DNA of 64,000 bases, from the NCBI RefSeq assembly GCF_902833045.1, contig NZ_CADFDU010000009.1, forward strand, positions 186,001-250,000, given 5' to 3'. The notes under the pieces are model-generated. The model had not been told where the DNA came from. It ran no database searches and saw nothing but the letters and a program-made list of their open reading frames with translations. Position 1 is the first letter of the stretch, and every line of letters starts with the position of its first letter. The DNA comes from Burkholderia sp. BCC0322. GTDB lineage: Bacteria; Pseudomonadota; Gammaproteobacteria; Burkholderiales; Burkholderiaceae. Of this stretch, positions 1 through 64,000 are shown piece by piece. A program made the translations under genes and the position numbers.

Positions 1-1
1 C

Positions 2-217
2 GGTCATCCGGGCCGCCACTACCGCTGCGCGACCCGCGAACCCGGCGCGCCGTACCGCAGCCCGCGCGCGTTCGTGCGCGACACGCCCGCGGTCGACGGA
101 TCGTGGTGGACCTGCTGGCGCGACTGGCTGCGCGCGCGCTCGTCGGGCGACGTGCCGGCCCGCACGCCGGCCGCCGGGCTCGCCGCGGCGCCCGGCACCT
201 ACGTGCTCGAGACATGA
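2..217 (+). CDS. PHA synthase-like alpha/beta hydrolase, C-terminal end (partial)
   Basis: This is the last 71 codons of a gene that begins left of the window. The reading frame ends with a short Trp-rich block (GSWWTCWRDWL), a Pro/Ala linker and APGTYVLET before TGA. That ending is typical of class I poly(3-hydroxyalkanoate) synthases and their hydrolase-like relatives, which polymerise hydroxyacyl-CoA into storage granules. The catalytic Cys-Asp-His part lies outside, so activity cannot be judged. The stop codon overlaps the ATG of the next gene (ATGA), so the two are probably translated together. A PHA gene beside a phosphotransacylase and an alcohol dehydrogenase fits reductant disposal under low oxygen. 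Confidence 0.7.
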   Translation, partial: GHPGRHYRCATREPGAPYRSPRAFVRDTPAVDGSWWTCWRDWLRARSSGDVPARTPAAGLAAAPGTYVLET

Positions 218-1206
218 ACGGGCACCGGCATCCGGGTGCGTGCGGCGGCGCGTGCCTGCCCGGCCTGCTGCCGCGCACGGATGGCGCATTGCCCGGGCTG
301 ATCGCGCGCGCATGCCACGCGCCGCCGCTGGTCGTGGCCGTCGTGCATCCGTGCGACGCAACCAGCCTCGTCGCGCTGGCCGAACTCGGCGCGTCGCCGC
401 TGGGGGCCGCGATCGAGCCGTTGATCGTCGCGCCGCGCGCCAGGGTGCTGCGGGTCGCGCACGACGCGGGCGTCGACCTTTCGCGCTGGACGATCGAGGA
501 CGTGCCGCACAGCCATGCGGCGGCGGCCCGCGCGGTCGAACTCGCGGCGGCCGGCCGCGCCGGCGCGCTGATGAAGGGCAGCCTGCATACGGACGAGCTG
601 ATGGGCGCCGTCGTCGCCGCCGAATCGGGGCTGCGCACGGACAAGCGCATGTCCCACTGTTTCCTGATCGAGACGCCGGCGTATCCGCGGCCGTTCATCC
701 TGACCGACGCGGCGGTGAACATCGCGCCGGACCTCGCGCAGAAGGCGGCCATCACGCAGAACGCGATCGACGTCGCGCATGCGCTGGGCGTGGCGTGCCC
801 GCGCGTGGCCGTGCTGTGCGCGGTCGAGACCGTCAATCCGGCGATGCGCTCGACGCTCGATGCGGCGGCGCTCGCGAAGATGGCCGAACGCGGCCAGCTC
901 ACGGGCGCGATCGTCGACGGCCCGCTCGCGTTCGACAACGCGATCTCGCTGCGGGCGGCGCGCGACAAGGGGATCGATTCGCCCGTCGCCGGCTGCGCCG
1001 ACATCCTGGTCGTACCCGATATCGAAGCGGGCAACCTGCTCGCGAAGCAGCTCGAATACCTGGGCGGCGCCGTCAGCGCCGGCATCGTCGCCGGCGCGCG
1101 CGTGCCGATCGTGCTGACGAGCCGCGCCGACGGCGCGGCCGTCCGGGTCGCATCCTGCGCACTCGCGATGGTGCTGGCGCAGGTGCGCGATGCGCCGCAG
1201 TCCTGA
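214..1206 (+). CDS. Phosphate acetyl/butyryltransferase family protein
   Basis: A 330-residue protein of the PTA/PTB family, which swaps CoA for phosphate on short acyl groups (acyl-CoA + Pi to acyl-phosphate + CoA). Visible family blocks are GRAGALMKGSLHTDELM near residue 115 and the C-terminal ADILVVPDIEAGNLLAKQL, followed by a Gly/Ala-rich segment. The length is right for the single-domain enzymes found beside acetate or butyrate kinases. I start it at the ATG overlapping the upstream stop rather than at 103, because the longer version would run through the coding end of the PHA-synthase-like gene. No kinase partner is in the window. With an alcohol dehydrogenase next door it probably takes part in fermentative or acyl-CoA overflow metabolism; the exact substrate is not determined. 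Confidence 0.8.
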   Translation: MNGHRHPGACGGACLPGLLPRTDGALPGLIARACHAPPLVVAVVHPCDATSLVALAELGASPLGAAIEPLIVAPRARVLRVAHDAGVDLSRWTIEDVPHSHAAAARAVELAAAGRAGALMKGSLHTDELMGAVVAAESGLRTDKRMSHCFLIETPAYPRPFILTDAAVNIAPDLAQKAAITQNAIDVAHALGVACPRVAVLCAVETVNPAMRSTLDAAALAKMAERGQLTGAIVDGPLAFDNAISLRAARDKGIDSPVAGCADILVVPDIEAGNLLAKQLEYLGGAVSAGIVAGARVPIVLTSRADGAAVRVASCALAMVLAQVRDAPQS

Positions 1207-1247
1207 TGAACGAACCTGCCACCCTTTCTTTCGATGGAGGAACCGCA

Positions 1248-2288
1248 ATGAAAGCACTTGTCTACCACGGACCCGGGCGCAAGGCGCTCGAGGAACGGCC
1301 CAGGCCGGAACTGCAGTCGCCGACCGACGCGCTCGTGCGCGTGACGCGCACGACGATCTGCGGCACCGACCTGCACATCCTCAAGGGCGACGTGCCGACC
1401 TGCGAACCCGGCCGCATTCTCGGCCACGAAGGGGTCGGGATCGTCGAACAGGTCGGCGCCGCCGTCGACGCGCTGAAGCCGGGCGACCACGTGTTGATTT
1501 CCTGCATCTCGTCGTGCGGCCGCTGCGAATATTGCCGGCGCGGCCTGTATTCGCACTGCGAGACCGGCGGCTGGATCCTCGGAAACCGGATCGACGGCAC
1601 GCAGGCCGAGTACGTGCGCATTCCGCACGCGCAGACGAGCCTGTACCGGATTCCGCCGGGCGCGGACGAGGAGGCGCTCGTGATGCTGTCCGACATCCTG
1701 CCGACCGGGTTCGAATGCGGCGTGCTGAACGGCAAGGTGCAGCCCGGTTGCTCGGTCGCGATCGTCGGCGCGGGCCCGATCGGGCTGGCGGCACTGCTGA
1801 CCGCGCAGTTCTACTCGCCCGCGCAGATCATCATGATCGATCCGGACAGCAACCGGCTGGAGGTCGCGCGGCGCTTCGGCGCGACCGATTGCCTGGACGG
1901 CCGCAGCGGCGACCCGGTGGCGGAAGTCATGAAGCTGACCGACGGCGTCGGCGTGGATTGCGCGATCGAGGCGGTCGGGATTCCGGCGACGTTCGAGATG
2001 TGCACGTCACTGGTGGCGCCGGGCGGCGTGGTCGCGAACGTCGGCGTGCACGGCGTCAAGGCCGATCTGCACCTGGAGAAGCTGTGGGATCGCAACATCT
2101 CGATCACGACCCGGCTCGTCGACACGGTCAGCACGCCGATGCTGCTGAAGACCGTGCGCGCCGGGCGCCTCGATCCGAAACGCCTGATCACGCACCGGTT
2201 CTCGCTCGACGACGTCGAGCGCGCGTACGACACGTTCGGCCGCGCGGCGCAGACGCAGGCGCTGAAGGTCATTATCGAAGTCGGCTGA
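1248..2288 (+). CDS. Zinc-dependent alcohol dehydrogenase, MDR family
   Basis: A 346-residue medium-chain dehydrogenase/reductase that oxidises alcohols or reduces aldehydes with NAD(P)H. Catalytic-zinc ligands are visible as Cys38 (TTICGTD) and His60-Glu61 (GHE). The structural zinc site is Cys90, Cys93, Cys96 and Cys104. The Rossmann motif GAGPIG lies near residue 173. A GGAGG-type ribosome site sits 8 bases before the ATG; the open frame extends far upstream but has no similarity there. It follows the phosphotransacylase by 41 bases, so the two are likely co-transcribed. The preceding acyl-CoA-handling genes suggest disposal of reducing equivalents as alcohol, but substrate specificity cannot be read from sequence. 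Confidence 0.85.
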   Translation: MKALVYHGPGRKALEERPRPELQSPTDALVRVTRTTICGTDLHILKGDVPTCEPGRILGHEGVGIVEQVGAAVDALKPGDHVLISCISSCGRCEYCRRGLYSHCETGGWILGNRIDGTQAEYVRIPHAQTSLYRIPPGADEEALVMLSDILPTGFECGVLNGKVQPGCSVAIVGAGPIGLAALLTAQFYSPAQIIMIDPDSNRLEVARRFGATDCLDGRSGDPVAEVMKLTDGVGVDCAIEAVGIPATFEMCTSLVAPGGVVANVGVHGVKADLHLEKLWDRNISITTRLVDTVSTPMLLKTVRAGRLDPKRLITHRFSLDDVERAYDTFGRAAQTQALKVIIEVG

Positions 2289-2475
2289 TGGCCGGGGCGC
2301 GTGGCGGGAACCGGCATGCGCTTTCGCCGGATCGTGTCGGTCCCCGGGCTCCGCGCGCGATCGGGCGACGGCGCCCCCGTGACGATCGCGGGAAGAGCGT
2401 TTGACGTTCACACGCACGCCATTGCGATCCGGCGTGTCGAAGAGGGCAACGCAGGCTCGCCGGCAAGCGGCGTCG

Positions 2476-3174
2476 CTAGCACACGGGTATGTCCAGACGA
2501 TAGCCCCATGTGTCGGTCACGATGTGCCTGGGATGAGCCGGATCGCGCTCGAGCTTTTGTCGAAGATGTCCGACATACACGCGGAGATAATGGTGATTCG
2601 TCGTGCGTGAGGATCCCCATATCTCCGCCAGCAACTGCTCGTGTGTCAGCACCCGTCCCGGATACTGGGCCAGTAACGCAAGGAGGCGATACTCCGTTCG
2701 GCTCAGGTGAACCGGCTGGCCTTCACGCAAGACCGTGCGCTTGCCAAGGTCGACTTCCACGCCACTGAAACAAACGATGCCATGCGACGGGAGCGAACCC
2801 GTTGCCTGCCGCCGAAGGTGGGCGTGAATTCGAGCAACGAGTTCAGGGGCGCCAAACGGTTTGGTCAAATAGTCGTCCGCACCGGCATCGAGCGCGGCAA
2901 CTTTGTCCGTCTCTCGATTCCTCGACGACAAGATGATCAGCAAGGCAGACGACGATCGGCGAATTTCCCGAATCAGTTCCAGACCGTCCATATCGGGCAC
3001 GTCGATATCGGCGATCACGAAATCCGGGTGTCGCCGCTCGATCTCCGCGAGCCCGCTTGCACCGGCATCCGCCGGAAAAACAGATCCTCCGTCCGCTTCG
3101 AGCGCCACACGGACGAAGTGCCGGATACCGGCGTCGTTGTCGATCACGATGCCGGTTACGCGGGGTTCGTTCAT
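2476..3174 (-). CDS. kdpE: KdpE-like OmpR-family response regulator with altered acidic pocket
   Basis: A 232-residue two-domain regulator: receiver (about 1-120) and OmpR-type winged helix (about 130-230, ending in WGYRLDIPVC). The phosphoacceptor is Asp56 (ADIDVPDMDG), and the conserved Lys lies in YLTKPF. The metal-binding acidic pocket reads Ile-Asp12-Asn13-Asp14, where KdpE proteins normally have Glu/Asp-Asp, so the second acid is replaced by Asn. It starts 20 bases after the kdpC stop, where a kdpD sensor kinase gene would normally stand; none is present. Its base composition looks less GC-rich than its surroundings. KdpE proteins activate kdpFABC under potassium limitation. Here the sensor must be elsewhere or the regulator is no longer controlled by phosphorylation in the usual way. 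Confidence 0.85.
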   Translation of the reverse strand: MNEPRVTGIVIDNDAGIRHFVRVALEADGGSVFPADAGASGLAEIERRHPDFVIADIDVPDMDGLELIREIRRSSSALLIILSSRNRETDKVAALDAGADDYLTKPFGAPELVARIHAHLRRQATGSLPSHGIVCFSGVEVDLGKRTVLREGQPVHLSRTEYRLLALLAQYPGRVLTHEQLLAEIWGSSRTTNHHYLRVYVGHLRQKLERDPAHPRHIVTDTWGYRLDIPVC

Positions 3175-3193
3175 GTCCGGGCATATCGACGGT

Positions 3194-3775
3194 TCAACGC
3201 ATCGGCTTCAACTCGTCAAGCGCGAGATTCAACTGCAGCACATTGACCCGCGGCTCTCCCAGCACCGCAAGCTGGCGTCCTGACGTGTGTTCGGCGATCA
3301 ACCGGTAGATCTGATCGACCGGCAGGCCGCGCGCCTTCGCGACCCGTTCCGCCTGATAAGCGGCGGCGGCCGGCGTGATGTCCGGATCGAGGCCGCTACC
3401 CGAAGACGTCACCAGATCGACCGGGAGCGGCTTCGTCGTGTCGGTTCCTGCGGCCTTGAGGGCGTCGATTCGACCTTTGACCTCGTCGGCCAGTGCGGGG
3501 TTGGTCGGCCCGAGATTCGAACCGCTCGAACCGGACGCATTATAGGGATTCGGCGTGGTCGCGGAGAGGCGCCCCCAAAAGTAGTGCGCCGCATCGAATT
3601 GCTGGCCGATGTGCGCAGAGCCGACGGTCTTGCCGTTCTTCGTCAACAGACTGCCGTTCGCCTGCCACGGAAACACGGCCTGGCCGATGGCGGTCACCAC
3701 GAGTGGATAAATGCCGCCCGTCACCACGGTCAGCAGCGCGAACAACACGATTACCGGTCGAATGACTGTTTGCAT
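3194..3775 (-). CDS. kdpC: Potassium-transporting ATPase subunit C
   Basis: A 193-residue KdpC, the inner-membrane subunit that stabilises the KdpFABC potassium pump and helps ATP binding. There is one N-terminal membrane helix ([20 protein letters not shown]), then the family blocks GSALIGQ-like GSAHIGQQF and [15 protein letters not shown], and a C-terminal [22 protein letters not shown]. All are hallmarks of the subunit and the length is normal. It follows kdpB by 21 bases in the kdp operon. Confidence 0.95.
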
Positions 3776-3796
3776 GATGTATGCCTCTTCAATCCT

Positions 3797-5926
3797 TCAA
3801 GCCCATCCGCACGCGGTCAGGATCATGTCGATCAGCTTGATGAACGGGAACGGCAGCGCAATGCCGCCCAGCCCATAGATCAACAGGTTTCGACGCAGCA
3901 GCGATGCCGCCCCGAGTGGCCGGTATTTGACGCCCTTGAGCGCGAGCGGGATCAGCGCCACGATGATCAACGCGTTGAAAATCACCGCCGACAGAATGGC
4001 GGACGACGGCGACGTCAGCCGCATCACGTCCAGCACGCGCAGTTGCGGATAGGTGGTTGCAAATGCCGCCGGAATGATTGCGAAGTACTTGGCGACGTCG
4101 TTCGCGATCGAGAACGTCGTCAGCGAGCCACGCGTCATCAGCATCTGCTTGCCGATCTCGACCACCTCGATCAGCTTGGTCGGATTCGAATCGAGATCGA
4201 CCATGTTGCCGGCTTCCTTCGCGGCCTGCGTGCCGGTGTTCATCGCGACCGCCACGTCGGCCTGCGCGAGCGCCGGCGCGTCGTTGGTGCCGTCGCCTGT
4301 CATCGCGACGAGGCGGCCAGCGGCCTGGTGTTCGCGGATCGTCGCGAGCTTGGTTTCCGGCGTCGCTTCCGCGAGGAAATCGTCGACCCCCGCTTCCGCC
4401 GCGATCGCCGCGGCCGTCAGCCGGTTGTCGCCCGTCACCATCACGGTCTTGATGCCCATCTTGCGCAGCTCCGCGAAGCGCTCCTTGATGCCGCCTTTCA
4501 CGATGTCCTTCAGTTCGATCGCCCCGAGCGCACGCGCGAAGCCGTCGTGCAACTCCGCCACCACGAGCGGCGTGCTGCCGCGCCGCGCAATATCCGCGAC
4601 GATCTGGTCGACGTCGGCAGGAAAACGCCCCCCGCGCCCCTCGACGTAGTGTTTGATCGCATCGGCCGCACCCTTGCGAATTTCCCGATCCGGCAGATCG
4701 ACCCCGCTCATGCGGGTCTGTGCACTGAACGATAAAAAGACCGGGTGCAGAGCGGTCATGTCGCGCTGGCGAATGTTGAATCTCTGTTTCGCCAGAATGA
4801 CGATGCTGCGGCCTTCCGGCGTCTCGTCGGAGAGCGACGCCAGTTGTGCTGCATCGGCCAGCGTCTCCTCGGTCACGTTCATCACCGGAAAGAAGGCAGC
4901 CGCCTGGCGATTGCCCAGCGTGATCGTGCCGGTCTTGTCGAGCAGCAGCACGTCGACGTCGCCGGCGGCTTCCACCGCACGGCCCGACGTCGCGATCACG
5001 TTCGCCTGCATCATCCGGCTCATCCCGGCCACGCCGATCGCGGACAGGAGGCCGCCGATCGTCGTCGGGATCAGGCACACGAGCAGCGCGACGAGCGCGG
5101 TAATGGTGACTGCGTGCCCGGCCTTTACCGCTGCAACAGAGAAGATCGAGAATGGCAGCAGCGTGGCAGTCGCCAGCAACAGCACGATCGTCAGCGCGAC
5201 GAGCAGGATCGTCAGCGCGATCTCGTTCGGCGTCTTCTGGCGTTTCGCGCCTTCGACCATTGCGATCATCCGATCGAGGAACGCCTCGCCCGGGTTCGCC
5301 GTCACCCGGACAACGATCCAGTCGGACAGCACACGCGTGCCGCCCGTCACCGACGAGAAGTCGCCGCCGGACTCACGGATCACCGGTGCGGACTCGCCGG
5401 TGATTGCCGACTCGTCGACCGACGCGACGCCTTCGATCACCTCGCCGTCGGCAGGGATCGTGTCCCCGGTCTCGACAAGCACGACGTCGTCCCTGCGAAG
5501 ATCGCTCGCCGCCATGATGCGGACCGGCGATTTGGGATGAGGTCCCTCCAGTTTCTTCGCCATCACATCATGACGTGCCGCGCGCAGCGATGCCGCCTGC
5601 GCCTTCGAGCGTCCTTCCGCGAGCGCCTCGGCAAAGTTCGCGAACAGCACCGTGAACCACAGCCAGAGTGCGACCGCGAGGATGAAGCCCGCTGGTGCCT
5701 CAGCTTCGCCTCGCAACGCGGCGATCCACAAGACGGTTGTCAGGATGCTGCCGACATACACGGAGAACATCACCGGATTGCGCAGCTGCGTGCGTGGCGC
5801 CAGCTTGCGAAATGAATCCACCAGCGCAGGCCGAACAATCGCCAGATCGAACATCGACCGCGCGGCGAGCCGCGCGTGGCCGAGGTTGTCTTTCTGATGC
5901 GTTGGCTGTTGGGTATCGATAGTCAT
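3797..5926 (-). CDS. kdpB: Potassium-transporting P-type ATPase subunit B
   Basis: A 709-residue P-type ATPase, the catalytic subunit of the KdpFABC high-affinity potassium pump in the inner membrane. The phosphorylation motif DKTGTI carries the catalytic Asp at residue 330. TGES lies in the actuator domain, and [11 protein letters not shown] marks the hinge of the phosphorylation domain. Several hydrophobic helices flank these. The N terminus is slightly longer than in many KdpB proteins, with a hydrophilic extension ([20 protein letters not shown]). It sits 21 bases after kdpA and before kdpC in one transcription unit. Confidence 0.95.
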
Positions 5927-5947
5927 ACGGACCTCGTCATTCGAACG

Positions 5948-7756
5948 TCAGTGCCCCGCGATCATCATCAGATGCTCGACGACGGGCCCGAGCGCCAATG
6001 CAGGCACATACGTGAGCGCACCAACGAGTATCACCGTGCCGAGCAGCAGGATCACGAACAAGGGTCCATGAGTCGGGAGCGTGCCTGCCGTGACCGCGAT
6101 GCGCTTCTTCTCCGCAAGCGAGCCCGCGATCGCCAGGACCGGAACGATCGTGCCAAGGCGGCCGAACCACATCACGACGGCGAGCGTCACGTTATAGAAA
6201 GGCGTATTGACGGACAGGCCCGCGAACGCGCTGCCGTTGTTGTTGGCCGCCGAACTGTACGCATAAAGAATCTCGGAAAAGCCATGCGGCCCGGGATTGG
6301 CGATCCCCGCCACACCCGCTGCGGACAATACGGCGATCGACGCACCGACCAGCACAAGCAACGGCGTCAGCAGCACCGCGATCGACACCATCTTCATCTC
6401 GTAGGATTCGATCTTCTTGCCGATGTATTCGGGCGTCCGCCCGATCATCAGACCGGCAACGAACACCGCGAGCAGCGCAAAGATCAGCATGCCGTACAGT
6501 CCGGAACCGACACCGCCATAGATGACTTCGCCGAGCTGGATCAACAGCAGCGGCACGAACCCGCCGAGCGGCGTCAGTGAATCGTGCATGTTGTTGACTG
6601 CGCCGCACGAAGCTGACGTCGTTGCGACAGTGAAGATCCCCGACTGTGCGATACCGAACCGCGTCTCCTTGCCTTCCATGTTGCCGCCGTCCTGAAGCGC
6701 GGAAGCCTGCTGATCGACATGCAACGTACTCAGGACGGGATTGCCCGCCTGCTCGGCGGAGATCTCGCCCCAGCACGCAATCGCGAACGCGATGGTCATC
6801 GCGGCGAGTATCGCGTAGCCTTGACGCCGATCCCCGACGGTTCGTCCGAACACGACGCAAAGTGAGGCCGGGATGACCAGCATCGCAATCATTTGCACGA
6901 AGTTGGCGAACGGAGTCGGGTTTTCGTAGGGATGCGCCGAGTTCGCGTTGAAGAACCCGCCGCCGTTCGTACCCAGCATCTTGATCGCTTCCTGCGACGC
7001 AACCGGCCCCATCGCAAGCGTCTGCTTGTCGGCCGTGAAGTCGGCCATTACCGGGTTGCCCTTCGCGTCCTTGATCGGGTTGCCTTGCGCATCCGTCTTC
7101 GGAGCCTGGTAGTGCGTGACCTGAAGCGTCGGAACGTCGGTATAGGCCGAGAAATTCTGGATCGCCCCCTGACTCACGAGCAACAACGCGACGATGAACG
7201 CACATGGCGTCAGAACATACAGCGTGATGCGCGTGAGGTCGACCCAGAAATTGCCGACAGTCTTCGAGGTGTGCCGGGCAAACCCGCGAATCAAGGCGAA
7301 CACGACCGCAATGCCCGTCGCCGCGGAGAAAAAGTTCTGCACAGTCAGCGCGGCCATCTGAGTCAGATAGCTGACCGTCTGCTCAGGCGTGTAGTCCTGC
7401 CAGTTCGTATTTGTGACGAAGCTGACCGCCGTATTGAATGCGCCGTCGGGCGTCATCGGGCCGAACGATTGCGGATTGCCCGGCAGCCACTGCTGGATGC
7501 GAAGCACGCCATAGACGACCGCCACGCCAAGCGCGTTGAAGGCAAGCACCGCGATCGCGTAATGCTTCCACGACATCTCCGCACTGGGGTCGACGCCGGC
7601 CAACCGATACAGCGAGGTTTCGATCGGATGCCCGATACGCCGCACGACAACGGACGAACCGTCCAGAACGTTCGCGATATGCCGGCCAAGTGGAATCGCG
7701 AGTGCGATCAATACGACGATATACAGGCCGGTCTGGAGCAAGTTGTTCACGTTCAT
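5948..7756 (-). CDS. kdpA: Potassium-transporting ATPase subunit A
   Basis: A 602-residue polytopic membrane protein, the potassium-selecting channel-like subunit of the Kdp pump. Family blocks include TNTNWQ near residue 110, GTNGGGFFNANSAHP mid-protein, and RTPEYIGKKIE with the following AYSSAANNNGSAFAGL. The start is set at MNVNNLL because this ATG overlaps the kdpF stop (ATGA); the frame runs 25 codons upstream only because it overlaps kdpF. KdpA and KdpF are therefore translationally coupled. Confidence 0.95.
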   Translation of the reverse strand: MNVNNLLQTGLYIVVLIALAIPLGRHIANVLDGSSVVVRRIGHPIETSLYRLAGVDPSAEMSWKHYAIAVLAFNALGVAVVYGVLRIQQWLPGNPQSFGPMTPDGAFNTAVSFVTNTNWQDYTPEQTVSYLTQMAALTVQNFFSAATGIAVVFALIRGFARHTSKTVGNFWVDLTRITLYVLTPCAFIVALLLVSQGAIQNFSAYTDVPTLQVTHYQAPKTDAQGNPIKDAKGNPVMADFTADKQTLAMGPVASQEAIKMLGTNGGGFFNANSAHPYENPTPFANFVQMIAMLVIPASLCVVFGRTVGDRRQGYAILAAMTIAFAIACWGEISAEQAGNPVLSTLHVDQQASALQDGGNMEGKETRFGIAQSGIFTVATTSASCGAVNNMHDSLTPLGGFVPLLLIQLGEVIYGGVGSGLYGMLIFALLAVFVAGLMIGRTPEYIGKKIESYEMKMVSIAVLLTPLLVLVGASIAVLSAAGVAGIANPGPHGFSEILYAYSSAANNNGSAFAGLSVNTPFYNVTLAVVMWFGRLGTIVPVLAIAGSLAEKKRIAVTAGTLPTHGPLFVILLLGTVILVGALTYVPALALGPVVEHLMMIAGH

Positions 7757-7848
7757 TCGAGTTGCTCCGCGCGCAGCAGCGCATAGAGGAGGTAAGCGAA
7801 CAGAATGACCGTCGCCGCTCCCGCGAGCCACATCATCCAGGCAATCAT
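7753..7848 (-). CDS. kdpF: Potassium-transporting ATPase subunit F (31 residues)
   Basis: A 31-residue single-helix membrane peptide (MIAWMMWLAGAATVILFAYL followed by LYALLRAEQLE). This is the usual size and pattern of KdpF, which stabilises the KdpABC complex. It overlaps both neighbours by four bases (ATGA), so peptide, kdpF and kdpA form a tightly coupled start to the operon. Confidence 0.92.
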   Translation of the reverse strand: MIAWMMWLAGAATVILFAYLLYALLRAEQLE

Positions 7849-7949
7849 GGGCGGCCTCCCGATGTGCGGCGCAGCTTGTCGCATCCCACGGCGAGCGCCG
7901 CGATCAAGCCGGCAAACACGACAATGGCGATCAGGTAGACGAGATCCAT
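7845..7949 (-). CDS. 34-residue membrane peptide leading the kdp operon
   Basis: A 34-codon reading frame with a strong ribosome site (GGAGG, eight bases before ATG). It encodes one hydrophobic helix (LVYLIAIVVFAGLIAALAVG) followed by a basic tail (CDKLRRTSGGRP). Its stop overlaps the kdpF start. Similar tiny frames precede kdpF in some other proteobacterial operons as far as I recall, but no function is established. The coupling suggests it acts with, or sets the expression of, the pump. A second small subunit, a leader peptide or a regulator are all possible. Confidence 0.7.
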   Translation of the reverse strand: MDLVYLIAIVVFAGLIAALAVGCDKLRRTSGGRP

Positions 7950-8030
7950 AACGACTCCTCCAAGCGCAATCCTGCTCGTTTCAGCGTATTCAACGCGTCG
8001 TAAATTTCCCGATAAACCGGTGTGAGGCTG

Positions 8031-8048
8031 TGTAAACGCCGCGTAAAA
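8031..8048 (-). promoter_or_regulatory. Phased TTTAC direct repeat upstream of kdp, candidate KdpE site
   Basis: On the minus strand TTTTACGCGGCGTTTACA repeats TTTAC with 11-base spacing, one helical turn. OmpR-family regulators such as KdpE typically bind such direct repeats. It lies about 80 to 100 bases before the first kdp-operon start codon. A further TTTAC occurs downstream near 8010. Binding is inferred. Confidence 0.35.
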
Positions 8049-8049
8049 G

Positions 8050-8072
8050 CGGGGGGCTTTCTCGCGCCCCCG
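8050..8072 (-). terminator. Probable terminator of the MBL-fold RNase gene
   Basis: On the minus strand, CGGGGG pairs with CCCCCG across an 11-base loop and is followed by CTTTTA. It stands between the RNase stop at 8170 and the kdp operon, in the orientation needed to end RNase transcription. Confidence 0.5.
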
Positions 8073-8090
8073 TATTATTTGAAATAATAC
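8072..8090. repeat. 19-base AT-rich perfect palindrome
   Basis: GTATTATTTGAAATAATAC is a perfect inverted repeat with one central base, strikingly AT-rich in this GC-rich region. It lies between the RNase stop and the kdp promoter area, next to the terminator-like hairpin. It may be part of that terminator or an operator. Confidence 0.6.
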
Positions 8091-8169
8091 TTTTGCGTCG
8101 GATGGCTAACTATTTCTGCACCCAGTCCGGTCTATCCCGGTTAGGTTCGGCGAAGTCAAGGAAGCCCCG

Positions 8170-9573
8170 TCAGGACGAAAGCGCGGCCGGCTCGCGCGTG
8201 TCGCCGGATTCGACCGCATCGAGATCGACGCGCTGCGCGTACACCGGCACCTCGCACGGCCAGTGGAGCCGCTCCGTGATGCGCCGCCGCATCGCATCGG
8301 CCGCGGCCGGCTCGCCGTGCGTGACGAAGGTGCGCACGGGCGCACGCTGCATCGTGCCGAGCCAGCGGAGAATCTCCTCGTAGTCGGCATGCGCGGAGAG
8401 CGCCGTGATCGACTCGACCTGCGCGCGCACGCGCACGTACTCGCCGTGAATCTTCAGGGTCGGCTCGTGCGCGGCCAGCGCCGCGCCGCGCGTGCCGGCC
8501 GCCTGGTAGCCGACCAGCGCGATCGTGTTGCGCGCATCGGGCGCGTAGCGGCTCAGGTGGTGCAGCACGCGGCCGCCTGTCGCCATCCCGCTGCCGGCGA
8601 TGATGACCATCGGGCCCTGATGGTCGGCGATCGCCTTCGACTGCTCGACCGAGCGGATCATCGTGGCCGCGTGGCCGAGCGCATTCGCCTCGGATGGCGT
8701 CAGCCGGTGTTCGAGAATATGGTGGCGATAGATCTCGGTCACGTCGGTGGCCATCGGGCTGTCGACGAACACCGGGACGCGCGCCATCCGGCCCGACGCC
8801 TTCAGGCGCGCGATGTAGTGCAGGATCTCCTGCGCGCGGCCGACGGTGAAGCAGGGCATCACCACGACGCCGCCACGCGCGAAGGTCTTGTCGAACAGCG
8901 CGGCGAGTTCGTTCTCGGGGTCCGATTCCGGATGCAGCCGGTCGCCGTACGTCGATTCGACGACCAGGTAGTCCGCATGCGCGGGCGCCAGCGGCGGCTG
9001 CATGATCGGGTCGTGATAGCGGCCGAGATCGCCCGAGAAGGCCAGCACCTTGTGATCCCAGTGCATCACGACGCTCGCCGCGCCGAGAATGTGCCCGGCC
9101 GGCAGCAGGCGGAACGCCAGCCCGCCGCCGAGCGGCGTGCATTCGTCGAACGCGACGGGCTTCAGCAGGTGCAGCGCGCGCTGCGCATCGTCCAGCGTGT
9201 AGAGCGGCTGCGCCGGATGATGCTTCGAGTAGCCGTGGCGGTTCGCGAACTCGGCTTCTTCCTCCTGCAGCCGCGCGCTGTCGCGCAGCATGATGTCGCA
9301 GAGTTCGGCCGTGGCCGCCGTGCAGTACACCGGCCCGCGAAACCCTTCGCGCGCCAGCACCGGAAGATAGCCGGTATGGTCGATATGCGCGTGCGTGAGC
9401 ACGACCGCGTCGAGCGTGTCGGGCGCGACCGGCAACGGGTTCCAGTTGCGCAGCCGCAGGTTCTTGGTGCCCTGGAACAGGCCGCAATCGACCAGCACGC
9501 GCCGGTTGCCGTGCTCGATCAGGTACTTCGATCCGGTCACGGTTTCGGTCGCGCCGAGAAAAGTCAGTTTCAT
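8170..9573 (-). CDS. MBL-fold / beta-CASP ribonuclease-like metallohydrolase
   Basis: A 467-residue protein with an N-terminal metallo-beta-lactamase fold and a beta-CASP domain, the architecture of RNA-processing nucleases (CPSF73/YsdC-like, RNA specificity domain at the C terminus). The zinc motif HAHIDH is at 61-66. The family SPMATDVT and GSGMATGGRVLHHL motifs occur mid-protein, with a late SAHADYEEI and FVTHGE. Start is set at MKLTFLGATETVTG, the canonical N terminus; upstream residues in the same frame look non-coding. The gene stands alone, with an FNR-type box 139 bases before the start that points more convincingly to the divergent gene. Such enzymes are frequent in low-oxygen loci, but the RNA target is unknown. 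Confidence 0.85.
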   Translation of the reverse strand: MKLTFLGATETVTGSKYLIEHGNRRVLVDCGLFQGTKNLRLRNWNPLPVAPDTLDAVVLTHAHIDHTGYLPVLAREGFRGPVYCTAATAELCDIMLRDSARLQEEEAEFANRHGYSKHHPAQPLYTLDDAQRALHLLKPVAFDECTPLGGGLAFRLLPAGHILGAASVVMHWDHKVLAFSGDLGRYHDPIMQPPLAPAHADYLVVESTYGDRLHPESDPENELAALFDKTFARGGVVVMPCFTVGRAQEILHYIARLKASGRMARVPVFVDSPMATDVTEIYRHHILEHRLTPSEANALGHAATMIRSVEQSKAIADHQGPMVIIAGSGMATGGRVLHHLSRYAPDARNTIALVGYQAAGTRGAALAAHEPTLKIHGEYVRVRAQVESITALSAHADYEEILRWLGTMQRAPVRTFVTHGEPAAADAMRRRITERLHWPCEVPVYAQRVDLDAVESGDTREPAALSS

Positions 9574-9711
9574 GGATCGCCTCACGGGAGTGGACGGAGC
9601 AGTGAGTCGATTACAGCGCGGATGCGCGTGACGCGATTGATGGAAATCAGGGATTGTCGTATCGGTGCCGCGGTCGGGCGAGGTTTGCGCTCCGGCCGTT
9701 GCCGTGCCGGC

Positions 9712-9725
9712 TTGACGTCGGTCAA
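9712..9725. promoter_or_regulatory. FNR/ANR-type box (TTGACGTCGGTCAA)
   Basis: A perfect inverted repeat TTGAC-N4-GTCAA in the divergent promoter between the RNase gene and the gene at 9852. A -10-like GATAGT at 9748-9753 is centred 32 bases to the right, the class II FNR spacing, so it most likely activates the rightward gene. Confidence 0.6.
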
Positions 9726-9851
9726 CGCCCGGGCCGGCCGGTGGCATGATAGTGAACGTGTACGCGAATGCGATGTCGTGCCCCCGCTTTTCCGCGCACG
9801 TCGCGTACGCAATGCGCAGCGGGATCACGACGCTTTCGGGACGAATTCATC

Positions 9852-10307
9852 ATGACGCTGATCGCCAATCTGGACGGCGCGCGGACCGGCTACCGGCTGT
9901 GCTTCGTCCGCGCACCCTGGGCGTGGTTCACCTGCCTGCCGCTCGACCTGCAATGCGGCCAAAGCTGGGCCGACGTGCCCTACCAGGACGTCGCGCAACC
10001 GCCTTACAGCGATTCGCGCGCGCAGCTGCTGCGCGTGGCGTTCGACGCGCCGCGGCTGCTGCCGCCCGAATCCGGCCGGCATGGGCGCGATTGGAGCGTC
10101 GAGCAGATCAATGACGGCGCGGTGCCGTGGCTGCGCAGCGAGGAATTCGTCGACGCGATGAAGCTGGCCGTGCCGGCGGGGGCGACCCTCGCCGAATTCG
10201 TCGAGACGATCGAGGCTGCCGGCGGCACCGTCTACGGTCCGCTCGGCTGGGCCGAGCTGCCGCCGTGGCAGCGGCCCGATGTCGTGACGCACACGCAAAC
10301 GGGCTGA
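9852..10307 (+). CDS. Hypothetical protein, 151 residues
   Basis: A soluble, Trp- and Pro-rich 151-residue protein that I do not recognise. It has no signal peptide, membrane helix or known catalytic motif. The N-terminal half carries APWAWFTCLPLDLQCGQSW; the C-terminal half has an amphipathic stretch (AGATLAEFVETIEAAGGTVYG). Start is the ATG of MTLIANL; the upstream codons of the same frame overlap the FNR-type promoter. It is preceded by an FNR-type box with well-placed -10, so a role under low oxygen is plausible. It converges with the outer-membrane factor gene at 10339. Confidence 0.6.
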   Translation: MTLIANLDGARTGYRLCFVRAPWAWFTCLPLDLQCGQSWADVPYQDVAQPPYSDSRAQLLRVAFDAPRLLPPESGRHGRDWSVEQINDGAVPWLRSEEFVDAMKLAVPAGATLAEFVETIEAAGGTVYGPLGWAELPPWQRPDVVTHTQTG

Positions 10308-10338
10308 CTTCGGACGCCCGTACCCGCACCGCCGCGTA

Positions 10339-11775
10339 TCAGCCCGCGTCACCCCAGCCGCCGCCGAGCGCGACGTAGAACGCGACCGTGTCCTGCAGCC
10401 GCTGCGCGACCGCCTGCAGCCACGCCAGGCGTGCCTGATGGTATTGCACGTCGGCGACCAGCAACTGCACATAGCCGGTAATCCCTGCGTCGTAGCCGGC
10501 CTGCGTAAGCGTCAGCGCATCGCGGGCCGCGGCCATCGCGCGGGCCTGTGCATCGAGCGCCGCGGCGTCGTTCGCGAGCGCGCGCAACGTATCGGCGACC
10601 TGCGAGAACGCTGACAGCACCACTTGCCGGTAGGTCGCGTCGGCTTCGTCATACGCATCCTGCGCCGCGCGCCGCTCGTTCACCAGCGTGCCGCCGTGAA
10701 AGAGCGGCGCGGTGAGCCCGGCGCCGACGCTCCATGCGCGACCGGCCGGCGCGAACAACCGGCCGGCGACGATGCTGTCGAAACTGCCCGACGCGGACAG
10801 CGTGAGATTCGGATAAAGCGCGGCCGTCGCGACGCCGACCTGCGCGCTGGCCACGTGCAGCTGCGCTTCCGCCTGCAGGATGTCCGGCCGGCGGCGCACC
10901 AGCGACGACGGCGCCGTATCCGGCAGGCTTGCCGGCAGCGCGATGCGCTCGAGCGACAGGTCGGGCGTCTGCCAGTCGACGGGGTAGCGGCCCGCGAGCA
11001 GCGCGAGCAGGTCGTCGGCCTGTGCGCGCTTCTGATCGAGCGCGGGCAGCGTCGCCTCGAGCGACGCCCGCTGCGATTCCAGCGTGAGCACGGCGACGTA
11101 GGGCGCCGCGCCTGCCGTCACCTGCGCGCGCGTCAGGCGGATCTGCTCGTCGAGCAGGCCGATCATTTCGCGCGTGGCCGCGGCTTCGTCCCGATACGCG
11201 GCGCGCGCGATCATCGTGTTGACGACGTTGGCGGTCAGCATCAGGTACGCGCCCGCGAGCGCCTGGCGCTGCGCGTCGACACCGGCCGCCAGCGCCTCGA
11301 CCTGGCGCCGCTCGCCGCCCCACAGGTCGAGCGTGTAGCTGACCGTCGCCGACAGCGTGTACAGGTTGAAGATCGATGCCGGCAGGGCCTGCCCGGTGCG
11401 CAGCGGCACGTCACGCTGGCGCGACGCGCCGGCCTGCGCATCGGCCTGCGGAAAGAAGATGCCCTCGCCTGCCCGCAGCGCGTGTTCGCTGCGCCGCAGC
11501 GTCGCCTCGGCGAGATCGAGCGTCGGGCTGTCGGTCAGCGCCTCGCCGACGGTCGAATCGATCGCACGGCTGCCGAAGCGCGTCCACCAGTCGCGCGTGA
11601 GCGGCTCGCTCGCCGACAGCGCCTGTGTCTGTCCGCCGCCCGTCCATGCGCCGGCCGTGGCATCCGCCGCGACGAAGCGCGATACATGCGGGGTGGGCGG
11701 ACGCGTGAAGTCGGGCCCGACCATGCATCCGGCCAGCGACGCGACGGCCGCGAGCGCGGCCGCCGCGCGCGGCAT
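10339..11775 (-). CDS. Efflux outer-membrane lipoprotein, NodT/OprM family
   Basis: A 478-residue TolC-like outer-membrane factor with a lipoprotein signal (LAGC, lipidated Cys17). Alternating helical repeats follow, with family blocks WWTRFGSRAIDSTVGEAL, VSYTLDLWGGERRQVEAL and RRPDILQAEAQLHVASAQVG. It forms the exit duct of a tripartite exporter. I start it at the MPRAAAALAAV ATG, 16 bases after the stop of the adaptor gene, because this gives a clean lipobox; a longer start at 11814 is possible. It is the last gene of a leftward operon: permease, ATPase, adaptor, outer-membrane factor. Confidence 0.88.
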   Translation of the reverse strand: MPRAAAALAAVASLAGCMVGPDFTRPPTPHVSRFVAADATAGAWTGGGQTQALSASEPLTRDWWTRFGSRAIDSTVGEALTDSPTLDLAEATLRRSEHALRAGEGIFFPQADAQAGASRQRDVPLRTGQALPASIFNLYTLSATVSYTLDLWGGERRQVEALAAGVDAQRQALAGAYLMLTANVVNTMIARAAYRDEAAATREMIGLLDEQIRLTRAQVTAGAAPYVAVLTLESQRASLEATLPALDQKRAQADDLLALLAGRYPVDWQTPDLSLERIALPASLPDTAPSSLVRRRPDILQAEAQLHVASAQVGVATAALYPNLTLSASGSFDSIVAGRLFAPAGRAWSVGAGLTAPLFHGGTLVNERRAAQDAYDEADATYRQVVLSAFSQVADTLRALANDAAALDAQARAMAAARDALTLTQAGYDAGITGYVQLLVADVQYHQARLAWLQAVAQRLQDTVAFYVALGGGWGDAG

Positions 11776-11791
11776 CCGGCGGGCGCGGCGA

Positions 11792-12877
11792 TTACTTGCC
11801 GGCCACGTACACATCGACGATCTGCCCGGGAAACAGCCGGACAGCCTTGTTCGGGACGATACGGAAAATGACCGGCAGCACGCGCACGTCGACGCGCTCG
11901 GTGCGCTGGTCGGACAATTCGATCTTCGGCGTCACGTACGGCTGCACGCGGACGAACTGGAGGTCGGCCTCGACCGACGTGCCGCGCACGAACATGTGCG
12001 CCTTCAGCGCGTGCAGGTCGGGTAGCTGGTGGATCAGGATTTCGTCGATGTAGCAGCGCACCTGCAGGCGGTCGACCGGCGTGCCGAGCACCGCGACGGG
12101 CGCGTTGCCCTGCGTGTAGGTGTCGTAGAGCCCCTGCGAAGTCAGGTAGGAGCCGACGGCCGCGTTCATCGCGAGCACGATGCCGTCGGCCGGCGCGCGC
12201 AGCGTGTAGCGGGCGAGCAGCGCGGCGGCCGCGTCGGCCGCACGCCGCAGCGCGATGGCCTGTGCTTCCTGGTTGCGTACGTCGTAACTCCACGCGCCGG
12301 CTTTCGTCAGGCGATATTGCCGCGTCACGACATCGAGGTTGGCCGCCGCGACACGTACCGAGTTCGCGGCCGTATCGAGCACATCGCGGCTCACGGCCTT
12401 CGGGTCGATGTCGTACGCGTGCTGCTGCTTGTCGTACTGATCCTGCGCGAGCTTCAGGCTGGCCTGCGCGGCCGTCGCCTGCGCACTCGCCACGTCGAGC
12501 ACCTCGCGGCGCGGCTGCGCCTTCAGCTCGTCGAGCAGCGCGGCGGCGGCGTCGGCCTGCGCCGCGAGCTGTGCGGCGGTGGCGCGCTGCACCGAGTCGT
12601 CGATCGTCAGCAGCGCATCGCCGGCCTTCACCGGATCGCCGTCGTGCACGAGGATGCGCGTCACCGCGCCCGTCACGTCCGGGTAGACGTTCACGTTCGC
12701 GCCGGCCGGCTGCTCGCTTTCGACGATGCCGTTCGCATAGACGCCGCGTGCATACGGATTGGCGGCCGGCTTGAACACCGGCGGCTGCGGCGGCACCTGG
12801 CGGCTGTAGAGCCAGGCGGCGACGAGGCTGGCGAGCAGGCCGAGCACGGCCGCCGCGAACACGAACCTGTGTTTCAT
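11792..12877 (-). CDS. HlyD-family periplasmic adaptor (ABC exporter)
   Basis: A 361-residue membrane-fusion protein. It has an N-terminal membrane anchor (FVFAAAVLGLLASLVAAWLY), a first lipoyl half (VYPDVTGAVTRILVHDGDPV), a coiled-coil hairpin of about residues 85-210 and a second lipoyl half (YTLRAPADGIVLAMNAAVG). It would link the inner-membrane ABC permease to the outer-membrane factor encoded next. The start ATG overlaps the ATPase stop (ATGA). Confidence 0.88.
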   Translation of the reverse strand: MKHRFVFAAAVLGLLASLVAAWLYSRQVPPQPPVFKPAANPYARGVYANGIVESEQPAGANVNVYPDVTGAVTRILVHDGDPVKAGDALLTIDDSVQRATAAQLAAQADAAAALLDELKAQPRREVLDVASAQATAAQASLKLAQDQYDKQQHAYDIDPKAVSRDVLDTAANSVRVAAANLDVVTRQYRLTKAGAWSYDVRNQEAQAIALRRAADAAAALLARYTLRAPADGIVLAMNAAVGSYLTSQGLYDTYTQGNAPVAVLGTPVDRLQVRCYIDEILIHQLPDLHALKAHMFVRGTSVEADLQFVRVQPYVTPKIELSDQRTERVDVRVLPVIFRIVPNKAVRLFPGQIVDVYVAGK

Positions 12878-13572
12878 CGCGCACCTCCGCGCTCGATGCC
12901 GTTCAGCCTGCCGTCTTCCATCCGCAGGATGCGGTCCGCGTATTCGAAGATGCGCGCGTCGTGCGTGACGATCACGATGCAGCGCGTGTCGTTCAGCACC
13001 TTGTGCTTGACGAAGTCGATGATCATGCGGCCCGTGTCGCCGTCGAGCGACGCGGTCGGCTCGTCGAGGATCAGCAGGTCGGGCTGGCTGACGATCGCGC
13101 GCGCGATCGCCACGCGCTGCTGCTCGCCGCCGGACAGCTTGACGGGCGGCAGGTGCGCGCGGTTCGCGAGCCCGACGACCTCGAGATAGCCGAGCGCCTC
13201 CTTGATCGCGTCGTCCCACGGGCGGCGCTTCAGGATCAGCGGGATCGCGACATTCTCGGCCGTCGTGAGCCGCGGAAACAGGTGGTAATCCTGAAAGACG
13301 AAGCCGATCCGGTTCAGCCGGAAATCCGCGATCGCGTCGTTCGGCTGCGCCCACAGGTCGACGCCGTCGATCGATACCGAGCCGGATTCCGGCCGCAGGA
13401 TGCCCGAGATTACGCTGAGCAGCGTCGTCTTGCCGCTGCCGGACGGCCCGACGATCAGCAGCATCTCGCCGAAGTTCGCCTGCATCGACACGTCGCGCAG
13501 CGCCTGCGTGCGCGCGTCGCCTTCGCCGAACCATTTGCTGACGCCGTGTGCGTCGATCGCGACCTTCGCCAT
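12874..13572 (-). CDS. ABC transporter ATPase, MacB/LolD type
   Basis: A 232-residue ATPase. Walker A is GPSGSGKTT, the signature [15 protein letters not shown], and Walker [13 protein letters not shown], followed by the switch His in IVIVTHDARI. It belongs to the class that pairs with FtsX/MacB-type permeases to drive export or envelope work rather than classic import. The start at MAKVAIDAHGVSKWF lies two bases after the permease stop; the upstream part of the frame is antisense noise. Confidence 0.9.
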   Translation of the reverse strand: MAKVAIDAHGVSKWFGEGDARTQALRDVSMQANFGEMLLIVGPSGSGKTTLLSVISGILRPESGSVSIDGVDLWAQPNDAIADFRLNRIGFVFQDYHLFPRLTTAENVAIPLILKRRPWDDAIKEALGYLEVVGLANRAHLPPVKLSGGEQQRVAIARAIVSQPDLLILDEPTASLDGDTGRMIIDFVKHKVLNDTRCIVIVTHDARIFEYADRILRMEDGRLNGIERGGAR

Positions 13573-13574
13573 CG

Positions 13575-14711
13575 TCAGCCCCGGAAGATGTCGAACGGCT
13601 CGATGCGCAGCACGCGCCGCACGCCGAGATAGCTCGAGATCGCCGCGATCACGACCACCATCCCGAACGCGAGCGCCAGGTTGCCGAACGTGACGAGCGC
13701 GGCGTAATCCGGAATCTGCAGCTTCGCGAGGCTGATCAGGAGCACGCACAGGCCAACGCCGAGCCCGTAGCCGGTCAGCGCGGTAAACGTCGCCTGGAAC
13801 AGGATCATCGCGACGAGCTCACGGCTTTTCGCGCCGATCGCCTTCAGCGCGCCGAATTTGTCCAGGTTCTCGAGGATGAACGCATAGAAGGTCTGGCCGG
13901 AAATCGACAGGCCGATGATGAAGCTGATGATCGTCATCAGCAGGATGTTGGTGCCGAGGCCGGTCTGATACTTGTAGAAATGCGCGATCTGCGCGATGAA
14001 TTCGTCGCGTGTGTACGCGCGATAGCCGAGCGATGTCACGACGGCCTTGATGTGCGCGATGTCCGCATCCGACTTCGGCTCGACGAGGATGTACGACGTG
14101 GTGAAGCGCGGCGACGGAATGTACTGGATCGCACGGGCATAGGTGGTATAGAGCGTCGGCGTGCCGAACAGGCCGCTGGCCGCGACCTTCGCGATGCCGA
14201 CGATCACGCCGCGGTGGTCGTTCAATTCGAAATCGGTGCCGACCGACGGATTCTCGAGCTTCGGAAACTCCGGATCCTGGATCGCGATGAAGCCGTTCTC
14301 CGCGTAGATGTCCTCGATCCGGCCCTGCAGCATCGTCGGGCGGCCGAGCAGGCTTGCGTCGTCGAGGCCGACGACCGTCACGGCCTGGTAGGTGCCGGAG
14401 CGCAGCTTCACGAGCGCGGCGCCGGAGTAGAGCGGCACCGCATACTTGACGCCGTCGATGCTGCGCACCGCATCGAGCACGTAGTCGGGCATGCCGATGC
14501 TGTTCGCGATCGTCTGCACGGCCGGGTCCATCACCCACACTTTCGCGCCGATGTTGATCACGGACGCCGACGACTTGTTCAGGATGCCGGCGAACAGCGA
14601 CGTCATCTCGATCATCAGCAGCACCGAGAACGTGATGCCGACGGTGAGCGCGGTGAACTTCGCGCTGTCGTTCACGAGCAGCTTGAATGCGAGGCGGAGG
14701 ATGCCGTTCAT
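13575..14711 (-). CDS. FtsX/MacB-type ABC permease
   Basis: A 378-residue permease with one N-terminal helix (FTALTVGITFSVLLMIEM), a large periplasmic domain (about 45-255) and three C-terminal helices (ILLMTIISFIIGLSISGQTF, ATFTALTGYGLGVGLCVLLI, LALAFGMVVVIAAISSYLGV). This is the MacB/FtsX layout. Start is MNGILRLAFKLL; the longer frame is unlikely because it would cover the gap to the upstream small gene. With the ATPase, adaptor and outer-membrane factor it makes a four-part exporter. The substrate is unknown; lipids, siderophores or antimicrobial peptides are typical for the family. Confidence 0.85.
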   Translation of the reverse strand: MNGILRLAFKLLVNDSAKFTALTVGITFSVLLMIEMTSLFAGILNKSSASVINIGAKVWVMDPAVQTIANSIGMPDYVLDAVRSIDGVKYAVPLYSGAALVKLRSGTYQAVTVVGLDDASLLGRPTMLQGRIEDIYAENGFIAIQDPEFPKLENPSVGTDFELNDHRGVIVGIAKVAASGLFGTPTLYTTYARAIQYIPSPRFTTSYILVEPKSDADIAHIKAVVTSLGYRAYTRDEFIAQIAHFYKYQTGLGTNILLMTIISFIIGLSISGQTFYAFILENLDKFGALKAIGAKSRELVAMILFQATFTALTGYGLGVGLCVLLISLAKLQIPDYAALVTFGNLALAFGMVVVIAAISSYLGVRRVLRIEPFDIFRG

Positions 14712-14739
14712 GATGGGGAAGGCATCGGGTGCGAGCGCA

Positions 14740-14928
14740 TCATGAACGCTCGCAGGCGGCGGGATCCGGCTGCGTGACGAAGGCGAGGAGGCCCGACACC
14801 AGCGCGACGATCGCGTACGGAAGCACATGCATGCCGACCAGCATCGCGTGCACGACGCCCAGCAGCGACGCGAGTGCGACGAACACGCCGAGCGTGGCCA
14901 GAACGATCCGGTAGGGCAGGTGCGTCAT
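14740..14928 (-). CDS. Two-helix small membrane protein, DUF2964-like (copy 1)
   Basis: A 62-residue protein with two membrane helices (VLATLGVFVALASLLGVVHA and LPYAIVALVSGLLAFVTQ). It resembles the Burkholderia-type DUF2964 family and is clearly paralogous to the 62-residue protein at 31278-31466 (shared YRI-LATL-VF-ALASL pattern). It lies 28 bases before the permease gene, so it may be the first gene of that exporter operon. A perfect FNR-type box is 122 bases upstream. Function unknown; the low-oxygen control inferred from the box is its best clue. Confidence 0.65.
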   Translation of the reverse strand: MTHLPYRIVLATLGVFVALASLLGVVHAMLVGMHVLPYAIVALVSGLLAFVTQPDPAACERS

Positions 14929-15049
14929 GACGTTCTCCGGGGAGGCGGCCGCCGGCCGCCCGTGAGCGCGATGCCGCGTGGCCGCGATCGTGGCCGCAAC
15001 GGTTTGCGCAAGTCGTGGCGTCATGATCGCGTGCGGGGTTCCGGCACGG

Positions 15050-15063
15050 TTGATCTGTATCAA
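15050..15063 (-). promoter_or_regulatory. FNR/ANR box (TTGATCTGTATCAA) before copy 1 of the DUF2964-like gene
   Basis: A perfect TTGAT-N4-ATCAA inverted repeat. A -10-like GATCAT on the minus strand (15028-15023) is centred 31 bases from the box. The same arrangement, with matching flanks, precedes the paralogous gene near 31580. Confidence 0.72.
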
Positions 15064-15111
15064 CGGACGAATCCGGGCGCCGCGAGGGCATCCGGCCGCC
15101 TGCCGGGCCGG

Positions 15112-16236
15112 TTACGCCATCCGGGCAATCGTCTTGCGAAAGCGCATCAGCGACAGCAGGAACAGCGCGCAACCGATCGCGAACAGCACCGCGAACTGGA
15201 TCCAGACCGCATCGAGGCCGGCGCCCCGGTACAGGATGCGTTGCGCGAGTTCGACGAAATGCGTGGTCGGCGCGGCCAGCATGATGTCCTGCACGGCGAC
15301 CGGCATGCTCTCGCGCGGCGTCAGCCCGCCCGACAGCAACTGCAGCGGCAGCAGCACGAGCACCAGCAGCATCCCGAACTGCGGCATGCTGCGCACGAGC
15401 GTCGCGAGAAAGATGCCCATCGACGTCGTCGCGAACAGGTGCAGCGCCATCCCGGCCACGAACAGCGGGATGGAGCCCGGAATCGGCACGTGCAGCGCCC
15501 CGCCCACGACGAGCGTCAGCGATGCGACGGCCGCCACCGTGACGACGAGCCCCATCGACCAGACCTTCGCGAGCATGATCTCCGCCGCCGTCACCGGCAT
15601 CACGAGCAGATGCTCGATCGTGCCGTGCTCGCGCTCGCGGATCAGCGCGGCCCCGGTGAGGATCATCGACAGCATCGTCACGTTGTTGATCAGTTCCATC
15701 AGCGCGCCGAACCACACTTCGTCGAGATTCGGGTTGAAACGCATCCGCATCGCGAGATCGACGGGCGGCAACGGCGCGCCGCGATAGCGCCGCACGAACG
15801 CATCGATCTCGCCCGACACGATCTGCTGCACGTAGCCGCCGCCGGTAAACGCCTGCGTCATGCGGGTCGCGTCGACGTTGAGCTGGATCGCCGCAGGGCG
15901 GCCGGCGAGCACGTCGCGCTGGAAATCCGGCGGAATGTCGAGCGAGAACGTGTAGTCGCCGTCGTCGAGGCCGCGGTCGGCCGCGGCCGCGCCGACGATC
16001 GGGGGCGGCGCGAACTGCGGCGGGAAGAACGCCGCGGCGATGCGCGCGGATAGCGGCGACGCGTCTTCGTCGACGATCGCGATCGGCACCTTGTGCAGCG
16101 TTTCGGGGCGCGCGGTGGCGGCGACGTAGATCGACGCGCTGAACGTGTAGACGATCAGCGCGAGCAGGATCGGGTCGCGGGCGAGGCTCCAGAGCTCCTT
16201 GACCCCGAGCCGGAAAATGACGAGCAGGCGCGACAT
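15112..16236 (-). CDS. ABC-2 type permease, YhhJ/YbhR-like
   Basis: A 374-residue ABC-2 permease: an N-terminal helix, a large extracytoplasmic domain (about 40-175) and five C-terminal helices. The family block is EREHGTIEHLLVMPVTAAEIMLAKVW. It is homologous to E. coli YhhJ and is encoded after the fused ATPase-permease just as in the yhiI-rbbA-yhhJ cluster. Start is MSRLLVIFRLG, two bases after the upstream stop. It likely completes an exporter with the fused protein, adaptor and outer-membrane factor. Confidence 0.87.
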   Translation of the reverse strand: MSRLLVIFRLGVKELWSLARDPILLALIVYTFSASIYVAATARPETLHKVPIAIVDEDASPLSARIAAAFFPPQFAPPPIVGAAAADRGLDDGDYTFSLDIPPDFQRDVLAGRPAAIQLNVDATRMTQAFTGGGYVQQIVSGEIDAFVRRYRGAPLPPVDLAMRMRFNPNLDEVWFGALMELINNVTMLSMILTGAALIREREHGTIEHLLVMPVTAAEIMLAKVWSMGLVVTVAAVASLTLVVGGALHVPIPGSIPLFVAGMALHLFATTSMGIFLATLVRSMPQFGMLLVLVLLPLQLLSGGLTPRESMPVAVQDIMLAAPTTHFVELAQRILYRGAGLDAVWIQFAVLFAIGCALFLLSLMRFRKTIARMA

Positions 16237-16238
16237 GG

Positions 16239-19049
16239 TCAGCGCTCCTGTTTGCGCAGCAGCACGGCGGTCACGACCAGGATGGCCGGCGCCGCCGCGA
16301 GCAGCGGCCAGAACTGCGACGACAGGTCGGCCAGGCCGAGTGCCTTGTTGAACACGCCGCGGCTGATCGCGAGCATGTAGGTGGCCGGGTAGACCGTGCC
16401 GATCCACTTGCCGGCGCCTTCCAGCGACGACAGCGGCGTGAGCAGCCCCGAGAACTGCACGACGGGAATCAGCGTGCCGACGATCGTCATGAAGATCGCG
16501 GCGATCTGGCTGCGGGTGAACGTCGACGCGAACAGCCCGATGCCCGTGGCCACCACGTTGAAGACCAGCACCGCGGCCGCGAGCGTGAAGAAACTGCCCT
16601 TGATCCGCACGCCGAACGCGACGTCGGCCAGCACGACCATCAGCAGGAAGTTCAGCATGGCCAGCATCACGTAGGGCGCCTGCTTGCCGAGCAGGAATTC
16701 GACCCGTGTGACGGGCGTCACGTACAGGTTGACGATCGATCCGAGCTCCCGTTCGCGGACGACGGCCAGCGCCGTCAGCATCGCGGGCAGCATCAGCAGC
16801 AGCATCGGCATGATGGCCGGAATCATCGCCGGCAGGCTCCTGACGTCCGGGTTGTAGCGATAGCGGACGGCGATCTCGACCGGCGGCGCGAGCGACGCGC
16901 CGAGCCTGCGCTTTGCCTGGTCGCGCAGCCAGTTCTCGTGCATGCCGGCGACATAGCCGCGGATCGTCTCCGCGCGCATCGGCATCGCGCCGTCGATCCA
17001 CGCGCCGATCTCGACGCGCCGGCCGTGCGCGACGTCGCGGGCGAAGCCGGGCGGAATCTCGATCGCGAGCGACAACTGGCCGTTGCGCATGCGCCGGTCG
17101 ATGTCGCGATCGTCCACGAGCGCGGCGCGCGGCACGAAGTAGCGGGAGCCGGCGAGGTTCTGCGCGTAGTCCTGGCTCAGGATCGACTGGTCGCGGTCGA
17201 GCACCGCGAACGTCAGGTTGTCGACGTCGAGGCTGATGCCGATGCTGATCACGCACATCAGTACGAGCGATCCGAACAGCGCCAGCGTCGCCCGCAGCGG
17301 GTCGCGCCGCAGCTCCAGCACTTCGCGCCAGAGATAACTGCCGGCGCGTGCGGGGCTGAACCATGCGGCCGCGCGGCCGGCGCCGGCACAGGCGTCGGCG
17401 TCGGCGTCGGCCGGTGTGCTCAGCCAGCCCGCGTCGGATGCCTCGTCGACCGGCGTGCTGTCCGCTTGCTGCGCATCGGTCAGGTACGCGATGAACGCCT
17501 CCTCGAGCGAGCCGGCGCCGCGCGTGCGCACGAGCTCCCCGGGGGCGGCGCTGGCGAGCACCCGGCCCGCGTGCATCAGCGAGACGCGATCGCAGCGCTC
17601 GGCTTCGTTCATGAAGTGCGTCGAGATGAAGATCGTGACGCGATCGTGCCGTGCCAGCTCGATCATCAGCCGCCAGAAATCGTCCCGCGCGACCGGGTCC
17701 ACGCCGGACGTCGGCTCGTCGAGGATCAGCAGCTCGGGCTTGTGCACCATCGCCACCGCGAGGGACAGCCGCTGCCGCACGCCGAGCGGCAGGCGTTCGG
17801 GCAGTGCGTCGAGCGCGCCGGCCAGCCCGAAGCGCTCGACCATTTCGGCGACCCGCCCCGGCACGTTCGCCTCCGGCACGCCGAACAGGCGCGCATGCAG
17901 CACGAGGTTCTGCCGCACGGTCAGCTCGCCGTACAGCGAAAAGCCTTGCGACATGTAGCCGACCCGCCGGCGCGTGTCGATGTCGTCGGCGGCGACCGGC
18001 TGGCCGAACAGCGTCGCCGTGCCTTCGGACGCGGGGAGCAGCCCGGTGAGCATCTTCATCGTCGTCGACTTGCCGCAGCCGTTGGAGCCGAGGAAGCCGA
18101 AGATCTCGCCGCGACGGATCTGCAGGCTGACGTGATCGACCGCGACGAAATCGCCGAAGCGCATCGTCAGCCCGTCGGCCTCGATCGCATAGCCGGCGGC
18201 GGCATCGGGCTGGAACGGCGCGATCCGGATCGGCTGGTGCCCGCGCCGCTGCGCGTCGGGGAGCAACGCGACGAACGCGTCCTCGAGCGTGCCGCAGCCG
18301 GTGCGGGCCAGCAGCGCGTCCGGGCTGCCGGTCGCCAGCACGCGCCCGGCGTCCATCGCGATCAGCTGGTCGAACCGCCGGGCCTCGTCCATGTACGCGG
18401 TGGCCACCAGCACGCTCATCGCCGGACGGGCGGCGCGAATGCGTGCGATCAGCTCCCAGAACTGGGCGCGCGACAGCGGATCGACGCCGGTCGTCGGTTC
18501 GTCGAGGATCAGCAGGTCCGGATCGTGGATCAGCGCGCAGCACAGGCCGAGCTTCTGCTTCATGCCGCCGGACAGTTTGCCGGCGGGCCGATCCAGGAAC
18601 GGGTGCAGGCCGGTGCTGTGCGTGAGCGCGTCGATGCGGCGCCGCCGCTCCGCCGCGTCATGGCCGAACAGCCGCGCGAAGAACTGCAGGTTTTCCTCGA
18701 CTGACAGCGTCGCGTACAGGTTCCGGCCCAGGCCCTGCGGCATGTAGGCGATGCGCCGGCAGACGCGCGCGCGATGACGGCGTGACGACAGGTCGCCGTC
18801 GAGCGTCCACACGCGCCCCTGCTGGATCGCGCGTGCGCCGGACACGAGCGCGAGCAGGCTCGATTTGCCGACGCCGTCCGGCCCGATCAGCCCGATCATG
18901 CGGCCGGCCGGGATGTCGAGCGTCACGTCGTCGAGCGCGGCCTTGTCGCCGTAGCGCAGCGAGACGCCGGTCAGCCGCGCGACCGGCGCGGGAACCGGCG
19001 GCCCTTCGGTCGCGCCTGCGGCGGTATCGGCCGGGAGCGTCGACTTCAT
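16239..19049 (-). CDS. Fused double ABC ATPase plus ABC-2 permease, RbbA/YhiH-like
   Basis: A 936-residue fusion. ATPase 1 covers about residues 25-260 (Walker [10 protein letters not shown], signature [11 protein letters not shown], Walker [14 protein letters not shown]). ATPase 2 covers about 285-510 (Walker [11 protein letters not shown], Walker [14 protein letters not shown], with an altered signature [14 protein letters not shown]). An ABC-2 permease covers about 570-936 ([21 protein letters not shown]-like block). E. coli RbbA/YhiH shares this order and was reported as ribosome-associated, but the genetic context here is export. Start MKSTLPADT overlaps the start region of the gene order by four bases with the adaptor stop. 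Confidence 0.88.
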
Positions 19050-20119
19050 TGGGGGACCTTGATCGCGAGGCGCGCGGGCCACGCGGCATTCGGATCGGCC
19101 TTCAGCCACGCGACACCGGGCAGCCCGGTCTTGACGAGCTTCAGATGGCGCTGCAGCAGGTCGCGGTCGATGCGTGCTTTCACCCGGAACATCAGCTTCT
19201 GCCGTTCGGTGGCCGTCTCGACCGTTTTCGGCGTGAACTGCGCGGTGCTCGACACGTACGACACGCGGGCCGGAATCACGTACTCCGGCGCTGCGTCGAG
19301 CACGATCCGCACGTCGGCGCCGAGCGGCACCCGGCCGACGACCGTCTCGGGCAGGAAGAAGGTCATGTAGACGTCCGACAGGTCGACCACGTTGAGCACC
19401 TTGCCGCCGGCCGGCAGCACCTCGCCCGATTCGGCCACGCGATACTGCACGCGCCCGTCGCGCGGCGATGTCAGGTCGCTATCCGAGATGTCGGCCTGCA
19501 CGCGCGCGACCGTCGCCTGCGCGGCCGTCACGGCGGAGTGCGCGGCGACGAGCTGGGCGCGGGTCGCGTCGATCGCGGCCTGCGCGGCCTGCACCTGCGC
19601 GCGCGCCGCATTCACGGTCGCCCGCAGGCTGCCGGCGCGGGCGCGGTCGTCGTCGAGTTCCTGCATCGACGATGCGCCGTCGCGCGACAGCGTCTCGGAG
19701 CGCGCGAGCCGCCGCGTCGCCGCATCCAGTTCGCTTTCCCGCTGGACGACGACGGCCTCGGCCGCCGCCTTGTCGCTGCGCCGCTGCGCGACCTGCGCGT
19801 CGATGCTCGCCGCCGTGTTCACCGCCTGCTCCTCGCGGGCGCGCGCTTCGTCGAGCTGCGCCTGCAGCACGACGACGTCCATGCGCGCGAGCGGCTGGCC
19901 GGCTTTCACGAAGTCGCCTTCGTCGACGAGCATCGCGGTGACCCGCCCCGGCAGCTTGGTCGCGACGTCGATCTCGGTCGCTTCGATGCGGCCGTTGCCG
20001 CTCACGAGGCCGGCATCGGCCTGTCCGTCATGCCAGCGCGTCCATCCGTAAAACGTGATGCCGATCGCGAGCACGGCGACGCCTGCCCCGATCAGAACAG
20101 GGCGCTTGAGGGTTTTCAT
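19046..20119 (-). CDS. HlyD/YhiI-like periplasmic adaptor
   Basis: A 357-residue membrane-fusion protein with an N-terminal anchor ([19 protein letters not shown]) and a split lipoyl domain (first half [20 protein letters not shown]; second half [23 protein letters not shown]). The coiled-coil is long and Ala/Gln/Arg-rich, about residues 90-225. It is the YhiI counterpart of the yhiI-rbbA-yhhJ-type exporter. It overlaps both neighbours by four bases, a sign of translational coupling in the operon. Confidence 0.88.
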
Positions 20120-21612
20120 CGTAGGGAGTCCGGATTCGTCGATTCGTTGGTCGGGGGCGCGGCGGCGGCATCGCTGTCGCGCGTGGCGCCGCCGAGCGCG
20201 CCATAGAGCGCGACGCGGCTCGACAGCAGCGCCCGGCGCGTCATCACCCATTGCTGTTCCGCGTTCATCAGGTCGCGCTGCGCGTCGAGCACCTCGAGGA
20301 ACCGGGTCGCGCCGCTGTCGTAGCGCAGCTTCGCGAGGCGGGCCCGTTCGGCCTGCGAATCCAGCGTGGCGCGCTCGATGCGCACCTCGTCGGCCAGCCA
20401 GTAACGGGACGCGAGCGCATCGGACACGTCGCGGAACGCACCCTGGATCGTCCGCTCGTACCGCGCGAGCGCTTCGTCGCGCTGCGCATGCGCCAGCGCG
20501 AGATTCGAGCGGTTGCGGCCGCCGTCGATCAGCGGCAGCGTCACGTTCGGGATCACCGACCAGACGCCGGTGCTGGATGTCAGGAGGTCGTGCAGCGCGC
20601 TGCTGCCCGAGCCGATCGAACTCGTCAGCGCGATGCGCGGAAAGAACGCGGCGCGTGCCGCGCCGATATTCGCGCGGGTCGCCTGCAGTTCGTGCTCGGC
20701 CGCGATCACGTCCGGCCGCCGCGCGAGCAGCGACGACGGCAGGCCGGGCGCGAGCGACGGCGCGACGGCGCCGTCGTCGAGCGCGAGCGGCGTGCCGGCC
20801 AGATCCGGCGGCGCGCCGACCAGCAGGGCCAGTGCATCGGCTGCCGACGCGCGTGCCTGCTGCAGCTGGGCACCGAGCGACTCCGCCTGCTGCAGCAGGA
20901 TCTCGGCTTGCGTCAGGTCGAGGCGGGAAATCGCGCCGGCCGCATGGCGAAGCCGGAAAATCCGCAGCGACTCGCGGCGCGTGTCGATCGTCGCGCGGGT
21001 CAGCGCGATGCGCTCGTCGTATTCGCACAGGGTCAGATACGCGTTGGCGACCGACGTGATCACGCTCAGCGTGGCGGCACGCCGGGACGCGTCGCTCGCG
21101 AGATAGCGCTGCAGCGCCGCGTCCTTCAGGTTGCGCACACGGCCCCAGAAATCGAGTTCCCATTGCGTCTCGGCCAGCTGGACATCGTAGACCTGGCCGA
21201 TGAACGGCGCCGGTGTCAGGAAGCCGCCCGGTGCGCGAAACCGCGCATAGGCCGCACCGGCGCCGATCGTCGGCCACTGGTCCGCGCGGCGGATGCCGTA
21301 GACGGCGCGCGCCTGTTCGACGCGGGCAACGGCCGCACGCAGGTCGCGATTGTTGGCCAGCGCCTGTGCGATCAGCGTGCGCAGGCGCGCATCGACGAAG
21401 TAGTCACGCCACGCAGGCACCGGTGCTGCCGCAGGCGCGTGGTCGGCTGCCGGATCCGGAAAGGCGGCGGGAATCGGCGCGGCCGGAGGTTCGTCACGCG
21501 GTGCGAGCGACAGACATCCGGAAAGCAGGCCGATACCCGTTGCGAGCGCAACTAAACGCACGTACCGGAAAGCTGCGATACGGAGGACGGAGGGAAGCGC
21601 GATGGCGCGCAT
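20116..21612 (-). CDS. Efflux outer-membrane lipoprotein, NodT/OprM family
   Basis: A 498-residue TolC-like outer-membrane factor with lipobox LSGC (lipidated Cys33). Family blocks are WRDYFVDARLRTLIAQALANN, QWELDFWGRVRNLKDAALQRYL and RRPDVIAAEHELQATRANIG. It is the first gene of the leftward exporter operon (outer-membrane factor, adaptor, fused ATPase, permease). An FNR-type box with a TATAAG -10 lies 96-109 bases before its start. A GAGG ribosome site precedes the ATG. Confidence 0.88.
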   Translation of the reverse strand: MRAIALPSVLRIAAFRYVRLVALATGIGLLSGCLSLAPRDEPPAAPIPAAFPDPAADHAPAAAPVPAWRDYFVDARLRTLIAQALANNRDLRAAVARVEQARAVYGIRRADQWPTIGAGAAYARFRAPGGFLTPAPFIGQVYDVQLAETQWELDFWGRVRNLKDAALQRYLASDASRRAATLSVITSVANAYLTLCEYDERIALTRATIDTRRESLRIFRLRHAAGAISRLDLTQAEILLQQAESLGAQLQQARASAADALALLVGAPPDLAGTPLALDDGAVAPSLAPGLPSSLLARRPDVIAAEHELQATRANIGAARAAFFPRIALTSSIGSGSSALHDLLTSSTGVWSVIPNVTLPLIDGGRNRSNLALAHAQRDEALARYERTIQGAFRDVSDALASRYWLADEVRIERATLDSQAERARLAKLRYDSGATRFLEVLDAQRDLMNAEQQWVMTRRALLSSRVALYGALGGATRDSDAAAAPPTNESTNPDSLR

Positions 21613-21707
21613 GGAATGCCTCGGCGAATACGGAAACGCGGGGTGGCGCCGCCTCGTGGCGTCGCCGCTTCGGGTTCACTTATATCCGACGAATGACGCT
21701 CCTACCC

Positions 21708-21721
21708 TTGATCTGCATCAC
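21708..21721 (-). promoter_or_regulatory. FNR/ANR-type box (TTGATCTGCATCAC) with -10 TATAAG
   Basis: This matches TTGAT-N4-ATCAA with one mismatch. On the minus strand TATAAG (21684-21679) is centred 33 bases from the box, the class II FNR arrangement. It would start transcription about 60 bases before the outer-membrane factor gene of the RbbA-type exporter. Confidence 0.65.
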
Positions 21722-21949
21722 TTGCGCGGGAATGCGTTTCGAGCGCCGCTTCGGTTGACAGGCTCGCCGGAACGCGCCCGGTCCCGCGGATTGCGCCGGG
21801 CGCCGGGAGCGGGCAAGCCGCGCGGCAACGGTGAGCGGGAGGCCGGATCGGCAAGCGTCCGGCCTTCATGAAAGCCGGACAATTCTCCCGATATCCGGAA
21901 GACTCCCCCGGCCCGCTTCTTGCGTGCGCGATCGCCGTCACGTATATAG

Positions 21950-21961
21950 TGTCAAGCGACA
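21950..21961. promoter_or_regulatory. TGTCAAGCGACA inverted repeat upstream of the ethylene-receptor-like kinase
   Basis: TGTC-N4-GACA lies 58 bases before the GTG start, just after an AT-rich TATATAGT. The identical 12-mer occurs again at 52161-52172 before the DUF3096 gene. It may be an operator shared by the two; the binding protein is unknown. Confidence 0.35.
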
Positions 21962-22019
21962 AATCGATGATGCTGGCCGACCCGAGCCCGGAGGGTTCCA
22001 ACAGGAAGGAGCATGGCGC

Positions 22020-24047
22020 GTGGAAACGATCGCTCAGTTCTTTGCGGCTTCAGGCTTTGTTCCCCATGGCTATTGTCTGCAGTGGTCGCCGGGGCTGATC
22101 TGGTCATACGTGGTTGCCGACGCCATCATCGCGCTGTCCTACTATTCGATACCCGTCGCGCTGGGGATATTCGCGCGCCGTCGCAAGGATCTGCCTTTCA
22201 GCTGGCTGTTCCTGATGTTCGCCGTATTCATCCTCGCCTGCGGCACTACCCATCTGATCTCGATTATCGACATCTGGCAGCCGGTGTACTGGCTGGACGC
22301 GAGCGTCAAGACCCTGACCGCAGCGGCATCGCTCGCCACGGCCATCGTGATATGGCCCTTGATGCCGAAAGCGCTCGCGCTGCCGAGCCCGATGCAGCTG
22401 GACCAGGCGAACCGGGACCTCGTCCGCGAGATCGCGGCACGCCAGGAAGCCGAGAATCAGTTGCGTGCGCTCACCCACGAGCTTGAGCACCGGGTCGCGA
22501 CGCGCACGGCCGAATTCGAAAGCGTCAACGATGCGCTGCGTCGCAAGATCGCCGAGCACGAACGCGCGGAGCTGGCGATACGGGACAGCCAGCAGCAGCT
22601 TCAGTCCATCGTGGACAATGCCGCCACGGTGATCAGCGTCAAGCAGGCGGATCGGCGCTATGCACTCGTGAACCGGCGCTTCGAGGACGTATTCCATGTC
22701 CGCCGTCAGGAGGCATTCGGCAAGACGGACGAACAGATCTTCCCGGCGGAGCGGGCGGCTGCCTATCGGCAGGCGGATGACCGGGTGCTGGCCGGCGAAG
22801 TGGTCGAGACCGAGGAAACCGTGCTCCTCGCGGAGCAGCCTCGAACGTTTCTGTCAGTCCGTTTTCCGATCCGGGATTCGGGCGGACGGATCGTGTCGAT
22901 CGGCGGCATTTCCACCGACATCAGCGAACGCAAGCGCGCGGAAGAACGCCTGCGGCTGGTCGTCGAGGCGTCGCCGAATGCGATGGTCATGGTGAACCGC
23001 GGCGGCCAGATCGTCCTGGTGAATTCGCAGACCGAGCGCGTCTTCGGCTACCCGCGCGACGAGCTGATCGGCCGAAGCATCGAGACGCTGGTGCCGGCCC
23101 GGTTCCGGGCCCAGCATCCGGACCATCGCGCGGCGTTCCTCGCCGCGCCAACGAGCCGCCCCATGGGCGCGGGCCGGCATCTTTCCGGGTTGCGCAGCGA
23201 CGGGACCGAATTGCCGGTCGAAATCGGGTTGAATCCGATCGAAACGGATGAAGGGATGTTCGTCCTGGCGGCCATCGTCGACATTACGGAGCGCAAGCGT
23301 GCGGAGGAAGCGCTGCGCGAGCGTACCGACGAGCTGGCCCGCTCCAATCGCGACCTGGAGCAGTTCGCGTACGTCGCGTCGCATGACCTGCAGGAACCCC
23401 TTCGAGCCGTCGCCGGGCCGTTGCAGTTGCTGCAGCGCCGCTACCAGGGGCAACTGGATGCGCGCGCGGACGAATACATCGGCCACGCCGTCGAAGGCGC
23501 CACCCGCATGCAGGCGTTGATCGAGGATCTTCTGACGTATTCGCGCGTGGGCCGGTCGGACAATCCGTTCCAGCCGATGGCGTGCGCGGCCGCGCTCGAC
23601 AGTGCGCTGAACAATCTTGCCGTGGCACTGGAAGAGGCCGGCGCCGACGTGCACCGGGGTTTCCTGCCGGCGGTGCAGGCCATTCCGTCGCAGCTCGCGC
23701 TGCTGTTTCAGAACCTGGTGGGCAATGCCGTCAAGTTCCGCCGCAAGGAGGCGCCGCTGCAGATCCGGATCGGTGCGGAGCCTTGTGCCGATGGATGGCT
23801 GTTCCGCGTCGAAGACAACGGAATCGGGATCGATGCCCAGTACTTCGAGCGCATCTTCCTGATCTTCCAGCGCCTGCATACGCGCCGCGATTATCCCGGC
23901 ACGGGGATCGGGCTCGCGTTGTGCAAGCGGATCGTGGAGCGTCACGGCGGCAGGATCTGGGTCGAATCCGAACCGGGGCGGGGAACGATCTTTTTCTTCA
24001 CGTTACCGCGCGCGGCAGCGACCGATCCGGACGCCGAAGTCGTTTAA
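22020..24047 (+). CDS. Ethylene-receptor-like sensor histidine kinase (ETR1-type sensor, two PAS, kinase)
   Basis: A 675-residue kinase. Residues about 1-115 hold three membrane helices matching the ethylene-binding domain of plant ETR1. Asp34, Tyr41, Ile44, Pro45, Ile71, Cys74 and His78 fall at the same spacing as ETR1 Asp25, Tyr32, Ile35, Pro36, Ile62, Cys65 and His69; the Cys-His pair holds copper(I) there. A coiled-coil and two PAS domains (about 190-305 and 315-430) follow. The phytochrome-type dimerisation domain has His455 ([13 protein letters not shown]), and the ATPase domain shows [16 protein letters not shown] and [12 protein letters not shown] use the GTG start because AAGGAG stands 9 bases before it. 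A two-gene signalling partner set follows directly. Ligand binding is inferred from residues, not shown. Confidence 0.85.
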
Positions 24048-24058
24048 GGAGAGAGCCA

Positions 24059-24511
24059 ATGCCAGTCGAACTGCTTGATGGTCTCGTCGATATCCTGCTC
24101 GTCGAAGACAGCCCCACCGACGTGATGATGACCCGCGAGGGGCTCGAATATTACAAGGTGCTCAACCCGCTCAAGGTCGTGGAAGACGGCGTGGCGGCGA
24201 TGGCGTATCTCCGCAGGGAAGGGCAGTATCGCGACGCGCGCCGGCCGGGACTCATCATCCTGGACCTGAATCTCCCGAGGAAGAGCGGACGTGAAGTCCT
24301 TCAGGAACTGAAGGACGACCCCGACCTGCGGAATATCCCCGTCGTCATCCTGACCACCTCGAAATCGGAAGAGGACGTGGTGAAGTCCTACGGCCTTCAC
24401 GCCAATTGCTACATCGCGAAGCCGGTCGATTTCGCGAAGTTTGCCGACGTCGTGCGCCGAATCAGCGATTTCTGGTTCGGTGTCGTCACGCTGCCGCCTG
24501 CCGGGCGATGA
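24059..24511 (+). CDS. Rcp1-type single-domain response regulator
   Basis: A 150-residue receiver-only protein. The acidic pair is Glu16-Asp17 and the phosphoacceptor Asp69 ([13 protein letters not shown]), with Thr in ILTTSKS and Lys in YIAKPVDF. The insertion after helix 2 and the NLPRKSG motif are typical of Rcp1-like regulators, which partner phytochrome-type kinases. It lies 11 bases after the ethylene-receptor-like kinase, so it is its probable phosphate acceptor. It has no output domain and must pass the signal on by protein contact or phosphotransfer. Its stop overlaps the start of the next gene. Confidence 0.88.
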
Positions 24512-25986
24512 ATACGCCGCTCAAGGAGGTCCGGATCCTGCTCGTCGAGGATAGCCCGACCGACACGTTCCTGATCCGCGAAGCGCTCGCCGAGGTGCAG
24601 GATTTCGTGTCCGTGCTGCTCCATGTCGAGCGCCTGTCGGAGGGCATGGATCACTTTCAGGCAGAACACGTCGACGTGGCGCTGCTCGACCTTGGTCTTC
24701 CGGATTCCCAGGGACTCGACACGTTCAGCAGGCTGCATGCGGCCAAGCCGGAGGTGCCGATCATCGTGCTGACCGGCCTGGACGATCTGTCGGCGGGCTT
24801 GCTGGCGATCCAGGAAGGCGCACAGGACTATCTGCTCAAGCGGGACATTCAACCGGCGTTGCTGGGCCGGGCGATTCGTTATGCGATCGAGCGGCATCAC
24901 GTGTCGGTGGCCCTGGCGGCCAGCGAGGAACGGTTTCAGCTGGCGGTGAGCGGTGCCGCAGCCGGCCTGTGGGACTGGAACCTGCTCACCGGCGCGATGT
25001 ATCTGTCGGCGCACTTCCACGAGATCATGGGATACGACGATCGCGAACTGCCGAATGACGCGCGCGCGCATCTCGACGCGATTCATCCCGACGACGCCGA
25101 CCGTGTGGCGTCGATCCTCGACCGGCATCTGGCGCATGAACGGTCCTACGACGTGGAATACCGGGTCCGCACCAAATCCGGCGAGTTCCGCTGGATCCAG
25201 TCCAGGGGCCAGGCGTTGTGGGACGGCACGGGTGCGCCCTACCGGATGGTCGGCTGGATCATGGACATTTCGGATCGCAGGCGCGCGGAGGAGCAGCTGC
25301 GCGACTCGCGCGAGGAGCTGAAGCGCCTGTCGGCCAGCATCCTGCGCGCGCGGGAAGAGGAGAAGGCGCGAATCGCCCGCGAACTGCACGACGACCTGGG
25401 GCAGCAGCTGACCGCGCTCAAAATGGTGACCGCGGTGCTCGAAAACACACTCAAGGGCGCGGAGGCGGGGTCGCCCGAGGCGATGGTCGGCAACCTGTAT
25501 TCGATGATCGACCAGATCGTCGTGTCGGTGCGGCGCATCGCCGCGGATTTGCGGCCGAGGATGCTCGACGATCTCGGACTGGTCCCGGCCGTCGACTGGC
25601 TGATCGCGGATTTCTCGTCGCGGTACGGCATGCGTGTCCTCAGGCGCATCGATGCGAACCAGATCGCTTTCAACCGCGAGAGCGCAACGGCCGTGTTCCG
25701 GATGGTGCAGGAGGCGCTGACGAACAGTGCGCGGCATTCGGGGGCGACCGAGGTCACGATCGGCATCCGGCGGGACGAGCCGCACTGCATCGTGACGATC
25801 GAGGACAACGGCCTCGGCGCCGACAGCGACGTGCGTCCCGGGTTGAAGTCGTTTGGCTTGCTCGGCATGAGAGAGCGCGCCGAACGCCTGGGCGGTGAAC
25901 TGCGGATCGAGACGGCGCCCGGCCATGGCTTCGCGGTGACGATCGTGATGCCGCTGGCCACGGTCGAGGCCGACGAACCCGACTGA
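24508..25986 (+). CDS. Receiver-PAS-HisKA_3 hybrid histidine kinase (NarX-like kinase core)
   Basis: A 492-residue soluble protein with an unusual order. Receiver: 1-125, phosphoacceptor Asp61 ([12 protein letters not shown]). PAS/PAC: about 140-265 ([18 protein letters not shown] ... [15 protein letters not shown]). NarX/DesK-class kinase: about 275-490, His294 in [12 protein letters not shown] and ATP-binding DNGLGA and [14 protein letters not shown]. The receiver comes first, so it probably senses the upstream kinase through phosphorylation. It would then phosphorylate a LuxR-type regulator; none is encoded nearby. The gene overlaps the Rcp1-type regulator by four bases (ATGA). There are no membrane helices. 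Confidence 0.88.
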
Positions 25987-26359
25987 GCGCAATTGCCGGC
26001 CCGCCCGATTCGACCTGGATGACGTCTGCGCGCTCCCCGGCCCCATCCGGGTTGCGGTGATTCTTCTGCGCCTCACCCGTCTGCATGCTTCCCCGGCCCC
26101 CCGACCCGCACCGTTGACCTGAATCAAGCAGGGTACGGTGGTTCGGCATCTACCATGGTCAAGGTCGGTCAGGCGCCGGAACGCACGGCCTCGCCGACGC
26201 GCTTCATCGCCGGTTCCGGCTTTCTTCGCGAATCGACGAACCTCAAATAGACAGTCATCCGAATTTTATATTTCACCAACCAGAGACCGGCTCATGGTTG
26301 CCGTCTGTCATGCGGCCCGTCGCATGAGCGGGAGAAGTCAACGTGTGTGGAGAACTGAC
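25987..26359 (+). promoter_or_regulatory. Promoter region of the arc operon
   Basis: 373 bases without a gene. They contain an FNR-type box at 26114-26127, a TACCAT hexamer at 26151-26156 centred 33 bases from it, and a long leader of about 200 bases before arcD. An AT-rich patch (ATTTTATATTTCACC) at about 26265-26280 is unusual for this DNA and could be a second promoter or an argR/IHF-type site. Confidence 0.5.
26114..26127 (+). promoter_or_regulatory. FNR/ANR box (TTGACCTGAATCAA) of the arc operon
   Basis: It matches TTGAY-N4-RTCAA on both halves. Anaerobic activation of arcDABC by ANR is well established in Pseudomonas aeruginosa, so the site fits the downstream genes. The class II -10 spacing is present. 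Confidence 0.7.
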
Positions 26360-27859
26360 ATGAGTCAACCTGTCGTGGAGAGACCTTCAGCCGAGGGCGA
26401 CCGGACGTCGTCCGTGCCGAAGGCGGCCGGCGGCCCCGATACACGCAAGCTCGGTTTGCTGCTGCTGAGCGGCATCGTCGTCGGCTCGATGATCGGCGGC
26501 GGGGCGTTCAACCTTCCGCAGAACATGGCCGCGGGCGCCGGCCTCGGCGCCATCGCGATCGCATGGATCATCACGCTCGTCGGCATGTTCTTTCTGGCAA
26601 ACGCGTTCCGCACGCTGGCGGACCAGCGCCCCGAACTCACCGCGGGCATCTACTCGTATGCACGAGAAGGCTTCGGCAAGTTCGCGGGTTTCGAGATGGC
26701 CTGGGGATACTGGCTCAGCTCCGCGTTCGGCAACGTCGCGTTCGCGGTGCTGATCATGCAGACGCTCGGCTATTTTTTCCCCGCGTTCGACGGCAGGAAC
26801 TGGCAGTCGATCGCGGGCGGATCGGTGCTGATCTGGGCCTTGCACTTCATGGTGCTTTCCGGCGTGAAGCGCGCGGCGATCCTCAACACGATCACGAGCG
26901 TGGTCAATGTCGTGACGCTGTCCGTCGCCATTGTCGTCATGGCGCTGTTTTTCCAGAAGGGACATTTCTCGTTCGATGTGTGGGGACAGCAGCAGCATCT
27001 CGGGGGCACGCTGGCACAGGTCAAGAGCACGATGCTGGTCACGCTCTGGGTGTTCATCGGCATCGAGGGCGCCGTCGTCGTGTCCGACCGGGCGCGCGAT
27101 CAGCACGCGGTGGGCACCGCGACGTTCATCGGGCTCGCGGTCTGCACGACGCTCTATTTCCTGCTTTCCGCGCTGCCGTTCGGCGTGATGTCCCAGCATC
27201 AGCTGGCAGGCCTGCAGAATCCGTCCACGGCCTATGTCATCGAGCAGCTCGTCGGGCACTGGGGGGCGGTCTTCGTCGTCGTCGCGCTGCTGTTCTCGGT
27301 GCTGAGCTGCTGGCTGGCGTGGACGGTCCTCGTTGCCGAGTTGCCGTATGCGGCCGCCAAGGACAACATTTTTCCGCGCTTCCTGTCGCACGAGAATCGC
27401 CATCATGCGGCTGCGCCGTCGCTGTGGATTTCGAGTGCCGTGATGCAGGTCATGATGTTCGTCGTGCTGTTTGCGCACGACGCGTGGATGTGGCTCATCA
27501 GCGTGGCCGGCGTGATGATCCTGCCGCCGTATCTCGCGAGCACCGGCTTCCTGTGGAAATGCGCGACGCAGCGGAGCTTCCAGGAGCATGCGGGCGAGGG
27601 CAAGCGCGCGTCGATATGGACCGGCGTTCTGGGCACCGCCTACGCGGCATGGCTGCTCTACGCGGCCGGTCCTACCTACCTGCTGATGTCGACGATCTTC
27701 TTCGTGATCGGCATCCCCGTGTTCTGGTATGCGCAGCGCGAGAAGAATCCGGACTCACCCGCTTTTACCGGACTCGAGCGCACGGCCGCTGTCGTCTTGC
27801 TCGCCGTCGCGGTGACTGCATGCGTGCTGTTTGCGAAGGGTGTCGTGTCGATCGGTTGA
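26360..27859 (+). CDS. arcD: Arginine/ornithine antiporter
   Basis: A 499-residue APC-superfamily transporter with about 12-13 membrane helices. It starts with the family motif [21 protein letters not shown] near residue 33 and contains the conserved [18 protein letters not shown] loop. ArcD brings arginine in and ornithine out at no energy cost, feeding the arginine deiminase pathway encoded next. A GGAG ribosome site precedes the ATG. The gene opens an arcD-arcA-arcB-arcC operon under an FNR-type box. Confidence 0.93.
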
Positions 27860-27902
27860 CGGGTATCGAATACGCAATCGACAGGGCCGATGACGAACAG
27901 GC

Positions 27903-27922
27903 CACGCCATCGCGGTGGCGTG
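27903..27922 (+). other. Intercistronic hairpin between arcD and arcA
   Basis: CACGCCA and TGGCGTG form a seven-pair stem with a six-base loop in the 101-base arcD-arcA gap. It has no T tract, so it is more likely an mRNA processing or stability element than a terminator. Differential arcA over arcD expression is a known feature of such operons. Confidence 0.45.
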
Positions 27923-27960
27923 TCCGCACAAAACTGCTACGGAACTTCGGGAAACCGATC

Positions 27961-29184
27961 ATGACTCTTGGCGTTCATTCCGAGGCCGGCAAACTGCGAA
28001 CCGTGATGGTTTGCGCGCCTGGCCTCGCCCATCGCCGGCTGACGCCGGCCAACTGCGGAACCTTGCTCTTCGACGACGTGATCTGGGTCGACAAGGCCAT
28101 CGAGGATCATCAGGCGTTCGTGCGCGTGCTGCGCGAACGGGACGTGGAGGTGCTGGAGTTTCAGCATCTGCTGGCTGAAGTCTGCCTCGATACCGGCGCG
28201 CGCGACTGGATACTCGATCGCCGCATCACGGAGGAGGAAGTCGGTACGGGCATGCTTCGCGAACTGCGGCTATGGCTCGAATCGATGCCGGCGCAGCGGC
28301 TCGCCGAGGTGCTGATCGGCGGCGTCGCGAAATCGGAACTGCCGTTCGATGCACGCGGTTTGTTCGGCGGATATCTGGAGCGATCGGACTTCGTGATTCC
28401 GCCGCTCGTGAACCTGATTTTTCAACGCGACCCGAGTGCATGGATCTACGGCGGGGTGACGTTGCATCCGATGTTCTGGCCCGCGCGCCGGAAAGAAACA
28501 CTGCTGCTCGCGGCTGTCTACGCGTTTCATCCTCGCTTCGCGGGCAAGGTCAGAACGTGGTGGGGCGACCCCGACGTCGATCACGGCGCGCAGACGCTCG
28601 AAGGCGGCGACGTGATGGCCATCGGCAACGGCGTCGTGCTGATCGGCATGGGCGAGCGATCGAGCCCGCAAGCCGTCACGCAGGTCGCCCGCGCACTGTT
28701 CGCCGGCAACGGTGCGAAGCGCGTGATTGCATGCCAGTTTCCGAAGTCGCGCGCGTCGATGCATCTCGACACGGTCTTTTCGTTCCTCGACGTCGATTTC
28801 GTCAGCATTTATCCGGACGTGGCCGACGAGATCCGCTGCACGAGCCTGTATGCCGGAGACGTGCTCGGGCAGATTCGCTACGAGCGTCATGACGAGAAGT
28901 TCCTGCAGGTCGTGGCGAGTGCGCTCGGTGTCGGCTCGCTGCGCGTGCTGACGACGGGCGGGGACCGCTACGAAAGCGAGCGCGAGCAATGGGACGACGG
29001 CAACAACGTGCTCGCGCTCGACCGCCGCGTCGTGCTCGCGTACGACCGCAACACCCACACGAACCGCAAGATGCGCCAGGCCGGTGTCGAGGTGATCGAG
29101 CTGCCGGGCGGCGAGCTCGGCCGCGGCCGCGGCGGCAGTCATTGCCTGAGCTGCCCGGTCGCGCGCGATCCGGTCGCGCTCTGA
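27961..29184 (+). CDS. arcA: Arginine deiminase
   Basis: A 407-residue arginine deiminase (arginine + water to citrulline + ammonia), the first step of the energy-yielding ADI pathway. Visible blocks are [23 protein letters not shown]-type substrate loop near 160, LEGGDVM near 215, the [11 protein letters not shown] block with the catalytic His near 264, and the C-terminal [13 protein letters not shown] with the nucleophilic Cys about 395. The length is normal. It lies between arcD and the ornithine carbamoyltransferase gene in the same orientation. Confidence 0.95.
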
Positions 29185-29226
29185 ACCGCGCCAATCCATG
29201 CTGACCTCGAGAGAAGAAAACTCATC

Positions 29227-30228
29227 ATGTTCAACGTACGCAACCGCAGCTATCTGACGCTGATGGACTACACGCCGCGCCAGATTCGTTACCTGCTCGA
29301 CCTGTCGCGCGACCTCAAGCGCGCGAAATACGCGGGCACCGAGGTGCCGCGCCTGACCGGCAGGAACATCGCCCTGATCTTCGAGAAGACCTCGACCCGC
29401 ACGCGATGCGCGTTCGAGGTTGCCGCCCATGACCAGGGCGCGCACGTCACCTACATCGATCCGACGGGGTCGCAGATCGGTCATAAGGAATCGATGAAGG
29501 ACACGGCCCGCGTGCTCGGCCGGATGTACGACGCGATCGAGTATCGCGGTTTCGGCCAGGAGATCGTCGAGGAACTCGCGCAGTACGCCGGCGTACCCGT
29601 GTACAACGGGCTGACCGACGAATTCCATCCGACCCAGATGCTGGCCGACGTGCTGACCATGCACGAACACAGCGACAAGCCGCTGCACGAAATCGCGTTT
29701 TGCTACATCGGCGACGCGCACAACAATACGGGCAACTCGCTGATGATCGTCGGTGCGAAGCTCGGCATGGACGTTCGCCTGTGCGCACCGCGGCATCTCT
29801 GGCCACACGACGAACTGATCGCGCAATGCCGGGACATCGCCGCGAAGACGGGCGCGCGGCTCATGCTGACCGAACAGCCCGGCGAAGCGGTGAAGGGCGT
29901 GGATTTCATCTACACGGACGTGTGGGTCTCGATGGGAGAACCGGAGGCGCGATGGGGCGAGCGCATCGGTACGTTGCTGCCCTATCAGGTGAACGCGAAA
30001 CTGCTGTCGGAAACCGGCAACCCGCGCGTGAAATTCATGCATTGCCTGCCGGCATTTCACGACGCGCATACGGTGGTGGGCAAGCAGATTGCCGATCACT
30101 ACGGGCTGACCGATGGCGTCGAGGTCACCGACGAGGTATTCGAGTCCGACGCGTCCGTCGTTTTCGAGCAGGCCGAGAACCGGCTGCATACGATCAAGGC
30201 GGTGCTGGTTGCCACGCTGGCCGGCTAG
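29227..30228 (+). CDS. arcB: Catabolic ornithine carbamoyltransferase
   Basis: A 333-residue OTCase. It has the carbamoyl-phosphate loop [14 protein letters not shown] near residue 53, the HPTQ motif ([11 protein letters not shown]) and the ornithine-site HCLPAFHD. Its place between arcA and arcC, and the pathway, indicate the catabolic direction: phosphorolysis of citrulline to ornithine and carbamoyl phosphate. It would be called argF only if anabolic; the operon argues for arcB. A GAGAGAA ribosome site precedes the ATG. Confidence 0.95.
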
Positions 30229-30241
30229 GGGAGGACAGGCG

Positions 30242-31189
30242 ATGCGTATCGTGGTCGCACTTGGCGGCAATGCACTGCTGCGGCGCGGGGAGGCGATGAG
30301 CGCCGTCGCGCAGCTGCAGAACGTGAGACTGGCCGCGGCACAGCTGGCGGGCATCGCGCACGGGAACGAACTGGTGATCGTGCACGGCAACGGCCCGCAG
30401 GTCGGGTTGCTCGCGACACTTTCACGGCAGGCGCCGCCTGCCGAACGCTTTCCGCTCGATGTGCTCGACGCCGAGACCGAAGGCATGATCGGCTACCTGA
30501 TCGAACTGGAACTGCGCAACCGGCTGCCGGCGTCGCGCCCTTGCGCGACGCTCCTGACGATGGTCGAGGTGAGCGCCGCGGATCCTGCGCTCCGGCATCC
30601 CGACAAACCAGTCGGTCCGGTCCTCACGCGGGCAGCGGCGACCGAGATGGTCCGCACCAACGGCTGGGAGATCGTCGCGGACGGCGACGGGTACCGGCGC
30701 GTCGTGCCGAGCCCGCGGCCGCTGCGGTTTCTGGAAATCGAGCCGGTACGGGCGCTGCTCGCCAGTCGCGCGATCGTGATTTGCGCGGGAGGAGGCGGCA
30801 TTCCCGTGGTCGAAGCGGAGGGCGGCCGGCACCATGGGATCGAGGCGGTGGTCGACAAGGATCGCAGCGCGGCGCTCCTCGCCCGTGAACTCGATGCGGA
30901 CCTGTTCGTGATCGCCACCGACGTGGCAGGTGTGTACCTCGACTGGGGCACTGCCGACGCACGGCTGGTTCGCCGCACGTCGCCGGAGGCGCTCGCCGGG
31001 CAGGCTTTCGCAGCGGGCTCCATGGGACCGAAAGTCGAGGCCGCCGGTGACTTCGCTCGAACGTCGGGCCGGCGCGCGACCATCGGTTCGCTCGCGGATA
31101 TCGCACGCCTCGTCGACGACACTGCCGGCACCTCGGTGCTGGTCGGGCAGGATTGCGCGTTCGACGGGACGACGGATCCGGCACGGTGA
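30242..31189 (+). CDS. arcC: Carbamate kinase
   Basis: A 315-residue carbamate kinase of the amino-acid-kinase fold: N-terminal RIVVALGGNALLRRGE, the HGNGPQVG loop near residue 45, ICAGGGGIPVVEAEGG, the YLDWGT segment and the GSMGPKVEAAGDF motif at the end. It transfers phosphate from carbamoyl phosphate to ADP, giving the ATP of the arginine deiminase route. It starts 13 bases after arcB behind a GGGGAGGA ribosome site and closes the operon. Confidence 0.95.
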   Translation: MRIVVALGGNALLRRGEAMSAVAQLQNVRLAAAQLAGIAHGNELVIVHGNGPQVGLLATLSRQAPPAERFPLDVLDAETEGMIGYLIELELRNRLPASRPCATLLTMVEVSAADPALRHPDKPVGPVLTRAAATEMVRTNGWEIVADGDGYRRVVPSPRPLRFLEIEPVRALLASRAIVICAGGGGIPVVEAEGGRHHGIEAVVDKDRSAALLARELDADLFVIATDVAGVYLDWGTADARLVRRTSPEALAGQAFAAGSMGPKVEAAGDFARTSGRRATIGSLADIARLVDDTAGTSVLVGQDCAFDGTTDPAR

Positions 31190-31277
31190 CGGCGCGCCGT
31201 CGCCGGCGTACGGCATGAACGGCGGCTGCACGCGGCCGCTCGTTACGTCAGGTTCGAAGGCAACGGCGCCGCACGCG

Positions 31278-31466
31278 TTACGGGCGATCGCCCGGGGCGA
31301 GATTCAGCAGGACGACGAACGAGAGGATGCTCATGATCAGCGTGAGGATCGAGTACCTGAACACGCGTTCGTCGAACAGCAGCCCGTGAATGATGCCGGC
31401 CAGCGACGCGAGCGCGATGAACACGCTGAGCGTCGCGAGCGCGATTCGATACTGCTTTCGGTTCAT
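31278..31466 (-). CDS. Two-helix small membrane protein, DUF2964-like (copy 2)
   Basis: A 62-residue paralogue of the protein at 14740-14928, of identical length, with helices IALATLSVFIALASLAGIIH and YSILTLIMSILSFVVLL. It is convergent to arcC and divergent from the BON-domain gene. The promoter carries a perfect FNR-type box with the same flanks and -10 as copy 1. Function unknown; I infer induction under oxygen limitation. Confidence 0.65.
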   Translation of the reverse strand: MNRKQYRIALATLSVFIALASLAGIIHGLLFDERVFRYSILTLIMSILSFVVLLNLAPGDRP

Positions 31467-31578
31467 GACGATCTCCCGGGAAGCGGCTGGCGCCGGCTGC
31501 CATACGGATGCGAAGCGCCGGGTCGTGGCGGATTTCGCAGGGGCTGGCGTCATGATCGCGTCCCGCTCCGTCGCACGG

Positions 31579-31592
31579 TTGATCTGCATCAA
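31579..31592 (-). promoter_or_regulatory. FNR/ANR box (TTGATCTGCATCAA) before copy 2 of the DUF2964-like gene
   Basis: A perfect inverted repeat with a minus-strand GATCAT at 31557-31552, centred 31 bases away. The segment GGCGTCATGATCGCGT and GCACGGTTGATCTG are shared with the copy 1 promoter. Confidence 0.75.
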
Positions 31593-31646
31593 CGGAAAAA
31601 ACGGCCTGAACGTGCCCGTCGGCGGCTGCCCCAGGCACGCCGTTGC

Positions 31647-31660
31647 TTGATCCTCGTCAA
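31647..31660 (+). promoter_or_regulatory. FNR/ANR-type box (TTGATCCTCGTCAA) before the BON-domain gene
   Basis: Both half-sites fit TTGAY-N4-RTCAA. It lies 95 bases before the BON-domain start; a weak GATGCT at 31682-31687 has the right spacing for a -10. Confidence 0.6.
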
Positions 31661-31754
31661 GCCGCCGGCGCCGCCTTGCGCGATGCTGGATCCGGTGCGG
31701 CCCGTCACCGATCGCAAGTGTCGCGATCGACACGCGGGCCGACGGGAGACCGAC

Positions 31755-32402
31755 ATGAAGTCCGATGCAGCACTCAAGCAGGATGTCGAGCAGGCGCTGT
31801 TCTGGAATCCGGCGATCGATGCGCGCCGGATCGACGTCGACGTACGCGACCGGATCGTGACGCTGCGCGGCACGGTCGATAGCTGGGCGCAGAAACTCGA
31901 GGCGCAGAAAACGGCGCTGCATGTCGCGGATGCGCGCGCGCTGGTGCTCGAAGTGAACGTCACGCCACCGGAGAACGCGTGCGCGGATCAGGAGCTGGCG
32001 ATCGCGATCACGTTCGCGCTCGGCTGGCAGGAGGCGCTGCGCGATCACAAGATTCGCGTCGAGGTCGACCATGGCTGCGTGACGCTCGACGGCGAAGTGG
32101 ATCACGCGTTCCAGAGCCGTGCGGCGGAAGCAATGGTGAGCCGGATGATCGGCGTCGTCGGCGTCGCGAATCGCATCCGCGTGCGCGCCGACCATACGGT
32201 GCCGGACGTCGGTACCCGGATCGCCGAAGCGCTCGCGCGGCGCGCGCAGCGCGAATCCGCGGGGATCTCGATCGCCGCCGACGACGGCATCGTCACGTTG
32301 ACGGGCACGGTCGCGTCGCTCGCCGAACGGCGTGCCGCTTGCGGCGCGGCCGCATCGGTCAGGGGCGTGCGCGAGGTCGTCGACCGGCTGACCGTTGCCT
32401 GA
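31755..32402 (+). CDS. Triple BON-domain protein
   Basis: A 215-residue protein made of three BON domains (about 5-70, 78-145, 148-215). Each has the hydrophobic core and the IVTLRGTVDSW, CVTLDGEVDHAF or IVTLTGTVASL strand-turn. BON domains bind phospholipid or peptidoglycan and occur in osmotic and stress proteins such as OsmY. No signal peptide is visible, so this one is probably cytoplasmic or membrane-associated. The upstream frame that continues to 30930 is antisense noise. It is followed 43 bases later by an accessory ftsH, so both may form an envelope-stress operon. Confidence 0.85.
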   Translation: MKSDAALKQDVEQALFWNPAIDARRIDVDVRDRIVTLRGTVDSWAQKLEAQKTALHVADARALVLEVNVTPPENACADQELAIAITFALGWQEALRDHKIRVEVDHGCVTLDGEVDHAFQSRAAEAMVSRMIGVVGVANRIRVRADHTVPDVGTRIAEALARRAQRESAGISIAADDGIVTLTGTVASLAERRAACGAAASVRGVREVVDRLTVA

Positions 32403-32445
32403 CGTTGCATGAGCGGGCCCGCGCCCGCCGTGCCGGATCGACGCC

Positions 32446-34359
32446 ATGAAAAAATCATTCGATTACTCCGGTCTGCTGATTCCGTTCGTGTTTGCCGTGC
32501 TGGTGGCGTATCAGCTGCTGATGGCCCAGCCGGCAACGACGTCGATTTCGTACAGCGACTTTCACCGGCTGGTCGACGCGCGGCTCGTCGACGATCTCGA
32601 CGTCGGCCAGTCGTCGATCTCGGGCACGCTGCGCATGCCGGAAGCCGGCGCGGCGCTGCCGGCCTCCGACGCGGCCGCCGTGAAGAAGGCGGGGCCGCCG
32701 TGGCGCTTCACGACCAACCGGGTGGCCGACGATCGTCTCGTCAGCGACCTCACGGCCGCCGGCATCCGCTATCGCGGCGCGCCGGATTCGGGCTGGCTCG
32801 AAACGCTTGCCGGGTGGCTATTGCCGGTGATCGTCCTCGTGATGCTGTGGAGCTTCATGATGCGCAGGCCGGGCGGGGTCCGGGACTTGAGCGGCATGGG
32901 CAAAAGCCGGGCGCGCGTGTACGTGCAGCAGGAAACCGGCATCACGTTCGACGATATCGCGGGCATCGACGAAGCGAAGGCCGAGCTGCAGCAGATCGTC
33001 GCGTTCCTGCGCAACCCCGAGCGCTACCAGCGGCTCGGCGGCAAGATCCCGAAAGGCGTGCTGATCGTCGGCGCGCCCGGCACCGGCAAGACGCTGCTCG
33101 CGCGCGCGGTGGCCGGCGAGGCGGCCGTGCCGTTCTTCACGATCAGCGGCTCGGCGTTCGTCGAGATGTTCGTCGGCGTCGGCGCGGCCCGCGTGCGCGA
33201 CCTGTTCGAGCAGGCGCAGCAGAAGGCGCCGTGCATCGTGTTCATCGACGAGCTCGATGCGCTCGGCAAGGCGCGCGGCGTCGGTGTGATGTCCGGCAAC
33301 GACGAGCGCGAGCAGACGCTCAACCAGCTGCTCGTCGAGATGGACGGCTTCCAGGCCAATTCGGGCGTGATCATCATGGCTGCGACCAACCGGCCCGAGA
33401 TCCTCGATCCCGCGCTGCTGCGGCCCGGGCGCTTCGACCGCCACATCGCGATCGACCGGCCCGACGTGAATGGCCGGCGGCAGATCCTCGGCGTGCACGT
33501 CAAGCACGTGAAGCTCGCGGCCGACGTCGATCTCGGCGAACTCGCGCAGCGCACGCCGGGCTTCGTCGGCGCGGATCTCGCGAACGTCGTCAACGAGGCC
33601 GCGCTGCATGCGGCCGAACTCGGCAAGCCGGCGATCGGCATGGCCGACTTCGACGAGGCGATCGATCGCGCGATGACGGGCATGGAGCGCAAGAGCCGCG
33701 TGATGAACGACGAGGAAAAGCGGACCATCGCGTACCACGAAGCGGGGCACGCGCTCGTCGCGCAAAGCCGCGTGCATTGCGATCCGGTGAAGAAGGTGTC
33801 GATCATCCCGCGCGGCATCGCGGCGCTCGGCTATACGCAGCAGGTGCCGACCGAGGATCGCTACGTGCTGCGCAAGAGCGAGCTGCTCGAGCGGCTCGAC
33901 GTGCTGCTCGGCGGCCGGGTGGCCGAGGAAATCGCGTTCGGCGACGTGTCGACCGGCGCACAGAACGATCTGGAACGGGCGACCGCGCTGGCGCGTCACA
34001 TGGTCATGCAGTACGGGATGAGCGCGAAGCTCGGCCTGGCGACGCTCGACGACGCGACGGCGCAGGGCGGTTCGCCCGGCGTGTGGACGCCGGGCGACGG
34101 CCGGTGCAGCGAACACACCGCACGGTTGATCGACGAGGAAGTGCGCGCGTTGCTCGAAGCGGCGCACGAGCGGGTCGCGGCGACGCTCGGCGCGCATCGC
34201 GACGCGCTTGAGCGGATCGCGCTGTGCCTGCTGCAGCACGAGTCGATCGATCACGACACGCTGGTGGCGCTCATCGCGCCGCCGGACGATGGCGGCGATA
34301 AGCGCGGGCCTGCGCGCGCCGATGCGGAGCCGGCGACGGCCACGGACGCGCCGGCCTGA
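32446..34359 (+). CDS. Accessory FtsH-type ATP-dependent zinc metalloprotease
   Basis: A 637-residue membrane-bound AAA+ protease. It has two N-terminal helices flanking a periplasmic domain, Walker A GAPGTGKT at about 209, Walker [13 protein letters not shown], the second region of homology [18 protein letters not shown] and the zinc site HEAGH at 431-435. It degrades unassembled membrane proteins and selected regulators. It is somewhat divergent from housekeeping FtsH (for example [19 protein letters not shown], and an extended Asp/Ala-rich tail) and lies in a low-oxygen gene set. That suggests a second, stress-specific copy. The essential ftsH is expected elsewhere. Confidence 0.92.
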
Positions 34360-34382
34360 CCGGCTGCCGTCGATCGGGCCGC

Positions 34383-36206
34383 TCAACAGCCGATGCAGAC
34401 CGCGCGGTCGCGCAATTGCGCGGTGTCGTCGGTGACGACCGACGCGAGCCGCGGATCGGGCCGAAACACCGTGATGCCCTTGAGCCGTTCGCGCCATGCC
34501 GCGAAGAACAACGCATCGACCTGAGCCAGCGAACACTGGCTGTCCGTCGTCACGGTCTTCGAGATGCCGGCATCGACGCAGGGCTGGAGCACCGCGAGCA
34601 TCGCGATGTGATCGATCGGCGCGATCTCGGCCGCGGTGGCGAAATAGTCCGGCAGCGCGACGCCGTCGCCGTGCAGCGCGCGAAAGAGCCGGTAAGCGTG
34701 GTTCTGCACCCGGAATGCGTGCACCTGTCCGTCGACCGTGCGGACCATCCGGCGCTGCGTCCAGCCGACGGCCGGCTCGATGCCGTTCGAGCAGTTGTCG
34801 CAGAACGCGAGGCTCACGCTGCCGGCCGGCGCGAACGACAGCAGATGGCTGTTGCGCAGCCCGTGCCGCGCGATCGCGTGATGCACCTTCAGCGGCAGTC
34901 GCGTGCGGTATGCGGGGCCGGTCAGGTAAGCGGCCGGATCATAGGCGGGAAACGCGCCGCGCTCGGCGGCCAGCGCGGCCGATGCGGCAAACGCGTGCTC
35001 GCGCATCGTCAGTGCGATGCTGCGCGCACATGCGCGCGCGTCGACGCTGTCGTAGCGCAGCCGCAGCATCGTCAGCGCGTCGCCCAGGCCCGTCACGCCG
35101 ACACCGATGCGCCGCGTCCGATGCGCTTCACGTGCGTGCGCGGCGAGCGGCCACGCGGTGAGGTCGAGCACGTCGTCGAGCAGGCGGACCTGGACGCGCA
35201 CCGCGTCGGCAAGCGTCGCGAAATCGAAGCATGGCATGCCGTCGATACCGAACGGATGGCGCACGAACCGCGACAGGTCGATCGGCCCGAGCACGCAGCT
35301 GCCGTAGGGCGGCAGCGGCTGTTCGCCGCACGGGTTCGTCGCGTCGATCCGCTCGTGCTCGCGCATTGGATTCGCGTCGCGGATCGTGTCGAGGAACAGC
35401 AGCCCGGGTTCGGCGCTGTCGCGTGCGGCGTTGACGATCGCTTGCCACATCTTGCGAGCGGGAACCGTCGCATGAAGGTAGCGCCCGTCCGGCCGCCGGG
35501 GCGACGCAACGGCGGCTGCATGGCGCGGCGCGTGGTGGACGAGCGCCCATGGCAGGTCGTGCGTGACCGCTTCCATGAACGCGTCCGTGATGCCGACCGA
35601 CAGGTTGAAGGTCGGCCAGCGTGATCGCCCGCGCTTGGCCGTGACGAACGCAAGCAGGTCCGGATGGTCGCAGCGCAGGACGCCCATCTGCGCGCCGCGG
35701 CGCGGGCCGGTGAACGGTAGTGCGCGGCACATCGCATCGAATCGGTCGATCGCCGCACATACGCCGCGTTCGGGCGACAGGCGGCGTTCGTATGCGTCGG
35801 CGGGCGGCACCGGCGAGAAGTCGTAGCCGATTCCTCCGCCCATCAGCAGCGTGAGCCGGGCGTCGTCGAGCGCCTGCGCGAGCGCCGCATCGACACCCTG
35901 CAGCGGCAGGTCCAACGGAACCGCGAGCGGGTGGACGAAGCAGTTGATCATCGTCCCGCCGGCCTTCGAGCCGGCATTCGCCATGATGCGACCGGCGCCG
36001 ATCGCGCCGCGCTGCAGGTTCAGGAAGAACATGCGCTCGGCCCGCGCGCGCAGCGCGGGCGGCTCGGCGAGCGACAGTGCATGGGCGACACGCCGGAAGA
36101 CGGCCGCGCGCGACGTTTCGCCGGGCTGCGCATAGCGCTCGGCGAGCACGGTGGTGCAAAGTGGCTGCTCGTCCATGGCGGGGCTCGGCGACGACGGATG
36201 ACTCAC
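34383..36206 (-). CDS. nrdJ: Adenosylcobalamin-dependent (class II) ribonucleotide reductase
   Basis: A 607-residue class II RNR that makes deoxyribonucleotides with vitamin B12 and no oxygen. Cysteine in GTMINCFVHP (substrate-site disulfide), NPCGEQPLPPYGSCVLG near residue 292 (radical Cys and active-site loop) and the C-terminal CIGC pair for re-reduction are visible. I start at GTG 36206, which has GGGGAGG 8 bases upstream; an ATG at 36176 has no good ribosome site but gives the usual start. It is shorter than many NrdJ enzymes and lacks an ATP cone. The adjacent FNR-type box fits use under low oxygen. Confidence 0.85.
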   Translation of the reverse strand: MSHPSSPSPAMDEQPLCTTVLAERYAQPGETSRAAVFRRVAHALSLAEPPALRARAERMFFLNLQRGAIGAGRIMANAGSKAGGTMINCFVHPLAVPLDLPLQGVDAALAQALDDARLTLLMGGGIGYDFSPVPPADAYERRLSPERGVCAAIDRFDAMCRALPFTGPRRGAQMGVLRCDHPDLLAFVTAKRGRSRWPTFNLSVGITDAFMEAVTHDLPWALVHHAPRHAAAVASPRRPDGRYLHATVPARKMWQAIVNAARDSAEPGLLFLDTIRDANPMREHERIDATNPCGEQPLPPYGSCVLGPIDLSRFVRHPFGIDGMPCFDFATLADAVRVQVRLLDDVLDLTAWPLAAHAREAHRTRRIGVGVTGLGDALTMLRLRYDSVDARACARSIALTMREHAFAASAALAAERGAFPAYDPAAYLTGPAYRTRLPLKVHHAIARHGLRNSHLLSFAPAGSVSLAFCDNCSNGIEPAVGWTQRRMVRTVDGQVHAFRVQNHAYRLFRALHGDGVALPDYFATAAEIAPIDHIAMLAVLQPCVDAGISKTVTTDSQCSLAQVDALFFAAWRERLKGITVFRPDPRLASVVTDDTAQLRDRAVCIGC

Positions 36207-36231
36207 TGTAAGAGCCTCCCCGTCCGCTTCG

Positions 36232-36245
36232 TTGATCGAGCGCAA
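36232..36245. promoter_or_regulatory. Weak FNR-like site (TTGATCGAGCGCAA)
   Basis: One half-site is perfect (TTGAT); the other reads CGCAA instead of ATCAA. It lies 25 bases before the RNR start codon and may be coincidental. Confidence 0.2.
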
Positions 36246-36267
36246 CCCGGCGCTGTTGCGGCATGGC

Positions 36268-36281
36268 TTGACGGTCGTCAA
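36268..36281. promoter_or_regulatory. FNR/ANR-type box (TTGACGGTCGTCAA) between RNR and the sugar kinase
   Basis: A perfect TTGAC-N4-GTCAA inverted repeat in a divergent promoter, 62 bases before the RNR start and 74 before the kinase start. A TAAGGT at 36303-36308 has near-class-II spacing for the rightward gene. Confidence 0.6.
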
Positions 36282-36355
36282 TGTCGCGCGAAGGGGCGCA
36301 CGTAAGGTGGTGCCAGAGCCGGCCCGCGAATCGCGCCTTTTACCGGCTACGCGCC

Positions 36356-37318
36356 ATGACCGAGATCGTTACCGTCACGTTGAATCCGGCCGTCGATGTC
36401 TCGACGTCGGTCGAACACATCGTCGATACGCACAAGCTGCGCTGCGCGCGGCCACGGCGGGATCCGGGCGGCGGCGGGATCAACGTCGCGCGGACCGTTC
36501 ATCGGCTCGGCGGCGACTGCGTCGCGCTGTACCTGGCGGGCGGGCCGACCGGCGATGTGCTGACGCGGCTGCTCGAAGCCGAGCAGGTGCCGGCCGTGCG
36601 CCTGCGGATCGCCGGCGAGACGCGCGAGAACGTCTGCGTGACCGAAACCGCGACGGGGCGCGAATACCGGTTCCTGATGCCGGGGCCGTCGGTCACGGCA
36701 GCCGAGTGGCGCGACTGCGCGACACGCATCGCGGCCCTGCGACCCGCGCCGCGCTATCTGGTGCTGAGCGGCAGCCTGCCGCCCGGCGCACCCGATGACC
36801 TGTACGCCACGCTCGCGCGGACGGCCGCCGCAAACGGCAGCCGGGTGGTGGTCGATGCGGCGGGCCCGGCGCTGCGCGCGGCGCTCGACGCCGGGGTTCA
36901 TCTCGTGAAGCCCAGCCTCGACGAACTGAGCGCGCTGGCCGGCGCAGCGCTCGACGAGGCGTCGGCATGCGACAAGGCCAGCGAACTCGTCGCGCAGGGG
37001 CGAGCGGACATCGTTGCAGTGACACTCGGCGCGCGCGGCGCATGGGTCGTCACGCGCGAGCGTGCGCTGCGCCTGCCCGGCAGGCTCGCGACGGTGTGCA
37101 GCACGGTGGGCGCCGGAGACAGCTTCGTCGGCGGGATGGTCTGGGCGCTGGCGCGCGGCGTGCCGTTCGACGATGCGTGCCGCTATGCGCTGGCGGCATC
37201 GGCCGCGTCGGTCGAGCATCCCGGCACGGCGCTGTGCACGCGCGCCGACGTCGAGCGGATTCATGCGGAACTGGTTGCTCAGGCAGGCGGCACGGCCATT
37301 GCTCGAGGTGCGGCATGA
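36356..37318 (+). CDS. PfkB-type 1-phosphofructokinase family sugar kinase
   Basis: A 320-residue ribokinase-fold kinase of the hexose/1-phosphofructokinase branch. Visible are TVTLNPAVDVS at the N terminus, GGGGINVARTVHRLGG (substrate loop), LSGSLPPGAPDDLY and the C-terminal STVGAGDSFVGGMVWALA with the catalytic Asp. Substrates in this group are fructose-1-phosphate, fructose-6-phosphate or tagatose-6-phosphate. It overlaps the deacetylase gene by four bases and lies under an FNR-type box. A non-allosteric phosphofructokinase would let glycolysis run in an organism that otherwise lacks PfkA; that role is inferred. Confidence 0.85.
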   Translation: MTEIVTVTLNPAVDVSTSVEHIVDTHKLRCARPRRDPGGGGINVARTVHRLGGDCVALYLAGGPTGDVLTRLLEAEQVPAVRLRIAGETRENVCVTETATGREYRFLMPGPSVTAAEWRDCATRIAALRPAPRYLVLSGSLPPGAPDDLYATLARTAAANGSRVVVDAAGPALRAALDAGVHLVKPSLDELSALAGAALDEASACDKASELVAQGRADIVAVTLGARGAWVVTRERALRLPGRLATVCSTVGAGDSFVGGMVWALARGVPFDDACRYALAASAASVEHPGTALCTRADVERIHAELVAQAGGTAIARGAA

Positions 37319-38106
37319 GGGTCCGCTCGATCGTCTGCTTGATGCTGCTGTCGTGCTTGCCGCAGGTATCGCCCGCCGGCGCGGGGACGGGCGAGCCGGT
37401 GCCGCAACGCGTGCTGATCCTCGTCTATCACAGGTTTGCGGCGCAACGCCTGGATTCGATGACGGTGCGCCCCGGGACGTTCCTCGATCAACTGCATGCG
37501 ATCGACGCGAGCGGCTACCGCATCGTGCCGCTCGCCGACATCGTGCGCTGGCACGCGGGCCAGACGGACGCGATACCGCCGCGGGCGGTCGCGATCACGG
37601 TGGACGACGGCCACCGTTCCGTCTACGACGTGCTGCGCCCGCTGCTGGCCGCGCATCCGGTACCGGTCACGCTGTTCATCTATCCGTCGGCGATTTCCAA
37701 CGCGAGCTACGCGATGACATGGGACCAGCTGCGCGTGCTCGGGCAATCCGGCGGATACGATATCGAGTCGCATACCTACTGGCATCCGAATTTCCGCACC
37801 GAACGCGCGCGGCGCACTGCGGAGGATTACGAACGATTCGTGTCGATCCAGTTGAGCCGCTCCCGCGAACGGCTCGAATCCGAAACCGGCCGGCCGGTCC
37901 GGCTGCTGGCCTGGCCGTTCGGTATCCATGACACGCAGACGGATCGACTGGCCGCTCGGGAAGGCTATGTCGCGGCGTTCACGATCGAGGCTCGCCCCGT
38001 TCGGCTCACGGATTCCCCGATGGCGCTGCCGCGCTACCTGATGACGGATGCGTGCGATACGCGATGCATGGACGGATTGCTGCAAACCACCGGGGAGAAA
38101 CAGTGA
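37315..38106 (+). CDS. Secreted polysaccharide deacetylase family protein
   Basis: A 263-residue NodB-homology protein with an N-terminal signal (MRVRSIVCLMLLSCLPQVSPAGA). The deacetylase motifs are VAITVDDGHRSVYD (metal/catalytic Asp-Asp), DIESHTYWHP (metal-binding His pair) and LLAWPFGIHDTQ. It would remove acetyl groups from N-acetylated surface sugars (poly-N-acetylglucosamine or peptidoglycan) in the periplasm. Its ATG overlaps the kinase stop, so it is co-expressed with the sugar kinase under low oxygen. Confidence 0.85.
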   Translation: MRVRSIVCLMLLSCLPQVSPAGAGTGEPVPQRVLILVYHRFAAQRLDSMTVRPGTFLDQLHAIDASGYRIVPLADIVRWHAGQTDAIPPRAVAITVDDGHRSVYDVLRPLLAAHPVPVTLFIYPSAISNASYAMTWDQLRVLGQSGGYDIESHTYWHPNFRTERARRTAEDYERFVSIQLSRSRERLESETGRPVRLLAWPFGIHDTQTDRLAAREGYVAAFTIEARPVRLTDSPMALPRYLMTDACDTRCMDGLLQTTGEKQ

Positions 38107-38269
38107 CTGATCGCCGGATCGCGGGTTTGCCGCCACCGTTCGCGGATGCCGTTTCCGTTCGGGTCCACGCCCGGCGGGATCCCGTGGCGCCGGTACACGC
38201 GCCGCGGCGCTGCCGCGTGCCTCGTTGACCGGCACATCGGGATGCACACCGGTACGAGAGGAACCGACC

Positions 38270-38458
38270 ATGCCGTGGGATGACGAACGCTATCCGCCGT
38301 CTATGCGGAACCTGTCGCCGCCGGTGCGCGGCAAGGCGATCGAGATCGCCAACGCGCTGCTGCGCCAAGGGCGTGCCGAGGGCAGTGCGATCCGTATCGC
38401 GATCGCGCAGGCGAAGCGCTGGGGGCGGGGGCATGCCGATTTACGCCGGCTCGGGTGA
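38270..38458 (+). CDS. Small conserved soluble protein (MPWDDERYPPSM family)
   Basis: A 62-residue basic protein beginning MPWDDERYPPSMRNLSPPVR with a central helix KAIEIANALLRQGRAEGSAIRI. I recall this short family as widespread in proteobacteria (sometimes as the N-terminal part of DUF2188-type proteins), without a known function. A GAGAGGAA ribosome site 7 bases before the ATG supports translation. It lies downstream of the deacetylase with a 163-base gap in which I see nothing else. Confidence 0.7.
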   Translation: MPWDDERYPPSMRNLSPPVRGKAIEIANALLRQGRAEGSAIRIAIAQAKRWGRGHADLRRLG

Positions 38459-38490
38459 GAGGCGGGTGCGTCATGCCGATTCGGGCGGCG

Positions 38491-39003
38491 TTAGGCCCCG
38501 CAGCGAGCCGGGCAGGCGTGCGCGTCCGGCGTGCGTTCGACGGATGCCGCATGCAGCCGCCCGGCCAGCACGCAAGCCAGCAGCATGACGACGACCGCGA
38601 CGCCGTGTACAGGGTTGCGCAGGCACGACGCGACCTGATCGCTCCTTGCAACGCCGAACAGGCACCACAGGCAGAAGTGCTCGCAGTTGTTGGTGAGCAG
38701 CCGGTAACGGCATTCGCCGAGGCGCGACGCGGCGCGCCTCGCCGCTTCCGTGCCGTCGTACAGGGTCCGCGCGTGCCGGACGATCGCGAGTTCGAAACCG
38801 GCGCAGAAGCCGTCGACGGAGACGATTTCGACGGGGCCGCCGCTCAGCCGGTGCGCCAGGCCCGCGTAGTGGATCACGTTGCCGTTGCCGATGTAGATCC
38901 CGTGATGCACGTAGCCGGGGCGCCGGGTCACGAGGTGCGCGCCGACCGGAAGGTCGCGATCCGGCGTGGCGTCGTCGGCTTGTGCTGCGCTCGGGTGAGT
39001 CAT
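38491..39003 (-). CDS. LRAT/NlpC-P60-type acyltransferase-like protein with C-terminal helix
   Basis: A 170-residue protein with the circularly permuted papain fold of lecithin:retinol acyltransferase relatives. VHHGIYIGNGNVIHYAG supplies the two catalytic histidines and TNNCEHFCLW the nucleophilic Cys. A C-terminal hydrophobic helix (GVAVVVMLLACVLAGRLHAA) would anchor it, as in eukaryotic LRAT and HRASLS proteins. It probably transfers or hydrolyses acyl groups of phospholipids at the inner membrane; the substrate is unknown. A CCAGGAG ribosome site precedes the ATG. It is divergent from the secreted protein at 39413. Confidence 0.8.
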   Translation of the reverse strand: MTHPSAAQADDATPDRDLPVGAHLVTRRPGYVHHGIYIGNGNVIHYAGLAHRLSGGPVEIVSVDGFCAGFELAIVRHARTLYDGTEAARRAASRLGECRYRLLTNNCEHFCLWCLFGVARSDQVASCLRNPVHGVAVVVMLLACVLAGRLHAASVERTPDAHACPARCGA

Positions 39004-39154
39004 GGCCAGCTCCTGGATCCTGCGGCGGCCGTGCGGAAAACCTGCTCGCCAGCCGCGGAATGCGTTGCGTCCTGTCACGTCTCCAGTATTGGCGGCGGAC
39101 CCGGGCCGGACAATCAGCGTGGTCTGAGCTTGCTGTCCGATGTCGGGCCGCCGT

Positions 39155-39170
39155 GTCGGAAATTTCCGAC
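39155..39170. promoter_or_regulatory. 16-base perfect palindrome GTCGGAAATTTCCGAC
   Basis: A perfect inverted repeat, extendable by three more pairs with one wobble, in the divergent promoter. Symmetry of this length suggests a dimeric repressor site; the binding factor is unknown. Confidence 0.5.
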
Positions 39171-39266
39171 GCGCGATGCAATATCGGCTGACAGCCGGAA
39201 CGGACAACGGCGCCGGCCGTCGCCGCCGTGCCGTGAGGGCACGCCGCACCGCCCGGTCGGGTGCGC

Positions 39267-39280
39267 TTGACCTGCGTCAA
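39267..39280 (+). promoter_or_regulatory. FNR/ANR-type box (TTGACCTGCGTCAA)
   Basis: A perfect TTGAC-N4-GTCAA repeat 133 bases before the secreted-protein start. A weak GACGCT at 39302-39307 is spaced as a -10. Confidence 0.6.
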
Positions 39281-39412
39281 CGGGAAATCGGCGTTTCGCG
39301 CGACGCTGGCTTCGTCAACGATGCGAATGCGTCACGTCGCGGCACGCCGGCCGTGACGCGGCCGGACGAACGAGCCGCATCGCCACCCACGTGCATGAAC
39401 CGGGAGAATGAC

Positions 39413-39877
39413 ATGCGGACTGGAATCGCCGGGTCGCTGCTGCTGTCGACCTGTTTGCTGGCCACTGCCTCGAGCGTGCTGGCTCAAGCGCTGCCCGAGC
39501 CGATCGAGCAGAACGGCGCCGCGTACATCACGGGCGGCATCGGTGCGGAGGAGGTCGCCGCGTTTCACGCCGCCGCGCCGCATTACAACCTGCGGATCAT
39601 GTTCGCGACGAAGGCCGGCCATTACCTGTCCGACGTCGATGTCACGCTGACGTCCGGCAAGTCGACGATCCTCGACGCGCACACGGCCGGCCCGTTCCTG
39701 TTCGCGCGCGTGCCGCCGGGGCGATATACGGTGTCGGCGCACGACCGGGCCGTCCAGGAGGTCCGGCACGTCGTCGTGCCGGCGCGCGGCGGCGTCGACG
39801 TGCGGTTTTACTGGCAGAACCCCGAGCGGCGCGGCGTGATACGGCTTTGCGGTGGGTGTCCGGGCGCCGGGCCGTAG
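39413..39877 (+). CDS. Secreted protein with carboxypeptidase-regulatory-like domain
   Basis: A 154-residue exported protein. A signal peptide (MRTGIAGSLLLSTCLLATAS, cut near LAQA) precedes a small beta-sandwich with ITGGIGAEEVAAFHAAAPHYNLRIMF and SDVDVTLTSG... RVPPGRYTVSA, typical of carboxypeptidase-D regulatory-like folds that act as binding or scaffold modules. GGGAGA stands just before the ATG chosen; an earlier in-frame ATG at 39395 is less well placed. The C-terminal region is short and Cys/Gly-rich. A secreted periplasmic role in low-oxygen growth is inferred from the FNR-type box. Confidence 0.75.
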   Translation: MRTGIAGSLLLSTCLLATASSVLAQALPEPIEQNGAAYITGGIGAEEVAAFHAAAPHYNLRIMFATKAGHYLSDVDVTLTSGKSTILDAHTAGPFLFARVPPGRYTVSAHDRAVQEVRHVVVPARGGVDVRFYWQNPERRGVIRLCGGCPGAGP

Positions 39878-39923
39878 ACGCACGCTTCGATCGAGCGCTT
39901 CGGGTGGTGCGCGATGCGCGCCG

Positions 39924-39937
39924 TTGATCTGCCTCAC
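39924..39937 (+). promoter_or_regulatory. FNR-like box (TTGATCTGCCTCAC) with -10 AACAAT
   Basis: One half is perfect and the other has two mismatches (CTCAC for ATCAA). AACAAT at 39959-39964 is centred 31 bases away, so a class II promoter for the glycosidase-like gene is plausible. Confidence 0.45.
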
Positions 39938-40082
39938 GGGCCGTTCCGCTGGCTTCGTAACAATGTCCACACGAATTCGCGTCGCGAGGTGTGCATTGAA
40001 GAATCTTCGGGCAATCGTCTGCGTGCCGTGTGCCGTGCGGCACCGGCATGAACCGCTGCGGCGCGGGGGGCAGCGCGCAGCG

Positions 40083-41324
40083 ATGCTCGGCCGCATGCTC
40101 GCAGGCATGCTGCTGGCGATGACTTGGGTCGCAGCCTTCGCCGGAACCGTCTCGGTGACGGTCGTCGATGCCGGCAGCGGCCGGCCGGTGGCGGGTGCGG
40201 TTGGGTATGCGTCGGGCAGCAACCTGATCGCGTCGGCCGCCGGTGAGTTTGCCGCGCCGTCGGCCGACACGACGCTCAGCGTGACCGCGCCCGGCTATGC
40301 GCGCGTGGAGGTCGCGCTCGCCGCCGGCGAGACGGCGCGCACGGTGCCACTCGTGCCGTTCCGTCCCAAGGCCGTCTACCTGTCGGCCTACGGCCTCGCG
40401 GACCGCACGCTGCGCGACGCGGCGCTCGCGCTGCCGGGCCGCACGGCCGTGAACGCGTTCGTGATCGACGTCAAGGGCGATCGCGGCATGACGCCGTATC
40501 GCAGCGGCGCGCGCGAAGCGATCGGCGCGACCGGCGAGGCGGGCCCGCGCGTGGCGGACCTGCCGGCGCTGATCCGCGCATTCCACGCGCGCGGGCTGTA
40601 CCTGATCGCGCGCATCGTCGTCTTCAAGGACGATCCGCTCGCGGCTGCCCATCCCGACTGGGCCGTGCACGACGCGGCCGGCGCCATCTGGCGCGATCGC
40701 GAGCACCTGCGGTGGATCGACCCGACCGTGCGCGCCGCACGGGAGCACAACTTCGACGTGGCCGAGGAGGCTGCGCGGATGGGCTTCGACGAGATTCAGT
40801 TCGACTACCTGCGCTTTCCCGACGCGAGCGGCCTGCGGTTCGGCGAGCCCAACACGGAGGCGAACCGCGTGGCCGCGATCACCGGCTTCCTGGAAGGCGC
40901 GCGCGCCCGGCTGCGGCCCTACAACGTCTACCTGTCGGCCGACATCTTCGGCTACGTGTGCTGGAACGCCGACGACACGCAGATCGGGCAGCGGCTCGAC
41001 ACACTGGGCGGGCTGGTCGACTACATTTCGCCGATGCTGTATCCGTCGGGATTCACGTGGGGCCTGCCGGGCTGCCGCAAGCCGACCGATCACCCCGGCG
41101 AAATCGTCGGGCGCTCGCTCGCGGAGGCGATGCGCCGCACGGGGCTCGACGGCGTGCGTTTCCGGCCGTGGCTGCAGGCGTTTCGCGATTATGCATTCGA
41201 CCGGCGCGCCTTCGACGCGGCGGATATTCGCGCTCAGGCCGACGCCGCCGACGCGGCCGGCACGGACGGGTGGATGCTGTGGAATCCGCGCAATCGCTAC
41301 GATCCCGCTGCGCTGCCGCGCTGA
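40083..41324 (+). CDS. Secreted putative glycoside hydrolase (DUF4015 type)
   Basis: A 413-residue exported protein. After a signal (MLGRMLAGMLLAMTWVAAFAG), residues about 20-100 form a carboxypeptidase-regulatory-like beta domain. Residues about 100-410 form a TIM-barrel-like DUF4015 domain with FVIDVKGDRG, FDEIQFDYLRFP and LSADIFGYVCW; acidic residues in the latter two are likely catalytic. Such proteins are predicted glycosidases of surface polysaccharide. Earlier starts exist (ATG 39963 and TTG 39996), but the first overlaps the predicted promoter and the signal peptide fits best from 40083. It overlaps the start of the hydrolase-muramidase gene. Confidence 0.8.
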   Translation: MLGRMLAGMLLAMTWVAAFAGTVSVTVVDAGSGRPVAGAVGYASGSNLIASAAGEFAAPSADTTLSVTAPGYARVEVALAAGETARTVPLVPFRPKAVYLSAYGLADRTLRDAALALPGRTAVNAFVIDVKGDRGMTPYRSGAREAIGATGEAGPRVADLPALIRAFHARGLYLIARIVVFKDDPLAAAHPDWAVHDAAGAIWRDREHLRWIDPTVRAAREHNFDVAEEAARMGFDEIQFDYLRFPDASGLRFGEPNTEANRVAAITGFLEGARARLRPYNVYLSADIFGYVCWNADDTQIGQRLDTLGGLVDYISPMLYPSGFTWGLPGCRKPTDHPGEIVGRSLAEAMRRTGLDGVRFRPWLQAFRDYAFDRRAFDAADIRAQADAADAAGTDGWMLWNPRNRYDPAALPR

Positions 41325-43663
41325 CCGGCGCGCTGCTGTTCGCGCTGATGCCGGCCGGTGCCGGCGCGGCGCCCGCCGCAGCGTCCGACGCGGCGACGGC
41401 GCTGCAGCCGCAGGCTGCCGCGATCGATGCGGCGATCGCCGCCGAGATCGCCGACGGCCATCTTGCCGGCGCGGTGGTCGAGACGGGCGACGCGCGCGGT
41501 GTGCAGGTGCGCGTGGCGCGCGGCCTGCGCGTGACGGGCGAGCACGCCGAGGCGATGACGGCCGATACCGTGTTCGATCTCGCGTCGCTGACCAAGCCCG
41601 TGGCGACGGCAGTCGCGATCATGCAGCTCGCCGAACGCGGCCTGCTGAACCTCGACGCGCCGGCCGCGCGCTACTGGCCCGCGTTCGACGCGCACGGCAA
41701 GGCCGCCATCACGATCCGCCAGTTGCTCGCGCACATATCGGGGCTGCCGGCCGGCGTGTCGTCGTCGCGCGCACTGCGCAGCCGTGCCGCCGTGCTCGCC
41801 GATATCGTCGCGATGGCGCCTGCGGATCCGCCCGGCACGCGGGTGCGCTACAGCGACGTCAACTACGTTGCGCTCGGCGAGATCGTCGAGCGCGTGTCGG
41901 GGCAGCCGCTCGACGCGTGGTGCGCGGGGCACGTATTCGCGCCGCTCGGCATGGCCGACACGGCCTTCAGGTCGAGCCCTGCGACGTCGGCACGCGTCGC
42001 GCCGACGATCGTTCGCGATGGCAGGTTGCTGCGGGGGCGCGTGCACGATCCGATCGCGGCCGCGATGGGCGGCGTCGCGGGCAATGCGGGGCTGTTCGCG
42101 AGTGCCGACGACCTCGCGCGCTTCGCGCGCATGCTGCTGAACGGCGGCACGCTCGGCACGGCACGTGTGCTCGGCGACGACAGCGTCGCCGTGCTCGAGA
42201 CGCCGGCTACGCTCGACGCCGAAGGCGACTGGCATACACCCGGCTGGCAGGTCGGGCCGCCGCTCGTCGCCAACCGCTACCGGTTGCCGCCGGCTGGCGC
42301 GCTGCAGCACCTTGGCTATACGGGCACGGCGCTGTGGATCGATCCCGTGACGCGCCGCTTCGCGATCGTGCTGACGAGCCGGCTGTATCCCGGCGAAGCC
42401 GGCACCGCGATGCCGTTGCGTGCGCTCGTGCTCGGCATCGTGTCGAGCGCGGCCGCGCCGGTAGCGTCGTCGCAGATCGCGGCGCGCGTGCCGACGATGG
42501 CGGCGGCCGTTGCGCAGGCCGGCCGGTTGCCGGTCTCGCACGGGCCGGTGCTGGCCGGCATCGACGTGCTCGTGGCGAGCGGCTTCGCCGCGGTGGCCGG
42601 CAAGCGAATCGCACTCCTGACGAACAGAAGCGGCTTCGACCGGTTCGGCCGGCGCACGGCCGACCTGCTCGCGCAGGCGCCGGGCGCACGGCTCGTCGCG
42701 CTGTTCGCGCCCGAGCACGGGCTCGGCACGGACGTCGACGAAACGTTCGGCGACACGACCGACGCCGCGACGGGCGTGACCGTTCACAGCCTCTACGGCG
42801 ACCGGCGCAGGATCGCGCCCGAGGGGCTCGCCGGCGTCGACATCCTGGTGATCGACCTGCAGGACGCGGGCGTGCGCTTCTTCACGTACCTGGCGACGCT
42901 CGGCTACGCGCTGGAGGCGGCGGCCGCCGCGCACCGCCCGGTGCTCGTGCTCGACCGCCCGGACCCGTTGGGCGCCGACGTGGCCGGCGGCCCCGTGGCC
43001 GATGCGGAGCCGGCCACGTTCACCGGTTATTACCCGTTGCCGTTGCAGCCCGGCATGACAATCGGCGAGCTCGCGCGGTTGTTCAACGAACGGCGGCACA
43101 TCGGCGCGGCGCTCACCGTGGTGCCGATGGCGAACTACGCGCGCGCGATGCGATTCGACGATACGGGCCTCGGCTGGGTGCCGCCGTCGCCGAACCTGCG
43201 GGATGCCGCCGCGGTGTCGCTGTATCCGGAGACGGGGCTCATCGAGGGGGCGGCGCTCAGCGTGGGGCGCGGGACCCCGACGCCGTTCGACGTGATCGGC
43301 GCGCCGTGGATCGACGGGCGCATCCTCGCCGGCGATCTTCGCGCGACGGGGCTCGCTGCGACGTTCACGCCGGTCCGCTTCGTGCCGACGGAGGGGCCGT
43401 ATCGCGGCAGGTTGTGCGAAGGCGTGCGAATCGAGCGGCGGCCCGGCGCGACGCGGCCGGGTGAAATCGGGTTTGCGCTCGCGCTGGCACTGCACCGGCG
43501 TTATCCGGCGTCATTCCGGATCGATGCGATTCGCGCGTCGGTCGGCTCGCGCGAGGTGGCGGACATGCTGGAAGCGGGGCGGCCGCTCGGCGATATCGAA
43601 CGGGCGGTCGACGCACGCAATGCCGCATTCGGGCGCGAGCGCGCGGCGTTTCTGCTGTACTGA
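41279..43663 (+). CDS. Fusion of beta-lactamase-fold serine hydrolase (AmiE/YbbE-like) and NamZ (DUF1343) muramidase-like domain
   Basis: A 794-residue exported fusion. Starting at GTG 41279 gives a signal peptide (about 1-33); GTG 41270 is an alternative, and the best ATG (41348) would lose most of it. Residues 40-385 form a serine beta-lactamase/amidase fold with nucleophile Ser103 and Lys106 (ASLTK), YSDVN at the YxN position and HLGYTGTALW. Residues about 405-794 are a DUF1343 domain with FAPEHG, whose Glu479 matches the NamZ catalytic acid. In Bacillus subtilis AmiE (YbbE) and NamZ are separate proteins that recycle cell-wall muropeptides. Here they are one polypeptide, overlapping the glycosidase-like gene by 46 bases. 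The GC content is like the neighbours'. Confidence 0.85.
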   Translation: MESAQSLRSRCAAALTGALLFALMPAGAGAAPAAASDAATALQPQAAAIDAAIAAEIADGHLAGAVVETGDARGVQVRVARGLRVTGEHAEAMTADTVFDLASLTKPVATAVAIMQLAERGLLNLDAPAARYWPAFDAHGKAAITIRQLLAHISGLPAGVSSSRALRSRAAVLADIVAMAPADPPGTRVRYSDVNYVALGEIVERVSGQPLDAWCAGHVFAPLGMADTAFRSSPATSARVAPTIVRDGRLLRGRVHDPIAAAMGGVAGNAGLFASADDLARFARMLLNGGTLGTARVLGDDSVAVLETPATLDAEGDWHTPGWQVGPPLVANRYRLPPAGALQHLGYTGTALWIDPVTRRFAIVLTSRLYPGEAGTAMPLRALVLGIVSSAAAPVASSQIAARVPTMAAAVAQAGRLPVSHGPVLAGIDVLVASGFAAVAGKRIALLTNRSGFDRFGRRTADLLAQAPGARLVALFAPEHGLGTDVDETFGDTTDAATGVTVHSLYGDRRRIAPEGLAGVDILVIDLQDAGVRFFTYLATLGYALEAAAAAHRPVLVLDRPDPLGADVAGGPVADAEPATFTGYYPLPLQPGMTIGELARLFNERRHIGAALTVVPMANYARAMRFDDTGLGWVPPSPNLRDAAAVSLYPETGLIEGAALSVGRGTPTPFDVIGAPWIDGRILAGDLRATGLAATFTPVRFVPTEGPYRGRLCEGVRIERRPGATRPGEIGFALALALHRRYPASFRIDAIRASVGSREVADMLEAGRPLGDIERAVDARNAAFGRERAAFLLY

Positions 43664-43760
43664 CACGGCCACCGGCTGCTGGAAGGGTTGCTGCAGGCGA
43701 CGCGCGGAAACGAACGCGCTGCGCTCCCTGGTCGACGCGTACCCTCGCCATGCGTCGAGA

Positions 43761-43775
43761 TGGCAAAATTTGCCA
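43761..43775. promoter_or_regulatory. TGGCAAAATTTGCCA inverted repeat upstream of the oxidoreductase
   Basis: Seven-base perfect arms around one A, in an AT-rich stretch, 170 bases before the FAD oxidoreductase start. It could be an operator; the factor is unknown. The remainder of the 281-base gap from 43664 shows nothing I can assign. Confidence 0.4.
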
Positions 43776-43944
43776 ATTCATGCTGTTTTGTGGCTTTTCA
43801 TGCGGATGTCATTTCGTGTCGCGATAGTGCGGGATCGGGCGACAGTCCTGGGAACGAACGGCGCGAGCCGGCCCGTTCGACGCGCTCCAGGGAGCCGTCG
43901 ACGGGATGCGGCGCGTGTCATCTCGACAGAAGGAACGTGCAATC

Positions 43945-45078
43945 GTGAATGCCATCGCAGCGGCGGATTCCTATGACGTGGTGATCGTCGGCGCCGGCAT
44001 CGTCGGCCTCGCGCATGCCTATACGGCCGCACTCAAGGGGTTGAGCGTCTGCCTGATCGAGCGCGATGCCGCATGCGTGGGCGCGTCGATCCGCAATTTC
44101 GGCTTCATCACCGTCACCGGGCAGCACGCCGAACACAGCTGGCGGCGTGCGCGGGCGAGCCGCGAGGTCTGGGCGGACGTCGCGCCGCAAGCCGGTATCG
44201 ACGTGCTTCACCGGGGCCTGCACCTGATTGCGCGTCGCCCCGAGGCGATGCAGCTGATCGATGCCTTCATGCAGACCGGCATGGCCGACGGCTGCCGGGT
44301 CATGACACCCGGCGAAGCGGCGGCCGTGGCGCCGGAACTGCGGCTGGACGGCGCGCAAGGCGTGCTGCACAGCCCGCATGAACTGCGCATCGAGCCGCGT
44401 ACCGCAATCGGGTTGCTGGCGTCATGGCTGGCGGAGCGCTTCGGCGTGCGGTTTCGTTACGGCGAGATGGTGCACGAGGTGCGCACGCCGACCGTGCGGA
44501 CGTCGCGCGGCGTGTTGCACGCGGAGCGCGTGATCGTCTGCGGCAATGCAGACAGCCGCCACCTGTACGGTGACTGGTTCGCGCGGCACGCAGTCCGGCT
44601 GTGCCAGTTGCAGATGCTGCGCGTGCGGCCGCGCCGCCCGTTGGCGCTGCGCGCCGCGGTGATGAGCGACCTGAGCCTGCTGCGGTATGCGGGTTTCGCG
44701 GCGCTGCCCGCCGCCGACGCATTGCGCACGCGCCTGAAGGCGGAGGAACCGGTGTGCCTCGGTTACGGCATCCACCTGATCGCGGTGCAGAGCGCCGACG
44801 GTAGTCTCGTCGTGGGCGATTCGCATGAATACGGCGCCGCACCGCTGCCGTTTGCGACGCAGGAGATCGACGCCCAGATCCTGCGTCTGCTGCACGAGAC
44901 GCTCGATATCTCGGAACTGGACATCGTCGAACGCTGGACCGGCAGCTATCCGTCGGCGCCCGATGCCGATTGCGTGATCGAGGCGCCGGATGACGGCACG
45001 CGCGTCGTCGTCGTGACGAGCGGCGCCGGGATGAGCACGGGCTTCGGCATCGCGCGGGACGTGTTTGCCGCGTGGTGA
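43945..45078 (+). CDS. FAD-dependent amine/amino-acid oxidoreductase (DAO family)
   Basis: A 377-residue DAO-fold oxidoreductase. The dinucleotide-binding motif GAGIVGLAHAYTAAL lies near residue 15, SIRNFGFITVTGQ follows the FAD site, and GAGMSTGFGIARDV ends the protein, closing the cofactor site. The SIRNFG motif and length resemble the TIGR03364 class, proposed to oxidise an aminophosphonate or similar amine; others of the family oxidise N-methyl amino acids. I start at GTG 43945 because AAGGA lies 10 bases upstream. It stands before an amino-acid ABC transporter, so it may act on the imported compound or its product. Confidence 0.65.
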   Translation: MNAIAAADSYDVVIVGAGIVGLAHAYTAALKGLSVCLIERDAACVGASIRNFGFITVTGQHAEHSWRRARASREVWADVAPQAGIDVLHRGLHLIARRPEAMQLIDAFMQTGMADGCRVMTPGEAAAVAPELRLDGAQGVLHSPHELRIEPRTAIGLLASWLAERFGVRFRYGEMVHEVRTPTVRTSRGVLHAERVIVCGNADSRHLYGDWFARHAVRLCQLQMLRVRPRRPLALRAAVMSDLSLLRYAGFAALPAADALRTRLKAEEPVCLGYGIHLIAVQSADGSLVVGDSHEYGAAPLPFATQEIDAQILRLLHETLDISELDIVERWTGSYPSAPDADCVIEAPDDGTRVVVVTSGAGMSTGFGIARDVFAAW

Positions 45079-45196
45079 CGGCGTGGGCGTACGCGGCCGG
45101 CACGCATGCCCGATTCCGCCGATGCGCTTGCAGGCATGACGGTGGCATTCGACGGGTGATTTAGTGTGTTTAGCGAAACAGGCGAATCATGAATTT

Positions 45197-45204
45197 GTCT
45201 AGTC
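45197..45204. promoter_or_regulatory. GntR/HutC-like half-operator GTCTAGTC
   Basis: An imperfect match to the GT-N-TA-N-AC operator core of HutC-subfamily GntR regulators; flanks are TTTGTCTAGTCATC. With the better site at 45355 it would allow cooperative or looping repression by the regulator at 50235. Confidence 0.35.
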
Positions 45205-45354
45205 ATCCTGACAGAAAGATCATACGGAATGCACCAAGTTCGTGCCGCGAATCACCGCGAAGAGGCACGAAAAAGCCCCGTTATTAGGGGATTTCCCGCG
45301 TTTACCCGGTTTTTTTTGATCAACGCTTGTCGCTCCGTTTTTCTTCTTGCATGC

Positions 45355-45366
45355 TTGTATAGACAA
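45355..45366. promoter_or_regulatory. GntR/HutC-like operator TTGTATAGACAA
   Basis: Contains GTATAGAC, the exact core recognised by many HutC-subfamily GntR regulators, in a near-palindrome, 57 bases before the transporter start. It overlaps a possible -10 (TATAGA). Confidence 0.55.
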
Positions 45367-45423
45367 ATTCCTGAGGCTTGCATGACCGAGGGGATGACGA
45401 ACTTCAACGCAAGGAGAAATCTC

Positions 45424-46284
45424 GTGAACGGCAAGCGCATCAAGTGGGCAGTCAGGACGATCGGCATCATTGCGGCGGCTGCGGCCACGCTTTCGGCGCC
45501 GGTGCAGGCGAAGGAATGGAAGACCGTGACGGTGGCGCTCGAAGGCGGCTACGCACCGTGGAACCTCACGCTGCCGGGCGGCAAGCTCGGCGGCTTCGAG
45601 CCCGAACTGCTCGCCAACGTGTGCGAGCGTATCAAGGTGCAGTGCAACATGGTCGCGCAGGACTGGGACGGGATGATTCCGGGGCTGCAGGCCGGCAAGT
45701 TCGATGTCCTGATGGATGCGATCTCGATCACGCCGGAGCGCGAGAAGATCCTGCTGTTCTCGCGTCCTTATGCGGCCACGCCCGCGACGTTCGCCGTCAC
45801 CGATACGAAGATCCTGCCGAAGGCGGCGCCGGGCGCGCCGATCGTCAAGCTGTCGGGCGACGCGAACGCCGACAAGCCCACCGTCGACGCGCTGCGCAAG
45901 CAACTGAAAGGCAAGACGATCGGCATCCAGTCGGGCACCGTCTATACGAAGTTCATCAACGACAGCTTCAAGGACATCGCGTCGATCCGCGTGTACAAGA
46001 CCTCGCCCGAGCGCGATCTCGACCTCGTCGCCGGCCGTATCGACGCATCGTTCGACGATGTCACGTACTACGCGGCGAACAACGCGAAGAAGGACAACGC
46101 ATCGATCGTGCTCGCGGGCCCGAAGCTCGGCGGGCCGATCTGGGGGCCGGGCGAAGGGCTGGCCTTCCGCAAGCAGGATGCCGACCTGAAGACGAAGTTC
46201 GATACCGCGATCGGCGCCGCGCTCGCGGACGGCACCGTGAAGAAGCTCGCCGACAAATGGTTCAAGACCGACGTCACGCCGTAA
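45424..46284 (+). CDS. Polar amino-acid ABC transporter, substrate-binding protein
   Basis: A 286-residue periplasmic binding protein of the polar-amino-acid family (SBP family 3). The signal peptide spans about residues 1-29 (ending VQA). Ligand-domain blocks are VTVALEGGYAPWNL, GFEPELLANVCERI, DWDGMIPGLQAGKFDVLMD and the second-lobe GKTIGIQSGTVY. It captures a basic or imidazole amino acid or a derivative. AAGGAG stands 7 bases before the GTG start. It opens an operon with two permeases, the ATPase, the ergothionase-like lyase and the GntR regulator. Confidence 0.88.
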   Translation: MNGKRIKWAVRTIGIIAAAAATLSAPVQAKEWKTVTVALEGGYAPWNLTLPGGKLGGFEPELLANVCERIKVQCNMVAQDWDGMIPGLQAGKFDVLMDAISITPEREKILLFSRPYAATPATFAVTDTKILPKAAPGAPIVKLSGDANADKPTVDALRKQLKGKTIGIQSGTVYTKFINDSFKDIASIRVYKTSPERDLDLVAGRIDASFDDVTYYAANNAKKDNASIVLAGPKLGGPIWGPGEGLAFRKQDADLKTKFDTAIGAALADGTVKKLADKWFKTDVTP

Positions 46285-46376
46285 GCGCGCGTCCGGCCGC
46301 CGCCGCGCCCGCGGCATGAGCCGCGCGCGGCGGCGTACATCCTGCCGATCCAATCAACGCTTGCCGGGAGGCACGC

Positions 46377-47099
46377 ATGGCGATCCTTGAAATGCTGGGC
46401 TTCGGAACCGAAGGCTGGGGCGGCGTGCTGCTGCTCGCCGCGCTGATGACGGTTGCGCTGACGCTTGCCGCGCTCGCGGTGGGCGCGGTGATCGGCGCGG
46501 GCATCGCGGCCGCGAAGCTGTCGCGCTACCGCAGCGCCCGCCTGCTCGGCGACCTGTACACGACGGTGTTTCGCGGCGTGCCCGAGCTGCTGGTCATCTA
46601 CCTGTTCTATTTCGGCGGCTCGACGCTCGTCACGGCCGTCGGCCAGTGGTTCGGCGCGGAAGGCTTCATCGGCGTGCCGCCATTCGTGATCGGCGCGCTG
46701 GCGGTGGGAATGATTTCCGGCGCGTACCAGGCCGAGGTGTATCGCGCGGCCGTGCTCGCCGTGTCGAAGGGCGAGCTTGAAGCGGCGCGCTCGATCGGCA
46801 TGCCGCGCGGCATGGTCCTGCGCCGCATCCTGGTTCCGCAGGTCCTGCGCTTCGCGTTGCCGGGCATCGGCAACGTGTGGCAGCTGAGCCTGAAGGATTC
46901 GGCGCTGATCTCGGTCACCGGGCTCGCCGAGCTGCTGCGCACGAGCCAGATCGCGGCGAGTTCGACCCATCAGTATTTCGTGTTCTTCGTCGCGGGCGGC
47001 GCGCTCTACCTGGTCATGACGGGGCTGTCGAACCGCGTGTTCAACCGGGCCGAAGCGATCGTCGGCCGGTCGTTCCGCCGCAACTTCGCACGCAACTGA
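46377..47099 (+). CDS. Amino-acid ABC transporter permease (HisQ/ArtQ type)
   Basis: A 240-residue permease with five helices and the EAA-type loop (EAARSIGMPRGMVLRRILVPQ). An N-terminal GVLLLAALMTVALTLAALAVG and a mid LLGDLYTTVFRGVPELLVIYLF are family marks. It pairs with the second permease to form the membrane channel. The gap from the binding-protein gene is 92 bases. Confidence 0.9.
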   Translation: MAILEMLGFGTEGWGGVLLLAALMTVALTLAALAVGAVIGAGIAAAKLSRYRSARLLGDLYTTVFRGVPELLVIYLFYFGGSTLVTAVGQWFGAEGFIGVPPFVIGALAVGMISGAYQAEVYRAAVLAVSKGELEAARSIGMPRGMVLRRILVPQVLRFALPGIGNVWQLSLKDSALISVTGLAELLRTSQIAASSTHQYFVFFVAGGALYLVMTGLSNRVFNRAEAIVGRSFRRNFARN

Positions 47100-47111
47100 C
47101 GGAGCGCGCCC

Positions 47112-47858
47112 ATGTCACTCGATTTCGACTTCCTGTTCGATACGCTGCGCCAGCTGCTCGCGGCGGTACCGACCACGCTCGGCCTGTTCTTCGCGTCGCT
47201 CGTGCTGGGCGGCCTGCTGTCGCTCGTGATCGTCACGATGCGCGTGTCGCCGCGCTGGCTGCCGAACCGCTTCGCGCGTGCGTACATCCTCGTGTTTCGC
47301 GGCTCGCCGCTGCTGATCCAGATGTTTCTCGTGTACTACGGGCTCGGCCAGTTCGGCGTGATCCGCGAGAGCTTCATGTGGCCGCTGCTGCGCGAGCCGT
47401 ACGTGTGCGCGGTGCTGTCGCTCGCGCTTTGCACCGCCGGCTACACGGCCGAGATCCTGCGCGGCGGGCTGATGGCCGTGCCGGTCGGGCAGATCGAGGC
47501 CGGCTATTCGATCGGCCTGTCGGGCTTCGCGCTGCTGCGCCGCGTGATCGGCCCGATCGCGCTGCGCCAGTGTCTGCCCGCGTATTCGACCGAAGCCGTG
47601 CTGCTGGTCAAGTCGACCGCGCTCGCCAGCCTCGTGACCGTGTGGGAGGTGACGGGCGTCGCGCAGCAGATCATCCAGCAAACCTACCGAACCACCGAGG
47701 TGTTCGTGTGCGCGGCCCTCATCTACCTGGGCCTGAACTTCGTCGTCGTGCGCCTGCTCGGCGCGCTCGAATGGCGGCTGTCGGGCCACCTGCGCGCGCC
47801 GAAGCCGTCCGGCCCGCCCGCGGCCGGCGCACGCGATGCGCGCCGCGTCGCATCCTGA
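47112..47858 (+). CDS. Amino-acid ABC transporter permease (HisM/ArtM type)
   Basis: A 248-residue permease, the partner of the preceding one. Marks are VFRGSPLLIQMFLVYYGLG, YTAEILRGGLMAVPVGQIEAG and the EAA loop AGYSIGLSGFALLRRVIGPIAL. The C-terminal tail is Pro/Ala-rich. It lies 12 bases after its partner. Confidence 0.9.
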   Translation: MSLDFDFLFDTLRQLLAAVPTTLGLFFASLVLGGLLSLVIVTMRVSPRWLPNRFARAYILVFRGSPLLIQMFLVYYGLGQFGVIRESFMWPLLREPYVCAVLSLALCTAGYTAEILRGGLMAVPVGQIEAGYSIGLSGFALLRRVIGPIALRQCLPAYSTEAVLLVKSTALASLVTVWEVTGVAQQIIQQTYRTTEVFVCAALIYLGLNFVVVRLLGALEWRLSGHLRAPKPSGPPAAGARDARRVAS

Positions 47859-47885
47859 CCGCGTCCTTCCATCCAGGAGAATTCG

Positions 47886-48677
47886 ATGAACACAGCTGCT
47901 CCCGTCGCCCTGTCGGTCAGGAACATCCACAAGTCGTTCGGCGATCACCACGTGCTGAAGGGCATCTCGCTCGATGCGCACGAAGGCGACGTCATCTCGA
48001 TCCTCGGTGCGAGCGGATCGGGCAAGAGTACCTTCCTGCGCTGTCTGAACCTGCTCGAAACGCCCGACGACGGCACGGTCGCGCTCGCCGGCGAAGAACT
48101 GAAGATGAAGCGCGCGCGCGACGGCAAGCTGCATCCGGGCGACCGGCGCCAGGTCGATCGCATCCGCTCGCAGCTCGGGATGGTGTTCCAGAACTTCAAC
48201 CTGTGGTCGCACATGACCGTGCTCGACAACCTGGTCGAAGGGCCGCTGCGCGTGCAGAAGCGCAGCCGCGCGGAAGCGGTCGAGGAGGCCGAGGCGTTGC
48301 TCGCGCGCGTCGGCCTCGCGGACAAGCGCGGCTACTATCCGGCCCATCTGTCGGGCGGCCAGCAGCAGCGGGTCGCGATCGCACGCGCGCTCGCGATGCA
48401 TCCGAAGGTGATGCTGTTCGACGAACCGACGTCGGCGCTCGATCCGGAGCTGGTCGGCGAGGTGCTGCGCGTGATGCGCTCGCTCGCGGAGGAAGGGCGC
48501 ACGATGCTGGTCGTCACGCACGAGATGGGCTTCGCGCGGCATGTGTCGAACCGCGTGATGTTCCTGCATCAGGGCGAGGTCGATTCGGACGGGACGCCCG
48601 GCGAACTGTTCGGCGGCCAGTGCTCCGAGCGCTTCCGCCAGTTCGTGTCGAGCCATCATGACCGCGCCGCGAACTGA
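47886..48677 (+). CDS. Amino-acid ABC transporter ATPase (HisP type)
   Basis: A 263-residue ATPase. Walker A is [10 protein letters not shown], the signature [16 protein letters not shown], Walker [15 protein letters not shown], switch [12 protein letters not shown]. The insertion [21 protein letters not shown] is typical of HisP-like ATPases for basic amino acids. It completes an importer for a histidine- or lysine-like solute, which agrees with the ammonia-lyase homologue encoded next. Confidence 0.92.
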
Positions 48678-48684
48678 GGCAGCC

Positions 48685-50178
48685 ATGACCGTATTCCGTT
48701 CGGCACGGCCGCTCGACTGGCGGCAGATTGCGGCGGTGGCGGCCGGCGCGCCGCTCGCGTTGTCCGACGACGCGCGCGGACGCGTCGTCGCGGCGCGCGA
48801 ACTCGTCGAGGAAATCGTCGCGCGCGGCATTCGCGCATATGGCGTCAACACGGGCGTCGGTGCGCTGTGCGACGTGATCGTGTCGCCGGCGCAGCAGGGC
48901 GCGTTATCGCGCAACATCCTGATGAGCCATGCGGTCGGCGTCGGCGCACCGCTCGGCGCGGCGGAAACGCGCGCGATCATTGCCGCCGCGATCAACAACT
49001 ACGCGCACGGGCACTCGGGCGTACGCGCCGACATCGTCGACCAGCTGGTCGCGCTGCTCGAACACGATTGCCTGCCGGAAGTGCCGGCACACGGTTCGGT
49101 CGGCTACCTGACCCACATGGCGCACGTCGCGCTCGTCTGTATCGGCCACGGCCATGCGCGTCACCGCGGCGAACGCGTGCGCGGCGACGAGGCGCTGCGC
49201 CGCATCGGCCGTGAGCCGCTGGTGCTCGGTGCGAAGGAGGGGCTGAGCCTCGTCAACGGCACCCCGTGTGTCACCGGGCTCGCCGCGCTCGCGCTTGCGC
49301 GCGCGGAGCGGCTGCTCGACTGGGCCGACTGGATCGCGGCGACGAGCTTCGAGAATCTCGGTGGCCAACTCGCCGCATTCGATCCGGCGTCGCTGGCGCT
49401 GCGCATTTCGCCGGGCATCGGGCACGTCGGCGCGCGCCTGCGCGCGATGCTTGCCGACAGCGCGATGCTCGCCGCGGCGAACGGGCGGCATACGCAGGAT
49501 CCGCTCAGCCTGCGCACGATTCCGCACGTGCACGGCGCGGCGCGCGACGTGCTGGCGGTCACGGCGGAAGTCGTCGACCGCGAGCTCGCGTCCGTCACCG
49601 ACAATCCGATCGTCGCGGGCACGCGCGACGCGCCGGCCGTGCATTCGCAGGCGCATGCGGTCGGCGCGGGCATCGCGCTCGCGATGGACAGCCTCGCGGC
49701 CGCGATGGCGCAGGTCGCGGCGATTGCCGAGCGGCGGCTCGACCGTCTCGTCAATCCGCTCGTGAGCGGGCTGCCGGCGTTTCTCGCGACGCCGGGCGGC
49801 ACGTGTTCCGGATTCATGATCGCGCAGTACACCGCGGTTGCGCTGGTTGCGCAGAACCAGCGGCTCGCCGCGCCCGCGAGCCTCGACGGCGGCATCACGT
49901 CGGGCCTGCAGGAAGATCACCTGTGCCATGCGACGCCGGCCGCGCTGAAGGCGCTCGATATCATCGAGAACACCACGCGTGTGCTCGCGATCGAGTTGCT
50001 GGCCGCCGCGCAGGCGTACGATCTTCAGGAGAACCGCGCATTGCGGGCGGCACCGACCGACGCGCTGTGGCGTTACGTGCGCGAACGCGTGCCGGCGTAT
50101 CACGACGACCGGCCGCTCGCGGACGACATCGCGAGCGCGGCGGCCATCGTCGCGGGCGCCCCGCCGTCGCTGGCGTGA
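48685..50178 (+). CDS. MIO-less histidine ammonia-lyase homologue, probable ergothionase
   Basis: A 497-residue member of the aromatic amino-acid lyase superfamily. YGVNTGVG (catalytic Tyr), GSVG, SLVNGTPC and LQEDHLCHA are conserved. The Ala-Ser-Gly triad that forms the MIO cofactor is deleted: HutH has GSVG-ASG-DLAPLAHM, here GSVG runs into Tyr141-LTHMAH. The essential active-site Tyr of QDPYSLR is Leu274 (QDPLSLR). As I recall, ergothionases from Burkholderia and Treponema are MIO-free homologues that release trimethylamine from ergothioneine; this protein fits. It follows a histidine-type importer and precedes a HutC-type regulator. Hercynine or another histidine betaine is the alternative substrate. 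An upstream ATG (48658) overlaps the ATPase end and has poorer context. Confidence 0.7.
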   Translation: MTVFRSARPLDWRQIAAVAAGAPLALSDDARGRVVAARELVEEIVARGIRAYGVNTGVGALCDVIVSPAQQGALSRNILMSHAVGVGAPLGAAETRAIIAAAINNYAHGHSGVRADIVDQLVALLEHDCLPEVPAHGSVGYLTHMAHVALVCIGHGHARHRGERVRGDEALRRIGREPLVLGAKEGLSLVNGTPCVTGLAALALARAERLLDWADWIAATSFENLGGQLAAFDPASLALRISPGIGHVGARLRAMLADSAMLAAANGRHTQDPLSLRTIPHVHGAARDVLAVTAEVVDRELASVTDNPIVAGTRDAPAVHSQAHAVGAGIALAMDSLAAAMAQVAAIAERRLDRLVNPLVSGLPAFLATPGGTCSGFMIAQYTAVALVAQNQRLAAPASLDGGITSGLQEDHLCHATPAALKALDIIENTTRVLAIELLAAAQAYDLQENRALRAAPTDALWRYVRERVPAYHDDRPLADDIASAAAIVAGAPPSLA

Positions 50179-50234
50179 AGCAGCGGCGGTGCGATGGTGG
50201 GCAGGTCATCCAACCTTCATTCGATCGAGGGCGC

Positions 50235-50990
50235 ATGAACGAAGCGGAACGATACACGGCTGCCCGGCCGGGTGCCGCACCGGGCGACGACGTGCCGGCG
50301 CGCGCGCTGCCGGCCTACCAGCAGATCAAGCGCTATGTGGTCGAGCGGATCGCGAACGGCGACTGGAAGCCGGGTGGTGCGATTCCGACCGAGGCCGAAC
50401 TGGTGAAGGAGTTCGGCGTGGCGCGAATGACGGTGTCGCGTGCGCTGCGCGAGCTGACTGCCGAGCGCGTGCTGACCCGCATCCAGGGCGCGGGCACCTT
50501 CGTCGAGCGCCGTCATTACGAATCGACGGTGCTCGAGATCCGCAACATCGCGGACGAGATCGCCGAGCGCGGCCATCGGCACAGTGCGCGCGTGGTGTCG
50601 ATCGAAAGCAGCGACGATCCCGAAGCGATCGAAGCGCTCGGGCTGCGTACGGGGCCGGTATTTCATTCGCGCATCGTGCATTGCGAGGAGGGCGAGCCGA
50701 TCCAGTTCGAGGATCGCTACGTCAATCCCGCGCTGTTTCCCGCTTACCTCGAGCAGGATTTCACGGTCGAGACGCCGAATCACTACATGGTGCGGCTCGC
50801 GCCGATCCAGCGCGCGGAATTCCGCATCTACGCGCAGAAGCCCGATGCGCAGGTGCGCCGGCACCTCGTGATGGAAATCGGCGAACCGTGCCTGCTGCTG
50901 CGGCGGCGCACGTGGGTCGGCGGGCAGGTCGCGACGTCGGTGCAGTTGTGGCATCCGGCGTCGCGGTTTCATCTGGCGGGGCGGGTGTAG
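50235..50990 (+). CDS. GntR-family transcriptional regulator, HutC subfamily
   Basis: A 251-residue regulator: winged helix (about 28-95, with the motif IPTEAELVKEFGVARMTVSRALRELTAERVL) and a UTRA/HutC-type effector domain (about 105-250). HutC-type proteins repress histidine-catabolism genes and are released by urocanate-like ligands. Here thiolurocanate, the product of ergothionase, would be the natural ligand, which is inference. The operator GTATAGAC before the transporter operon fits this subfamily. The gene lies 56 bases after the lyase gene and is probably the last of the operon. Confidence 0.85.
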   Translation: MNEAERYTAARPGAAPGDDVPARALPAYQQIKRYVVERIANGDWKPGGAIPTEAELVKEFGVARMTVSRALRELTAERVLTRIQGAGTFVERRHYESTVLEIRNIADEIAERGHRHSARVVSIESSDDPEAIEALGLRTGPVFHSRIVHCEEGEPIQFEDRYVNPALFPAYLEQDFTVETPNHYMVRLAPIQRAEFRIYAQKPDAQVRRHLVMEIGEPCLLLRRRTWVGGQVATSVQLWHPASRFHLAGRV

Positions 50991-51205
50991 CGAGGGGGAG
51001 GGCCGCTGCCGCTGTTGGCCGTCGCCACCGGAAGGCGATCGTCGGGGCGGGTCGCGCAGCCGGCTGCCTGATGCGCGAACCCCGCGCGACCGGCGTTCGG
51101 GCCGCTCGCGCGGGCCGGTCGACCGGGCACGCAAGCTGCTCGTGGATCGGCGGCGCCCGTGCCATTGCGTGCGCCGAGATCGACATCCTTTTCCGCGAGG
51201 CGGCC

Positions 51206-51718
51206 ATGCGTGAAGCGAACCCTCCATCCCGCGCCCGGTCGGGCGCACACGACCGGACCTCGGCGGATCCTCGGGCGGTCGCGGTCCGGCATCCCGTCAC
51301 GCGCGCGTTCGAACGGTTCGCGTCACACGTGACCGTGTGGGCCGGTTCGCCGATCGCATTCGGCAGTGCCGTGGCCGTCACGCTGCTGTGGCTCGTCACC
51401 GGGCCGCTGTTCCACTATTCGGATGCATGGCAGCTCGTCATCAATACCGGGACGACGATCGTCACGTTCCTGATGGTGTTTCTGCTGCAGCGCAACCAGA
51501 ATCGCGACAGTGTCGCGATGCACCTGAAGCTCGACGAACTCGTCGCCGTCACGCACGCGGCCAGCGACCGGCTGATCGGGATCGAGGACGCGTCGGAGGA
51601 AGAACTGCGCGCGATGGCTCAGACCTACCTCGACATGGCGAAGCGGGTCGCCGCCGGAGACGATAAACGGGACGCCGATCGCGATCGCAAGCCGGCCGAC
51701 CCTTCGCCGGAATCCTGA
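51206..51718 (+). CDS. Low-affinity iron permease family membrane protein
   Basis: A 170-residue inner-membrane protein of the family annotated as low-affinity iron permease. It has two helices (PIAFGSAVAVTLLWLVTGPLF and LVINTGTTIVTFLMVFLLQ), the family block QRNQNRDSVAMHLKLDELV, then a soluble acidic/basic tail. The name is by similarity only and transport has not been shown for bacterial members. The 215-base gap before it shows nothing else. Confidence 0.75.
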   Translation: MREANPPSRARSGAHDRTSADPRAVAVRHPVTRAFERFASHVTVWAGSPIAFGSAVAVTLLWLVTGPLFHYSDAWQLVINTGTTIVTFLMVFLLQRNQNRDSVAMHLKLDELVAVTHAASDRLIGIEDASEEELRAMAQTYLDMAKRVAAGDDKRDADRDRKPADPSPES

Positions 51719-52242
51719 CGGGCGGCGGCGCGACTGCGCGACTGCGCAACGACCGGCACGTGAGCCGCGGACGCTTTTTCAAGCGCTTGTCAATTCTGTC
51801 CCGCCGCCGCGGCGCGTGACGGCTTCGGCACGACGAAGCGTCGTGAGATGCGCGAACGCCGTGGCTCGAAGGCCTGGAAGTATTTTCACGGGGGCGCGCA
51901 CGCCGAGCCAGGCACGCAAATCGCTCCGATCCGCAAGTGAACGCTGCACGACCAGTGTCCTTCGTTCAGATTGCCTGCGGGGGTAAAGAATCTTCCGCAC
52001 CTGCGGGGAATCGCGTGCAGCGACGAAGCACAACCTGATGCAGTACGGCCCGTGGCCGCGGCAGCGTTTGCCTGGCGCCCGGAGATCCGTCGCCGGTATG
52101 ACTCGGGTCAAGCGCTTGTCTCCCGCCGGTTGACCGGATGTCGATGGGTGGCAAACACACTGTCAAGCGACATCGTTTCGGGTGTTTCAGGAGCGGCGCT
52201 TCACTCAGCGAAATCGCGATCTATTGTCAAGAGGGCAACGCC
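51719..52242. other. Gene-free stretch with a repeated TCAAGCGCTTGTC
   Basis: 524 bases without a credible gene. The 13-mer TCAAGCGCTTGTC, centred on the palindrome CAAGCGCTTG, occurs at 51779-51791 and 52108-52120. TGTCAAGCGACA occurs at 52161-52172. The minus-strand frame 51779-52111 has no family similarity and no good ribosome site. The region may hold decayed coding DNA and the promoter of the DUF3096 gene. Confidence 0.4.
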
Positions 52243-52389
52243 ATGCACGCATTCACGAACCTGAGCCCATTGGTCTCGCTGATCGCCGGAATTCTCATTC
52301 TGGTGGTACCGCGCCTGCTGAACTACATCGTCGCAATCTACCTGATCGTCATAGGATTGCTCGGGCTGTTCGGCGGACATTTCCACTGA
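52243..52389 (+). CDS. DUF3096 family small membrane protein
   Basis: A 48-residue protein with two short hydrophobic segments around a loop (LVSLIAGILILVVPRLLNYI and VAIYLIVIGLLGLFGGHFH), matching the DUF3096 family. AGAGGG lies 8 bases before the chosen ATG. Function unknown. An identical 12-base palindrome, TGTCAAGCGACA, is found upstream of this gene and of the ethylene-receptor-like kinase. Confidence 0.75.
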   Translation: MHAFTNLSPLVSLIAGILILVVPRLLNYIVAIYLIVIGLLGLFGGHFH

Positions 52390-52589
52390 CGCGCCGCGTG
52401 GAGAGACGCTGTGCATGACCGAACCGGGGCACGCACGCGAATGTGCGGGAACGCAGAGGACATTCAAATAAGACGGCGCATCGGAACCTGCGTGCGTTCG
52501 ACGTGCACCTCGACTGAATCCCTGGGCACGGTCAATCGCGTGCGGCCACGCAGTGCGTAGGAGGGCGCGGCCAGGGGGAGAGGTTCCGA

Positions 52590-52928
52590 CCGTTTCATGG
52601 ATGTAGTCGCCCACGTGCACGACGAAATCGAGATCGCGTTCGTCGGCCGGCAGCGTCATCGCTTTCCGGTGGTTCGCGCTGCAGTCCTGGCGGGTGAGCC
52701 ACGCGAAGCGAACCTGTTCGTCGGCCTCATGAGCGTCCGGCGCAGTGCGCGCGATACCCGTCATGCTGCCGTCGTCGCCGGCGACGAACCTGTCGTGTTA
52801 GAGGGGCTTCGGCGAGAGGGCCGTTACCTTCGCGCGCACGATGAAGTCGTGGGTGGCCAGCGCCCTCGGCGGGACGCTGCGCGCGAGCGCCCGGCCGGTC
52901 GAACGCGCTTGCGGGTCGATATCATCAG
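52590..52928 (-). pseudogene. Decayed fragment of an alkaline phosphatase D (phoD)-like gene
   Basis: On the minus strand one frame reads AKVTALSPKPL, then a stop codon (52800-52798), then HDRFVAGDDGSMTGIARTAP and later VRFAWLTRQDC and LDFVVHVGDYIHET. This is the pattern of PhoD proteins (YFYRFVAGD ... RTRTAPA ... VRFAFVSCQD ... DFVVHLGDYIYE). The stop falls exactly where the family has Tyr, and the rest of the enzyme is missing. It is therefore a pseudogene remnant. No second fragment was seen nearby. Confidence 0.65.
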
Positions 52929-52999
52929 ACATCACCGTTCAACGTATATTCAGGAACACGAATTGCGCAATACCGTGCAGCAAACTCGGGGAGTGAGCC

Positions 53000-55447
53000 A
53001 TGCACATCGGCCACACCGTCGGCAAGGCGGCCGCGTGGCTTGCCGTGATCGTCACCCTGGCGCTTGCCGCGCTGGTGATCGTCATCGTGACGTTCGACTG
53101 GAATCAAGCCCGGCCCTGGATCGATGACAAGGTGTCGGACGCGATCGGACGGCAGTTCGCCATCAACGGCGATTTGCATGTCGGGTGGCGCCGGCCCGTG
53201 AGCGAGCGGGGCCGGCGCGCCTGGGTGCCATGGCCGCGGTTCATCGCACGCAACGTCACGATCTCCAATCCCGATTGGGCGCGCACGCAGTATTTCGTCA
53301 CGCTGGACGCGATCAGTTTCGAGGTCGAGGCGCTGCCGCTGATGGCTCGCCGCATCGTGATACCGGCAATCGACCTGGTCAATCCATCCGTCGACCTCGA
53401 GCGCCTGAAGGACGGTCGAGCCAACTGGACGTTCAAGCTCAGGAAGCCCGCGCAACCGGGCCGATGGACGCTCGACCTGCATGAGATCGCGTTCGCCCAA
53501 GGCCATCTCGGCTACTACGACCAGCAAAAGCAATTCGATCTGAGCGCGGTGATCGACACGCTCGGCCAGCCGATTCCGTTCGGCGCGGTGATGAAGCAGC
53601 AGGAGGCGCTGGCGCACCACGAATCGGCACAGACCGTCGGGCCGGCAGGTCAAAGAAAGCTCGCGGCCCAGGCGCACTCCCGTTCGGTGCAACCGGTGGT
53701 TCCCGCGTCGGGTGCCGACGCGGCGTCCCGTGCATCGGCAGCGGCCTCGCAAGCATTGGTCGCTGCTTCGCATGCCGTCGCGACGACATCCGGCGCCGCC
53801 ATCGCCCCGGCCGCATCCGGCCCACCGGTGGCATCGAACCCGCCCGCGGCTGTCGCACCGGGCGCAGTGGCCCCGGCGACAACGCGTGCATCGGCGGGCG
53901 CTGCGCCCGCCGCATCGACCGGCGTAGGTATTTACACGATTGGCTGGACCGTCAAGGGGGCCTACAAGCAGGGCAATGTCGCCGGCACGGGGAAGATCGG
54001 CAATTTGCTGGACGTGCAGGACACGCAACGCCCGTTTCCGGTTCAGGCCGATGTGCGCTTTGGCGATACGCATCTGGCGCTCGTCGGCACGCTGGCCGAT
54101 CCGTCTCACCTGGCCGCGGTCGATCTCAGGCTGTGGCTCGCGGGCACGAGCATGGCCCACCTGTATGACGTCACGGGCATCACGCTACCCGAAACCTCGC
54201 CTTATGCGACCGACGGCCGACTGATCGGCCAATTTCGGGCGTCCGGTAACGTGTTCAAGTACGAGGACTTCACGGGACGCGTCGGCGGCAGCGATCTCGG
54301 CGGCACGTTGGTGTACGTGTCGCGCGAACCGAGGCCGCTCTTGTCCGGTACGCTGGTGTCCAGGCTGCTGCAGTTCTCCGACCTTGCGCCGCTCATCGGC
54401 GCCGACACGAATGCCGGCAAGGCGCGGCGGGGCGCCGCGGTCGCGCAGCCCGCGAACAAGGCGTTGCCGGTCGAGGCATTTCGCACGGACCGCTGGAAGA
54501 AGATCGACGCCGACGTTCGGTTGACCGGGCGGCGCATCGTCAAGAGCGCGAGCTTGCCGATCACCGACCTGTCGGCCCACATCGTGATGCATGACGGCGT
54601 GCTGACGCTCGACCCGCTGAACTTCGGCGTCGCGGGCGGTACGCTTGCTTCGAACATCCACCTGGACGGCAGCGGCATGCCGCTCAAGGGGCGGTTCTCG
54701 CTGCAGGCGCGGCATCTGAAACTCAAGCAACTGTTCCCGACGTTCCCGGTGATGCAAACGGCGCTCGGCGAGGTCAACGGCGATGCCGCGTTATCGGCCA
54801 CCGGCAATTCGCCGGCGGCGCTCGCGGCGACGTCCAACGGCGAGGTGAAGACATTGGTGACCGATGGCACGGTGAGTCTCTTGCTGATGGAAGCCGCGGG
54901 GCTGAACGTCGCAAACGTGGTGTACGAGAAACTGTTCGGCACACGTGACGTCAGGATCAACTGCGGCGTGGCCGACTTCGTGGCCACCAACGGCGTGCTC
55001 GACTCGCGTGTATTCGCGCTCGACACCGAGGATGCGGTGATCGGCATGGACGGCAACGTGAACCTGCGGGACGAGACCATGAATCTGACGATCCATCCCC
55101 ATACCAAGGGATTCCGGGTGATATCGCTCCGCTCGCCGCTGTATGTCACCGGGTCCTTCAAGCAACCACACGTCGGGGTGAAGGCTGGCGCACTGATCGC
55201 GCGTGGCGGTGCGGCGGTCGGGCTGGGCTTGCTGAATCCGCTCGCCAGCCTGCTCGCGTTGCTGCAGCCGGGCCACAGTCGCCCGTTGCCGTGCGGGCAG
55301 ATGCTGGCCGACATGACGCAGCGCCCGACGGCGCCACCACCGGGTGTCCGACAGAAGACGAAGGCGGCGCCGGCGTACATGAGCGTGCCGCCGGCGGCTT
55401 CCGCCGCTTCCGCGGCGGCGGGTGCCGAACCCCGGCATGCGAAGTGA
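53000..55447 (+). CDS. AsmA family protein with an Ala-rich insert
   Basis: An 815-residue AsmA-like protein with an N-terminal membrane anchor (AAAWLAVIVTLALAALVIVI) and DUF748/AsmA-type beta-groove regions (about 30-200 and 320-770). AsmA proteins in the inner membrane are linked to phospholipid transport and outer-membrane assembly. Residues about 200-310 are a low-complexity Ala/Pro/Ser insert that is not usual for the family. The gene starts with a GGGGAGTG ribosome site. It stands alone between a pseudogene and a two-component pair. Confidence 0.85.
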   Translation: MHIGHTVGKAAAWLAVIVTLALAALVIVIVTFDWNQARPWIDDKVSDAIGRQFAINGDLHVGWRRPVSERGRRAWVPWPRFIARNVTISNPDWARTQYFVTLDAISFEVEALPLMARRIVIPAIDLVNPSVDLERLKDGRANWTFKLRKPAQPGRWTLDLHEIAFAQGHLGYYDQQKQFDLSAVIDTLGQPIPFGAVMKQQEALAHHESAQTVGPAGQRKLAAQAHSRSVQPVVPASGADAASRASAAASQALVAASHAVATTSGAAIAPAASGPPVASNPPAAVAPGAVAPATTRASAGAAPAASTGVGIYTIGWTVKGAYKQGNVAGTGKIGNLLDVQDTQRPFPVQADVRFGDTHLALVGTLADPSHLAAVDLRLWLAGTSMAHLYDVTGITLPETSPYATDGRLIGQFRASGNVFKYEDFTGRVGGSDLGGTLVYVSREPRPLLSGTLVSRLLQFSDLAPLIGADTNAGKARRGAAVAQPANKALPVEAFRTDRWKKIDADVRLTGRRIVKSASLPITDLSAHIVMHDGVLTLDPLNFGVAGGTLASNIHLDGSGMPLKGRFSLQARHLKLKQLFPTFPVMQTALGEVNGDAALSATGNSPAALAATSNGEVKTLVTDGTVSLLLMEAAGLNVANVVYEKLFGTRDVRINCGVADFVATNGVLDSRVFALDTEDAVIGMDGNVNLRDETMNLTIHPHTKGFRVISLRSPLYVTGSFKQPHVGVKAGALIARGGAAVGLGLLNPLASLLALLQPGHSRPLPCGQMLADMTQRPTAPPPGVRQKTKAAPAYMSVPPAASAASAAAGAEPRHAK

Positions 55448-55921
55448 GGGAGTCGGGCCTCCTCTCACGGGCGGCATCGCCGTTATCGATGGTTGCAAGA
55501 CGGTGGCGGGCGCAGGCCAGGACGTTTCCACGGGCGGCCGGGCGATCAAGCATGAGGCGCAAGAAGCCAAATAATGGCGCCCGACAGGGAGCGCGCCGCC
55601 GAAAGCAAGCGCCGAAGTCAACGCGTTCATGCTCTGCGAATCAGCGCAGCACACGCGCTGCTGGATCGTAACGTCGATTTCGCGCGGGTTATCGCGTCGA
55701 TGGGTCACCCGTTCGGTTCCGGGCGACTGGCGTTCGTTTCGCATGGCATCGGGCGACGGGAAATATAAATTAATTGTGAACACTCCCCGCCGCAAAATTT
55801 TGCACAATGGCGGCAGCGCGGCCCGTTGCCGCGATTCGACCCCCGGGAACCCGGCCAGCCGGACCGGGGCTTGCCCGAACCGATACCCGACCTCGGCACC
55901 GCCGTGCCGCCGCCCGCCGCC
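55448..55921 (+). promoter_or_regulatory. Gene-free promoter region of the two-component pair
   Basis: 474 bases with no credible gene. Near its right end an AT-rich block (AAATATAAATTAATTG, about 55761-55776) holds a TATAAA, followed by the perfect palindrome GCAAAATTTTGC at 55792-55803. Together these look like a promoter with an operator, about 120-160 bases before the regulator start. Confidence 0.45.
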
Positions 55922-56641
55922 ATGGACCAACCGAAACGCATCCTGATCGTCGAGGACGACGCCGACATCGCCGACGTGTTGAGCCTGCACCTGCGCGACG
56001 AGCGCTACGAGGTCGTGCACAGCGCGGACGGCGCCGAAGGCCTGCGCCTGCTCGAGCAGGGCGGCTGGGATGCGCTGATTCTCGACCTGATGCTGCCGGG
56101 CGTCGACGGCCTCGAAATCTGCCGGCGCGCACGCGCGATGACGCGCTACACGCCGATCATCATCACCAGCGCCCGGTCGAGCGAGGTGCACCGGATCCTC
56201 GGCCTCGAACTCGGCGCCGACGACTATCTGGCCAAGCCGTTCTCGGTGCTCGAACTCGTCGCGCGCGTGAAGGCGCTGCTGCGGCGCGTCGATGCGCTCG
56301 CGCGCGATTCGCGGATCGACGCGGGCACGCTCGACGTCGCGGGGCTGGCGATCGACCCGATCGCGCGCGAGGCGAGCGTGGACGGCGTGCGCATCGATCT
56401 CACGCCGCGCGAATTCGACCTGCTGTATTTCTTCGCGCGGCACCCGGGCAAGGTGTTCTCGCGGATGGACTTGCTCAATGCCGTGTGGGGCTATCAGCAC
56501 GAAGGCTACGAACACACGGTCAATACCCACATCAACCGGCTGCGCGCGAAGATCGAGGCCGATCCGGCCGAGCCCGTGCGGATCCTCACCGTATGGGGCC
56601 GCGGCTACAAGCTCGCCGCGCCGGGCCAGCGGGACGCATGA
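55922..56641 (+). CDS. OmpR-family response regulator
   Basis: A 239-residue regulator: receiver (Glu11-Asp12 acidic pair, phosphoacceptor Asp55 in LILDLMLPGVDG, Lys in YLAKPFSV) and a winged helix (about 140-235, LTPREFDLLYFFARHPGKVFSR ... VWGRGYKLAAPGQ). Start is the MDQPKRI ATG; the upstream codons in the frame are unlikely. It overlaps the kinase gene and shares its promoter. Targets are unknown. Confidence 0.88.
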   Translation: MDQPKRILIVEDDADIADVLSLHLRDERYEVVHSADGAEGLRLLEQGGWDALILDLMLPGVDGLEICRRARAMTRYTPIIITSARSSEVHRILGLELGADDYLAKPFSVLELVARVKALLRRVDALARDSRIDAGTLDVAGLAIDPIAREASVDGVRIDLTPREFDLLYFFARHPGKVFSRMDLLNAVWGYQHEGYEHTVNTHINRLRAKIEADPAEPVRILTVWGRGYKLAAPGQRDA

Positions 56642-58146
56642 TGAAGCTCACCCTCACCCAGCGGCTGTCGCTCGTGTTCTCGGTGCTGCTGCTTGCGTGC
56701 TCCGGCGCGTCCGCGTGGCTGCAGATCCGCGCGAACGACATGCGCGAGCAGGAAGTCGTGCAGGGGCTGTCGCGCGACCTGGCCGCCAATATCGTCAACA
56801 GCGTGACCCACAGCGCGCCGCTGATGGATGCGAACGGGCTGCGCCCGGATGCCGTGCGCACGCTGTTCGGCCAGTTGATGGGCGTGAACCCGAGCGTCGA
56901 GGTGTACCTGCTCGACAACGCGGGGCGCATCAAGGGCGACGATGCGCCGCCCGGCCACGTGAAGCGCGAGCGCGTCGATCTCGCGCCCGTGCAGCGCTTC
57001 ATCGCGGGCGAGCCGCTGCCGATCCTCGGCGACGACCCGCGCAGCCCCGACGCGCGCAAGGTGTTCAGCGCCGCGCCGCTGCAGCGCGCGGGGCAGCCGC
57101 CGTCGGGCTACATCTACGTGGTGCTGCTCGGCGAGGCGCACGACCGGCTGGCCGCGCGCGTCGACGCAGGCAACGTACTGCGCACGACACTGTGGTCGAT
57201 GGCGCTGGTCGCGCTGCTCGGCTTGCTCGCGGGCCTCACCGCGTTCAGCTTCATCACGCGCCCGCTGCGCCGGCTCACGGATGCGATGCGCCGCTTCGAC
57301 GCGAACGGCACGCCCGACACGCAGCCGCCGGTGCCGCGCTCGCGGCCGGGCCGGCGCGGCGACGACATCGTCGTGCTCGAATCCGCGTTCGCGCAGATGG
57401 CCGACCGGATCGGCGACCAGTGGCGCGCGCTGACGCACCAGGACCAGCAGCGGCGCGAACTGATCACGAACATCTCGCACGACCTGCGCACGCCGCTCAC
57501 GTCGCTGCACGGCTATCTGGAGACGCTGTCGCTGAAGTCGGACACGCTCGCCGAGCAGGAACGGCGGCGCTACCTGTCGATCGCGCTCGCGCAGAGCGCG
57601 AAGGTCGGCCGGCTCGCGCAGGCGCTGTTCGAGCTCGCACGGCTCGAATCGGGCGGCGTGCAGGCCGAGCGCGAGCCGTTCTCGCTCGTCGATCTCGTGC
57701 AGGACGTGTTCCAGAAATTCGAGCTGACCGCGCAGGCGCGCGGCGTCGCGCTGCATGCGCGGATTCCGCCGCGGGTGCCGGTCGTGTCGGCCGATCTCGG
57801 GATGATCGAGCGCGTGCTGACCAACCTGCTCGACAACGCGCTGCGGCATACGCCGGCGCACGGCGAGGTCGAGGTCGCGCTGGAGCCGCGCGGCGACCGC
57901 GTGCTCGTGACCGTCGCCGATACCGGGGAAGGGATTTCGGCGGCCCGGCGCGAAGGGCTGTTCCAGCGGCCGCAGCGGCCGATGAGCGGCGCTGCCGTGA
58001 CGAGCGGCGGGCTCGGGCTGCTGATCGTGCACCGGATGCTGGCGCTCAACGGCAGCAGCATCCGGCTGGTCGACCGGGCCGGGCGCGGTGCGGTGTTCGA
58101 GTTCGCGCTGGCGGTGGCTACGCCTGCTGCCGGCGACGGGCGCTGA
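56638..58146 (+). CDS. Sensor histidine kinase (EnvZ/BaeS type)
   Basis: A 502-residue kinase with two membrane helices (LSLVFSVLLLACSGASAWLQ and MALVALLGLLAGLTAFSFI) around a 130-residue periplasmic sensor. A HAMP domain follows, then the dimerisation His281 (TNISHDLRTPLTSL) and an ATPase domain (NLLDNALRHT, ADTGEGI). The G2 box reads SGGLGLLIVHRML, a normal pattern. It is translated by ATGA overlap with its regulator. Confidence 0.9.
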   Translation: MMKLTLTQRLSLVFSVLLLACSGASAWLQIRANDMREQEVVQGLSRDLAANIVNSVTHSAPLMDANGLRPDAVRTLFGQLMGVNPSVEVYLLDNAGRIKGDDAPPGHVKRERVDLAPVQRFIAGEPLPILGDDPRSPDARKVFSAAPLQRAGQPPSGYIYVVLLGEAHDRLAARVDAGNVLRTTLWSMALVALLGLLAGLTAFSFITRPLRRLTDAMRRFDANGTPDTQPPVPRSRPGRRGDDIVVLESAFAQMADRIGDQWRALTHQDQQRRELITNISHDLRTPLTSLHGYLETLSLKSDTLAEQERRRYLSIALAQSAKVGRLAQALFELARLESGGVQAEREPFSLVDLVQDVFQKFELTAQARGVALHARIPPRVPVVSADLGMIERVLTNLLDNALRHTPAHGEVEVALEPRGDRVLVTVADTGEGISAARREGLFQRPQRPMSGAAVTSGGLGLLIVHRMLALNGSSIRLVDRAGRGAVFEFALAVATPAAGDGR

Positions 58147-58165
58147 CCATCGTCAATGCCCGCGT

Positions 58166-59266
58166 TCAACCGCCGCGCTTGCGCCGCACGTCGCTCGGCG
58201 TCATGCCGGTCCAGCGCTTGAACGCGTGGCGGAATCCCACGGCGTCGCTGAAGCCGAGCGACAATGCGATGTCCTCGGTGCTGAGCGTGGTCGTAGTCAG
58301 GTAGTCGATTGCCAGCGCCTTGCGCACGCTCGCCAGCAGGTCGCTGTACGACGTGCCTTCGGCTTCGAGTTTGCGGCGCAGCGTGCGCGACGTGATGCAC
58401 AGGATCGCCGCGATCGCGTCGATGTCGGGAAACTGCCCGGGCGTGCGGGTGAGTTCCTGGTACACGCGCCGCGTGACGCCGGCCTGGCTGCGCAATTCGT
58501 CGAGCAGGCTCGCGCAATGCGACGACACCTGCGCGGCGGTGATCGGATTCGCGAGCTGCGGCGCGCGCGTGAGCCACGCGGCCGGGTAGCTGAGCACATG
58601 ATGCGGCTGGTCGAACGCAATCGGGCATTCGAGCGCATCGGCCAGCAGCGCCGCGTGCGCCGGCTGCGGTTGTGCGAACTGCGCACGCGCCGGCACGCAC
58701 CACGCACCCATCACGTCCTTGATGATCGTCACGTGCAGCGCGAACTGCATGTCGATCAGGAAACGGTACAGCGGCTCGTCGAGATCGGGCAGCGCGACTT
58801 CGTGCCGGTCGGGAAACTGCCACGACGCGGTGTCGCCCTGTTCGACCCAGCGGATCGCGAGCATGCCGTTCGCGAGCCGGTGATATTTGACGGCCGATTC
58901 GAACGCGTGCGCAAGCGACTCCGAGCACAGCATCGCGTAGCCGTACATCCCGTAGCTCGACGCGTGCAGCCGGTGGCCGACGCGCACGCCGAGATCGGTG
59001 CCGTCGTAGCGGCCGATCGCATTGCGCGCGGCGGTGAGGAACTGCAGCGGCGACGTGAGCGTGAACGGGTCCGCGACGGCGGCCGGCGTGAGGCCGGTGC
59101 CGTCGAGCACCGCGACCGGGTCGAGGCCGGCTTGCGCCGCCACGTCGAGCAGCACGGCCAGCTTGGCCGGCGTGAAGCGCTGCTGGCGCAACGCGTGGGT
59201 CGGCTCGATGTCCGGCAGGCGGGCTGCGCGGGCGGTCGTCGGGTTCAAGGGCGCACTGCGCGGCAT
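58166..59266 (-). CDS. AraC-family regulator (OruR/ArgR-like, Arabinose_bd type)
   Basis: A 366-residue regulator: N-terminal ligand domain (about 25-225, with SLTSPLQFLTAARNAIGRYDGTD-like and SYGMYGYAMLCSESL blocks) and a C-terminal double helix-turn-helix (about 260-360, CITSRTLRRKLEAEGTSYSDLL ... LSLGFSDAVGFRHAFKRWTGMTPSDVRRKRG). Start M is preceded by AGGA. It is divergent from the broken acyl-CoA ligase gene, a common arrangement for a regulator of fatty-acid metabolism. Confidence 0.85.
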   Translation of the reverse strand: MPRSAPLNPTTARAARLPDIEPTHALRQQRFTPAKLAVLLDVAAQAGLDPVAVLDGTGLTPAAVADPFTLTSPLQFLTAARNAIGRYDGTDLGVRVGHRLHASSYGMYGYAMLCSESLAHAFESAVKYHRLANGMLAIRWVEQGDTASWQFPDRHEVALPDLDEPLYRFLIDMQFALHVTIIKDVMGAWCVPARAQFAQPQPAHAALLADALECPIAFDQPHHVLSYPAAWLTRAPQLANPITAAQVSSHCASLLDELRSQAGVTRRVYQELTRTPGQFPDIDAIAAILCITSRTLRRKLEAEGTSYSDLLASVRKALAIDYLTTTTLSTEDIALSLGFSDAVGFRHAFKRWTGMTPSDVRRKRGG

Positions 59267-59634
59267 GGGAGCATCCTGCGTCCGAATCGATATCGTTGAC
59301 GGCACGCAATTCTGCGCGGGATCGGTTCCGGGCGCCACGGGGTTCACCCTGATACGCGCGCCGGCGCCACCCGGCGCGGCGGGCTTCGGTGGCGCCCTTG
59401 TCGCCGCAGCCGGCCTGGAGCATGCCGGCCCGCCATGTCGGCGGTATGCGGTGAAGTTGCCTAGACAGGCGCCGCCCGCATGTCCGTTTCGATCATCTTT
59501 TCGGCCACGCGGATCATTTTCAAAATGCGCTGCGCGGGCGATAGTCGCCGGTCAGGCGATGGTCCGCGCTTCTCCGGCGTGCAGGCCATCGTGCGAACGG
59601 CGCGGCCGGCGCGCCGTCCCCCGTGGAGTGAGAC
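59267..59634. promoter_or_regulatory. Divergent promoter region, AraC regulator and acyl-CoA ligase
   Basis: 368 bases without a gene. A CATTTTCAAAATG inverted repeat at 59515-59527 (six-base arms, one central base), in an AT-rich patch, is a candidate operator. The ligase ribosome site (GTGGAG) lies next to its ATG. Confidence 0.4.
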
Positions 59635-61258
59635 ATGACGAACAGACACTGGACCGCCTCATATGGCGCGATCCCCGCCGAGATCGATCCCGATCGCTTT
59701 CCTTCCGTCAGCGCGCTGCTGGACGGCGCGATGCGCCGGTTCGCCGATCGCCCGGCGTTCCACTCGTATGGCCGCACGCTCACCTATGCCGACGTCGACC
59801 GCGCTGGCCGCGTATCTGCAGCAGGTCGTGGGCGTCCGCAAGGGCGATCGCGTGGCCGTGATGCTGCCCAACGTGCTCGCGTTTCCGGTCGCGTTCGTCG
59901 CCGTCGCGAAGATCGGCGCGATCCAGGTCAACGTGAACCCGCTCTACACGGCGCGCGAACTCGAGCATCAGCTCGATGACGCGGGCGTCGAAGTCGCCGT
60001 GGTGTGCGGCGGGTCGATGGGCACGTTCGCCGAAGTGGTCGGCGGCACGCGCGTGCGCACCGTGCTGAGCGTCGGGCGCGGCGATCTCGGCGTCGTCGAT
60101 GCGCCGGCCGGCGCGTGCGACGCACTGCCGCCCGGTTCGATCCCGCTCGCGGATGCCATTGCCGCCGGGGAATCGCTCGCGCTCGAACCGGTCGCGCTCG
60201 GCGGCGCGGACCTGCTGCTGCTGCAGTACACCGGCGGCACGACCGGCCTGTCGAAAGGCGCCGCGCTGTCGCACCGCAACCTCGTCGCGAACATCGAGCA
60301 GTTCGGGGCGATCGTGCCGGCCGCGCGCGAGCCGGGCGAGGAGGTCGTCGTCACGGCAATCCCGCTGTACCACATCTTCGCGCTGACGGTGAACTTCCTG
60401 TCCTACTTCGCGATCGGCGCGCAGAACTGGCTGGTTGCGAACCCGCGCGACATGGACGGCTTCATCGACGTGCTGAAGTCCGCGCGGCCGACGGTGTTCG
60501 TCGGCGTGAACACGCTGTACGCGGGGCTCGCCGGCCATCCGCGCCTGACGGAAGTCGACTGGTCGCGGCTGAAGCTGTCGGCCGGCGGCGGCGCGGCCGT
60601 GATCGACGTGATCTCGTCGCGCTGGAAGGCGGTGACGGGCAACTTCATCCGCGAGGGCTACGGGCTGTCGGAAACGTCGCCGGTCGTGTCGTTCAACCCG
60701 CAGTCGATCGACGCGTTCACGGGCACCACCGGGGTGCCGCTGCCGTCGACCGACGTGAAGCTGCTCGACGAACAGGACAACGAGGTGGCGATCGGCGGCG
60801 CGGGCGAGATCTGCGTGAAGGGGCCGCAGGTGATGGGCGGCTACTGGCGGAAACCGGACGCGAACGCGGCCGCGTTTACGGCCGACGGCTATTTCCGCAC
60901 CGGCGACGTCGGCGTGTTCGATGAAGCCGGTTTTCTGCGAATCGTCGACCGCAAGAAGGACATGATCATCGTGTCGGGCTTCAACGTGTACCCGAACGAA
61001 GTGGAAGCCGTGGCGACCGCGGTGCCGGGCGTCGCCGAATGCGCCTGCATCGGCGTGCCGGACGCGCGCACGGGCGAGGCCGTGAAGCTGTTCGTGGTGC
61101 TGGCGCAGGATGCCGACGTGACGGAGGAACAACTCGTCGCGCATTGCCGCGAGAGCCTCGCGGGCTACAAGGTGCCGAAGCGCATTCGCTTCGTCGACCG
61201 GCTGCCCAAGTCGACCGTCGGCAAGATCCTGCGCCGGGAACTCAGCCGCACCGACTGA
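59635..61258 (+). pseudogene. Acyl-CoA synthetase (FadD-like) gene interrupted by a frameshift
   Basis: The first 55 codons read MTNRHWTASYGAIPAEIDPD ... YGRTLTYADVD, the normal FadD N terminus. Near 59800 the coding frame jumps by one base and continues as ALAAYLQQVVGVRKGDRVAVMLPN. The rest of the enzyme is intact, with AMP-binding YTGGTTGLSKGA, GYGLSET and the C-terminal KSTVGKILRRELSRTD. FadD proteins usually have about four more residues at the break, so a deletion of 11 bases (or a like number not divisible by three) is the simplest cause. Either the gene is dead or the assembly is wrong here. A remnant starting inside is possible but would lack the N terminus. It lies between two AraC regulators. 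Confidence 0.8.
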
Positions 61259-61359
61259 TGGCGTCGGCGCGCCGCGCAGCACCCGGCGCGCCGAGGGCCC
61301 GGAAGGCTCCGCGCGGGCCGCTCAAGTACAATGCGAGCGGTTCGATCGACGGGGACGCG

Positions 61360-62406
61360 ATGACCGGTTCAGATTCACTTTCCGCCCAGCCCGGGCGTGC
61401 GCTGCCGTCGCCGAGCGCGACGGTGCCGATCTCGCTCGTCAACGGTTTCCTCGCGAGCGCGGGCGTGCAGCGCGACATCGTCGAGCGCTACCTGCGCGGG
61501 GCCGGCATCCCGATTGAGCTGCTCGGCGAGCCGCATGCGCGCGTGACGGAGGAGCAGTTCTCGACGCTGTACCGCACGCTCGCGATCGACCTCGACGACG
61601 AGATGCCCGGCATCTTCTCGCGCCCGCTGCGCGGCGGCACGCTGAAGTACCTGTGCCTGAGCCTGCTCGATGCGCGCAACCTCGAAACGGCGCTGCATCG
61701 TTTCGGGCAATTCTTCCATATTCTGCTCGACGATTTCTTCGTCGAATCGAAGCGCGACGGTCTCGTCGCGCAGGTGCTGCTGCGCCCGAACGACGCCATC
61801 GGCCCGATCGGCGCGCTCGGCCAGGAACTGATGCTCAAGCTCGTGCATGGCGTGTGCTCCTGGCTGATCGGGCAGAAGATCCCGCTGCTGCGGATCGAGT
61901 TCGCGTGCCCGCGGCCGCGCCATGCGGTCGATCACCTGTACTTCTTCACCGGTTCCGTGCAGTTCGATTGCGAGCGCACGCTGATGCGCTTCAGCGCGGA
62001 CTACCTCGATGCGCCGATCCGGCAGAGCAAGCGTAACCTGCGCAAGTTCCTTGCGCGCGCACCGGGCGACTGGATCTTCGAATCGTTCAGCGAACAGCTG
62101 GTGTGCCATCGCGTGCGGCAGTACCTGTCGAAAGCGTTGCCCGACCTGCCGGCGATCGACCAGGCGGCCGAGCACCTGCATTGCTCGGTGCGCACGCTGA
62201 GCCGCCACCTGGCTGCCGAAGGGACGACGTTCCAGGTGCTCAAGGACGAACTGCGGCGCGACATCGCGATCCAGCGGCTGACCGACACGCCCGACACGAT
62301 CGCGGCGATCGGCGCCGACATCGGCTTCGACGATCCGAGCGCGTTCCATCGCGCGTTCCGGCACTGGACGGGGAGCACGCCGGGCACTTACCGGCGGCGC
62401 GCGTAA
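61360..62406 (+). CDS. AraC-family transcriptional regulator (Arabinose_bd type)
   Basis: A 348-residue regulator of the same subclass as the one at 58166: a ligand domain (about 25-230) and two C-terminal helix-turn-helix motifs (CSVRTLSRHLAAEGTTFQVL and IGADIGFDDPSAFHRAFRHWTGSTPGTYRRR). It reads in the same direction as the acyl-CoA ligase, 101 bases after it. GGGGA lies before the ATG. Targets unknown; regulation of lipid or fatty-acid use is a fair guess from context. Confidence 0.85.
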   Translation: MTGSDSLSAQPGRALPSPSATVPISLVNGFLASAGVQRDIVERYLRGAGIPIELLGEPHARVTEEQFSTLYRTLAIDLDDEMPGIFSRPLRGGTLKYLCLSLLDARNLETALHRFGQFFHILLDDFFVESKRDGLVAQVLLRPNDAIGPIGALGQELMLKLVHGVCSWLIGQKIPLLRIEFACPRPRHAVDHLYFFTGSVQFDCERTLMRFSADYLDAPIRQSKRNLRKFLARAPGDWIFESFSEQLVCHRVRQYLSKALPDLPAIDQAAEHLHCSVRTLSRHLAAEGTTFQVLKDELRRDIAIQRLTDTPDTIAAIGADIGFDDPSAFHRAFRHWTGSTPGTYRRRA

Positions 62407-62424
62407 CGCGTAGCGCGTCGCTTC

Positions 62425-62455
62425 AAGGTAGCCGGTTCCCATAATCGGCTACCTT
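62425..62455. terminator. Bidirectional hairpin between convergent genes
   Basis: AAGGTAGCCG (62425-62434) pairs perfectly with CGGCTACCTT (62446-62455) across an 11-base loop, 19 bases after the AraC stop. It lacks a long T tract. Its location between convergent genes supports termination in both directions. Confidence 0.6.
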
Positions 62456-62506
62456 CTCGAGTTCCCATGGATGGCTCCCATACGCGACGTGCCCGGACTC
62501 GCGTGT

Positions 62507-62773
62507 TCATCGACGGGTGCGCGGCGCGCGCAGCAGTTTGACCAGATCGACGACCGACGCGACCAGTCCGGCCAACAGCAACGCGGCGAGTACCAGGTAG
62601 TCCGGTGCCGCGCGAATCACGGCTGCGAGCGCGCCGTTCGTCGCGGGAAACCAGACCACATGAATCAGGCCGTACGCGACGAACGCTGCATCGGCGATCG
62701 TCAGCGCGGCGGCAACCGTCAGGAGGCCGAAGATCCGCGCCACACGCCGCCGCGATCCATGGCGCGCGTTCAC
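62507..62773 (-). CDS. Small two-helix membrane protein downstream of a response regulator
   Basis: An 88-residue protein with two membrane helices (IFGLLTVAAALTIADAAFVAY and YLVLAALLLAGLVASVVDLV) and Arg-rich ends. The GTG start overlaps the TGA of the upstream response-regulator gene (GTGA), so it is translationally coupled. The track's longer start at 62839 would overlap the regulator fully. Function unknown; coupling suggests an accessory to the regulator or its transporter. Confidence 0.6.
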   Translation of the reverse strand: MNARHGSRRRVARIFGLLTVAAALTIADAAFVAYGLIHVVWFPATNGALAAVIRAAPDYLVLAALLLAGLVASVVDLVKLLRAPRTRR

Positions 62774-63459
62774 TGCGTGCTGCGCAGCCGGTAGCCGACG
62801 CCGCGCATCACCTCCGGCATCCCCGACGCGCCCGCGCATTCGAGCTTCTTGCGCAGCCGGCTGATATGGCTGTCGACAGTACGCTCCAGCGCATCGACGT
62901 CGGCGAGGCAGGCGTCGATCAGTTCGCTGCGCGTGAACACGCGATTCGGCGAGCCGGCCAGGTGCGCGAGCAGCCGGAATTCGGTCAGCGTCAGCGAGAC
63001 GCCGGTTTCTCCGGTGTCCGTGCGGATCGCGGTCAAGTAGCTTTGCGTGTCGATTTCAAGGTTGCCGACCTTGAGGAAGCGTCCCGACGCGGCCGTTTCG
63101 ACGCGACGCAGGATCGCCCGGATGCGCGCGACCACCTCGGCCGGATTGAACGGCTTCGTGATGTAGTCGTCGGCGCCGAAGCGCAGCCCCTGCAAGCGGT
63201 CGATCTCGCGGTCGAGCGCCGTGATGATGACGATCGGCGTGTCGCCGCGGCGTCGCAGTTCGACCAGGACTTCCCAGCCGTCCTTCTCCGGCATCCTGAC
63301 GTCGAGCAGGATCAGGTCGGGCTTCAGCACGGGCTGCACGTCGAGCACGGCCTGGCCGTGGCCGACGCGGTAGGTGCGAAAGCGGTCGTGGGCAAGGTAG
63401 GCGTCGAGTATGTCGGCGATCTCCGGATCGTCTTCGGCAATGAGTATCAGAGGGTTCAT
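62770..63459 (-). CDS. OmpR-family response regulator (BaeR/AdeR-like)
   Basis: A 229-residue regulator: receiver (acidic Glu9-Asp10-Asp11, phosphoacceptor Asp53 in LILLDVRMPEKDG, YITKPF Lys) and winged helix with SLTLTEFRLLAHLAGSPNRVFTR and RGVGYRLRSTQ. A GTG at 63468, in frame, would add three residues (MNP). It lies downstream of an efflux outer-membrane factor, an arrangement seen for regulators of RND or ABC efflux operons. No sensor kinase is visible inside the window. Confidence 0.85.
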   Translation of the reverse strand: MNPLILIAEDDPEIADILDAYLAHDRFRTYRVGHGQAVLDVQPVLKPDLILLDVRMPEKDGWEVLVELRRRGDTPIVIITALDREIDRLQGLRFGADDYITKPFNPAEVVARIRAILRRVETAASGRFLKVGNLEIDTQSYLTAIRTDTGETGVSLTLTEFRLLAHLAGSPNRVFTRSELIDACLADVDALERTVDSHISRLRKKLECAGASGMPEVMRGVGYRLRSTQ

Positions 63460-63495
63460 CGGGTTCACTGGAAGTGAGCGTGACCGGTAGGCGGG

Positions 63496-63522
63496 CCGGC
63501 GGCGCGGCGCGTGCGCCGCCGG
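63496..63522. terminator. GC-rich hairpin between outer-membrane factor and regulator
   Basis: CCGGCGGCGC and GCGCCGCCGG form a perfect ten-pair stem with a 7-base loop. It has no T tract. It lies in the 113-base gap and may weaken read-through from the efflux gene into the regulator gene or end the efflux transcript. Confidence 0.5.
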
Positions 63523-63572
63523 ACTTCACCGTGCTTTCAGTCGTCGCGAACGGATCGGCGACGGCGCATGGC

Positions 63573-64000
63573 TCAGTTGTTCGCCACGTTGTCGGCGGGC
63601 GGCACGTCGGTGTCGATCAGCCCGCCACCGAGCGCCTTGTAGAGCGCGACCGCGTTGTTCAGTTCGGCGTTGCGCAGATCCAGCAACGCCTGACGCGCGG
63701 CATACAGCTGCCGCTGCGAGTCGAGCAACTCCAGCCGATCCTCGATGCCGGCGCGATAGCGCAGGTTCACGAGATCGGTGCGGCGCTCGGCGCTCTTGAC
63801 GACCTTCGTCTGCGCGTCGATCTGGCGGCTGAAGGTCTCGCGCCCGGCGAGGCCGTCGGCCACTTCGCGGAACGCGGTCTGGATCGCGCGTTCGTACTCG
63901 ACGACCGCGCTGGACTTGCGCACTTCCGCGAGCGTCAGCTCGGAACGCAGCCGGCCGCCCTGGAAAATCGGCAGCGTGACCTGCGGCGCGAAGCTCCACA
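63573..64000 (-). CDS. Efflux outer-membrane factor, C-terminal part (partial)
   Basis: At least 141 codons of a TolC/OprM-type protein whose start lies beyond the right edge. The frame reads WSFAPQVTLPIFQGGRLRSE at the window edge and ends with NNAVALYKALGGGLIDTD plus a short tail to TGA. The block RYRAGIEDRLELLDSQRQLYAARQ is the usual second repeat of the family. It belongs to an efflux operon running leftward into the window and is followed by the BaeR-like regulator. Confidence 0.8.
   Translation of the reverse strand, partial: WSFAPQVTLPIFQGGRLRSELTLAEVRKSSAVVEYERAIQTAFREVADGLAGRETFSRQIDAQTKVVKSAERRTDLVNLRYRAGIEDRLELLDSQRQLYAARQALLDLRNAELNNAVALYKALGGGLIDTDVPPADNVANN

Follow-up and report, generated by a model that had tools for sequence, protein, structure and literature searches.

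Sequence comparison confirmed that the product of positions 22020 to 24047 of the window (the whole 64,000-nucleotide stretch of Burkholderia sp. BCC0322 DNA analyzed here) carries a true ethylene-receptor-type sensor domain on a histidine kinase. On balance, we favor the view that this protein is an ethylene receptor whose signal enters a branched phosphorelay and thereby adjusts survival at low oxygen. This kind of receptor is already known, and it is rare in Burkholderia; what looks new is its wiring to two relay proteins and its low-oxygen gene neighborhood. The receptor and its partners are encoded as follows (positions in the window, strand, feature).

22020–24047, + strand: ethylene-receptor-like histidine kinase of 675 amino acids with a GTG start, comprising ETR1_N, two PAS domains, HisKA (His455) and HATPase_c
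22020–22385, + strand: three-helix ethylene-binding-type domain (residues 1–122) with Asp34, Tyr41, Ile44, Pro45, Ile71, Cys74, His78 and Lys97
24059–24511, + strand: lone receiver domain, i.e., a response regulator without an output domain (Asp69, read from the sequence)
24508–25986, + strand: receiver-PAS-HisKA_3-HATPase_c kinase (Asp61, His294), here called the REC-kinase, whose start overlaps the stop of the receiver gene (ATGA)

The kinase frame is open on the + strand from 22020 to 24047, and GGAAGGAG, a good ribosome binding site, sits 8 nt upstream of the GTG; both the start codon and this site are also present in Burkholderia sp. BCC1644 (G001) and in G061. Residues 26 to 121 match the Pfam model ETR1_N with an E value of 2.7e-37 (127.4 bits versus a cut-off of 27), and the model gave matches in none of 14 control genomes. 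The output half is that of an ethylene-receptor histidine kinase, with both HisKA and HATPase_c present and His455 in place. The original prediction had claimed an N-terminal three-helix domain carrying seven ligand residues of ETR1. All seven (Asp34, Tyr41, Ile44, Pro45, Ile71, Cys74 and His78) are indeed present, and they align without gaps with Asp35, Tyr42, Ile45, Pro46, Ile72, Cys75 and His79 of AzoEtr1, each shifted by one position. The predicted structure of the sensor likewise has three long helices, at residues 24–54, 61–86 and 90–120 (mean pLDDT 81.9, pTM 0.62); within each helix, the ligand residues share one face of the helical wheel. A sequence search for a homologue of the sensor domain with a solved structure found none, and a fold search of the PDB gave no match under an E value of 0.001.

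As for the numbering in ETR1, we take Tyr41, Ile44, Pro45 and Ile71 of the window protein to be the counterparts of Tyr32, Ile35, Pro36 and Ile62. The available text of PMC11819568 equates Asp25, Cys65, His69 and Lys91 of ETR1 with Asp35, Cys75, His79 and Lys98 of AzoEtr1. In an alignment of 68 sensor sequences (the window plus 67 loci; four phylum-sample sequences over the cut-off, namely G933:C233, G950, G1059 and a fragment from G1039, as well as below-cut-off and class-sample matches, stand outside it), all seven residues occur together in 44 sequences. Cys74 is present in all 68, His78 in 65 and Asp34 in 57. A PHGxCxxW motif ahead of the first helix (window positions 22062–22085, residues 15–22) is kept in 63 of the 68 sequences, and its His and Cys could bind a further metal or join the two halves of a dimer.

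According to the part of the review PMC13012798 available to us, changing a membrane-domain aspartate to asparagine cuts the affinity about 100-fold, and this aspartate is presumably the counterpart of Asp34. As the window receptor has Asp34, the high-affinity form would be expected for it. Nine relatives carry Asn at position 34, and none of these has Lys at position 97 (4 Arg, 4 Asp, 1 Glu), whereas Lys97 is kept in 51 of the 57 sequences with Asp34 (Fisher p 2.7e-7, a value that ignores kinship, the independent pairs being too few). Judged by these substitutions, the Asn34 relatives without Lys97 may be a low-affinity subclass. Two loci, L130 (G996) and L131 (G981), have DFTAVCR as their seven residues, the histidine ligand being replaced by Arg; these are perhaps receptors for another signal. 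The sensor domains of two others, L008 and L012, are nearly alike, and the metagenome contigs that carry them bear the labels Obscuribacterales and Chloroflexi, one of which is perhaps wrong.

Considering its residues, the window receptor very probably binds ethylene. It is improbable that the sensor instead uses its Cu(I) site to read something else, such as the supply of copper, the redox state or a different small gas encountered at low oxygen. Such sites do bind other ligands, a redox or gas cue would suit the low-oxygen setting described below, and L130 and L131, which lack the histidine ligand, indicate that the fold can be of use with an incomplete site. Against this, the window protein keeps all seven ethylene-binding residues, Asp34 included, and both bacterial proteins for which binding data are named in the available text of PMC11819568 bind ethylene.

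ETR1_N matches over the cut-off were found in 3 of 65 Burkholderia genomes (genus sample), 7 of 398 genomes of the family sample, 25 of 399 of the order sample, 6 of 185 of the class sample and 28 of 398 of the phylum sample; these samples overlap. Bacterial receptors were reportedly surveyed by Lacey and Binder in 2016. The original prediction had placed such domains in cyanobacteria and scattered bacteria. Their occurrence in bacteria was correct, but the spread was understated, given the 28 phylum-sample genomes and the ethylene binding by the Azospirillum protein reported in the available text of PMC11819568. No Burkholderia ethylene receptor is named in the titles and abstract openings listed by searches of the ethylene literature, an earlier mention (e.g., in a bacterial survey) being possible, and the word Burkholderia is absent from the text of PMC11819568. 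Bacterial ethylene receptors are known, yet the processes they control have been worked out for very few species.

The window is collinear with BCC1644 (locus L001) at 91–92% identity and with G061 at 87–90%. B. stagnalis shares parts with the window at 78–85%, namely the efflux, FtsH and reductase parts, in a different order, and a domain search of a collection containing B. stagnalis gave no Burkholderia record among the matches listed. For these two reasons, B. stagnalis does not provide a clean empty site.

The two genes downstream of the kinase had been proposed as its likely relay. The phospho-acceptors of such a relay are present: His455 in the kinase, Asp69 in the receiver (by reading), and Asp61 and His294 in the REC-kinase. 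A sensor kinase, a receiver-only protein and a REC-kinase are encoded together, as in branched relays of the Nmp type. This triad, with an ETR1_N-PAS-PAS-HisKA kinase, is unbroken in the window and in all four relatives of the same type (BCC1644, G061, Paraburkholderia sacchari (G003) and G293; 71–95% identical). The relay operon was found to encode no regulator that has an output domain, and a scan of the proteins encoded from 20116 to 36281, ornithine carbamoyltransferase apart, gave no NtrC-type output regulator. The conservation of the triad, together with the pairing of the same relay with a CHASE3 sensor (see below), agrees with the proposal, and the two partner proteins probably relay the signal of the receptor. 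It might be argued that the relay is a passenger of an island that is mobile or shuffled and has little function of its own, as its presence is patchy (the 3 of 65 Burkholderia genomes noted above) and two kinase types occur within the family. We regard this as very improbable, since the three genes are intact and together in all five genomes, with their phospho-acceptor residues in place.

A relay of a PAS-HisKA kinase, a receiver and a REC-PAS-HisKA_3 kinase, but with a CHASE3 sensor, was found in five genomes: Burkholderia G019, G020 and G039, and G165 and G002 (Trinickia). The CHASE3 domain was assigned by Pfam in G020, G165 and G002, and by similarity to those three along the CHASE3 part in G019 and G039. 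The three genes are as in the window; their receivers are 78–84% and their REC-kinases 61–65% identical to those of the window, and the kinase cores of the three CHASE3 kinases measured are 72–74% identical. The difference lies in the sensor half, where CHASE3 replaces the ethylene domain and the first PAS domain is dissimilar. When the window kinase was compared with the CHASE3 kinases of G020, G165 and G002, identity was 15–22% over residues 1–122 and 22–32% over residues 196–306 (first PAS), and it then rose to 65–66% over residues 307–430 (second PAS) and 86–87% over residues 431–510 (HisKA).

A kinase-core tree was built from those 43 of 73 input rows whose aligned length sufficed. In it, the window type and the CHASE3 type form one group with support 100/97, and a topology that unites every ethylene-domain kinase in a single clade is rejected (p-AU 9e-40). 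Both this grouping and the jump in identity are predicted by replacement of the sensor on an existing relay. As seen in these alignments and trees, the ethylene domain and CHASE3 replace each other on one relay, and we infer that the ethylene domain is the newcomer. Searching the genus sample for the REC-kinase at E ≤ 1e-120 returned 5 of 65 genomes with one copy each, two of them with the ethylene domain and three with CHASE3. The two relays are a natural matched pair, differing mainly in the sensor half.

The eight Burkholderiaceae sensor domains fall on one side of a branch in a 68-row tree (93/76), and they ride two kinds of kinases, a PAS-HisKA_3 fusion (G020, G165 and Trinickia G002) versus PAS-PAS-HisKA. 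An argument from this fusion was weakened by the finding that the fused PAS-HisKA_3 kinases of these three genomes are 44–50% identical to the product of the third relay gene of the window, which has closer relatives, at 62–68%, in those very genomes; the fused kinase ranks second of 6 such relatives in G020 and fourth of 23 in both G165 and G002. In Trinickia G002, the frame of the ethylene-domain kinase (L002:7914-9323) stops after HisKA_3, without HATPase_c, and one TGA lies inside the match; this is possibly a broken gene.

The relay operon lies in the following surroundings (FNR-like boxes are given without strand).

9637–9650: FNR-like box, 1 mismatch
15050–15063: FNR-like box, exact
16239–21612, − strand: divergent efflux genes, encoding an ABC transporter fused to a permease, an HlyD-type adaptor and an outer-membrane efflux protein
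21708–21721: FNR-like box, 1 mismatch, the nearest one to the kinase start (299 nt ahead of it) and closer to the divergent efflux operon (upstream by about 96 nt)
26114–26127: FNR-like box, 1 mismatch, separating the relay operon from the permease/arcABC genes
26138–27859, + strand: amino-acid permease (true start probably further in)
27928–29184, + strand: arginine deiminase
29227–30228, + strand: ornithine carbamoyltransferase (name from the annotated plasmid match H37)
30242–31189, + strand: carbamate kinase, AA_kinase family (start by reading)
31579–31592: FNR-like box, exact
31647–31660: FNR-like box, 1 mismatch
31653–32402, + strand: three-BON-domain protein (approximate start)
32446–34359, + strand: FtsH-type protease
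34383–36281, − strand: ribonucleotide reductase large-chain family (Pfam)

The window had also been said to hold an island of FNR boxes. Taking TTGAT-N4-ATCAA as the box and allowing up to one mismatch, we counted 6 boxes versus 0.45 expected, and none of 100 shuffles reached 6. The boxes recur at matching places in relatives, 6 of 6 in G061 and 3 of the 3 that fall inside the stretch of L001, so that the island holds up. An excess of boxes near anaerobic genes, the mark of an FNR/Anr cluster, is thus present in the window, although FNR boxes beside genes do not prove control of those genes. Whole-genome lists of exact boxes were evaluated for G001, G061, G003 and G020, so that the comparison extends to neither G165 nor G002. 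Exact boxes within 50 kb of the receptor make up 5 of 15 in G001, 6 of 17 in G061 and 5 of 11 in P. sacchari (G003), and the box density at the receptor is reached in just 0.57%, 0.32% and 0.48% of these genomes, respectively. Because the island of the window is also that of G001 and G061, these amount, together with G003, to two lines of evidence. Of the 7 exact boxes in the G020 genome, none falls within 50 kb of its receptor; G293 has no exact box on its receptor contig, which is 10.6 kb only, and three one-mismatch boxes there. Taken together, six stretches of the family hold 13 boxes (up to one mismatch) versus 1.4 in shuffles.

The idea that receptors in general lie among FNR boxes was rejected. 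The order and phylum samples gave 56 boxes in 51 loci versus a shuffle expectation of 24.4, an excess over shuffles alone; in the 29 genomes of these samples for which control stretches were compared, there were 37 boxes in 616 kb of receptor neighborhood versus 43 in 796 kb of control. As these neighborhoods equal the controls, such receptors are not linked to oxygen in general. This result, along with the G020 copy outside any FNR cluster, would suit an ordinary plant-association receptor of the AzoEtr1 kind that binds ethylene and regulates biofilm formation, attachment or the storage of carbon close to roots, the low-oxygen placement being incidental. AzoEtr1 has an equal domain with equal residues, and it affects biofilm and poly-hydroxybutyrate (PHB) according to the available text of PMC11819568. 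Nevertheless, in two separate contexts, the island shared by the window, G001 and G061 and that of P. sacchari, the receptor is found among the densest FNR-box stretches of the genome, and we consider the plant-association explanation possible but rather unlikely. The original prediction had suggested that ethylene is perhaps a plant-environment cue; the neighborhood in the window points to low oxygen at least as much as to plants.

The flanks of the relatives are as follows. In P. sacchari, the receptor is flanked by genes for acetate kinase, PHB synthase, PHB depolymerase and a BON protein; in G293, by part of a PHB depolymerase gene and HSP20; and in the Trinickia relatives, the gene immediately upstream encodes a phosphotransacetylase. 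A Crp/Fnr-type regulator is encoded about 25 kb (G061) and about 33 kb (G003) from the receptor, with cysteines in the arrangement CxxCx5C plus a further Cys, which we take to be an FNR-like pattern. In G061, Crp/Fnr-type and receiver-LuxR regulators (L139:15888-18438) adjoin a universal-stress-like protein (by reading) and sit to the left of the stretch matching the window; this receiver-LuxR regulator is a candidate for the output of the relay. Away from the relay operon, positions 45229–50178 of the window carry amino-acid ABC transporter genes and then an aromatic amino acid lyase gene. A common neighborhood beyond the Burkholderiaceae group was sought and rejected, as only 9 of 60 further loci match non-signalling proteins of the window. 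These are ABC-ATPase or efflux matches with the exception of L099 (G707), where a ribonucleotide reductase near position 11037 is 44% identical to that of the window over 607 aligned residues.

How might the system work? By analogy with proven relatives, Cys74 and His78 of the three-helix domain would hold a Cu(I) to which ethylene binds, and the bound ethylene would alter the activity of the receptor kinase. Judging by the architecture, the kinase would phosphorylate both the lone receiver (24059–24511) and the receiver of the REC-PAS-HisKA_3 kinase (24508–25986). In other receptors, ethylene lowers kinase activity; if it does so here, the third protein would be released, the sign of this effect being a guess. 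The relay would then drive a LuxR-type response regulator encoded elsewhere; a branched relay of this design is described for Nmp of Myxococcus. Ethylene, a gas trapped on flooding, would in this way tune low-oxygen survival, the role suggested because the operon lies among FNR boxes and anaerobic-survival genes. Taken by itself, a role of the receptor in low-oxygen adjustment is plausible and just short of probable. More speculatively, ethylene might serve some Burkholderiaceae as an advance notice of flooding, on which they ready an anaerobic-survival program before oxygen ends, the ethylene domain having been grafted onto the CHASE3 relay. If true, this would link the survival of bacteria without oxygen, and their carbon storage, to a gas that is a hormone in plants. 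The operon gives a clear hypothesis, namely that ethylene announces anoxia, and P. sacchari offers a test host, as its triad lies inside an FNR-box cluster with PHB genes.

Among known systems, AzoEtr1/AzoRR of Azospirillum brasilense, as described in the available text of PMC11819568, shares with the window the ethylene-binding domain with the seven residues and the lysine, a PAS domain, a kinase and an adjoining receiver. The first 130 residues of AzoEtr1, produced as a GST fusion in Pichia, show saturable 14C-ethylene binding in yeast, and ethylene raises PHB granules in Azospirillum (PMC11819568, same text). The window kinase is about 50% identical to AzoEtr1 over residues 4–138; AzoEtr1 differs in having one PAS domain and a kinase part that is 29% identical, and its surroundings (12.4 kb) hold no match to the receiver or the REC-HisKA_3 kinase of the window at an E value of 1e-5. 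SynEtr1 of Synechocystis, named in the same text, is likewise a bacterial ethylene receptor with phosphotransfer to a response regulator but senses light too and has different partners. The lxa locus of B. cenocepacia (PMC6127331 and PMC9104464, as available to us) is another Burkholderia low-oxygen cluster with a BON protein; it carries six universal stress proteins, whereas none of 38 scanned translations of the window matches Usp, the island extending past the window.

Another known system is the NmpRSTU relay of Myxococcus xanthus, compared by architecture from the available text of PMC11841059, in which a sensor kinase acts on both a receiver-only protein and a REC-kinase. There, the REC-kinase is switched off when the sensor kinase phosphorylates its receiver, and the relay governs an oxygen-use regulon. 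Unlike the window, it has a globin oxygen sensor (in a relative), the double-receiver protein NmpT and an NtrC-type output. In plants, ethylene brings about pre-adaptation to hypoxia, as stated in the part of PMC6728379 available to us, and the proposed flooding warning might, though this is doubtful, be its bacterial counterpart.
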